Assembly: GCA_030019365.1 (NCBI GenBank)
Contig: JASEFA010000004.1
Span: 1-35,261 of the forward strand
Length of the DNA: 35,261 nucleotides
DNA from: Bacillota bacterium
Lineage (GTDB): Bacteria; Bacillota; Sulfobacillia; JACIYH01
Reading direction: 5' to 3'
This document shows, in pieces, positions 1-35,261 of the stretch (within the stretch, counting starts at the first letter, position 1; every line of letters begins with the position of its first letter). Below the pieces are notes generated by a model. It searched no databases. It was given only the letters and a program-made list of their open reading frames with translations, and was not told the DNA's origin. The position numbers were made by a program, and so were the translations under genes.

Positions 1-975
1 TGGGTTCTACTCTCGCCAGCGTTCCCACATGTGCCTCTCAACTGTCGAACTCGGGACCAGAAGCCCGTCCGTATCGCCATGTTCATCCTGGTGCGGGCCA
101 ACGCCTATGATCAGGCCCGCATCGACGGGGTGAACAGCAAGCTGAAGGAGTTCAACGCCGAGGTTGACTTTTTCTCGTGCGAGTTCAACACGCAAGAGCA
201 GATCAACCAGATCCAGGACGCGATTACCGCGGGCAAGTACGACGCGTTCATCGTGCATCCTAACGACAGCAACGCGGTTGTGCCGGTGATCCAGGAGGCG
301 CTGAAGAAGGGCATCGTCGTCATAGGGGCAGATGCGCCGATTGGCCCGGACACGCGGTCGCTGAAGCCGTATCCGCCTGGGGTCAAGTGTGTGGTAGGCC
401 GGACCGGTTGGTCCACCGGCACCTGGCTGGGCAAGGCCGTGGTAAAGGCGTCCGAAGGTAAGAACCCCTGCAAGGTTGCCTACCTGATTGGGGCGCAGTC
501 GCTCACCATTGACCAGGACCGCTACGAAGCTCTCAAGCAGGTCATCAAGGACTATCCCAACATCCAGATTGTTGCCTTCCAGGAGGCGCAGTACCGCCGG
601 GATGTGGCCCGGGAGATCATGCAGAATGTCTTCCAGGCCCAACCGGACATCAACGTTGTGGTTTCCTCTGGCGATCAGATGACTCTGGGAGCGTATGACG
701 CGGCCAAGGAAGCCGGCCTCGAGAAGAAGATCGCGTTCGTCGGTAACGGATGCAGCAAGGAGGGTTGGCAGGCCATAAAGGACGGGCAGCTGTCTGCCAG
801 CTATGCCGACATTCCGTACACGCAGGGGCAGCTCCTGGTCGAGGTTGCCGCGAAAGCGGTACGCGGGGAGCCTGTGCCGGAATTCATCAATCTGGAAGAC
901 AGGCGACCTCCTCTTCCAGCGGAAGGTCCCATCATCACTCCCGAGAATCTGGACAAGTTTCAGCCGCAGTGGTAG
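1..975 (+). CDS. Sugar-type ABC transporter substrate-binding protein (5' end outside window)
   Basis: Extracytoplasmic solute-binding protein of the ribose/RbsB type (Peripla_BP_4 fold), which captures a small solute and hands it to the importer encoded next. The frame is open from base 1, so the start and any signal peptide lie upstream; a GTG at 31 is only the first internal start and leaves no secretion signal. Visible family marks are the opening strand after QKPVRIAMFI, the AGKYDAFIVHPND segment, VVIGADAPIG at the hinge, VVSSGDQMTLGAYDAAKEAG, and a C-terminal repeat of xGxxSASYADIPYTQG. The end at 975 is 41 bases before the ATPase gene, with a binding protein - ATPase - permease order typical of this importer class. 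The ligand cannot be read from sequence; the class binds pentoses, hexoses, polyols and some other small organics. Family firm, ligand unknown. Confidence 0.85.
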   Translation, partial: WVLLSPAFPHVPLNCRTRDQKPVRIAMFILVRANAYDQARIDGVNSKLKEFNAEVDFFSCEFNTQEQINQIQDAITAGKYDAFIVHPNDSNAVVPVIQEALKKGIVVIGADAPIGPDTRSLKPYPPGVKCVVGRTGWSTGTWLGKAVVKASEGKNPCKVAYLIGAQSLTIDQDRYEALKQVIKDYPNIQIVAFQEAQYRRDVAREIMQNVFQAQPDINVVVSSGDQMTLGAYDAAKEAGLEKKIAFVGNGCSKEGWQAIKDGQLSASYADIPYTQGQLLVEVAAKAVRGEPVPEFINLEDRRPPLPAEGPIITPENLDKFQPQW

Positions 976-1016
976 GTACCAAGGTGACTTCTGCCGATGG
1001 GGATCCGTGACGCGAC

Positions 1017-2531
1017 ATGGGCAATCAGCCGATAGCGATCCTGCGGTCCATAAGTAAGCGATTTGACGGCGTCGAGGCACTCAGGGACGTTTCCCTTGCC
1101 ATCGAGCGCGGGACAATCCACGCCCTGGTGGGCGAAAACGGGGCGGGCAAGTCGACGCTCGGGAAAATAATGGGCGGAGTGTATCGGCCTGACAGTGGTC
1201 AGATCCTGGTGGAGGGACGTCCCGTCGCTTATGGTTCACCGCGGGATGCGTTGGCGGACGGCATTGCCCTGATCTCGCAGGAGGTTGCGCTTGTCTCTCA
1301 GCGAACAGTGTTGGACAACGTTTTCCTGGGCATCGAGAGCATCCGGCGGGGGTTTGTGCAGAATGGTGAAATGCGTAAGCGGTACGAACAGTTGACAACT
1401 CACTCAGGGTTGTACATCCCTCCGGATGCTCTCGTGTCTTCCTTGCGCCTAGCTGAACAAAAGAAGGTGGAAATCCTTCGGGCTGTTGCGCGGGATGCCC
1501 GGCTGATTATCATGGATGAGCCCACGGCTGCTCTGTCCGCGGAGGAAACCCAGAGGCTGTTCTCCCTCATACGGAGGCTGAAGGCGATAGGCACCACCAT
1601 TGTGTACGTGTCTCACTTCCTCGAAGAAGTACTCTCCCTCGCGGATACAGTGACCGTACTCCGCAACGGCCAGTGCATCAGGACCTCGCCGGTGAGCCAG
1701 GAGACACCGGAGAGCCTGGTTGAGTCAATGCTCGGCCGGTACGTCTCCCTCGGTTTTCCGGAGAAGATATACCCCGCGGCTAGAGCACCTGTTGCGCTGT
1801 CGGTAAATGGTTTGGACCGGAATGGGGCGTTCGCGGACATTTCTTTTGAGATCCGCGCGGGAGAGATCGTCGGGCTGGCTGGGCTGGTTGGCAGCGGCCG
1901 GTCGGAGGTGGCCCGAGCCATCTTCGGGGCGGATCGGCGGACCGCAGGAACGATCCGGGTTCGGGGGAAGGTTGTGAACCCACGCTCGCCCCGGGAAGCG
2001 ATCGAGGCCGGTATTGCCTTGCTACCCGAAAGCCGGAAACTTCAAGGCCTCATCCTAAAGCTTCCGGTGGGGCACAATGTCTCGCTACCGTACCTTCGGC
2101 AAGTGGCGTGGGGGCCCTTTGTACGGTCGCATATTGAGCATCGACGGGTGGGGCAATTGCTCTCGGAACTGGATGTCAGGCCGGCAGATCCTCGGGTCGA
2201 AGCCAGATCACTGTCGGGTGGGAACCAGCAGAAGGTCCTCTTTGCAAAGTGGCTCTTCGGGCAGCCGTATGTATTGATAGCTGATGAGCCGACCGCGGGC
2301 GTGGACGTTGGTGCGAAGCGTGCAATATACCGACTAATCCATTCCCTCGGGCGCGAAGGGGTGGCCGTTTTGCTGATCTCCTCTGACCTGGCAGAGGTGC
2401 TTGGCCTCGCCCACCGGGTCCTCGCGATGCGTCGAGGCCGCATCGTTGGGGAGTTTTCAGGTTCCGAGCTAACGCAAGATGGGGTGATGCATGCGATCTT
2501 TGCCGCAGACCAGGGTGGTGCCGACGAATGA
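1017..2531 (+). CDS. Sugar ABC transporter ATP-binding protein, RbsA/MglA type
   Basis: Cytoplasmic ATPase that powers uptake through the permease encoded next. At 504 residues it has the usual length for the double-cassette RbsA family. The first cassette has a Walker A GENGAGKST at residues 39-47, a Q-loop in ALISQEVAL and a Walker B in LIIMDEPTAAL; its signature is the degenerate LRLAEQKKVEIL form. The second cassette has the degenerate P-loop GLVGSGRSE, a good signature LSGGNQQKV and a Walker B VLIADEPTAGVDVG. One strong and one weak site is normal in this family. The ATG at 1017 is the first start giving the full cassette; its ribosome-binding site is weak. The stop overlaps the permease start by four bases (ATGA), implying translational coupling. 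Confidence 0.95.
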   Translation: MGNQPIAILRSISKRFDGVEALRDVSLAIERGTIHALVGENGAGKSTLGKIMGGVYRPDSGQILVEGRPVAYGSPRDALADGIALISQEVALVSQRTVLDNVFLGIESIRRGFVQNGEMRKRYEQLTTHSGLYIPPDALVSSLRLAEQKKVEILRAVARDARLIIMDEPTAALSAEETQRLFSLIRRLKAIGTTIVYVSHFLEEVLSLADTVTVLRNGQCIRTSPVSQETPESLVESMLGRYVSLGFPEKIYPAARAPVALSVNGLDRNGAFADISFEIRAGEIVGLAGLVGSGRSEVARAIFGADRRTAGTIRVRGKVVNPRSPREAIEAGIALLPESRKLQGLILKLPVGHNVSLPYLRQVAWGPFVRSHIEHRRVGQLLSELDVRPADPRVEARSLSGGNQQKVLFAKWLFGQPYVLIADEPTAGVDVGAKRAIYRLIHSLGREGVAVLLISSDLAEVLGLAHRVLAMRRGRIVGEFSGSELTQDGVMHAIFAADQGGADE

Positions 2532-3517
2532 CCAAAGCAGCGATGGATTGGGCGAGGGTGTGCGCAAGTAAGCGCGGGCTGTCAACGATCCGGACGATCC
2601 TGCGCAATTATGGCATTATCCTGGCGTTCGTCTCATTGTTCGTGGTTCTTTCTTTTTCAACTCCGGCGTTTCTAACTGTTAGGAACCTGCATAACATTGT
2701 GGACCAGTCAGCCGAGGTTGGTATTGTGGCTTGTGCGATGACTCTAGCAATCATTAGCGGCAACTTCGATCTTTCGGTAGGGGCCATCTTCGCCTTTGCG
2801 GGATGCTTAGCAGCGATGGTTGCCGCCAATGGGTACGTGGGGGCGGGGTTGATACTGGGCGTGCTGGCTGGTCTTCTGTTTGGGCTGATAAATGGCTCTA
2901 TTATTGCGGGATTTCGTGCTCATTCGTTCATCGCTACCCTGGCTACGGGTTACATGATCCGGGGGTTGGCGATGATTCTGACGGGTGGCCGGCTGATCAT
3001 AGTGGGCAGCCCGGCGTTCAAGACCCTCGGCCAAGGCAGTTTCATGGGTATCAAGTACCCCATCTTCGTGCTGCTTGTCTGGGTGGTGTTCACCTGGATG
3101 TTGCTTTCGAAGACCACGTTTGGACGGGCGGTTTATGCCATCGGCGGCAACGCTGAAGCCGCTCGCCTGTCCGGCATCCGGGTGGACCGGGTAAGGACTC
3201 TCATATTCGGGCTTAACGGCATCAGTGCTGCACTTGCAGGGCTCCTGACGGTGTCACGCATAAGCCAGGGTCAAGCGGATATCGGTTCGCTGGTGGATTT
3301 GCAGGCGATCTCGCGGGTGGTCATTGGTGGTACCAGCATCCTGGGGGGAGAAGGTGCTATCTGGCGCACCGTTTTCGGGGTCTTGTTAATGCGATTAATG
3401 GCCAACGGGTTCAATATCCTTAACGTTTCGCCGTTTTACCAGCGCGTGTTCGAAGGGGCAGTGATCCTCTTTGCCGTCGCCCTCGACACGCTGACCCGCT
3501 CCCGGCGTCAAAGCTAA
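2528..3517 (+). CDS. Sugar ABC transporter permease, RbsC type
   Basis: Integral membrane subunit forming the import channel of the ribose-type system. The 329 residues have the BPD_transp_2 layout: a short cytoplasmic N-terminus, then about nine to ten hydrophobic segments. Recognisable motifs are SGNFDLSVGAIFAFAGCLAA near residue 75, FGLINGSIIAGFRAHSFIATLAT near 120, and the coupling loop with GRAVYAIGGNAEAARLSGI near 205, followed by ISRVVIGGTSILGGEG near 260. The ATG at 2528 overlaps the ATPase stop by four bases. The permease stop is only two bases before the GTG of the radical-SAM activase, so importer and glycyl radical enzyme genes are almost certainly one transcript. Function secure; substrate unassigned. 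Confidence 0.94.
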   Translation: MTKAAMDWARVCASKRGLSTIRTILRNYGIILAFVSLFVVLSFSTPAFLTVRNLHNIVDQSAEVGIVACAMTLAIISGNFDLSVGAIFAFAGCLAAMVAANGYVGAGLILGVLAGLLFGLINGSIIAGFRAHSFIATLATGYMIRGLAMILTGGRLIIVGSPAFKTLGQGSFMGIKYPIFVLLVWVVFTWMLLSKTTFGRAVYAIGGNAEAARLSGIRVDRVRTLIFGLNGISAALAGLLTVSRISQGQADIGSLVDLQAISRVVIGGTSILGGEGAIWRTVFGVLLMRLMANGFNILNVSPFYQRVFEGAVILFAVALDTLTRSRRQS

Positions 3518-3519
3518 GA

Positions 3520-4455
3520 GTGAAGACGCATGCAGCGGAGGTGGCCGCCCCGGTGGCGGGGGTAATCTTCGACATCATGAGGTATGCCATCCACGACGGG
3601 CCCGGAATTCGGACGGTGGTGTTTCTAAAGGGCTGTCCGATGAGTTGTTGGTGGTGCCATAACCCTGAAGGCCAGAGGCCTGGCCAGGAGATCATGTTGT
3701 GGGCGGGAAGGTGCATTGGTTGCGGCGAGTGCCTTAAGGTCTGCCGGCACGGAGCCATAATCAACCAGGGTGGTACCGTGCTGGCGGTTACCGAGAAGTG
3801 CACACTGTGTGGAGATTGCGTGACAGTTTGCCATGCCGGGGCGCGGACGATCGTGGGCAGGGAGGTCACTGCGGAGGAGGTCATGGCTGAGATCCGGAAG
3901 GACAGGGATTTCTACGAGGAATCGGGGGGCGGAGTAACCTTCTCAGGGGGTGAACCACTGGCACAGCCAGGTTTTCTAGAGCTTCTGCTGAAGAGGTGCA
4001 AAGAAGAAGAGTACCGCACGGCTGTCGAGACCACGGGGTTGGCCAAGCTGGAGGATCTTCTAAGGATAAGCGAGACGACCGACCTGTTCTTGTACGACCT
4101 GAAACTGATGGATGACAAAGAGCACAGGAAGTTCACGGGTACCTCCAACAGGGTGATACTCGACAACCTTAAGGCCTTATCACTCTATCACGAGAGCATC
4201 ATAGTACGAGTTCCCATTATACCTGGGGTGACTGACAGCGAACATAACCTCCTCAGGCTGGGCGAGTTCCTGTCAGGCTTGAGGAGCGTGAGAGAGGTGC
4301 ATTTGCTCCCGTATCACAGGCACGGCGCTGACAAGTACACGCGGCTGAGCAGGCGCTACAGTCTACCGGAAATGCGGCCGCCGGACGACGAAACGATGAA
4401 CAGGATTGCGGAGAGGCTGAAGGCTGCTCACAAGAGGATCAAGATCGGGGGGTAG
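3520..4455 (+). CDS. Glycyl radical enzyme activating enzyme (radical SAM, HypE/PflA-like)
   Basis: Uses S-adenosylmethionine and a [4Fe-4S] cluster to abstract a hydrogen from the glycine of the partner enzyme encoded next, arming it. The radical-SAM motif C-x3-C-x2-C is C39, C43, C46 (GCPMSCWWC). Two further four-cysteine ferredoxin clusters follow at C65/C68/C71/C75 and C94/C97/C100/C104; such an insert marks the activases of dehydratase- and decarboxylase-type glycyl radical enzymes and is absent from classical PflA. The SAM-binding GGE motif is in VTFSGGEPL, and YDLKLMD near residue 195 is typical. Start is the GTG at 3520, two bases after the permease stop. The stop at 4455 is eight bases before the enzyme gene. 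Pairing and reaction are firm; the name HypE depends on the partner being HypD. Confidence 0.93.
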   Translation: MKTHAAEVAAPVAGVIFDIMRYAIHDGPGIRTVVFLKGCPMSCWWCHNPEGQRPGQEIMLWAGRCIGCGECLKVCRHGAIINQGGTVLAVTEKCTLCGDCVTVCHAGARTIVGREVTAEEVMAEIRKDRDFYEESGGGVTFSGGEPLAQPGFLELLLKRCKEEEYRTAVETTGLAKLEDLLRISETTDLFLYDLKLMDDKEHRKFTGTSNRVILDNLKALSLYHESIIVRVPIIPGVTDSEHNLLRLGEFLSGLRSVREVHLLPYHRHGADKYTRLSRRYSLPEMRPPDDETMNRIAERLKAAHKRIKIGG

Positions 4456-4463
4456 GCCTGATC

Positions 4464-6824
4464 ATGAACGAGCGGGTTGCCATACTGAGGCGGCAGAGTC
4501 TGGATCTGAAGCCCTTCATAACCAGCGAGAGGGCCGAACTGGTGACGCGGTTTTATCGGGAGTATGGTGCAGCGGTTTCCGTTCCCGTCCGCCGGGCGCT
4601 GGCGTTCAGGTACCTAATGGAGAACAAGGCCATTTACATCGGGGAGGGAGAACTGATAGTAGGGGAGAGGGGTCCTGGCCCCAAGGCTACGCCTACGTAT
4701 CCGGAACTCTGCTGCCACAGCCTGGAGGACCTCGAGATACTCAACTCCAGGGAGAAAGTACCCTTTGCGGTGAGTGCCGAAGTGAGGGGCGTGTACCGGG
4801 AGGAGATCATACCCTTCTGGAAGGGCAAGTCGATGCGGGACATGATATTCGCGGAGATGTCGGATGAGTGGAAGACCGCGTACGAGTGCGGCGTTTTCAC
4901 CGAATTCATGGAGCAGAGGGCGCCTGGTCACACCGTCCTGGACGACAAGATCTACCGTAAGGGTTTCCTTGACTTCAAGAGAGATATCCAGGCCAGCCGC
5001 GACAGGCTGGACTACCTGAACGATCCCGAGGCGTATGTCAAGCGGGAAGAATTGAAGGCCATGGCGATATGTGCTGACGCGATCATCAGGTTCGCAGAGC
5101 GGCACGCCGAGAAAGCGAGGGAGTTGGCCGGAAAGGAAAGGGATCCCCACAGAAGGGAGGAACTGGAGCAGATCGCGGAGGTTTGCAGCCGCGTGCCTGC
5201 TTATCCCCCCAGGAGTTTCTGGGAGGCGTTGCAGGCGTACTGGTTCGTTCACCTGGGGGTTATCACCGAGCTGAACCCCTGGGATGCCTTCAACCCGGGG
5301 CGGCTCGACCAGCATCTTTATCCGTTCTACAAGAAGGGGCTTGAGGACGGCACGCTGACTGTGGAAAAGGCAAGGGAGTTGCTGCAGTGCTTCTGGATCA
5401 AGTTCAACAACCAACCTGCGCCACCCAAGGTCGGCGTAACTGCCGCGGAGAGCGCCACATACACGGATTTCGCCAACATCAACCTGGGTGGTCTCAAGCC
5501 CGATGGTTCCAACGGGGTTAACGAGCTCACGTATCTCCTTCTCGAAGTGATCGATGAGATGAGATTGGTACAGCCGAGCACGAACATCCAGCTGAGCAGG
5601 AAGAGCCCAGACCGGTTCCTCAAGGCAGCGTGCAGGGTGATCCGCAAGGGCTGGGGGCAGCCGTCGATATTCAACTGCGATGCGATCATCGAGGAACTTC
5701 TGCGCCAGGGCAAGTGCCTTGAGGATGCGCGGAACGGCGGTGCAAGTGGATGTGTCGAGACCGGTGCATTTGGGAAGGAAAGCTACATCCTCACCGGCTA
5801 CTTCAATCTCGTGAAGATACTGGAGCTCGCTCTGCACAACGGTGTTGACTCGCGGACCGGGAAGCAGGCTGGTCCGAGGACAGGGGATGCCTGTCAATTC
5901 ACGAGCTACGAGCAACTTTTCCACGCCTTCAGGGCCCAGCTCAGGTACTTCATAGACATCAAGATCAAAGGGAGCAACATCATTGAAAGGATGTTCGCTC
6001 ACTACATGCCGGTGCCTTTCCTGTCCATTCTTATTGACGACTGCATCCAGAAGGGCAAAGACTACAACGATGGCGGGGCGCGTTACAACACCAACTACAT
6101 CCAGGGGGTTGGTTTGGGAACGGCGACGGACAGCCTTTCCGCGATCAAGTATCACGTGTTCGACGAGAGAAACCTGACCATGAGCCAGTTGCTGGAGGTG
6201 CTGCAGGCGAACTTCTCGGGCGAGGAGAGAGTGCGACAGATGCTGCTTCACAGGACGCCCAGATACGGCAACGATGATGACTACGCCGATTCCGTCATGA
6301 CTTCCATATTCAATGCGTTCTACGAAGCAGTGGATGGAAGGGGTAACACGAAGGGAGGGGTGTACCGAATAAACATGCTTCCGACCACGTGCCACGTGTA
6401 CTTCGGTTCGGTCGTGGGAGCCACGCCGGACGGGAGAAAGGCCTGGCAACCGCTCTCCGAAGGCATTTCGCCCGTGCAGGGTGCCGACCGGCGCGGGCCC
6501 ACGGCGGTCATCAAGTCTGCCGCCAAGATGGACCACGTGCGTACGGGTGGCACCCTGCTGAACCAGAAATTTACTCCCCAGATCGTCGAGGGTGATGAGG
6601 GAATTGACAGGCTGGCCAACTTGGTGCGGACCTATTTCCGGCTGGGCGGCCACCACATCCAGTTTAACGTGATTGGCGTGGAGACCCTGCGTGCTGCGCA
6701 GAAGGACCCGGAGAAGTACAGGCACCTCATCGTCCGTGTGGCGGGGTACAGCGATTACTTTTGCGACCTCAGCAAACCTCTCCAGGACGAGATCATAGCC
6801 CGGACGGAGCACAGCTCTTTTTGA
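4464..6824 (+). CDS. hypD: Glycyl radical enzyme, trans-4-hydroxyproline dehydratase (HypD)-like
   Basis: Oxygen-sensitive dehydratase of 786 residues. The catalytic thiyl cysteine is C430, with the general base E432, in GASGCVETGAFGKE. The radical glycine is G761 in RVAGYSDYF, 25 residues from the C-terminus. Compared from memory with Clostridioides difficile HypD, its substrate-contact residues all recur four positions lower: F148, H156 (EFMEQRAPGH), D274 (WDAF), S330, D335 and F336 (TYTDFANIN), Y446 (ILTGY) and T641 (MLPTTCHVYFG). HypD turns trans-4-hydroxy-L-proline into pyrroline-5-carboxylate, which P5C reductase converts to proline. The usual neighbour proC is not visible; a ribose-type importer sits upstream instead. 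The activase gene immediately precedes it. Glycyl radical enzyme status is certain; the hydroxyproline assignment is strong by residue match but unproven in this context. Confidence 0.88.
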   Translation: MNERVAILRRQSLDLKPFITSERAELVTRFYREYGAAVSVPVRRALAFRYLMENKAIYIGEGELIVGERGPGPKATPTYPELCCHSLEDLEILNSREKVPFAVSAEVRGVYREEIIPFWKGKSMRDMIFAEMSDEWKTAYECGVFTEFMEQRAPGHTVLDDKIYRKGFLDFKRDIQASRDRLDYLNDPEAYVKREELKAMAICADAIIRFAERHAEKARELAGKERDPHRREELEQIAEVCSRVPAYPPRSFWEALQAYWFVHLGVITELNPWDAFNPGRLDQHLYPFYKKGLEDGTLTVEKARELLQCFWIKFNNQPAPPKVGVTAAESATYTDFANINLGGLKPDGSNGVNELTYLLLEVIDEMRLVQPSTNIQLSRKSPDRFLKAACRVIRKGWGQPSIFNCDAIIEELLRQGKCLEDARNGGASGCVETGAFGKESYILTGYFNLVKILELALHNGVDSRTGKQAGPRTGDACQFTSYEQLFHAFRAQLRYFIDIKIKGSNIIERMFAHYMPVPFLSILIDDCIQKGKDYNDGGARYNTNYIQGVGLGTATDSLSAIKYHVFDERNLTMSQLLEVLQANFSGEERVRQMLLHRTPRYGNDDDYADSVMTSIFNAFYEAVDGRGNTKGGVYRINMLPTTCHVYFGSVVGATPDGRKAWQPLSEGISPVQGADRRGPTAVIKSAAKMDHVRTGGTLLNQKFTPQIVEGDEGIDRLANLVRTYFRLGGHHIQFNVIGVETLRAAQKDPEKYRHLIVRVAGYSDYFCDLSKPLQDEIIARTEHSSF

Positions 6825-7180
6825 GCCGAGGCGCTTTGGAAAATGGACTTGTCCTGGCATGCTGGGAGCAGGTGGTATGAGCTGAAGGAGACGAGGCTAG
6901 AGTGTTATCTTCTGCTGGTGGGGTACTGCTACTGGGTAGGGTTCTCCGGCCGGCGAAGCCGCTGGCGCAGCTAATTGCGGGCGAGTAGCCGGACATGCCT
7001 GTCTGTCCCCTACTGCTTTGCGCAGGGTGAGTTGATACTGGAGCCGGCGGTGGTGTGAAGTCCGCCGGTGGGGCGAGTACCCAGACCGGCTTTCGACAGT
7101 TTGTAGGAAGACATGAGGCGTAGATTGGCTTCGCTCAAAGGTTTCCGGGCTGGAAGTTTCTCCGCGTGTAACTACATTTG
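6825..7180. other. Gene-free stretch downstream of the glycyl radical enzyme
   Basis: No convincing gene. The only clear structure is a 7-bp stem (7044-7050 with 7062-7068, CCGGCGG/CCGCCGG). The surrounding bases loosely recall parts of a cobalamin riboswitch, but the core is incomplete and no plus-strand gene follows. I see no T-tract terminator for the upstream operon. The next feature is the 3' end of a decayed minus-strand gene. Confidence 0.5.
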
Positions 7181-7894
7181 TCAGGTTTTCGGCTCCGCCA
7201 GGAGCACGAGCGGTGGTTCCTTCACGTTACCCGAGGCCTGGTGCACGAGCATCGGGGCCAGGAGGTTCCGGTCCGAAAGGTTGTATGGAGTCGATCACAA
7301 AGGACGCCGCCACCATCGAGACATAGCCGTGGAGCGATGGGTACACGTCGAAAGCTATGTTCATGGGCTGGTGCCAGAGCAACCAGTAGGAACCGACGAC
7401 CAGGCTGGCCGGCTCCCGAGGGAGCCTTCTCTGGAGTTCGACCAGGGCAAATCCTCGCCATCCCGGCTCCTCAAGGAGCCGGCTCGTGAAAATCGCGGTC
7501 GCAAAGCGGATGGGGATGGTGATCACCAGCCACCATCCCAACTCGTCGGGGCCCGGCTTCAGGAGCTTGAGCGCCGTCTCATTCCCGTCAGCGAAGTTCA
7601 TGAGGGTTCCGGCGCCGTGACAAGAGGGAACGCGAGGACGGAACCCGTGAGCCATCTGCTGCGGGCGTTCCTGATCCCGACCTGCCTGAACACATTCTCC
7701 AGTTTGAACTGGCCTTTGGAGAGTCTCTCGGTTACTGTTACGTACAGGGCCAGGAGGGGGCGAGGCAGCTCCCAGGGTCGAGAGGATTATGGTACGGAGC
7801 TGGTCGCCGCCATCATGAGAATCCAGGGCGCCCATGCCAGGGGGACGGTCAGGAGGAAGAGCAGTTTGTTTTTGAGCGGTCCCGGTGTGGTCAC
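7181..7894 (-). pseudogene. Decayed CPBP-family intramembrane protease gene
   Basis: Reading the minus strand across frames restores a CPBP (Abi/CAAX-like) membrane protease of about 238 residues. A GTG at 7894, preceded by AAGGGGGG, opens a frame with a first membrane helix (LLFLLTVPLAWAPWILMMAA) that stops soon after. A second frame gives LYVTVTERLSKGQFKLENVF and LTGSVLAFPLVTA. A third gives a helix, the first catalytic motif EEPGWRGFAL and the second motif YWLLWHQP, then ASFVIDSI. The end is again in another frame (LAPMLVHQASGNV) with a stop at 7181. At least three frame changes and internal stops are needed, so it cannot make a full protein. It follows the decayed SPASM gene on the same strand with normal operon spacing. 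Family recognition rests on the two glutamate/histidine motifs and the hydrophobic pattern. Confidence 0.75.
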
Positions 7895-7908
7895 GAGAGT
7901 TGCCCCCC

Positions 7909-8530
7909 TTACCACTCGGCGAATGCACCCGGGGCTGTGTCGGCGGATGCACCGATCCGTTCCCCGCCGTGGGGGTGTGAAGGGCGGCGGCCAGATCCTC
8001 GGGACCGAGGCGGTGCTCGAAGAGGGCGAAGCGGTGTCGCCTGAGCAAGGCGGGTTTTCGCGGATGGCCCGCAAAAACGGCGAGCGGCACGCGCCCAGGA
8101 GGCCCACTTCGCAGAGGTTATCGCAGGAAACGGGCACGAAGGGGCAGGGCTCCACGCCGCCCTGGGAGTTGATGTGCAGGGAAGCACGCCCCGCCGCCGA
8201 GCAGCGGTTTCCCGGCCATACTCGTCGGGCAGGAGCTGCACCAGGACGATGGGCTCGCGCCGCCGGAGCTTCAGGACCGGCTGGCGGAATGCCTGCCGCC
8301 GAGCCTCGTCCAGCATCCAGTCCTCCCTCGGGTTCTCATCGCAGGGGACGTACTCGGTGAAGAAGCCGACCGAGCAACCGAGCAACATCATCCTGTCGAC
8401 GAACTCGTCGCTCCGGAGGTGGGCGGTGTTGGCCGCTGTATCGGCCCGTCCGACGTTTGCAGCGGCGTCGTTTGGCGCGTCGTACTTCCAGCCTGTTGTC
8501 TCTGGCGCAATCCTTTCGGGAAGGAGGTGA
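7909..8530 (-). pseudogene. Truncated, frameshifted radical SAM/SPASM protein gene (3' half)
   Basis: The minus strand carries the C-terminal half of a radical SAM protein with a SPASM-like domain. One frame reads SDEFVDRMMLLGCSVGFF, TEYVP and a polar stretch, ending near LLPDEYGRE. The next frame gives GGVEPCPFVPVSCDNLCEVG and then RSPFLRAIREN, the hallmark PCPF and SPFLRxIRE segments of the C-terminal cluster domain. A third gives FALFEHRLGPEDLAAAL, the closing motif of the family. At least two frameshifts separate these pieces. The N-terminal half, which would hold the CxxxCxxC cluster motif, is missing. Homology fades near 8430-8530, just where the recombinase gene begins on the other strand, so truncation by that insertion is likely. 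The TAA at 7909 lies just ahead of the CPBP ribosome-binding site; the two were probably an operon. Confidence 0.7.
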
Positions 8531-8535
8531 AGCTC

Positions 8536-9386
8536 GTGGCGGTAGCTATCGCTGAGGACATCGACCGTGTTCTGGATGAATTCGCGGAAATGTGTCGGGC
8601 ACGTGCGGCGATTCGCCGAGTGGTACGAGCAAAGCTCCGGACCTTTTGACCCGGCGGCGGTCACACCGCTTGACGTGGCTGAGCACAGGCGGTGGCTGCA
8701 AGGTCGCGGACACAAGGCCGCCACGGTGAATCTCGCCCGGGTAGCGCTGGCGAGGTTTTTCTCCTGGGCGGCTGGGGCTGGTTTGAGCTCTCTCAACCCC
8801 GCTGCCGGTGTGAAGAGGGTGCCCGAGCAGGTCCCGGGCCCCAGGTGGCTTGACCGCAGGGCGGTGGGCGCGCTGATGCGGGCGGTCATGGGGTACGGTA
8901 CCGTGCGGGACCGGGTGTTGATCATGCTTTTGCTGCACACCGGCCTGCGCGTGAGCGCGGCCTGCGGGCTGCGGGTAGACGACCGTGGAGCTCAGGGAGC
9001 TGTCGCGCCGGGTGCGGGTAAGGCACGGCAAGGGCCGCAAGTACCGCGAGGTGCCGCTGAACGTGACCATCCGCAAGGTGCTCAAGGAGTACCTGGAGTC
9101 CGGCCATCCGGGTGGCGAGTGGCTGTTCCTGAACCGCTACGGGGAGCGGCTCAACGAGCGTTCCGCGGAGCGGGTGGTGCGGAAGTACGCCCGGCTCGCC
9201 GGCCTGGACCGGGTCACCGTGCATACGCTCAGGCACACGTTCTGCAAGATGCTGGTTGACGCTGGCGAGAGCCTGGACCGGGTGGCAGCGCTGGCGGGGC
9301 ATGCGAGCCTGAACACGATGGCGCGGTATACGAGGCCGTCGTTCAGGGATCTTGAGAGGGCTGTCGGCCGGCTTGCCTGGGCATGA
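8536..9386 (+). pseudogene. Tyrosine recombinase/integrase with two frameshifts
   Basis: A phage-type (XerC/D-like) site-specific recombinase of about 283 residues spread over three successive frames. A strong GGAAGGAGGTGA site precedes the GTG at 8536. The first frame (AVAIAEDIDRVLDEFAEM) passes near 8590 into the second, holding the SAM-like N-terminal core-binding domain (GHVRRFAEWYEQSSG, VNLARVALARFFSWA) and the first catalytic arginine in HTGLRVS. Near 8983 the frame changes again; the third holds the lysine hairpin (GKGRKYREVPL), HTLRHTF (H-x-x-R), GHASLN and the tyrosine in ARYTRPS. All catalytic residues survive. The second shift is an extra C: this copy reads GACGACCGTGGAG where the related copy at 13 kb reads GACGACGTGGAG. 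It is either a recent pseudogene or has sequence errors; programmed shifting is less likely. Confidence 0.85.
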
Positions 9387-9398
9387 TGTATCGACTGT

Positions 9399-9438
9399 GG
9401 GCAGCCGCCCCGTGCAGCGAACATCTGCGGGGCTGCCC
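9399..9438 (+). terminator. Strong hairpin after the recombinase gene
   Basis: GGGCAG (9399-9404) pairs with CTGCCC (9433-9438); inside it CCCC (9408-9411) pairs with GGGG, and GCAG (9414-9417) with CTGC, around a 7-base loop. There is no T-tract after it, so it is a weak intrinsic terminator candidate, or a structural element at the edge of the recombinase gene. Confidence 0.35.
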
Positions 9439-9442
9439 CTGC

Positions 9443-9478
9443 TGCCAGCCCGGCAAGAGAGGAGGTGCCAGCCCGGCA
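9443..9478. repeat. Two 13-bp direct repeats TGCCAGCCCGGCA
   Basis: The identical 13-mer starts at 9443 and again at 9466, a 23-base period. Each copy has imperfect dyad symmetry (TGCC...GGCA). They lie between the recombinase gene and the GH130 gene and could be recombinase arm sites, an operator, or chance in GC-rich DNA. Confidence 0.4.
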
Positions 9479-9520
9479 GACGAAGTACTATTGAGAACCT
9501 TGATCGAGGAGGTTGCCGGG

Positions 9521-10480
9521 ATGTCCGGCCCATGCCGGCTTGACTTTGACCCCACATCTTTGTTCCGAAGGTACGAGGGGAACCCCATTCTGACCCGGCA
9601 CAACTGGCCCTACCCGGCAAATGCAGTCTTCAACCCCGGTGCCGTGGAATGTGGCAGTCAGACAGTCCTCCTGGCCCGGGTTGAAGATTTGAGGGGCTAT
9701 TCCCACCTCACCGTTGCCAGGAGCCCGGACGGGAGGTCCGGCTGGGAGGTGTCCTCCCGGCCAACCCTCGAGCCGGATCCTTCCTATCAGGAAGAACGCT
9801 GGGGGATCGAGGACCCGCGGATAGTGTGGATGGACGAGCTGGAGGAATGTGCGGTGACCTGTGTGTCCTTCTCCAGGGGAGGCCCTGTGGTATCGCTATA
9901 CACCACCAGGGACTTCGAGGAGTTCAGGCGATATGGGCCGCTTCTGCCGCCGGAGGACAAGGATGCTTCTCTCTTCCCAAGACGGGTTAACGGACGGTTC
10001 GTGCTGATACACCGGCCCATCATCAGGGGTGAAGCCCACATCTGGATAGCCTTTTCCCCGGACCTCAAGTACTGGGGGGACCACAGGGTCGTGATACCCG
10101 CCAGGCCGGGTTCCTGGGATGGCTCCAGGGTGGGCCTGGGTCCTCCCCCCATAGAGACGCGCCAGGGCTGGCTGGTGATGTACCACGGAGTGAGGGTGAC
10201 GGCAGCAGGCAGCCTTTACCGGCTGGGCTTGGCCCTGCTGGATCTGGAGGAGCCCTGGAGGGTCCTCCGGAGGAGCGACGAGTGGGTATTCGGCCCCCGT
10301 TACAGTTACGAGCATGTGGGGGACGTGCCGGGTGTGACCTTCCCCACGGGGGCCATCGTTGACGAGACCACCAGGGAACTGAGGATATACTACGGGGCGG
10401 CCGACACCGCGATATGCCTGGCATCCGCCAATATAGACGAGGTGATGGAGTACATGAGGGGGTGTCCGTCCCCCGGGTAG
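9521..10480 (+). CDS. GH130-family glycoside phosphorylase (beta-mannoside type)
   Basis: Cytoplasmic enzyme of 319 residues in the five-bladed propeller family GH130, whose members cleave beta-mannosides with phosphate to give mannose 1-phosphate, or run in reverse. Typical marks: RYEGNPILT near the N-terminus, FNPGAVECG, LLARVEDLRGYSHL, the GIEDPRIVW motif with the conserved Glu-Asp-Pro-Arg, HRPII, the WDGSRVGLGPPPIET stretch, a WLVMYHGV strand, and FPTGAIVDE near the end. The ATG at 9521 is chosen because GAGGAGG lies eight bases upstream; the open frame extends further back without coding character. The GT4 gene follows after 29 bases, so the two are probably cotranscribed. No signal peptide. 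Which mannoside linkage it uses (beta-1,4, beta-1,2 or another) cannot be told from sequence alone. Confidence 0.9.
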   Translation: MSGPCRLDFDPTSLFRRYEGNPILTRHNWPYPANAVFNPGAVECGSQTVLLARVEDLRGYSHLTVARSPDGRSGWEVSSRPTLEPDPSYQEERWGIEDPRIVWMDELEECAVTCVSFSRGGPVVSLYTTRDFEEFRRYGPLLPPEDKDASLFPRRVNGRFVLIHRPIIRGEAHIWIAFSPDLKYWGDHRVVIPARPGSWDGSRVGLGPPPIETRQGWLVMYHGVRVTAAGSLYRLGLALLDLEEPWRVLRRSDEWVFGPRYSYEHVGDVPGVTFPTGAIVDETTRELRIYYGAADTAICLASANIDEVMEYMRGCPSPG

Positions 10481-10509
10481 ACGGAGCGGCCAAGCGAGGA
10501 GGTAGAGCC

Positions 10510-12819
10510 ATGACCAGAGCTCCCAGGGTGGCCATCGTGTCCACGTATCCTCCACGCCAGTGCGGTCTGGCCGTCTTCTCCCAGCACCTGTTCAACAGCC
10601 TTAGGGAGCTCGGGGGGGCCCGTGAGGTGGACGGCCAGCGCCTGCAGGTGGTAGCCATGGATCCCGGGCAGTACCACCGGGACTACGCTCCGGAGGTCCG
10701 CCTCCAGATCAGGGTACACCGTTGGACCGACTACCGCGAGGCCGCCGAGTTCCTGAACCTGTCTCCCGTGGATGTGGTTTCCCTCCAGCATGAGTATGGC
10801 ATCTTCGGAGGGGAGGACGGAAACCTTGTCATCCACCTTCTGAAGGGCATGAAGAAGCCGGTGGTGACCACCCTCCACACGGTGTTAGAGCAGCCCACCC
10901 CGGGCCAGCGGGTCACGCTGAAAACCATCTGCGCCCTCTCCACTGCGGTGGTGGTGCAGGCCGGGAGGGCGGTCGACATGCTGGCAGACGTGTTCGATGT
11001 GCCCAGGGAGAAGATCGTCATGTTCCCCCACGGTGCCCCGGACGTACCCTTTCTGGATCCTGCCTTTTACAAGAAGTGCTGTGGAGCCGAAGGCCGCCGT
11101 GTCCTGCTCACCTTCGGGCTGATGAGTCCTAACAAGGGGATCGAGTACGCCATAGAGGCCGTGGCCCGCCTGGCTGAGGAGTTCCCCGACCTGCTCTACA
11201 TCGTGCTGGGAGCCACTCACCCTGAGGTCAAAAAGCGCCACGGCGAGAGCTACCGCCTCTCCCTTGAGCTGCTGGTGAAGGAGAGGGGCCTCCAGAACAA
11301 CGTGGTGTTCCATAATCGCTTTGTATCCGAAGAACAGCTCCTGGAGTTCCTGGTCTCCGCGGACATCTACCTCACCCCTTACCTGGGCAAGGAGCAGATC
11401 GTTTCGGGTACCCTGGCCTATGCGGTGGCCTGCGGTAAAGCGATTGTCTCCACCCCCTACTGGTACGCGGGGGAAATCCTGGCGGAGGGCCGGGGAGTCC
11501 TGGTCCCGTTCCGGGACCCCGCCGCCATGGCGGATGGCCTGAGGCCGCTCCTCTCAGACCATCTTCTGAGGGACAGGATGCGCAGCAAAGCCTACACCTT
11601 CGGCCGCAGAATGACCTGGCCGGTGGTGGCTGGATCATACATGGAGGCGTTCGTGGACGCCTTCCGGGCATACGGCCCTCAGGCGGCCGAGGCCCGTCGG
11701 TGGGCAAGAGCGACGTATCAGCCTACCCTTCCCGAAGTGAACCTGGGACACCTCAGGACCCTTACCGACGATGTGGGCCTCTTGCAGCACGCCTGCTACT
11801 CAACGCCCCATCGGTTCCATGGCTACTCCACGGATGACAACTCCCGGGCTCTCCTGGTGACCGGCATGAACTGGCAACTCATGGCCGATGAGAGTATCTG
11901 GCCGCTCCTCCGTACCTACACGGCCTTTGTGAACCACGCGGTGGATCCCGAGACGGGCAAGGTCAGGAACTTCATGTCGTATGACCGCAGGTGGCTGGAG
12001 GAGGCAGGTTCCGACGATTGCCACGGGCGGACCCTCTGGGCTCTGGGCCACTGCGTGAACCACATGCCCGTCGAGCCGCTGTTCAGGCTGGCGGCCAGGC
12101 TCTTCAACCGGGTTCGATCACCCGCGGCGGCCATGAGGTCACCCCGGGCCTCTGCCTACGTTGTATTGGGCTGCATCGAGTACCTCCGGCACTTTGCCGG
12201 CGACACCGAGGTCAGGACGCTGGCGATGAGCCAGGCCTCGTGGCTGGCCCACCTCCTGAGGGAGAACTCCACCGGGGACTGGACCTGGTTCGAGGACGCA
12301 GTGACATACGATAACGGGCGTCTTCCGCAAGCGTTGATCGTGGCGGGCTCACACCTGAAGGACGATGGCTTGCTAAGGGACGGGCTCAGGGCGCTGGACT
12401 GGCTTATCAACCTTCAGACAGACCCGGAGGACGGTCACATCTCGCTGGTGGGAACGGACGGATGGTGCCGCAGGGGACAGGAGCGCGCCCGGTTCGACCA
12501 GCAACCCGTTGAGATACCCGCCCTGATGGATGCGTGCTACGAAGCCCTCAGGGCGAGCGGGGAGAAGCGCTGGCTGGCTTCTATGGAGAACTGTTTCTCG
12601 TGGTTTCTGGGAAGGAACGACGTCCACAGTGCCCTGTGCGATCTCAGCACGGGCGGTTGCTTCGACGGCATCCACCACATGGGCGTCAACCAGAACCAGG
12701 GAGGGGAATCTGCCCTCTCGTGGCTGATGTCTCTTCACCGGATGCACCTTGTCCACAACGAGCAGACGCTGAAGGCCACGCCCGGTAAGGACGATGAGGT
12801 TGCGGCTACCACTCGCTGA
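10510..12819 (+). CDS. GT4 glycosyltransferase fused to a toroid-like C-terminal domain
   Basis: A 769-residue two-part protein. Residues 1 to about 400 form a GT-B glycosyltransferase: VAIVSTYPPRQCGLAVFS at the start, the LQHEYGIFGG and TLHTVLEQP segments, LLTFGLMSPNKGIEYAIEA opening the nucleotide-sugar half, and SADIYLTPYLGKEQIVSGTLAYAVACGKAIVST as the E-x7-E-like donor site (contributing E393-like acidic residues, numbering approximate). From about 420 on there is an alpha-helical domain (YSTDDNSRALLV, DDCHGRTLWALG, WTWFEDAVTYDNGRLPQALI, FDQQPVEIPALMDACY) resembling alpha/alpha-toroid carbohydrate enzymes. Start is the ATG at 10510, after AGCGAGGAGGTAGAGCC. It directly follows the GH130 gene; GT4-GH130 pairs recur in bacteria, suggesting joint handling of a mannose-containing glycan. 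Acceptor and product are unknown. Confidence 0.88.
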   Translation: MTRAPRVAIVSTYPPRQCGLAVFSQHLFNSLRELGGAREVDGQRLQVVAMDPGQYHRDYAPEVRLQIRVHRWTDYREAAEFLNLSPVDVVSLQHEYGIFGGEDGNLVIHLLKGMKKPVVTTLHTVLEQPTPGQRVTLKTICALSTAVVVQAGRAVDMLADVFDVPREKIVMFPHGAPDVPFLDPAFYKKCCGAEGRRVLLTFGLMSPNKGIEYAIEAVARLAEEFPDLLYIVLGATHPEVKKRHGESYRLSLELLVKERGLQNNVVFHNRFVSEEQLLEFLVSADIYLTPYLGKEQIVSGTLAYAVACGKAIVSTPYWYAGEILAEGRGVLVPFRDPAAMADGLRPLLSDHLLRDRMRSKAYTFGRRMTWPVVAGSYMEAFVDAFRAYGPQAAEARRWARATYQPTLPEVNLGHLRTLTDDVGLLQHACYSTPHRFHGYSTDDNSRALLVTGMNWQLMADESIWPLLRTYTAFVNHAVDPETGKVRNFMSYDRRWLEEAGSDDCHGRTLWALGHCVNHMPVEPLFRLAARLFNRVRSPAAAMRSPRASAYVVLGCIEYLRHFAGDTEVRTLAMSQASWLAHLLRENSTGDWTWFEDAVTYDNGRLPQALIVAGSHLKDDGLLRDGLRALDWLINLQTDPEDGHISLVGTDGWCRRGQERARFDQQPVEIPALMDACYEALRASGEKRWLASMENCFSWFLGRNDVHSALCDLSTGGCFDGIHHMGVNQNQGGESALSWLMSLHRMHLVHNEQTLKATPGKDDEVAATTR

Positions 12820-13198
12820 ACTTGATGCCCTATGGTTCGGGAATAGAAATCTCAAGTTGCAGCCTCGTCCCGTCCCACCGGGGAATTCGCCGCGCAATTC
12901 GGACCCGGCTCGAGTCCCTTTTGGGGGCAGTCCGGTCGCGGGCGTTGTCCGGACTGTCTTTCGGGTTTTATCACTAACTACGGGGACTGTGTGATGCCGG
13001 ATCGGGCCGCGACCGGGTGCCAGTGGCTGTTCCCGGCACCCGCTCCGTGACATGAGGCTTTAGGCGCAATTTCTGGAGACACCGATGGTATCAAGCTTGT
13101 GAGAGCCCAAACTGAACATCGGCCTTGAAATGATGCGGGTTTGCAAGGACATTCTTCATTAGGGACCCCGCGTCGGTGGCGGAATTGGGATTTCATAC
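12820..13198. other. Gene-free stretch between the GT4 gene and the recombinase remnant
   Basis: No gene seen in either strand. It holds the terminator-like hairpin at 12926-12958 and a second 8-bp hairpin (CGGGTGCC at 13014-13021, GGCACCCG at 13035-13042). Base composition is slightly lower in GC than the flanking genes, as expected for non-coding DNA. Confidence 0.5.
12926..12958 (+). terminator. Possible intrinsic terminator after the GT4 gene
   Basis: CAGTCCGG (12928-12935) pairs perfectly with CCGGACTG (12949-12956) around a 13-base loop, extendable by two pairs including a wobble. It is followed by TCTTTCGGGTTTTA, a weak T-rich tail. Confidence 0.4.
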
Positions 13199-13375
13199 GT
13201 GAAGATCCTGCACACCGGCCTGCGGGTGGACGACGTGGAGCTGCGGGAGCGTTCTGGTCGGGTGCGGGTGAGGCATGGGAAGGGTGGTAAGTACCGTGAG
13301 GTACCGCTGAACGTGACGGTACGGAAGGTCCTCTTCCTTGCTGTTAACAGGAGAAGCCGGGAACGCGATTTGTGA
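13199..13375 (+). pseudogene. Deleted remnant of a tyrosine recombinase
   Basis: A 58-codon open stretch reads LHTGLRV, then DDVELRE, RVRVRHGKGGKYREVPLNV and RKVL. This is the same catalytic-arginine-to-lysine-hairpin section as 8937-9083 in the recombinase upstream, at roughly four in five matching bases by eye. Relative to that copy it lacks 24 bases (SAACGLRV) between two short CTGCGGGT-type repeats, consistent with slippage deletion, and homology ends abruptly after AAGGTCCT near 13333. The histidine and tyrosine half is absent. It has no convincing start and is not functional. It confirms the correct frame of the upstream copy around its second frameshift. Confidence 0.8.
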
Positions 13376-13651
13376 GGGCCCGAAGTGGGGAGTCGTCCGG
13401 TCATCCACAGAATCTACACAATCCGCAGGGTCAGGGGACGATGGTAGATGACGGGGTGCGGGGTGGTTCCCCGCGGTCCGTTGGTGGTATTGCTACGGCG
13501 TAGGCAGGGGGCGCGGGCGTGGGCTCGCTTGCTGCCACGCGACAATCCGCTCGGCTGGGTCGGTCGTGCTCTGTCGTGATGAGGAGGCGGCTTGCCCGTC
13601 TGGCGGATGTCGCTGCTCGGCCTCAGCAGCTTGACATAGGAGGAGCCTTGT

Positions 13652-13939
13652 GTGGCCGCTGCAGCAGAAGTGGTTTCGCTGGCCAAGGTCTTGGCCCGTG
13701 CAGCCACGCGTTTGGTGCGGGGAAATGAGGCTTTGGTGGCGAGGTACGACCGGGAGGCCGACGTGCTTTATGTGAGCGTCGGTGCGCAGGAGGAAGCCGG
13801 CGATGCGGAATTGACCGACGAAGACATTGTGCTCAGGCGGCGGGCGGGGAAGCTGGTCGGGTTTTCCCAGTCGTTTCGGGCTGGAGCCGGAGAAGTAGTC
13901 TCCTCCCGCCCCCAAGGGGCGGGAGGAGACTGCCTGTGA
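13652..13939 (+). CDS. DUF2283 domain protein
   Basis: Small protein of 95 residues; no activity is established for the family. The DUF2283 core is ARYDREADVLYVSVGA, then the ELTDEDIVLRRR strand-turn and GKLVGF, at residues 30 to about 75. Full-length members run about 60-80 residues, so the N-terminal helix (VVSLAKVLARAATRLVRG) and the tail are extra. The GTG at 13652 is chosen because TAGGAGGAG lies seven bases upstream; TTG at 13648 and GTG at 13650 are alternative starts in other frames. The last 14 or so codons run through a perfect hairpin and look like read-through of a structural element rather than protein. DUF2283 genes often lie near toxin-antitoxin or mobile genes; none is adjacent here except recombinase debris. 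Confidence 0.75.
   Translation: MAAAAEVVSLAKVLARAATRLVRGNEALVARYDREADVLYVSVGAQEEAGDAELTDEDIVLRRRAGKLVGFSQSFRAGAGEVVSSRPQGAGGDCL
13897..13931. repeat. Perfect 16-bp inverted repeat with 3-base loop
   Basis: AGTCTCCTCCCGCCCC (13897-13912) pairs with GGGGCGGGAGGAGACT (13916-13931) around CAA. It overlaps the 3' end of the DUF2283 gene. There is no T-tract, so it is not a standard terminator. Hairpins like this occur at ends of IS200/IS605-type elements and as dispersed palindromes; no transposase is next to it. Confidence 0.75.
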
Positions 13940-14341
13940 CAATTCGTGCCCCGTTGTCCTTCTGTTTGCCATAAAGAATGCTTCTTAGCCGACGCTTCTC
14001 GGACTTGCCCCATGAAGTTGTCGGTCCTGCGGCATATCCGCGTGGAAAAACGTGAGCCGTTACCGGTATCCGAGTCTACCGTAACGTATACAGCGGGGCG
14101 GCGGGACCTAGACGTCAAGGTCGTGCGCCGGAAGGATGTAGGGTTTCTGCCCGCGAAGGAAAAAGGTGCCAGGTCGCTGGGCTTAATCGTGCGCAGCCGG
14201 CATACTGTTAAGGCGGTCCGTTTTTCAGGGCTCACTGGCGTCCCCGTCGGCCGAAGCTTTGGGTGGTGCGCTATTATCGTCATGAATCATCCGGAGAACG
14301 GTGCCCGGGCGATCAGCCTGGTGTGACGGAGGTGGGGAGGA
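13940..14341. other. Stretch with no convincing gene
   Basis: An open frame from an ATG at 14012 to 14326 could encode 104 residues (MKLSVLRHIRVEKREPLPVS...), but it has no ribosome-binding site and no family I recognise, so I do not call it. GGAGGTGGGGAGGA at 14328-14341 is the ribosome-binding site of the next gene. Confidence 0.4.
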
Positions 14342-16567
14342 GTGAGCCGGAAGAGTTCAATTGTGCGGTGGCTGCTGATTGGGGGCCTGGCGTGCTGGGC
14401 AGGCCTTTTTTCTGCGTTGGCTGGCCCGCAGCGGGTTCTGGCTGGCGCCGTGCCGACGCAGGCAATGGAAATCAGGTTCACCATCGGGGAGAGGCGGTAT
14501 TTCGTTAACAGTGGAGAGCGGCTCATGGATGCCTCGCCGTTCGTCAAAGAAGACCGGACCTATGTGCCGGTTAGATATCTGGCTGAGCCTATGGGTGCTC
14601 TGGTGGAATGGGAGGGTACCCTGCAGCGTGTCACTCTTACGTTTCCTGGCAAGAGGGTGGAGCTTTTCATAGGCAGGCCCGTCGTGGTGGTGAATGGCGA
14701 AGAAAAGCCCATCCCGGTGGCCCCCCTGCTGAAGGAGGGCCGAACCTACCTGCCGGCAAGGTTTGTGGCCGAGGCGTTCGGGTACAAGGTGGATTGGGAA
14801 CCCCGTACGCACACCGTTGTCATCTCAAGGGCGGACTGGGCCAACCCATACAGCCTCTGGGTTTTCGATCAACCACCGCTCGAGTACCTGAAGGAGGTGG
14901 GCGCCACTGGTACGGCCTGGTCGGTGTTCTTTTGGGGCCGCAATCCTGAAGATGAAGCTTACGTCCGGCAGCTCCATGGGGCTGGTTACCGCGTGCTCTC
15001 CAACCTCCCCAGTGACCAAGGCCCACAGTGGCTCAGCGAGGAAGGCTGGAAGGGACTTGACCCAGCGCTCATCGAGGCGGGAGCCTGCCGGAGAAACGAT
15101 GGTTCTATCGTCTATTTCGACCTCGGCAGCGACAGAATAAGGTCTGCCTACATGGATCATAACAGCCCCGCCTGGCAAAACTACCTCGAGACCATGGTCA
15201 GGGAGCACATCGAGGGCGGCGCCGATGGCATCCTGATCGACGGGCTGCAGGGGCCGGCGGTAAGCGTTTTCTACGGGGGCAATTTCTCCCGGGATACCAT
15301 GGCCGGTTTCAGAGATCATCTGGCCCGGAAATTCTCTCCGGACGTCCTCATGGCCAAATTCGGCATTGGCGACATCAACGACTTCGATTACGGGCGTTAC
15401 CTAGCTGCCAAAGGGATCAAGTCCGCCTATGACGACCCCAACCCCGAGCTTCTCCAGGAGTATCTCCGTTTCATGTACGCCAGCCGCATCTCGTATCTCC
15501 AAAGACTGGTGGGGCAGGCCAAAGAGCAGGCAGGACCCAACCTGATGATCGCGGGCAACGCCTACCAGTTCGGCCCGAGCTACCAACCCATCCTGCCCCT
15601 CCTCGACCTCGTCGTCTCCGAGCTGCCCATGGGGACTTTACCGGAGGGAAAGCAGGCCGGCTTGTATCTTCTGGCCAAGTCCATCATCGGTCCCAAGCCT
15701 ATGGTCGGGTTCCCGGATATTTACACCCTGGCAACCCTCTCCCCTCAAGACTACGGCCTGTGGCGTCACTGGCTGGCGGAAGCCCTCTCCTGCGGGGGGA
15801 CCTTTATGGTGCCTCACAACGCCTTCACCATGGGCGGGGGCAGTTTCACCTTGCCGGCCGGAGAAATCGCCCCGTACACGCGTTTCTTGCGGGCGCACCC
15901 GGAGGTGTACACGGCGGAGGCCAAGAGTTTGGCCAGGGTGGCCGTGCTCTACGATCTGGGCTCGACCCTGTTTGACTGGAATGCCTGGCAAAGCTACCTG
16001 GACTTGACAAAGGCGATGCAGGAGCAGCACGTCCCTTACGATGTGTTATTCCTCGGCGATGGTGAGTTGGCTGCTGGGGGGGTGTCGGGGGAGGATCTGC
16101 AGCGGTATTCGGCCGTGGTGGTTCCTCCACTGCACAAGTGCCTTGCTGCCGGAGAAAGCCTCCCGGCTTATGCGTCTTCCGGTGGAAAGATCCTGCGGGT
16201 ACAGCCCGGCACCATCGGCCAGGTCGGCCTGCTCTTGCGGCAGATGGGGGTTAACCCCGGGCTGGAGACCGATGCCCGGCCGTCCCTTGGCGTGTTCCCC
16301 TATGTTACACCCTGGGGCGGGGTTGTCCATCTCGTCAACTATGCCTACGACTATGCGCGACACGATTTTCAGCCCCAAACCAACATCACGCTGAAGGTGA
16401 TGGTGCCTGCTGGTGCGGATGTTTCGGGGATGACCCTGAAGCTGATGACCCCCGACGGGAAAGATGGACCAACGGAGACAGTCCTGCCCTGGAAGCTCGA
16501 GGGTGGCACGATTGCCTTCACGGTGCCGGAGGTGCGCTGTTACGCGGTAGTGGCGCTTGGAAGGTAG
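14342..16567 (+). CDS. Secreted stalk-domain protein with glycosidase-like barrel
   Basis: A 741-residue exported protein. Residues 1-35 form a signal peptide (KSSIVRWLLIGGLACWAGLF, likely cleaved after VLAGA). Residues 40-165 hold two copies of the copper-amine-oxidase N-terminal-type stalk domain: the pairs SPFVKEDRTYVPVRYLAE and PLLKEGRTYLPARFVAE, each ending in a VTLTF/VVIS strand. Residues 170 to about 530 resemble a TIM-barrel glycoside hydrolase (GATGTAWSVFFWG, IEGGADGILIDGLQG, NLMIAGNAYQFG, VSELPMG). The rest resembles a beta-galactosidase trimerisation-like domain (VAVLYDLGSTLFDWNAW, YSAVVVPPL) plus a beta-sandwich tail. The acidic residues at IDG and SELP would be catalytic candidates, unproven. 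The GTG at 14342 directly follows GGAGGTGGGGAGGA. The substrate is presumably a wall or environmental polysaccharide. Confidence 0.8.
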   Translation: MSRKSSIVRWLLIGGLACWAGLFSALAGPQRVLAGAVPTQAMEIRFTIGERRYFVNSGERLMDASPFVKEDRTYVPVRYLAEPMGALVEWEGTLQRVTLTFPGKRVELFIGRPVVVVNGEEKPIPVAPLLKEGRTYLPARFVAEAFGYKVDWEPRTHTVVISRADWANPYSLWVFDQPPLEYLKEVGATGTAWSVFFWGRNPEDEAYVRQLHGAGYRVLSNLPSDQGPQWLSEEGWKGLDPALIEAGACRRNDGSIVYFDLGSDRIRSAYMDHNSPAWQNYLETMVREHIEGGADGILIDGLQGPAVSVFYGGNFSRDTMAGFRDHLARKFSPDVLMAKFGIGDINDFDYGRYLAAKGIKSAYDDPNPELLQEYLRFMYASRISYLQRLVGQAKEQAGPNLMIAGNAYQFGPSYQPILPLLDLVVSELPMGTLPEGKQAGLYLLAKSIIGPKPMVGFPDIYTLATLSPQDYGLWRHWLAEALSCGGTFMVPHNAFTMGGGSFTLPAGEIAPYTRFLRAHPEVYTAEAKSLARVAVLYDLGSTLFDWNAWQSYLDLTKAMQEQHVPYDVLFLGDGELAAGGVSGEDLQRYSAVVVPPLHKCLAAGESLPAYASSGGKILRVQPGTIGQVGLLLRQMGVNPGLETDARPSLGVFPYVTPWGGVVHLVNYAYDYARHDFQPQTNITLKVMVPAGADVSGMTLKLMTPDGKDGPTETVLPWKLEGGTIAFTVPEVRCYAVVALGR

Positions 16568-16627
16568 CTGCGCGGCGCAGGTTAGGGTGTCCGTGCCGGG
16601 CAAAATTGTTGCCAGCTATGTGGGGGC

Positions 16628-16876
16628 TCAAGGCACCTTGTACGGCACTTCCAGGCGTTCGGTGACGGGAAGAGGGGGTCTGCGAACCGTATTAACGGCG
16701 GTGGCTAGCGTTGGTAACAACGGGCTGCCGTCCAGCGCAGTTACCATGGCTTCTTCTATTTGCAGAGCCCTCGACTGCGCCGCGAACACGCAGCCCAGCG
16801 GCACGGGTTCCGTGAAAACAATGTGAGGAGGGCGCGGCAATGGAACTAGCTTGGGTTCCAGTTGGTGCACCTTCAT
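16628..16876 (-). CDS. Small protein downstream of the istA remnant, unrecognised
   Basis: An 82-residue minus-strand frame beginning MKVHQLEPKLVPLPRPPH. AAGGAGAG stands eight bases before its ATG at 16876, and the istA remnant ends four bases upstream, so it occupies the slot where istB would lie. It bears no resemblance to IstB (no P-loop, far too short). It is proline-rich at the start and has a central AAQSRALQIEEAMVTALDG helix. No family is recognised. It may be a passenger or the remains of a host gene restarted behind the IS fragment. The good ribosome-binding site is the only positive evidence that it is expressed. Confidence 0.45.
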   Translation of the reverse strand: MKVHQLEPKLVPLPRPPHIVFTEPVPLGCVFAAQSRALQIEEAMVTALDGSPLLPTLATAVNTVRRPPLPVTERLEVPYKVP

Positions 16877-16880
16877 GCTC

Positions 16881-17308
16881 TCACTCTCCTTCCGCCGCCG
16901 GGAGGGCAAAGTGCTGCTGGCCGTGCAGGAATACCCCCACCACGCGGCTGCCATCCCGCTGCCTGATGTCAATGGGCCGTCCGTCCATCCGGTTGCCGAG
17001 GATGTTCTTCGCCCTGCGGTACCTGGGGTCGCCGTAGGCCAGAGCACGCTCGCAGGCCTGCGTCCGGGCGGTTGTGCAGGTCGGCGAAGTCCGTCTGCGT
17101 CTTGCCCGGGGGGACGCGCGGATGGGTCTTGACGATCTCCTCGCCCTTGAAAAAGAACTGCACCATGTTCTCCTTGATGCAGACCTGCAGTTGGGAACCG
17201 ATCAGGCGCGAGGGGACCGAGTAGAAGGCCTTGGCCACGTGGCAGTGGGCATCCGGCGCCACCTTTGCAGGCCTGCCAGTGCTCGAAGATTTCCACGATT
17301 TCGCGCAC
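16881..17308 (-). pseudogene. Internally deleted IS21-type transposase (istA) remnant
   Basis: On the minus strand a GTG at 17308, after GGGGGAG, begins VREIVEIFEHWQA, the N-terminal helix of IS21-family IstA. The sequence then jumps, with a frame change, to the C-terminal Mu-type beta-barrel (PDAHCHVAKAFYSVPSRLIG, MVQFFFKGEEIVKTHPRVPP, KTQTDFADL). After another frame change come CERALAYGDPRYRRAKNIL and HGQQHFALPAAEGE, the usual C-terminal end. The whole DDE catalytic core is missing. IstA is normally around 400-500 residues; here about 140 codons remain. istB is absent. Three end-type repeats lie upstream of it (17403-17475), which supports an IS21 origin. Confidence 0.75.
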
Positions 17309-17402
17309 AGTGAACTCCCCCGTGCCACCTCGGGCGCCTCCTGTCTGGGTGGGCTCCAAGGTGGCCAGGCTTTCAGCTGTGCGCCACATGTCCTCCGAGG
17401 TA

Positions 17403-17475
17403 GGTGAATTGTTTGACGTGGGGGTGGGTGAATTAATTGGCGTTTTCGGGGGTCAGGTGCGTGAATTACGTGACG
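17403..17475. repeat. Three IS21-type end repeats, consensus GTGAATTnnnTGrCG
   Basis: GGTGAATTGTTTGACG (17403-17418), GGTGAATTAATTGGCG (17427-17442) and CGTGAATTACGTGACG (17460-17475) share a GTGAATT core and a T-G-A/G-C-G end. IS21 elements carry several such subterminal repeats as transposase sites. They lie about 100-170 bases upstream of the istA remnant, so this is the surviving left end; I could not find a matching set at the other side. The rest of 17309-17677 holds no gene that I can support. Confidence 0.65.
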
Positions 17476-17677
17476 CCCAACACCAATGCGTGTGCTACCG
17501 GTCGGGTTGGCTGTTGCGCACGGAGGAGGCACTTTCTACTCAGTGTGCGGGGGAGCATGCAACGGAGGCCTTCGGCCTGACGTCTTCTGTGCAGGTAGGT
17601 GCTGGTTGCGGTTGTCGGCGTACTCGGGTTGGGTGGGGGGCCGACAGGAACCAGTAGTGTTCGAGGGGGTAGGCCGC

Positions 17678-17866
17678 TTGGGTATCGACGTGGTGCTGGT
17701 GCATCCCGACTACACAGTAGTGGAGAGTTTGGTCCGGCCCGGGAAGTACCACGTAGAGGAAGGAGGGTGGTACGCGGAGGGCCTTGCCCGGCTGCGGCAC
17801 CTCCTGCAGGTGCGCCTGCCCCGCCTCTACCGGCTACTCCGGGCCTTAAAGTGCAGCGTAGGCTGA
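17678..17866 (+). CDS. Small hypothetical protein, 62 residues
   Basis: A TTG at 17678 follows GAGGGGGTAGG at good distance and opens a frame reading GIDVVLVHPDYTVVESLVRPG, then KYHVEEGGWYAEGLARLRHLL, and ending LLRALKCSVG. The balance of beta-strand-like and amphipathic segments and the good ribosome-binding site suggest a real small protein, but no family or function is recognised. It lies 107 bases upstream of the DUF3048 gene on the same strand. The open frame runs further 5' (to 17486) with poor protein character, so the short start is preferred. Confidence 0.45.
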   Translation: MGIDVVLVHPDYTVVESLVRPGKYHVEEGGWYAEGLARLRHLLQVRLPRLYRLLRALKCSVG

Positions 17867-17973
17867 TCCCGGGTGTTCGGAGAGGGGGCGGCGATGCTCG
17901 GAAAAGGGGCCTGCCCGGTGGCCTGGAGTACCGGGTCAGGGTGCTCCAGGTGAAGGAGCGGGAGGGATAACCG

Positions 17974-19353
17974 GTGGGGATGGTGGCATTGCAGGGTCGT
18001 CACGAGAGATGGCGTAAAGCCGTGGTGCTCGGCGCGTTGGCCGTCCTGGGGGTATTGGCTGCCTCAGCAGCATCCCGTTTTCTGGCCCCTGCACTTCCGT
18101 ATCCAATATGTGCGATGATAGCGGAGCAGCCAGGATACCCGCAGTACCGGATCAGCGGCTTGAACCAGGCAGAGATCGTGTTCGAATGGCTGGACCGGTC
18201 CGGGGGGTCACAGTTCCTCGCCGTGTTCACCCGCCAGCCGCGGTCCACCGTGGGGCCGATTTCGCCCTTGTCCCTCGGCGGGCTGGACCTGGCCCGCACC
18301 TACGGACGCGTAATATGCAGCTCCTTGCGTCCCGACGCCGGGGAGTTCTTGAACTCGCACCGGTTGCCCGGGCCCGCGGTCTATCGGCCCACGGACAAGT
18401 ACGTCTCCCTTGGAGAAGTGCTCTCGCAGATGAAAAGGGAGCGATGGCAGGTGTCGCCGGCCGAAGGCTGGCGCCTGTACCGGAGAGATTCCAGCTCTGG
18501 CGGCCCGGCTGCGCCGTACGGCCGGAACGGTTCTCCGGCGCCGGAGGTGGTGGCCCGGAAGCTAGATGGTACCGAGGTGTTCTCCTGGCGCTGGAACGGC
18601 AGCTACTACCAGAGGCGGATTCACGGTGAGAGGGTAGGCGTGCAGGCAGTGGCCGTCCTCTTTGCGGACGAGGAGAGCGGACCCTTCGACTCCGGGAACT
18701 TCCCGGAAGGGGTTTTCGCGGGGGATCTGTCCAGGGCACTGCTCTACGTAGATGGCCGTGAGATCCCGGTAACCTGGTCGCGCAAGTTCTCCCAGCCGCT
18801 CTCCCTGGAGGAAGCCTCCCGTCCTGTGGCCGTTCCCCTTCCGCCGGGCCGGGTCTGGTTCCACATCGTGCGGCCGTATGCGGACTACACCGTGGAGCTG
18901 CACTGCCTACCCCCGGGATTCCGAGGCACCAGGGACTGTCCAGCCTGGCGGATCACGCGGGTCTGGGAGCTTGGTAACGGGCGGCGGCTCCTTGAGGAGA
19001 AAGAGTCCCCGGACAGTGTGGTTTACTGGTTGTGGGATCCAGCCGGACCCGCCCTCGAGGCGATAGTTGGGAACGACGACAACGCGCGCCTCCGGCGCGT
19101 GGAGGATAGCCGACTAGTGTTCTCCGCCAGGGGCGGGGGTGAGAGCGGGGCCCTCGAGTTCCCGTACGAAATCATCTACGACCTGGAGACCGGGAAGCGA
19201 CACGAGCGTTCCCTGTACCTCCCCGTTTATCAGGAGGTAGTATTCGGAAAGCACGCATGGCCTCAGGTCCTCACCCGTGTGGTTTTCGAGGGCGATGGTG
19301 TTTCGTTCGAATTCCGGCCCAAGCCGGGTACGGTTCTGGCCGGCTTCCACTGA
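17974..19353 (+). CDS. Membrane-anchored DUF3048 (YerB-like) protein
   Basis: A 459-residue extracytoplasmic protein. After a short basic start, residues 14-37 form a membrane anchor (AVVLGALAVLGVLAASAASRF) with no lipobox cysteine. The N-terminal DUF3048 domain follows: YPICAMIAEQPGYPQYRISGL, NQAEIVFEW, QFLAVFTRQPRSTVGPISPL and LARTYGRVICSS. The C-terminal DUF3048 domain is near residues 280-450 (FSQPLSLEEA, VWFHIVRPYADYTVELHCLP, DLETGKRHERSLYLPVYQEVVF). The precise role of the family is not established. The GTG at 17974 lies seven bases after GGAGGG. Typical members are about 330-360 residues, so this one is long. A TGA at 19351 ends it, yet the same frame stays open for 92 more codons; see the next entry. 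Confidence 0.82.
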   Translation: MGMVALQGRHERWRKAVVLGALAVLGVLAASAASRFLAPALPYPICAMIAEQPGYPQYRISGLNQAEIVFEWLDRSGGSQFLAVFTRQPRSTVGPISPLSLGGLDLARTYGRVICSSLRPDAGEFLNSHRLPGPAVYRPTDKYVSLGEVLSQMKRERWQVSPAEGWRLYRRDSSSGGPAAPYGRNGSPAPEVVARKLDGTEVFSWRWNGSYYQRRIHGERVGVQAVAVLFADEESGPFDSGNFPEGVFAGDLSRALLYVDGREIPVTWSRKFSQPLSLEEASRPVAVPLPPGRVWFHIVRPYADYTVELHCLPPGFRGTRDCPAWRITRVWELGNGRRLLEEKESPDSVVYWLWDPAGPALEAIVGNDDNARLRRVEDSRLVFSARGGGESGALEFPYEIIYDLETGKRHERSLYLPVYQEVVFGKHAWPQVLTRVVFEGDGVSFEFRPKPGTVLAGFH

Positions 19354-19632
19354 CTCCCCGGCACGTCCAGCACTTACGACGATGAGCAGAAGGAGCTCGT
19401 GCTTACCTTCCGGGACGTGGCGTCCGGGCAGGGGGTCAAGCCGGGCCTTCCTCTTCGTCCCGCCGGGGGTTTGCTGCTGGAACATGTGGTGCTCAGGCCC
19501 ATCGGAGACGACCTGGAGGCCAGGATAAAGGTGAAGCAGCAAGTGACCTGGAACGCAGAGATCCAATTGCTAGACGGTGACGGGTATGACAGCACGGTGC
19601 GATGCCGGCTGTCGTTTCGACCGGCTCACTAG
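19354..19632 (+). pseudogene. In-frame open tail after the DUF3048 stop codon
   Basis: Immediately after the TGA at 19351-19353 the same frame continues for 92 codons to a TAG at 19630. It reads with normal protein character (STYDDEQKELVLTFRDVASG, GGLLLEHVVLRPIGDDLEAR, IKVKQQVTWNAEIQLLDG), a beta-sandwich-like pattern. It has no good start or ribosome-binding site of its own before GTG 19399. It could be the former C-terminal domain cut off by a nonsense change, a fragment of another gene, or a read-through extension. I see no family match and no evidence for a selenocysteine element. Confidence 0.45.
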
Positions 19633-19688
19633 CGTGTCCGATGTCTTCTGGGCCTGACGGGGGCGGGCGGCGAAGGGAGGAATGCTGT

Positions 19689-21278
19689 GTGCTCCGGGTT
19701 GCGCTGGTAGTGGCGATGGTTGCCTGCGTTGCGACGGTCTGCTCGTCGTGCCTTAGTGGGTGCGGGCCCGGTCCGGCTACCGGCCGGGAGCCGCCAGGAG
19801 GCAGCGAGCTAGGCGGGGGTGGGGCGCCTGGGCCTGGGCAGGCGCCGGGAGCGGGAGGGGGAGGCGGAGTTCCCGCGCGTGAGTGGACGCCCGGGGAGTC
19901 AGGCGTCGTGGAGGTGCGCACGGAGGCGAACGTGGCCACGGCCGGACCGTTCCGGCAACTGCTTGGTCTGAAGTGGGTGAACGAGCGCGAGTTCCTGGCG
20001 CTGGCGCGGCACCAGGGGGGCGAGTCCATCCTCCGGTTTTCATCCCAGTCCGGAGGTGCCTGGGAGGGCCGCGCGGTCCTGACCCTCAAGGAGGGTGTCA
20101 CGCCGGAGCGTTTTTACATGTGGGCGCCCCTGGCAGGAGGCAAGTCGATCGTATTCACTTCGCTGCAGGACAGCGTGATGGGGCCTCTGTGGCGGTACGA
20201 CACGGAACCCTCCGGTGCGGATGGGCGCGGGTTGTACAAGGTGGCCGAGCGGGCAAATGCGGTGTTCCGGATGTCGCCGGACGGCACAAGGGCTGTCCTT
20301 TACGACAACGATGGCGCCAGCGTGATGGATTTCCGCTCCGGGCAAAGGCTCAGGTTCCCCGAAGTTCCCGCCTACGAGTTCCCCTTCGTGGGGATCGGAT
20401 CCAGCTGGTCCCCTGACAGTATTCACTACCTGTACCAGGTGGTCGAGGGCCAGGTGCAGCGGTGGTTCGGGGTGGTGAGGACGGATACGGGTGAGGCTGT
20501 GCGCAGGGTGGTCCCGGAGAAAGGGTGCGCGTTCGGGGCTGCCTGGTCGCCGGACGGGTCACGGGTGGCCTTCCTGGCCCTGGACGGCAAGGCTGATGCC
20601 TTTCTCGGTCCCGAGGATGAGCTGATTCCGCCTATCGCCCACAGGGTGGGAATCCTGGAGGTGAAGTCCGGCCGGGTGGAATACGTCAGCGTACCGGGGA
20701 AGCTGGTGTACGGCTTTCCGCTTTGGTCGCGTGGGGGTGACGCTTTGGCGTTCGGGGCGGGTACCGTGGAGGGTAACAGGAAGGGCGGTTTCAGTGTATC
20801 CTGCGAGGTGTATGTAGCCGAGGAGAGGGACGATAAGTGGATCGTCACCCGCGTTACCGGACCGGCCCAGGGGAACGGTGTGAAGCGTCCCCTGTCATGG
20901 GCTCCCGATGGTCGAGCCCTGGCGTTCTCCGCTCCTTGTCCTGATGATGAGTGCCTATTCTGGGTGGGTGTGACAAGGAAGACTGGTGGTGCCTGGTGCG
21001 CCCCGGTCATGCTCGGCGACGTCGACGAGGGGGTAGTCTGGCTTGGCAGTGACGCCCTTGCGGGGCGGGTTGTACTACCCGCCAGGGAGGCCCGTGCGGG
21101 TGAGATCCGGGTGTTTTCCCTCGATGGTGGGGTGGTCTCGGTCCTGGAGGCAGCGGGTGTCTTGCGTGCCGAGCTGGCCCTCTCGCCGGATGGCAGCTAC
21201 CTGGCCTATACTGTAGAGACCCATGCTCCGGATGGGTCGGCGAGCGCGACATCGCTTAGGATACGGCGTACCAGATAG
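19689..21278 (+). CDS. Beta-propeller lipoprotein (TolB/WD40-like repeats)
   Basis: A 529-residue lipoprotein. The GTG at 19689 is chosen because GAAGGGAGG lies eight bases upstream and gives a compact signal peptide (LRVALVVAMVACVATVCSSC) with the lipobox LSGC. A glycine/proline-rich linker to about residue 70 is followed by propeller blades marked by repeated S/W-S-P-D-G turns: FRMSPDGTRAVLYD, GSSWSPDSIHYLY, AAWSPDGSRVAFLALDG, LSWAPDGRALAFSAP and LALSPDGSYLAYTVE. Such PD40/WD40-like propellers usually bind peptides or act as scaffolds outside the membrane; no catalytic motif is seen. The gene overlaps the next by 56 bases and probably forms a unit with it and the DUF3048 gene. The role is unknown. 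Confidence 0.8.
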   Translation: MLRVALVVAMVACVATVCSSCLSGCGPGPATGREPPGGSELGGGGAPGPGQAPGAGGGGGVPAREWTPGESGVVEVRTEANVATAGPFRQLLGLKWVNEREFLALARHQGGESILRFSSQSGGAWEGRAVLTLKEGVTPERFYMWAPLAGGKSIVFTSLQDSVMGPLWRYDTEPSGADGRGLYKVAERANAVFRMSPDGTRAVLYDNDGASVMDFRSGQRLRFPEVPAYEFPFVGIGSSWSPDSIHYLYQVVEGQVQRWFGVVRTDTGEAVRRVVPEKGCAFGAAWSPDGSRVAFLALDGKADAFLGPEDELIPPIAHRVGILEVKSGRVEYVSVPGKLVYGFPLWSRGGDALAFGAGTVEGNRKGGFSVSCEVYVAEERDDKWIVTRVTGPAQGNGVKRPLSWAPDGRALAFSAPCPDDECLFWVGVTRKTGGAWCAPVMLGDVDEGVVWLGSDALAGRVVLPAREARAGEIRVFSLDGGVVSVLEAAGVLRAELALSPDGSYLAYTVETHAPDGSASATSLRIRRTR

Positions 21279-22770
21279 CAGAAGGTTTGCCATTCCCCTC
21301 TGGGCGGGGCACGGGTGCTGGTTCCCGGATCTGTGTTGCTTCGTGCTTTTCCTGGTAGCGGGCCTCGCGCTGGCGCTGGTTCTTTCCCCGCTCGGTGCCC
21401 GCCGGCTGGGAAGCCTGCAAGACCGTCGGGTGGGCTGCATTCTTGCCCTTTTCCTGGCCACGTTCTCCCTTGGCGTGGGCGTCGCGCTCGCACGTGCGTA
21501 TCAAGCGCGGCCACCTGCCCCCGCCGGTCCGCGGCCGGAGGTCCTCTGGTCCCGGACGCCGTGGGAGGGGCTGTGGGCGTACCTGGCACCCCGTCCCTGG
21601 GCTCATGCCGGCTTCGCCCCGGCGGACCCGGCCGTGGATGGCGATGTGGTGGTATTCCTGGGCACGCCGGGGCAAGCGGACATCCTGGATTCCCGCGATG
21701 GAACGAGGATCTGGTCCGCCGCGGTGGAGCCTCCCCTGCGCCCGTTGCGGTCCGACACGGCCAGGAACATGTGGACGAGGCCCGTGGTTTCCGGCCGTCA
21801 CGCCCTCCTGCGGCCGCAGGTAGGCACCCCGTTGCTGATCCTCGACTCGGGCTCCAGGAGGGTCCACCGGGTCGACCTCGGTGAGCCCGCGGTAGAGGTT
21901 CTCCCGGCCGAGGGCGGGGGGTTCTTCGTGCTCACCCCGGATCGGCTTTGTCTGCTGGATGGGAGAGGCGCGGTGGTATGGTCATACAGGCCGCAGGGGC
22001 CCGGTGCTCCCGAGGAGGAGATGGCAAGATTCTCGGTGAACGAGTTTTCGCCGCCCGGGCTTCAACGCCGTCTTGTGAGCACGCCCGCCGGGCTGGTGGG
22101 CATGAGTTCTGACTGGCTGTGCCTGTGCGACCCGCAAACAGGGGAAGCGAGGTGGCTCAAGTTCCCGAGGGGACGGTTCGCCGGCATGCAGGTTTCTCCT
22201 TCCGGGGACGTCGTTTACGTTGCCGAGGCCGGCTCGCAGGGACGGCGGATCATCGCGTATGACTCAAACGGTGCCCCGATGTGGTTCCGGGAGCTCCCTG
22301 CGGAGTGTTATGGCATGGTGTGGTCGGCAGCCCCGGACGGCCTCCTGGTCTGGGTGACGTTGCCGGGAGCAGGCGCCGCCGAGTACATAGGGCGGGACGG
22401 TCGGACCAGGTACCGGCTTCCCGTTCCGGAACGGGATCCCGTGACCGTACGGTACCTCGGGGGTGTGTTCCTCGTAGCGAGCCACAACGGGGTGAGTGCC
22501 TACCGGGCAGCCGATGGGCACCACCTGTGGACTATCACGGAGCCGCCGGGTTCCCGCTTGCCGGGGGGCTACCTCTACTACCTCGACTGGGCGGTGGTCG
22601 GGGCGGACCTCGTCATCCCACGCGCGGCGGGGCTCAGTGCGCACGACCTCCTGACCGGCTCCCTCAGGTGGGTGTACACGCCGCCGGGGGGTTTCTTTGG
22701 TATGGCAGCCGCGTCCGACGCGGTGTACGTCACCTCTGGCAGAGGGCTGTTCGCCTTGCGCTGCCGGTGA
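21223..22770 (+). CDS. Membrane-anchored PQQ-type beta-propeller protein (BamB-like fold)
   Basis: A protein of up to 515 residues. Two membrane segments lie near residues 38-57 (CCFVLFLVAGLALALVLSPL) and 70-92 (VGCILALFLATFSLGVGVAL). An extracytoplasmic eight-bladed-type propeller follows, built of repeats with D/S-x-x-x-G-x-x-x-W: ILDSRDGTRIWSAAVEPP, LLDGRGAVVWSYRPQ, LCDPQTGEARWLKFP, AYDSNGAPMWFRELP, AYRAADGHHLWTITEPP and AHDLLTGSLRWVYTPPGG. These match the PQQ/BamB repeat. No cofactor site or enzyme motif is evident. The start is uncertain: the ATG at 21223 overlaps the previous gene by 56 bases and has a poor ribosome-binding site; GTG 21343 would remove part of the first helix. It is probably translated by coupling. 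Confidence 0.75.
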   Translation: MLRMGRRARHRLGYGVPDSRRFAIPLWAGHGCWFPDLCCFVLFLVAGLALALVLSPLGARRLGSLQDRRVGCILALFLATFSLGVGVALARAYQARPPAPAGPRPEVLWSRTPWEGLWAYLAPRPWAHAGFAPADPAVDGDVVVFLGTPGQADILDSRDGTRIWSAAVEPPLRPLRSDTARNMWTRPVVSGRHALLRPQVGTPLLILDSGSRRVHRVDLGEPAVEVLPAEGGGFFVLTPDRLCLLDGRGAVVWSYRPQGPGAPEEEMARFSVNEFSPPGLQRRLVSTPAGLVGMSSDWLCLCDPQTGEARWLKFPRGRFAGMQVSPSGDVVYVAEAGSQGRRIIAYDSNGAPMWFRELPAECYGMVWSAAPDGLLVWVTLPGAGAAEYIGRDGRTRYRLPVPERDPVTVRYLGGVFLVASHNGVSAYRAADGHHLWTITEPPGSRLPGGYLYYLDWAVVGADLVIPRAAGLSAHDLLTGSLRWVYTPPGGFFGMAAASDAVYVTSGRGLFALRCR

Positions 22771-22896
22771 GGAAGGGCCTCTGGCAGTCTGCTCGGGGGA
22801 GGCCCGCGGTCCGGCGGCGAAGGGTGCCACCTGGTGGTGGTTCCCTGGCCTTCCCGGCGCCGGCCGCGGGCAATGAAGGTGTAGGGGTGATCTGCC

Positions 22897-23331
22897 TTGG
22901 GTTTCCTGGCACGAGGAACGCGGGCTACTGTGTGCCTTGCATTCCTTGCCGTCCTGCTTGCGGGCTGCTGGTGGTTAAGAGAGCAAGCGGCGGAAGCGCG
23001 CCCGCAGGCGGGTGAACTCGCATCCAGGGTGGCTGAACTGGAGGCGCAGTTGAGGTCCCTCAGGGAAGAACTGGCCGCCGAATGTTTGGGCCTGGTACCG
23101 GATGACGTCAACCTGAAGGAATATGCGGACCAACTGGAGCGGTCTGACGACGAGTTGCTCGAGTACTCGGTGCACGGGTATGAGATGATGGGCCGGGAGA
23201 ATGCGGCGGTATATGTGAGCTACCGGGCGAGGTACCGCTCAAGCGGCCAGGTTTCGAGCTGTAAGCGGGAGCCGTGGTCTTGCATAAAGGAGAACGGGGT
23301 GTGGAAGGTGAGGTGGCTGCCGTGGCAGTGA
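22897..23331 (+). CDS. Small coiled-coil lipoprotein
   Basis: A 144-residue exported protein starting at the TTG 22897 behind a GTAGGGGTGAT ribosome-binding site. The signal peptide (ATVCLAFLAVLLAGC) ends in a textbook lipobox LAGC at residues 21-24. Residues 36-62 form a heptad coiled coil (ELASRVAELEAQLRSLREEL). The remainder (residues 70-144) looks like a small alpha+beta domain with LLEYSVHGYEMMGRENAAVYV and a final WKVRWLPWQ strand, reminiscent of NTF2-like DUF4878 folds, though that is only an impression. Two cysteines (SSCKREPWSC) could form a disulfide. It sits 126 bases after the propeller gene on the same strand. Confidence 0.7.
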   Translation: MGFLARGTRATVCLAFLAVLLAGCWWLREQAAEARPQAGELASRVAELEAQLRSLREELAAECLGLVPDDVNLKEYADQLERSDDELLEYSVHGYEMMGRENAAVYVSYRARYRSSGQVSSCKREPWSCIKENGVWKVRWLPWQ

Positions 23332-23380
23332 CGGTGGAAGTCGGGCACGTCGACACGCCGGGACGGCCGGGAGGGATTTC

Positions 23381-24184
23381 ATGCGGCGCTGGAACACGTT
23401 TGCCGCCCACGTGCTGTTGATGCTTGCGGCGGGAGGGCTGGCTGTCCTCACGCTGGGGTTGCCGGTGGTTGTTTCGGCCGACCAGGCGAGCCTGGCATCG
23501 GTGTGCCTGGGGTGGCCGGTGTGGTTTGTGGTCCAGGACCAGAGCCAGTACACGCCGCCCGGAGAGCGATGGCGGACGCATTTCCTCTCCCCCTGGGAGT
23601 GTCCGTTCCAGGTGGTGTGGTGGCGCTTTCTGGTGTCGTGGGCGGCCGTGGCAGGCCTTCTCGAGATGGCGTGGCGCGCGGCAGTGTGGTGTGCCGGTGG
23701 CGGGCGGGGGGTGGCCGTGTGTGAGCGTGGGGAGGCTGGGGCTGTGGCGGGGCGGCGCAAAGGGATGTCTCGCTGGTACCTTGCCCTCGGCAGGGTTGCT
23801 GATTGCGGGTCTTTCGCGGGCTGGGATGGTGCTGCGGGACGGCAACTTGTTGACGGATTTGGGGTTTACCGTAGAAGAGGTGAAGGAGGGGGAGGAAGCG
23901 GGGGGAAGGTTTACGCGGCGGATGGGTTTGTGATCGAGGTGTATGGCAAGACGTACGAGAGGGCGGGGCGGGTTTGGGACCCGGATGGGGGGCGCTGGGT
24001 GCGGGGGTACAAAGTGGTGATCCTTTTGAACCTGGAAGAGGGCAGGGAGCGAATTGTGGGGGTAGCGATGGGGCCGGTGGGGACGGATGAGAGGGTGCTT
24101 CTTTGCGAGATTTTGGATGCCCTTTCTGAGCGGGTATGCTCTGTGCGGGAGATGTGCCCAAGCGGCGGATTTATGCTGCCATGA
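23381..24184 (+). CDS. Membrane protein reading frame with chimeric C-terminus
   Basis: The ATG at 23381 follows GGGAGGG and opens a genuine-looking small membrane protein: two hydrophobic segments (HVLLMLAAGGLAVLTLGLPV near residue 10 and WWRFLVSWAAVAGLLEMAW near 80) flanking a conserved-looking loop with WFVVQDQSQYTPP and THFLSPWECPFQ. Beyond about residue 110 the frame turns into low-complexity glycine/arginine sequence, and then into KVYAADGFVIEVYGKTYERA and DPDGGRWVRGYKVVILLN, which seems to belong to a different gene. The natural product is probably about 110 residues and its original 3' end has been lost by a frameshift or insertion. The function is unknown. Confidence 0.5.
   Translation: MRRWNTFAAHVLLMLAAGGLAVLTLGLPVVVSADQASLASVCLGWPVWFVVQDQSQYTPPGERWRTHFLSPWECPFQVVWWRFLVSWAAVAGLLEMAWRAAVWCAGGGRGVAVCERGEAGAVAGRRKGMSRWYLALGRVADCGSFAGWDGAAGRQLVDGFGVYRRRGEGGGGSGGKVYAADGFVIEVYGKTYERAGRVWDPDGGRWVRGYKVVILLNLEEGRERIVGVAMGPVGTDERVLLCEILDALSERVCSVREMCPSGGFMLP
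23721..24184 (+). pseudogene. Possible frameshifted DDE-transposase fragment
   Basis: A GTG at 23721 opens another plus frame (LPSAGLLIAGLSRAGMVLRD, GNLLTDLGFTVEEVKEGEEA, GGRFTRRMG) that stops near 23933. The sense continues after a frame change as FVIEVYGKTYERAGRVWDPD, GYKVVILLNLEEG, IVGVAMGPVGTDERVLLCEI. The second part resembles the strand-helix order around the middle aspartate of IS4-like DDE transposases, with a TDER motif, but the catalytic triad cannot be assigned. This is a weak call; it could equally be a decayed host gene. Confidence 0.3.
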
Positions 24185-24327
24185 CGGGACGCCAGTACGG
24201 AGCACTGATCGCTGCCATGGCTGAGCGCCGGGGGAGAGAGCAGGCGCTGCCCAGACTCGAACATTTCCTGGAGGAGGGGGTGCCGGTCAAGGAAGCGATT
24301 GAGCGGGTGAAGCGAAACCTCAACTGA
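24181..24327 (+). CDS. Possible 48-residue helical protein
   Basis: An ATG at 24181 overlaps the preceding stop by four bases (ATGA) and opens MTGRQYGALIAAMAERRGRE, continuing through LEHFLEEGVPVKEAIERVKR. It is charged and helical throughout, with no ribosome-binding site other than coupling. It may be an independent small gene or the end of the decayed gene before it. No family is recognised. Confidence 0.3.
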   Translation: MTGRQYGALIAAMAERRGREQALPRLEHFLEEGVPVKEAIERVKRNLN

Positions 24328-24433
24328 ACCAGAGGGGATTCCCTGGCCGACGCGTTGCCTCTGGCCTGATCCTCTGGCCACCTGCCCCGTTTTCTGGGGC
24401 TACTTTCGATACCTCTGGTTTTTGCAGGAGGGC

Positions 24434-24462
24434 TTGCCAACTGTTTGAGCGGGTGGTAGTAT
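24434..24462 (+). promoter_or_regulatory. Sigma-A-like promoter for the PocR-HD-GYP gene
   Basis: TTGCCA (24434-24439) and TAGTAT (24457-24462) are separated by exactly 17 bases. Transcription would start near 24469, giving a leader of about 140 bases. The upstream stretch 24328-24433 contains three CCTCTGG heptamers (24357, 24372 and 24412 approximately) and one inverse copy CCAGAGG near 24331. Confidence 0.6.
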
Positions 24463-24543
24463 AAGGCGGCTGCGTTACCGGCACTGGCTCCCGGGGCTGT
24501 GGGTGCTCCGGGTGTTTGGGTTTGAGGGATAGAGCGGCTGATG

Positions 24544-24572
24544 GAGGACGGCAGGAGCTGTCCTCTTTGTTT
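24544..24572 (+). terminator. Terminator-like hairpin inside the leader (possible attenuator)
   Basis: GAGGACGGC (24544-24552) pairs with GCTGTCCTC (24557-24565) with one G-T wobble around the loop AGGA, followed by TTTGTTT (24566-24572). It lies downstream of the promoter and 36 bases before the chosen start, so readthrough must be allowed for expression. GCTCC at 24487-24491 and 24505-24509 could pair with GGAGC (24554-24558) in the loop and right arm, as an antiterminator would. No known riboswitch core is recognised. Confidence 0.6.
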
Positions 24573-24607
24573 GCGTGACCGCAGCGTGGCGGGGGGAGGT
24601 TTTTTTG

Positions 24608-26026
24608 TTGCCGGGTGGGTTGGACGTGTGGGAGGATGAGGTTTTGCGGGTTGTAGAGGCGGTGCACCGAGGACTTGAGGAGGCAGTGGGAGTACCGCTG
24701 CTCCTTGTGGACAGGCAGGGCAACGAAGTGGTGGGTACGGACCGCCTGCCCGAGCCGTGCCGTCTTTTGAGGAGCTGTACTGCTGGCGGCGGAGGCTGCC
24801 GGGAGTTCCTTGAGGGGCTGTCGTCGTACGTGGCGGGTTCGTTCAGGGAGGCCGCAGCCTACCGCTGTCCGGCGGGGGTTTTGTGCGCGGCGTGTGCCGT
24901 GGAGGTCAGCGGGCGGGCGCTCTGGGTGCTGGTTGGGCTGGGCGACCGGATTGGGATGCCGGCGGGGGGTGGTCTTGCGGTGAGGGCGGGGCGCCTCGTG
25001 CGGGCCGTGCGGGCGGTAGCGGGGGTAGCGGGTGCGGTGGCCAGGCTGGTGCTGTCCTCTGCGGTGCTGAGGCAGGCAGCGGTGGTTTCTGTTTCGGCGG
25101 ATGCCGGCCTGGGGGTTGAGGCGACGTGCAGGCGCTTCGTGGAGGCGCTGGTGAACGAAGGGGGAGCAACCGGGGCAGCGGTGGTGAAGGTCTCCAACGG
25201 GGGTAGGCTGGTGGAGGTAGCCGCAAAAGGCGGGAGTGGGAGGCTTGCGCTGCGGGTGGCCCGCGCATCCCTCGATGGAAGGGAGCCGGTGCTTGCCGAG
25301 GAAGGTGGCTGCAGGGGGGCTGGGGTTCTCGTGCGGGTACGTGGCCGCCGGTTCGGGCTGGGCGTTGCCGTCCCGGCCGATGGAGTGGTGGAAGCTGCGA
25401 GGACGGCGTTTTCACTGGGAAAGGTGTTCGAGCTGGCCGTGGCCAACGCGGTGCTGCACGAGTCTGCCCGGAGCGCGCATGAGGGCACGGTCAGAGCGCT
25501 GGTGGCTGCTGTGGAAGCGCGGGACGTGTACACGCGAGGTCACTCCTTGCGGGTGGCGTCTCTGGCCAGGAAGTTGGCTGGCAGGCTGCAGGGGAACGTG
25601 GACTCGAAGGACGTCTACCTGGCCGGGCTGCTGCACGACGTGGGGAAGATAGGGTGGCCGGAATGGGTGCTGAGCAAGCCGGGGCAGCTGTCTCCGGAAG
25701 AGCGGGAGATGGTGCAGGGACATCCGGTCGTGGGAGCTGCGATCCTGAAGCGGGGCGGGTTGAGGCGGGCGGTCCTGCGTGCAGTCCGGCACCACCACGA
25801 AAACTGGGACGGCAGTGGGTACCCGGACGGCCTGAGGGGCCGGGAGATCCCTATGGCGGCGCGGCTGATCAGGGTTGCAGACGCGTACGACGCCATGTGT
25901 TCGGAGAGGCCGTACCGTCCGGCGCTGGCACGTGAGGCCGCCCTTCTCGAGCTGCGGAAGGGTGCGGGAAGGGAGTTTGATCCAGCTCTGGTGGCGGTGT
26001 TTGAGCGGGTGATGGGCGGCGGCTAG
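24608..26026 (+). CDS. PocR-GAF-HD-GYP protein, cyclic-di-GMP phosphodiesterase
   Basis: A cytoplasmic signalling protein of about 472 residues. The N-terminal PocR-type sensory domain (residues 10-130) has the cysteine-rich pattern PEPCRLLRSC, GGGCREF, YRCPAGVLCAACAVEV, which may bind a metal, cluster or small ligand. A GAF-like region covers roughly 170-280. The HD-GYP domain follows: GHSLRVASLA, LLHDVGKIGWPEWVLSKPG (HD near residue 343), the HP/H pair in QGHPVVGAAIL, RHHHENWDGSGYPDGLRG near 394 and RVADAYDAM. All metal ligands of an active HD-GYP are present, so it should hydrolyse cyclic-di-GMP. The TTG at 24608 is chosen for its GGGGGGAGG eight bases upstream; GTG 24575 is an upstream option that would overlap the leader hairpin region. 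Confidence 0.88.
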   Translation: MPGGLDVWEDEVLRVVEAVHRGLEEAVGVPLLLVDRQGNEVVGTDRLPEPCRLLRSCTAGGGGCREFLEGLSSYVAGSFREAAAYRCPAGVLCAACAVEVSGRALWVLVGLGDRIGMPAGGGLAVRAGRLVRAVRAVAGVAGAVARLVLSSAVLRQAAVVSVSADAGLGVEATCRRFVEALVNEGGATGAAVVKVSNGGRLVEVAAKGGSGRLALRVARASLDGREPVLAEEGGCRGAGVLVRVRGRRFGLGVAVPADGVVEAARTAFSLGKVFELAVANAVLHESARSAHEGTVRALVAAVEARDVYTRGHSLRVASLARKLAGRLQGNVDSKDVYLAGLLHDVGKIGWPEWVLSKPGQLSPEEREMVQGHPVVGAAILKRGGLRRAVLRAVRHHHENWDGSGYPDGLRGREIPMAARLIRVADAYDAMCSERPYRPALAREAALLELRKGAGREFDPALVAVFERVMGGG

Positions 26027-26464
26027 CGCCGAGGAGGGTGGCGCCGCATGCTGCCTCAGCGAGACCGACGGCGGGGTACAGGGCGTGCACCCAGGAAAAG
26101 CTGATCCACCACGCCTGTAAGGAGATCCACAGTGCGGCGGGCTGCGGTGCCGAGGGGCTGGGGGTTTTCAACGCAGGTACGGCCTCAGGTTCGCCGGGCA
26201 AGGGGGTGGGCCGGTTGGGCTGCCCGGAGACGCCAAACCCACCACCCGCCCTTCCGGGGCAACGCGGGTTCAAACCCAAACCCTTAGCCTCCTGGTTGAA
26301 CCACGTGAATTACAGGGTTCAGTAGCTTCTTTGCTGCGCCTTACCCACAGCGGGGGTTGGGGTCGGAGAGGCCCGGCCACTCCCTCAGGCTGCACCACCT
26401 TGCGGTTAACTCCCGCAGCTCGGCAGGATTCTTTTCCTTGCGGCCTCCGAGCCGCCGGGCAGTC
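26027..26464. other. Stretch without an intact gene before the HicB-like remnant
   Basis: No supportable gene in 26027-26464. A GGGTTCAAACCC at 26268-26279 looks like a tRNA T-arm, but the stem does not pair and no cloverleaf can be drawn. The minus strand from 26340 to 26464 may hold the broken 3' end of the HicB-like gene or of a partner toxin, but no HicA motif is recognised. Confidence 0.45.
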
Positions 26465-26611
26465 CTGGTCATGGTCGAAGTGGCACCGGACCGCGTCGCG
26501 CACGGCTTCCTTGAGTTCTGCGAGGGAGTCCGCCTCGGTGAAGATTGAGTAGCCAAGCGCACGCGCCTGGTAGCCGCCCTCGGGGGATACGCGGCCAAAA
26601 ACGGGGACACC
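26465..26611 (-). pseudogene. HicB-like antitoxin remnant
   Basis: A 49-codon minus-strand segment reads VPVFGRVSPEGGYQARALGYS, then IFTEADSLAELKEAVRDAV and RCHFDHDQ. This is the partial RNase-H-like fold of HicB-family (UPF0150) proteins, with the usual PEGGYxARALG strand pair, the TEADSLxEL helix start and the RDAVRCHF end. A normal member begins about five residues earlier at an ATG and continues with an IRLHFVRDE-type strand; here neither is visible, the sequence after the final glutamine losing the pattern. No ribosome-binding site is seen. It is therefore taken as a broken copy; the partner HicA is not recognisable next to it. Confidence 0.55.
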
Positions 26612-26707
26612 TCCGCCGCGTTGCGGAACGATGGCGGCGCTTTGCCTGCCTCCGGAGGGGTATAGGGCGTCCGGGCCGCCACCCGATATTTGAAGCGGAA
26701 AGGGTGG

Positions 26708-27358
26708 GTGGTGGCCGTGGATATACAGGAGCTGTACAGGCTGCACCTGGAGACCGGTTCGGGCGCGAGGGTGGAGGTGAGCAGCCGGGGTGGGGTGTGG
26801 GAAGGAAGGTGGGTGGTTTCGGATGGCGACTTCCAGGTATCCCTGGCGGCGGAACCGGCGGGCAACGCCGGCGAGAGCAGGGTGCCCGACCTGTTCCGGG
26901 CCGACCTGCGGGTGCATCTTGGGACCGGCATTCACTCCTTCCCTGCCCGGCTGCGGCGCCTGAAGGGCACGGTGTGGAGGGTTTCCCTCGCCGGCCCGGT
27001 GAAGGTCATGCAGAAGCGCCGGGCTGTCCGGCTGCCCGTTGACCTAGAGGTGCTGTGCCGGACCCGCGGGGAGGAGAAGGTGAGGGCGAAGGACGTAAGC
27101 CCGGGTGGGATACTGCTCCAGGGAGCGGGCGAACTGAAGGTGGGGGAAGAGTTAGAGCTTGCGTTTGCTGAAAAGCCGTGGTCGGAGCTGGGCCCGGTCA
27201 AGGGCGCGGTGGTGTGGACGCAGCGTGCGGGGGACGGCTGGACCTGCGGTGTTGACTTCCGGGAGCTGAGCTGGCAGCAGGAGCGGTTGCTCGTACACCT
27301 GGTGGCCAGGGGGCTGGCGAGCCGGGCGGCCCGCCAGGCCCGGCAGGTCAAGCCGTGA
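26708..27358 (+). CDS. PilZ-domain cyclic-di-GMP receptor
   Basis: A cytoplasmic protein of about 216 residues. The N-terminal half (residues 1-95) matches the YcgR-like flagellar-brake fold loosely (VDIQELYRLHLETGSGARVE, LRVHLGTGIHSFPARLRRL). The PilZ domain begins with the binding motif QKRRAVRLPV (R-x3-R, near residue 105), followed by DVSPGGILLQG (D-x-S-x-x-G), so both cyclic-di-GMP contact motifs are intact. It ends with CGVDFRELSWQQERLLVHLV, typical of the domain. Starts GTG 26708, 26711 and 26717 all lie within reach of a GGAAAGGG site; a TTG at 26690 is also in frame. Its stop overlaps the convergent GGDEF gene by 11 bases. It probably translates the second-messenger level into motility or secretion control. 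Confidence 0.85.
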   Translation: MVAVDIQELYRLHLETGSGARVEVSSRGGVWEGRWVVSDGDFQVSLAAEPAGNAGESRVPDLFRADLRVHLGTGIHSFPARLRRLKGTVWRVSLAGPVKVMQKRRAVRLPVDLEVLCRTRGEEKVRAKDVSPGGILLQGAGELKVGEELELAFAEKPWSELGPVKGAVVWTQRAGDGWTCGVDFRELSWQQERLLVHLVARGLASRAARQARQVKP

Positions 27359-29657
27359 CGGCGAGGAACTTCCGGACCAGTTCCGGGTCGAACTGCAGGC
27401 CCGCCATTCGGTGGAGTTCGTCGAGCGCCTCCCGGGGGCTGAGGGCCACGGGGCGGTAGGGCCGGGGGTTGGTCATGGCGTCGTAGGCGTCGACGACGGC
27501 CAGTATGCGGCAGGGAAGCGGTATTGCCGGCCCCTTGAGGCCCGCCGGGTATCCGGTCCCGTCCCAGCGTTCGTGGTGGTGCAGTATGTACTCGGCGACG
27601 GGCGCCAGCTCCGGCGTGGCCCGGGCGATGCGGTAGCCTATCTCCACGTGCTGTTGCATCAGCCTGCGCTCTTTGGCGGACAACCGGCCCGGCTTGAGCA
27701 GTACCCTGTCCGGCACCCCGATCTTCCCTATGTCGTGGACCAGCGCGAGGGTGGCCAGCGCAGGCTTGCGTGACTCGCTGAGGCCGCATGCTTCCGCCAG
27801 GCGGACGGCCAGGTCTTTGAGGCGCCTCGTGTGCTCCTCGCTTTCCAGGTCGCGTTCGGCCAGGGCCGAGAGCAGCGCCCGCACGAGGTGCCCCGGGGCA
27901 CCCGACCCCGCGGCTGCCTTGCCGGTGTACATGGCGCGGTCCGCCGCCTTGAGGGCGTCTCCCAGGGGCTTGTCCGGCCACTCGGCCACGGCGGTGCCCA
28001 CCGCCAGGGAGAGGGGCAGGTCTTCTTCCCGGATCGAGCTGTTGTATTCCCCGATGGCCTCATGGATGCGGCGGACGATGGCCTCGCCCTTGGGCTCGCA
28101 TGTCCGGGGCAGGACGACGGCGAACTCGTCTCCCCCGATGCGCGCCACCAGGTCTCCCGGGCGGAAGCAGGCCCTGAGCACACCTGCCGCTGCCTGGAGC
28201 ACCTGGTCCCCGCGGTCGTGCCCCAGCCTGTCGTTGATGGATTTCAGGCCGTTCACGTCCGCCACCATGACGACCATGGGGTACTGGGAGGGGTCGTCCT
28301 TCCAGGTCTGCAACTGCTGGTCGAAGAAAGCCCGGTTGTAAAGGCCCGTCAGCGCGTCGTGCGTGCTCAGGAACTCCATCTTCGCCTCGGCCAGCTTGCG
28401 TTCTGTGACGTCCATCAGGGACCCCAGCAGGCAGGGGCGGCCGTTGAGCTCGGCGCGGGTCCCCAGCACCTCGCAGGTGATGATGGTCCCGTCCCTGCGC
28501 AGGCCCCGGAAGGTGTAGCGGATTGACCCGGTTTCCCCGGCCAGCGTGCGCCTGAAGTTCTCCGCCACCGTTTCGCGGTCGTCCGGGTGGGTGAGGTCGA
28601 GCGGGCCGAGGCGGTCTATGATTTCCTCCGGAAGGTAGCCGAAGGTCGATGCCAGCGCGGGGTTCACGTAGCGGAACAGACCATCCTGGACCAGGTAGAC
28701 GCCGACCAGGGTGTTTTCCGTCAGCAGGCGGTAGCGGGACTCCGATTCCCTGAGCTTTTGCTCGAGGGCCTTGCGTTCGGTCACGTCGATGACGATGCCC
28801 ATGATGTGGGAGGTCTCGTTGCGGGCGCCGCTCAGGGTGGCGGTGACTTCGCCCCAGAACGTGCGGTCGTCCCGCCGCCTGAAGAGGATTTCGTGGCCCC
28901 TGACGGAGCCTTCGGCGAGGATGCGGTCGAGGAAGGCCCTGCGGTCGTCGGGGTTGGCGTAAAGGTCTGGCCAGGTGACCTCTCCCAGTTCGCGCCTGCT
29001 GTGGAAGCCGAACATGGCCAAAAACGCCGGGTTGGCGTCGAGGAACTGGCCGGCCAGCATGCTCCGGTATATACCCGCGTTGATGTGGTCGAGCACTTCG
29101 CGGTAGCGGGCTTCTGATCGGGCGAGGGCGTCCTCGGCACGCCGGCGGCCGCTGCGTTCCTCAGCCAGGCTTTCCTCGTACGCCAGGCAGGCCAGTGCCG
29201 CGGTGTGCACCCTGGGGGCGAGCCCCTCGAGGACTCCTGCCAGGTCCCTGGCGGCCCCGGTGCGGGAGAAGACGAGCTGCAGGACCAGCAGCCTTCCTAC
29301 CGGGAACAGGAGAACCTCCTTTTCCTGGCCTGTCAGGTGGCCGCATGCGGCTTCGAATTCCGGGTCACCCTCAGCCTTCACGTCGGGCTGCCCCAGGGAG
29401 AGGACCTGGCGTACGGCACGCAGCGTGGCCTCCGGCGGGTGGGCCCTGTGCTGGCCCGGTCCGGCCGTCGCCGCCGGCTGCGGCTGCTTCCCCTCTCTGA
29501 GCAGCCAGGCTGTGCCCCGGTGAGCGCCCGATGCGCGGACCAGGGTCTTCAAGAGGTGCTCGAGCATCTGGTCGATGTCGAGGCTCTGCCCGATGGACAG
29601 GGCGATCTCGTAAGACAGCGAGAGGGCCCCCATGACCCTGACCAGGTCGGCGTCCAC
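27348..29657 (-). CDS. PAS-PAS-GGDEF-HD-GYP bifunctional cyclic-di-GMP enzyme
   Basis: A 769-residue signalling protein with both a synthase and a hydrolase domain. Order: GAF-like N-terminal sensor (1 to about 165), a short coiled linker (ERSGRRRAEDALARSEARY), PAS (about 183-300), PAS (about 305-425, each ending in the DVTERK motif), GGDEF (430-590) and HD-GYP (595-769). The active loop is RIGGDEFAVVLP with GGDEF at 508-512, and an inhibitory site R-P-G-D lies exactly five residues before it, so product feedback is likely. The HD-GYP part has LVHDIGKIGVPDRVLLKPG, the HHHERWDGTGYP motif and VVDAYDAM, all intact. No membrane segment. The GTG at 29657 lies three bases after the FIST stop, so the two genes are translationally coupled. 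The net output, synthesis or breakdown, cannot be told. Confidence 0.93.
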   Translation of the reverse strand: MDADLVRVMGALSLSYEIALSIGQSLDIDQMLEHLLKTLVRASGAHRGTAWLLREGKQPQPAATAGPGQHRAHPPEATLRAVRQVLSLGQPDVKAEGDPEFEAACGHLTGQEKEVLLFPVGRLLVLQLVFSRTGAARDLAGVLEGLAPRVHTAALACLAYEESLAEERSGRRRAEDALARSEARYREVLDHINAGIYRSMLAGQFLDANPAFLAMFGFHSRRELGEVTWPDLYANPDDRRAFLDRILAEGSVRGHEILFRRRDDRTFWGEVTATLSGARNETSHIMGIVIDVTERKALEQKLRESESRYRLLTENTLVGVYLVQDGLFRYVNPALASTFGYLPEEIIDRLGPLDLTHPDDRETVAENFRRTLAGETGSIRYTFRGLRRDGTIITCEVLGTRAELNGRPCLLGSLMDVTERKLAEAKMEFLSTHDALTGLYNRAFFDQQLQTWKDDPSQYPMVVMVADVNGLKSINDRLGHDRGDQVLQAAAGVLRACFRPGDLVARIGGDEFAVVLPRTCEPKGEAIVRRIHEAIGEYNSSIREEDLPLSLAVGTAVAEWPDKPLGDALKAADRAMYTGKAAAGSGAPGHLVRALLSALAERDLESEEHTRRLKDLAVRLAEACGLSESRKPALATLALVHDIGKIGVPDRVLLKPGRLSAKERRLMQQHVEIGYRIARATPELAPVAEYILHHHERWDGTGYPAGLKGPAIPLPCRILAVVDAYDAMTNPRPYRPVALSPREALDELHRMAGLQFDPELVRKFLAVTA

Positions 29658-29660
29658 CCT

Positions 29661-30752
29661 TCATGCCACCCCCACGACCGTGGTCTTGTTGTAAAACTCC
29701 ACGTAGCGGTCCCCCCGGGAGGCCACCTCTCCCAGGCTCAGGAACCCGAAGACGGGGATGCCAGGGGGAAGGGCGTCCCTTATGGCGCGGAGCTCGCGTT
29801 CCATGGCCTCTTCCAGGTACAGCACGCGGGAGATGCAGTCGATCACCAGCGCTGCCCTCGGCGGCGCGGCCGCGCGCCGGGCGTGGGCGAGGGTTGCCCG
29901 CCTGGCAGCCTCGCCCGCCGCTCTGACCAGATGATCGGGATCTCCCTTCATGAGCATCAGGACTGAGTTCTGGGGGACTTCGCCGACCAGGATCAGCGAG
30001 CCGTCTGGTTCGGTTCTGATGGGGTCCCTCACCACCACGCTGCCGTCAAGCCTGGCCATCCCCAGGGGAAAGCGCTTGGCGACGTCGAAGAAGTTGCCCT
30101 CGTGCAGGGTCTCTCCCGAGCAGCGCTCGATCGCCTGCCTGTACACCTCGAAAGCCGGTCTCCAGTTGAGCTCCTTCAGGCGGGTACCCTCGGCCCTGGT
30201 GGCGACGTAGGGTCCCTGGAATGCCTGCCAGCCGTGCTCGACCCCGACGGCCACGGTCTGGTCTGTGGCGGCCAGTATGGCTCCTCCGGCGAAGATGCCG
30301 TCGCGGGTGAACAGGCACGGTTCCCGGCGCAGGGTGAGCCTGCCTGCGCCGCCCCCGACGAACGTGGTCCCCGGGCCGCAGGAAGCGAACAGGCCGTGCA
30401 GGAAGTCGGATATATCGGCCGCCATGCCGTCGAGGAGGACGAGGAGCGTGGTGTTCTGCCCCTGCTCGAGCCGCGGTTCCCCCAGGCTACTGAACTGAAG
30501 AACGCGCACAGGGTCCGTGAACGCGCAGGCGACCGCCCCGCTCCTGTACCAGCGGTCGCCGAAGATGACCCCCGGGAAGACGCCTCCGAACACCTCGGCG
30601 TCGAGTTCCCGGAACAGAGGCGCCACCCGCTCGAACTCGAAGGGCGTCCCTTCAGCCACCATGACCATGATGCCCGGGGCGCCCCGGAACCCCGTCAGGA
30701 ACTCCTCCCAGTCCACGTCGGGCCCCGGGCGCATGGCGGCTTGGGCAAACAT
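29661..30752 (-). CDS. FIST-domain sensory protein
   Basis: A 363-residue cytoplasmic protein with FIST_N (residues about 30-200) and FIST_C (about 205-345) domains, thought to sense small ligands such as amino acids and found with signalling outputs. Marks: VFGGVFPGVIFGDRWYRSGA, LLVLLDGMAADISDFLHGLF, TTFVGGGAGRLTLRREPCLF, GGAILAATDQTVAVGVEHGW, YVATRAEGTRLKELNWRPAF, the VYRQAIE helix, and IPVFGFLSLGEVASRGDRYV with a closing NKTTVVGV strand. The ATG at 30752 follows AGGAAGGCGGTGG; the open frame extends upstream without coding character. It is followed after three bases by the GGDEF/HD-GYP gene, its likely output partner. Confidence 0.9.
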   Translation of the reverse strand: MFAQAAMRPGPDVDWEEFLTGFRGAPGIMVMVAEGTPFEFERVAPLFRELDAEVFGGVFPGVIFGDRWYRSGAVACAFTDPVRVLQFSSLGEPRLEQGQNTTLLVLLDGMAADISDFLHGLFASCGPGTTFVGGGAGRLTLRREPCLFTRDGIFAGGAILAATDQTVAVGVEHGWQAFQGPYVATRAEGTRLKELNWRPAFEVYRQAIERCSGETLHEGNFFDVAKRFPLGMARLDGSVVVRDPIRTEPDGSLILVGEVPQNSVLMLMKGDPDHLVRAAGEAARRATLAHARRAAAPPRAALVIDCISRVLYLEEAMERELRAIRDALPPGIPVFGFLSLGEVASRGDRYVEFYNKTTVVGVA

Positions 30753-31220
30753 GCAACCACCGCCTTCCTGCGTGTTCTCAGGTGCCCCGGGGCTGGAGGT
30801 ACACGTGAGAGTGGTTAGGGGTGGAAGTGCCTGTGTGTCCGGGGCCGTGTGCAGGTATGTCTGTCGCTTCCCTGGATCGTCGTGTCGTGTGCGCTTGCCA
30901 AGTGGTATTTTCGCCCATGGGGCTGCAGTTCCTGCGGGGTGTCTTTGTGCTTTGGGCACGCCGTACATGGTATGGCAGCTAGTTCTCCCGAACTCAGTTC
31001 TCCCCACCTGCTGACGCGTGGTTCTGGATGGCCTCCGAGTCGGGGAGATGTTCCCTTGCCAGTTCAACGCGCTTTCTGGCGAGGCCGGCCCCTACCCGGT
31101 ACTGGTGGTCCAGACCGCGACCCTTCCCGACCGTGGGCGGAACAGGGGTCCGCCAAGCGTGGTTAACGCCGTCGGCCAACGTCGGATAACAAAGGCGTGC
31201 TGCGTGGTTCCCGGACTTTG
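30753..31220. other. Intergenic stretch between the FIST operon and the DUF5615 toxin gene
   Basis: No intact gene. It should contain the promoter of the minus-strand FIST operon; I see no clear -35/-10 pair. The section 31010-31115 is related to 33500-33611 (see the repeat entries) and is probably gene debris. Confidence 0.5.
31010..31115 (-). repeat. Gene fragment A, related to 33500-33611
   Basis: On the minus strand this reads LDHQYRVGAGLARKRVELAREHLPDSEA before a stop near 30994. Fragment B at 33500-33611 reads RQEHLELVKKHFPDPDAAKS. The DNA matches at about six in ten positions over some 90 bases by eye, including GGACCACC, GAACTGG and CCCGAC. Both seem to be pieces of one unrecognised gene family. 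Confidence 0.45.
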
Positions 31221-31574
31221 TTAGGTCCGAAAGCCAGTGAGCCACTGGATCCGGTCAGTAAACGGTTCACTTCCGATCTGGGCAAGCAGGCGCAGGGTTA
31301 ACCTGAGGAGCTCCTTGAAGGGCATTTGGGGCGCAAGGGTGATCGCGGCGTGGGACGGGCGTGTGCGGGAGTATTCTTGCGCGAGGTGTATGTAATCGCG
31401 GACGTTATGCGTGAAAAGGACGCGGCCCTGGGACGTGGCGAAGTCGCCTTGCTGTGCGTCGGACCTGCCGATCATGCCGGCCTCTGCAGTGGTCAGGACA
31501 TCGTACCCGCGATGGCGCAGTACTGCTGCCAGCAGTGGGCGGACGTCTTCGTCGAAGAGGCGGATGGTGGCCAT
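31221..31574 (-). CDS. DUF5615 PIN-like toxin
   Basis: A 117-residue protein of the DUF5615 PIN-like family, the predicted RNase half of a toxin-antitoxin pair. Marks: IRLFDEDVRPLLAAVLRHRGYDV at the N-terminus (the DEDV acidic pair), GRSDAQQGDFATSQGRVLFTHNVRDY with the THN-x-R-D acidic site, and an ending FKELLRLTLRLL. These match the PIN-fold acidic cluster for metal-dependent RNA cleavage; activity is inferred from the family. The ATG at 31574 overlaps the DUF433 stop by one base within TCAT/ATGA, so the antitoxin gene is translated first and the toxin is coupled. This arrangement is standard for the pair. It should be expressed only under control of the upstream palindrome. Confidence 0.85.
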   Translation of the reverse strand: MATIRLFDEDVRPLLAAVLRHRGYDVLTTAEAGMIGRSDAQQGDFATSQGRVLFTHNVRDYIHLAQEYSRTRPSHAAITLAPQMPFKELLRLTLRLLAQIGSEPFTDRIQWLTGFRT

Positions 31575-31861
31575 CAGTTTCCTTCCTGCGAATCAGGGGC
31601 TGAAGGCACGGTACGTACGCACGTTTCCTGGTCGATTTCTTCCTTGTGATCGTAGTAGTACGAGAGGGCGTCGTACACCTGGGCCAGGGTCAGGTGGGGG
31701 AATTCGCGGACGAGTTCTTCGGGGGTCATTCCCTGCCGCAGGACGTAGAAGACTACCGAACTGACGGGGAATCGGGTGCCGCGTATGACCGGGCGGCCCC
31801 CGCAGCAACCGGGGACTCGGGTCACGTGGGGGTGGAGGACTTCAGGGCGGGGAAGAGCCAA
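31574..31861 (-). CDS. DUF433 antitoxin
   Basis: A 95-residue protein of the DUF433 family (VapB45-like), the usual partner of DUF5615 toxins. The helix-turn-helix-like core is RRPVIRGTRFPVSSVVFYVL-type: here GGRPVIRGTRFPVSSVVFYV, then GMTPEELVREFPHLTLAQVYDALSYYYDHKEEID. The IRGTR motif and the closing ALSYYYDHKEEI helix are typical. The start is the TTG at 31861, six to seven bases after GGGAGGTGATC; no better ATG exists. The longer acidic tail (ETCVRTVPSAPDSQEGN) may be the toxin-neutralising part. A 19-bp palindrome 13 bases upstream fits autoregulation by this protein or the complex. Confidence 0.85.
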   Translation of the reverse strand: MALPRPEVLHPHVTRVPGCCGGRPVIRGTRFPVSSVVFYVLRQGMTPEELVREFPHLTLAQVYDALSYYYDHKEEIDQETCVRTVPSAPDSQEGN

Positions 31862-31873
31862 GTCCGATCACCT

Positions 31874-31892
31874 CCCTGGTATTATACCAGGG
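31874..31892 (-). promoter_or_regulatory. Palindromic operator overlapping the -10 box of the toxin-antitoxin operon
   Basis: CCCTGGTATTATACCAGGG is a perfect inverted repeat of nine-base arms around a central T. On the minus strand its middle contains TATAAT (31881-31886), an ideal -10 box, 20 bases before the DUF433 start. The -35 side (near 31904-31909) is weak. A repressor bound here would block transcription, as expected of autoregulated toxin-antitoxin operons. Confidence 0.75.
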
Positions 31893-32207
31893 CCTGCGCT
31901 CCCTGTTGCGCTGTTGCCGCTTCCGGGCAGCGCCGTTTGTTTTGGTCCACACAACGGGCATCGTGCGACGTGCATGGAAACCGTGGCCCTACCTGGGAGG
32001 ACGGCCTCACCAACTTGATCTACCCAACCGTGAGAGGAGCACCACTCTTGGAACTCGTCCGGTTGGCCAAGACCCGGTGGTGTCGTTCTGGGAGACGCTG
32101 TCCAACCCTGGACGATCCCGCATGTGCGTGACGAAATACAGAGGTTGCTGGCTGCGTCGGCCGGTGTGCCGTGTGCGGTTAGGCGTGAGACGATGATATG
32201 GAGACAG
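31893..32207. other. Gene-free stretch between the toxin-antitoxin promoter and the transporter 3' end
   Basis: No gene or RNA recognised in either strand. The sequence contains several short GTGCG/GTGCCGTG-type repeats near 32160-32180, but nothing with a clear function. Confidence 0.45.
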
Positions 32208-33377
32208 TTAACAAGCTGGTGCCAGGTGCACCCACCGCCTCTTTGAGGCGTGCCAGAGGATAACGCCGACCAGGAAGGCGGTTCCCATGTTCCACATGGC
32301 CAGGGCAGTGGTGATGATGGCGAGAGGGAAGTCCCCGGCAGGCAGTTCCCAGATCTTGCTGGTTGCGGCCAGTTCGAGGCCGGAGAAGAAGAGGATCACA
32401 CCCAAGACGCCGGCGGGGAACAATCTGAAGGCCACAGTTACGCCCTCACCGAAGAGAAGCGTAGCGGCCAGAAGGAGGCCTCCCAGGATCACCAGTGCGC
32501 CTCCCGTGCGGGCGCCGAACCGGACGTGGCCGGCCATTCCTCCCGCTCCGTGGCACATGGGGACCCCGCCGAAGAAGGGTGCCGCGAGGTTGATTATGCC
32601 GGTGGAAACTGCCACCTTCCGTACAGTGATGGGACGGTGCGGGAAAAGCTCGTTGTTCTCGGCGACTATCGCGATGATGGCGTTTCCCAGGGTCAGGGGA
32701 AGCTGGGGGAGGCCGAGGAGAAGGGTACCGGAGACGAAGTCGCTGAGGTGCAGCCGCGGGATCCCAAGATGCGGTAGGCGAAGGCCAATGCTTTGCGTGA
32801 CCTGGGCGGCCAGGGCGGGATGGCGGGCCAGGCCGACGGCCAGACCCAGGATGAGCAGCGCGAACATGGCCGGCATCCGGCGGTTGGGGAGTAGCAGCAG
32901 AGCCGCCAGGAAGGCCGCCACGGCGACGACGGGGTCGGCATGCATGGTACTCAGGCCCTCGCGCATGAAGCTCAGGGCCAATCCGAGTACCATCCCCCTG
33001 ACCACCGGCGGCCTGGCCAGTGCGGCGACCCTATCCACCGTGTTGGTAAGACCCAGGACCAGCCAGGTCAGGCCGGTGAACACTCCGGCTCCCCACACCA
33101 TGGCCGGAGTGACGGAACCAAGTTGCATGGTGGAAGCGATTCCTATCGCTTTCATGGGCTGGATTGGTATTGGCGTCCGGTAGTACAGGCCGGCTACGAT
33201 CTTGGCGAGGGCAAAGGCGAACAGCAAGCCTACCGGGTCCACCCGCAGCACGGTTACGTATGCCAGGACGAACGGCACCAGGGTACCCATGTCCCCGAAC
33301 GCACCGGCCCATTCCATGCGGTCATAGCTGTTACCGCGCAGGCAACGAAGGAGGGTTCCTGCGGCCTTTCTTACCAC
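32208..33377 (-). CDS. MOT1-like molybdate/sulfate transporter
   Basis: A 389-residue polytopic membrane protein of the SulP-related MFS_MOT1 family, whose plant and algal members import molybdate. About ten hydrophobic segments. Signature stretches: MEWAGAFGDMGTLVPFVLAY near the N-terminus (the GDxGT motif), RTPIPIQPMKAIGIASTMQ (the PMKA motif) and GNAIIAIVAENNELFPHRPITVRKVA, then FGGVPMCHGAGGMAGHVRFGARTGGAL, conserved in bacterial members. The GTG at 33377 follows GGGGGAAG and gives the normal length; the frame extends upstream into unrelated debris. It is divergent from a cysteine desulfurase gene. Molybdate is the likely substrate by family; sulfate or another oxyanion is possible. Confidence 0.87.
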   Translation of the reverse strand: MVRKAAGTLLRCLRGNSYDRMEWAGAFGDMGTLVPFVLAYVTVLRVDPVGLLFAFALAKIVAGLYYRTPIPIQPMKAIGIASTMQLGSVTPAMVWGAGVFTGLTWLVLGLTNTVDRVAALARPPVVRGMVLGLALSFMREGLSTMHADPVVAVAAFLAALLLLPNRRMPAMFALLILGLAVGLARHPALAAQVTQSIGLRLPHLGIPRLHLSDFVSGTLLLGLPQLPLTLGNAIIAIVAENNELFPHRPITVRKVAVSTGIINLAAPFFGGVPMCHGAGGMAGHVRFGARTGGALVILGGLLLAATLLFGEGVTVAFRLFPAGVLGVILFFSGLELAATSKIWELPAGDFPLAIITTALAMWNMGTAFLVGVILWHASKRRWVHLAPAC

Positions 33378-33499
33378 AACCGGTCTTCCCCCGCCTTGAG
33401 TCGTGGAACTCTTTGGTGAGTGCTGCAGTGTACCACCCTCCTGGCGGCCAGGTGTTGGGATAAGCCAAGCTCCCGAAGTTGCCGCCTCGTCCTTGATGC

Positions 33500-33611
33500 C
33501 CAGGCTGGCCAGGCAGCTCTTCGCGGCGTCCGGGTCGGGGAAGTGTTTCTTCACCAGTTCCAGGTGTTCCTGTCTCGAGCGCGGTGCTGGTGCCGGTGGT
33601 CCTGGGAGCGA
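33500..33611 (-). repeat. Gene fragment B, related to 31010-31115
   Basis: Lies in the 314-base gap between the divergent transporter and desulfurase genes (33378-33691). The minus strand reads RQEHLELVKKHFPDPDAAKS and LASLGIKDEAATSG in the frame that runs on into the transporter, which explains that frame's extra length. It is related to fragment A and is not part of the transporter. Confidence 0.45.
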
Positions 33612-33621
33612 CCCGCTGCGG

Positions 33622-33650
33622 TTGACCCCAGAGCGGCTGCGGTATATATT
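33622..33650 (+). promoter_or_regulatory. Sigma-A-like promoter of the cysteine desulfurase operon
   Basis: TTGACC (33622-33627) and TATATT (33645-33650) are 17 bases apart, a near-consensus pair. Transcription would begin near 33657, leaving a 35-base leader before the GTG at 33692. Confidence 0.7.
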
Positions 33651-33691
33651 GCTTGTGGAGACTATTCCCCTTCCTTCCAGAGGTTTTGCTG

Positions 33692-34879
33692 GTGGAAATC
33701 TACCTGGACAATGCAGCTACGTCCTACCCCAAGCCTGAGTGCGTCTACCGGGCGGTGGAGGAGTTCATGCGGGGCGTGGGAGCGAGCGCCGGGCGCGGGG
33801 GCTACCGGCGCGCGCTGGAGGCCGACCGCGTAGTGTACGCTGCCCGCCGCGCCGTGAGCACGCTGTTGGGAGTCGAGGACCCGAAGAGGGTGGTATTCAC
33901 CGCCAACGCCACTGCGTCTTTGAACCTGGCCCTGAAGGGGCTGCTCGGGGAAGGCGACGTGGTAATCACCAGCTCTTGGGAGCACAACGCCGTGTGGCGC
34001 ACACTCAAGTGGCTCGAGAGAGCCCGGGGCGTCCAGGTGCGGGTGGTGCCTCCCGGTGGGGCGGGGCCCTTTGACCTCACCGTGTTCCGGGAGTGGCTGC
34101 GGGAGCGTCCGCGGTTGGTGGTCGTTACGGGTGCTTCGAACGTCACCGGCGTGCTGCTTCCCGTGCCCGAGATCGGCGAACTGTGCCGGGTTCAGGGGGT
34201 GCCGCTCCTCTTGGACGCCGCCCAGACGGCGGGCGCGGTCCCCGTCGACGTGGCGGAGTTGGGGGTGTGCCTCCTGGCCTTCACCGGCCACAAGGGGCTG
34301 CTGGGTCCCCAGGGCACCGGCGGGCTCTACATAGGGGAAGGAGTTGAGCCGGAGCCGCTCAAGCACGTGGGTACCGGCAGCGAGTCAGCGAGGGAAGACC
34401 AGCCCCGGAGCCTGCCCGACCGGTACGAGGCGGGCACCTTGAACGTCCCCGGCCTGGCGGGTTTGGGTGCTGGGGTGGAGTTCCTGCTCGAGCAGGGTGT
34501 GGAGCGGGTGGGCCGGCGGGAAGCGGAACTGGCAGCTCATCTGGCGGAAGGCCTGCGGAGCATCCCGGGGGTGGCGGTGTACGGCCACGACGGCGGGCCG
34601 CACGTGGGGGTGGTTTCCTTCAACGTGGAGGGGGTGCCCTGCGAAGAGGTGGCGTACGTGCTGGACCGGGTCTACGGGATCATGGTGCGGGCGGGGTTGC
34701 ACTGCGCGCCGTGTGCCCACCGCGTGCTGGGTACGCTGGCCACGGGCACCGTGAGGGCTAGCTTCGGGTACTACAGCGGCGAATCGGATGTCAGTGCCCT
34801 GCTCGAGGCGGTGCGCGAGATCGCCGGGCGGGTGAGGGGGGGTGGGGGGCTTGGCCAAGGCCTTCGTGGTGGTGGGTGA
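33692..34879 (+). CDS. Cysteine desulfurase family protein (class V aminotransferase, EF2568-like)
   Basis: A PLP enzyme of 395 residues that should take sulfur (or selenium) from cysteine (or selenocysteine) as a protein persulfide. It begins IYLDNAATSYPKPECVY, has ARRAVSTLLGVEDPKRVVFT and NATASLNLALKGLL, SSWEHNAVWRTL (the PLP-stacking histidine), LLLDAAQTAGAVPVDV, and the PLP lysine K201 in FTGHKGLLGPQG. The reactive cysteine is C338 in RAGLHCAPCAH, followed by TVRASFGYY. This resembles the EF2568-type subfamily, which is known near selenium-dependent molybdenum hydroxylase genes; the divergent molybdate-type transporter fits that. The GTG at 33692 is chosen since the frame N-terminal to VEIYLDNAAT is not conserved; AGAGG lies eight bases upstream. 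Its end overlaps the next gene by 29 bases. Confidence 0.88.
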   Translation: MEIYLDNAATSYPKPECVYRAVEEFMRGVGASAGRGGYRRALEADRVVYAARRAVSTLLGVEDPKRVVFTANATASLNLALKGLLGEGDVVITSSWEHNAVWRTLKWLERARGVQVRVVPPGGAGPFDLTVFREWLRERPRLVVVTGASNVTGVLLPVPEIGELCRVQGVPLLLDAAQTAGAVPVDVAELGVCLLAFTGHKGLLGPQGTGGLYIGEGVEPEPLKHVGTGSESAREDQPRSLPDRYEAGTLNVPGLAGLGAGVEFLLEQGVERVGRREAELAAHLAEGLRSIPGVAVYGHDGGPHVGVVSFNVEGVPCEEVAYVLDRVYGIMVRAGLHCAPCAHRVLGTLATGTVRASFGYYSGESDVSALLEAVREIAGRVRGGGGLGQGLRGGG

Positions 34880-35018
34880 GGAAGAACAGGTCTGGCTGCA
34901 GAGGATCTGCATAGACGCCGACGCCCGGGAGGCGCTGGAGTTCCTGCGCCGCGTAGTCCTGCCCCAGCTCAAGAAGGAAGTCCCGTGCATGCGGGGGAAG
35001 ATCGGCACGGGGGAGTGA
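34851..35018 (+). CDS. 55-residue protein in the desulfurase operon
   Basis: A short frame starting at the TTG 34851, just behind GGTGGGGGG, that overlaps the desulfurase 3' end by 29 bases and stops three bases before the next gene. It reads MAKAFVVVGEEEQVWLQRIC, IDADAREALEFLRRVVLPQL and KKEVPCMRGKIGTGE. It has a beta-strand start, a central amphipathic helix with REALEFLRR, and a cysteine near the C-terminus (VPCMRGK) as well as C20. The tight overlap on both sides is strong evidence that it is translated. No family is recognised. A role as an accessory or acceptor of the desulfurase is only a guess from position. Confidence 0.6.
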   Translation: MAKAFVVVGEEEQVWLQRICIDADAREALEFLRRVVLPQLKKEVPCMRGKIGTGE

Positions 35019-35021
35019 GGC

Positions 35022-35261
35022 GTGCTGCTGCGCAGCATAGACATCCTGTATATAGAACCGTGCACCGCGGAAGAGGGCAAGATCCGCCTGCGCGCGTCCC
35101 TGAGTGACGATGTGACGCCGGTGATGCCGTACCTGGGGAGCCTGTGGAGGGCGGCAGAGTACAACCCTGCCGGCCCCTCGGTGACGCTCAAGCGGGGGCC
35201 GAGGGTGATCGGGCTCCACCCCCGAGAGGTGACGGTTACCAAGCTGGAGAACACGACCGAC
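35022..35261 (+). CDS. Probable Fe-S protein, N-terminal part (runs off the window)
   Basis: Opens at the GTG 35022 behind GGGGGAGTGAGG, three bases after the previous stop, and stays open to the last base (80 codons). It reads LLRSIDILYIEPCTAEEGKI, SDDVTPVMPYLGSLWRAAEY, PAGPSVTLKRGPRVIGLHPR and EVTVTKLENTTD. This matches the N-terminal region that, in anaerobes, precedes a 4Fe-4S (RnfB/CODH-ACS-type) cluster domain: TPVMPYLNxxL, a short strand with a lysine-arginine pair, and LHPRxxxxxK. The cluster cysteines would come after the window end and are not seen, so the identity is an inference. Confidence 0.6.
   Translation, partial: MLLRSIDILYIEPCTAEEGKIRLRASLSDDVTPVMPYLGSLWRAAEYNPAGPSVTLKRGPRVIGLHPREVTVTKLENTTD

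Follow-up and report, generated by a model that had tools for sequence, protein, structure and literature searches.

Riboswitch classes are usually widespread, and two described kinds of RNA attenuator, T-box leaders (RF00230) and c-di-GMP-I riboswitches (RF01051 / RF03167), are the closest systems to the leader reported here. Both are present in the same genome, that of an uncultured Bacillota lineage already using c-di-GMP-I riboswitches. Rfam searches gave 13 T-box matches, 2 of them above the Rfam cut-off, and five c-di-GMP-I matches; a lysine riboswitch and a SAM riboswitch were also found in the stretches scanned. Terminators at these leaders were located with our own scan and ranked by a d'Aubenton-Carafa-type terminator score, d, the values of which are relied on only in relation to each other. 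Six of the 12 T-box loci examined had a terminator with d 19.3-41.0, two had one of about -4 and four had none. Two of the five c-di-GMP-I leaders carried a terminator (d 12.0 and 23.8), in both cases separated from a start codon by a few tens of bases, and three carried none. The c-di-GMP-I riboswitches L178 (G000:C8:38129-38216) and L179 (C3:107899-107984) precede genes whose translated starts read like flagellar rod proteins, and at L178 the terminator stands immediately before the gene.

Extensive premature termination in 5' UTRs has been reported for E. coli (PMC7815308), most RNA-based regulators are described as poorly conserved between species (PMC10942264), and PocR is placed among the sensor domains preceding c-di-GMP phosphodiesterases and other output domains (PMC1592074).

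In this study, we describe the leader of a PocR/HD-GYP gene in a 35,261-nucleotide stretch of contig JASEFA010000004.1 (Bacillota bacterium, assembly GCA_030019365.1), the whole of which is referred to as the window. A literature search of partial coverage found no publications on this locus. The reading that we favour, with a probability of roughly 0.5, is that a premature intrinsic terminator (24543-24572) lies in the 5' leader of this gene, which would constitute attenuation in the broad sense. The features are as follows.

24434-24462, plus strand: sigma-70-type promoter-like site TTGCCA-17-TAGTAT, 9/12 consensus matches, TG before the -10
24469-24542, plus strand: putative leader of about 74-75 nt, one predicted hairpin domain with an 8-bp inner stem at 24490-24512
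24543-24566, plus strand: terminator-like hairpin, 9 bp and one outer G.U, loop AGGA, -16.8 kcal/mol
24566-24572, plus strand: T-rich tail TTTGTTT, as read in the sequence, with the T run broken by a G
24591-24599, plus strand: Shine-Dalgarno-like GGGGGGAGG, 8 nt upstream of the TTG at 24608
24608-26026, plus strand: PocR (partial) / HD-GYP protein, 472 aa, TTG start, HD_5 133.2 bits, PocR 27.6 bits

The first-pass annotation had proposed a TTGCCA-17-TAGTAT promoter and a leader of about 75 bases, followed by a 9-bp stem with a 4-base loop, TTTGTTT and a ribosome-binding site, and each of these elements was found where it had been placed. The promoter hexamers occupy 24434-24439 and 24457-24462 with a spacer of 17 nt, and TGG directly precedes the -10 hexamer. 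Scanning of both strands of 20000-30000 gave one promoter match against 0.6 +/- 0.8 in shuffles. Within the 280-nt gap alone, a match of this quality occurred in 1.7% of 5000 first-order shuffles, which places the promoter above local chance. Transcription from it would be expected to start at about 24469. Short frames were seen in the leader by eye (for example GTG at 24499 and ATG at 24541), with no convincing Shine-Dalgarno sequence. Upstream of the promoter, in poorly annotated DNA, 22804-23345 and 23810-24154 have second copies in the same genome, at C10:72087-72784 (88-93%) and C7:55030-55489 (78-82%).

The stem of the hairpin, GAGGACGGC / GCTGTCCTC at 24544-24565, has 9 bp including one G.U pair (-15.2 kcal/mol), and one further G.U pair widens it to 24543-24566. 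The hairpin with its T-rich tail scored d = 14.7, and an equally strong site arose in 25 of 2000 (1.25%) first-order shuffles of the 280-nt gap. In order to place this value, terminator-like sites were scanned on both strands of 800 kb of the same genome, taken as three contig stretches. At d>=15 there were 9 sites against 1.5 in shuffles and at d>=0 there were 23 against 6, while intergenic DNA only, at d>=14.6, gave 8 real sites against 1.2 shuffled. Since strong sites were enriched over shuffles and 12 of the 13 top-scoring ones lay outside predicted genes, intrinsic terminators appear to be used by this genome. The window hairpin ranked 10th, and the highest score belonged to C1:345379-345403, where a T-box leader ends. 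The window hairpin thus scores within the range of the known attenuator terminators of this genome. The elements stand in the order promoter, leader, hairpin, Shine-Dalgarno sequence and gene, and the hairpin equals in strength the known attenuator terminators of the genome; a predicted intrinsic terminator is found between a putative promoter and the start codon. Elsewhere in the window, a strong hairpin followed by TTTTTT (14384-14405, d 26.1) falls within the first codons of 14342-16567, which encodes a Cu_amine_oxidN1 protein; this hairpin is likely to be signal-peptide coding sequence, or the gene is likely to start further downstream.

With T-box leaders the window leader shares an intrinsic terminator in the 5' leader, but T-box matches span 98-337 nt, whereas about 75 nt precede the hairpin in the window and give no T-box match. 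In two of the five c-di-GMP-I leaders of the genome a hairpin of similar size and score stands just before the start codon, 109-130 nt past the aptamer start, and the c-di-GMP theme is common to these and to the window gene; in contrast, the window leader matches neither c-di-GMP-I nor any other Rfam family. Rfam searches of the leader, at gathering and at E<=10, returned no relevant family, c-di-GMP classes included, and a single irrelevant antisense match; a search of the window likewise gave no family matching the leader. No described aptamer of any Rfam class was thus recognised in it, in agreement with the earlier remark that no known riboswitch consensus fits.

Sites were counted as leader-position terminators if they had d>=0 and, by our own gene calls, lay 100 nt or more beyond the preceding gene and no more than 150 nt ahead of a same-strand start. 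Six such sites were present in the 800 kb: one belongs to a T-box, and five, including the window site, lie in stretches that gave no Rfam match at gathering. With 5/6 lacking a known sensor, orphan leader terminators are not rare in this genome. Examples are G000:C1:279957-279972 and C3:147822-147840, where a hairpin and T tail lie 24-127 nt upstream of a gene on the same strand and >100 nt after the preceding one, with no Rfam family at gathering. At present the window site belongs to a small set of leader terminators in a single genome that have no explanation, and its main use is as a Term-seq candidate. At G000:C1:279957-284336, four terminator-like hairpins (d 3.9-23.1) are clustered within 5 kb, and no Rfam family was found there.

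Homologues of the leader were sought at the DNA and RNA level. No credible relative of the leader DNA was found in 154 class genomes (its own, two congeners and 151 others). A match in G002:C120, with 77% identity over 61 columns across the hairpin and tail, was rejected; it lies within an open frame, which we take to be MobA-like, has no T tail, and the protein has no tblastn match to the window stretch. A further match in G095:C146 covered just 29 columns. An RNA model (R1), for which two copies of the one leader sequence served as input, was searched in 201 genomes and gave matches at E<=0.1 in 25 of them, its own included; self scored 173.1 bits, and the best other match reached 24.3 bits. 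Of the seven loci obtained outside self, six were examined and L105 was left out. Three lay inside open frames with the Pfam names ParB, HpcH/HpaI and PGI, a fourth (L104) overlapped a frame with a collagen-repeat match, and another (L102) came directly after a SpoVR gene; at L103 the neighbouring frame alone was scanned and had no Pfam name. The matches elsewhere were taken as chance or composition. A conserved, covarying leader, as would mark a new riboswitch class, was therefore not obtained, either among the 154 class genomes or with the RNA model in 201.

Another reading is that an ordinary 5' leader happens to contain a GC-rich stem, arisen by accident or of structural value only, or that the promoter match is accidental, with no useful polymerase stop. 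The overall fold of 24469-24607 was unexceptional (z -1.27, with 21 of 200 shuffles equally good), a G breaks the T run of the tail, nothing is conserved, and chance alone would give about 1.2 sites with such a score in the intergenic DNA of the 800 kb, where 8 were seen. We nevertheless regard an accidental stem as unlikely: score and position match those of the known attenuator terminators of the genome, and such a site has a local chance of 1.25%.

In the favoured reading, a premature terminator in the leader, the promoter at 24434-24462 would direct transcription from about 24469, and the polymerase would meet the terminator at 24543-24572 while still inside the 5' leader. Some polymerases would stop there, releasing a short leader RNA of about 100 nt, and others would read through into the PocR/HD-GYP gene. 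The terminator may either merely set low expression or have its read-through regulated by a factor not evident from the sequence. Promoter use, termination and expression of the gene via read-through are all inferred from the arrangement, and the element is judged to be an ordinary candidate attenuator, or the putative end of a short leader RNA.

In the 41 nt from the hairpin to the TTG start, the promoter scan found no sigma-70-like promoter, so that transcripts of the gene would have to pass the hairpin. The same layout could be read otherwise: the promoter and hairpin may bound a stand-alone small RNA of about 100 nt, or the hairpin may end transcription of upstream genes, the PocR gene in either case receiving unregulated leak-through only. 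Small RNAs, too, consist of a promoter, some 100 structured nucleotides and a terminator, and independent sRNAs from E. coli 5' UTRs are reported (PMC7815308); several same-strand open frames lie upstream, and 217 nt separate the end of the last one (24327) from the hairpin. We hold this alternative to be rather unlikely. A terminator of upstream genes would normally precede, not follow, the next promoter, the scan shows no second promoter from which the PocR gene could be read, and neither the leader DNA nor the R1 searches indicated conservation as an RNA gene.

The earlier annotation had further suggested that two GCTCC segments might pair with GGAGC in the terminator as an antiterminator, and that a leader under ligand control would act as a feedback device on this gene. 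The words are present, GCTCC at 24487 and 24505 and GGAGC at 24554, and the exact word GCTCC occurred twice in 0.4% of shuffled leaders, but the complementarity itself is at chance level: the two 5-mer complements between leader and hairpin were equalled or exceeded in 34% of shuffled leaders. When GCTCC and GGAGC were made to pair, the energy penalty was 20.3 or 22.7 kcal/mol at 37 C and 14-19 at 55-65 C, and the terminator stem had a probability near 1 at 37, 55 and 65 C. When the terminator was forbidden in folding, the hairpin bases stayed unpaired with the leader, and the leader-hairpin duplex energy was no better than that of shuffled leaders (p 0.45-0.63). The forbidden-terminator fold was likewise blank in each of ten positive controls (8 T-box and 2 c-di-GMP-I), and duplex energies failed to separate real T-box and c-di-GMP-I leaders from shuffles, so these tests do not discriminate. 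As they miss real attenuators, thermodynamics is not decisive against a switch, and the proposed antiterminator merely gains no support.

A new class of ligand-sensing riboswitch, in which GCTCC (24487 or 24505) pairs with GGAGC (24554) and gives feedback on c-di-GMP hydrolysis, is very improbable in our judgement. The layout alone and the use of c-di-GMP-I riboswitches elsewhere by the organism speak for it; against it stand the cost of forced pairing, the chance-level complementarity (by a duplex test that is weak), the lack of any Rfam family even at E<=10 and of homologues. Of the attenuator interpretation as first proposed, the order of elements and a hairpin as strong as those of known attenuators stood, whereas no ligand or protein sensor is indicated. 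With the antiterminator at chance, no sensor and no homologous leaders, a new ligand-controlled feedback device is unsupported rather than disproved, and ligand control and feedback of the PocR/HD-GYP gene are conjecture. It appears quite improbable that read-through is gated by a ligand or an RNA-binding protein that the sequence does not reveal, in an attenuator confined to this lineage, with synthesis of the c-di-GMP-degrading PocR protein limited to times when a metabolic signal is present. If termination were regulated, a metabolite-sensing c-di-GMP hydrolase would be coupled to control of its own synthesis.

The TTG start at 24608 was also picked by our own crude gene caller. The protein contains an HD-GYP domain, with the motifs LLHDVGKIG and HHHENWDGSGYP read in it alongside the HD_5 match, and an N-terminal PocR match at residues 21-104 that lies 3.7 bits over the cut-off of 23.9. 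This match spans only positions 13-95 of the 162 in the profile, indicating a partial or degenerate domain. Of 299 genomes, 99 gave PocR matches, and Pfam scans of two relatives showed both to be full PocR-GAF-HD-GYP proteins. Such proteins of related genomes (for example L142 and L137) share an N-terminal PocR and a C-terminal HD-GYP domain with the window protein, to which L142 aligns at 38% identity; they differ in a full PocR of 124-135 bits (window 27.6), a Pfam-recognised GAF and leaders without a comparable hairpin near the start. The N-terminal part of the window protein had no match in close-relative GTDB contigs, and its N-terminal half gave only itself and three weak PocR matches in 154 class genomes, with the same outcome over 151 genomes.

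For comparison of PocR/HD-GYP leaders, 20 regions were fetched, of which 18 leaders were usable (two near-identical copies came from G001). In 14 of the 18 no hairpin and T tail above d = -40 was found from 320 nt before to 240 nt into the open frame; for L154 the upstream DNA was shorter, its contig stretch beginning 139 nt before the open frame. The leaders of L137 and L138 reached d = -35 only. L146 and L151 did carry strong hairpins (36.8 and 32.2), yet these stand 173-225 nt upstream of the open frame and are more likely to be the ends of upstream genes. No element common to the window leader and those of the 18 relatives was found, nor any comparable hairpin near the start, and as far as can be seen the leader is restricted to this species.

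In the two congeners, G001 and G002, the PocR locus is absent, and the downstream block (window 26656-31104) is kept at 85-89% identity; a named record of this block is that of MAG Bacillota bacterium MAG-73 (JACIYH010000027.1). Within 26708-31067 the c-di-GMP genes are convergent, the end of a PilZ protein gene (plus strand) overlapping the end of a PAS-GGDEF-HD-GYP gene (minus strand). A FIST-domain gene adjoins this pair, and the block is conserved in both congeners. Between the PocR/HD-GYP gene and this block, a segment of about 130 bp (26456-26586) recurs at 97% in G001:C24:99316-99446 and at 93% in the same genome at C12:65250-65382, and on the minus strand it reads, in our own reading, like a HicB-type antitoxin fragment. 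Near the other end of the window, 3520-6824 encodes a trans-4-hydroxy-L-proline dehydratase (glycyl radical enzyme) over its cut-off and an activase-like gene below the cut-off of its family, with sugar-type ABC transporter genes alongside.
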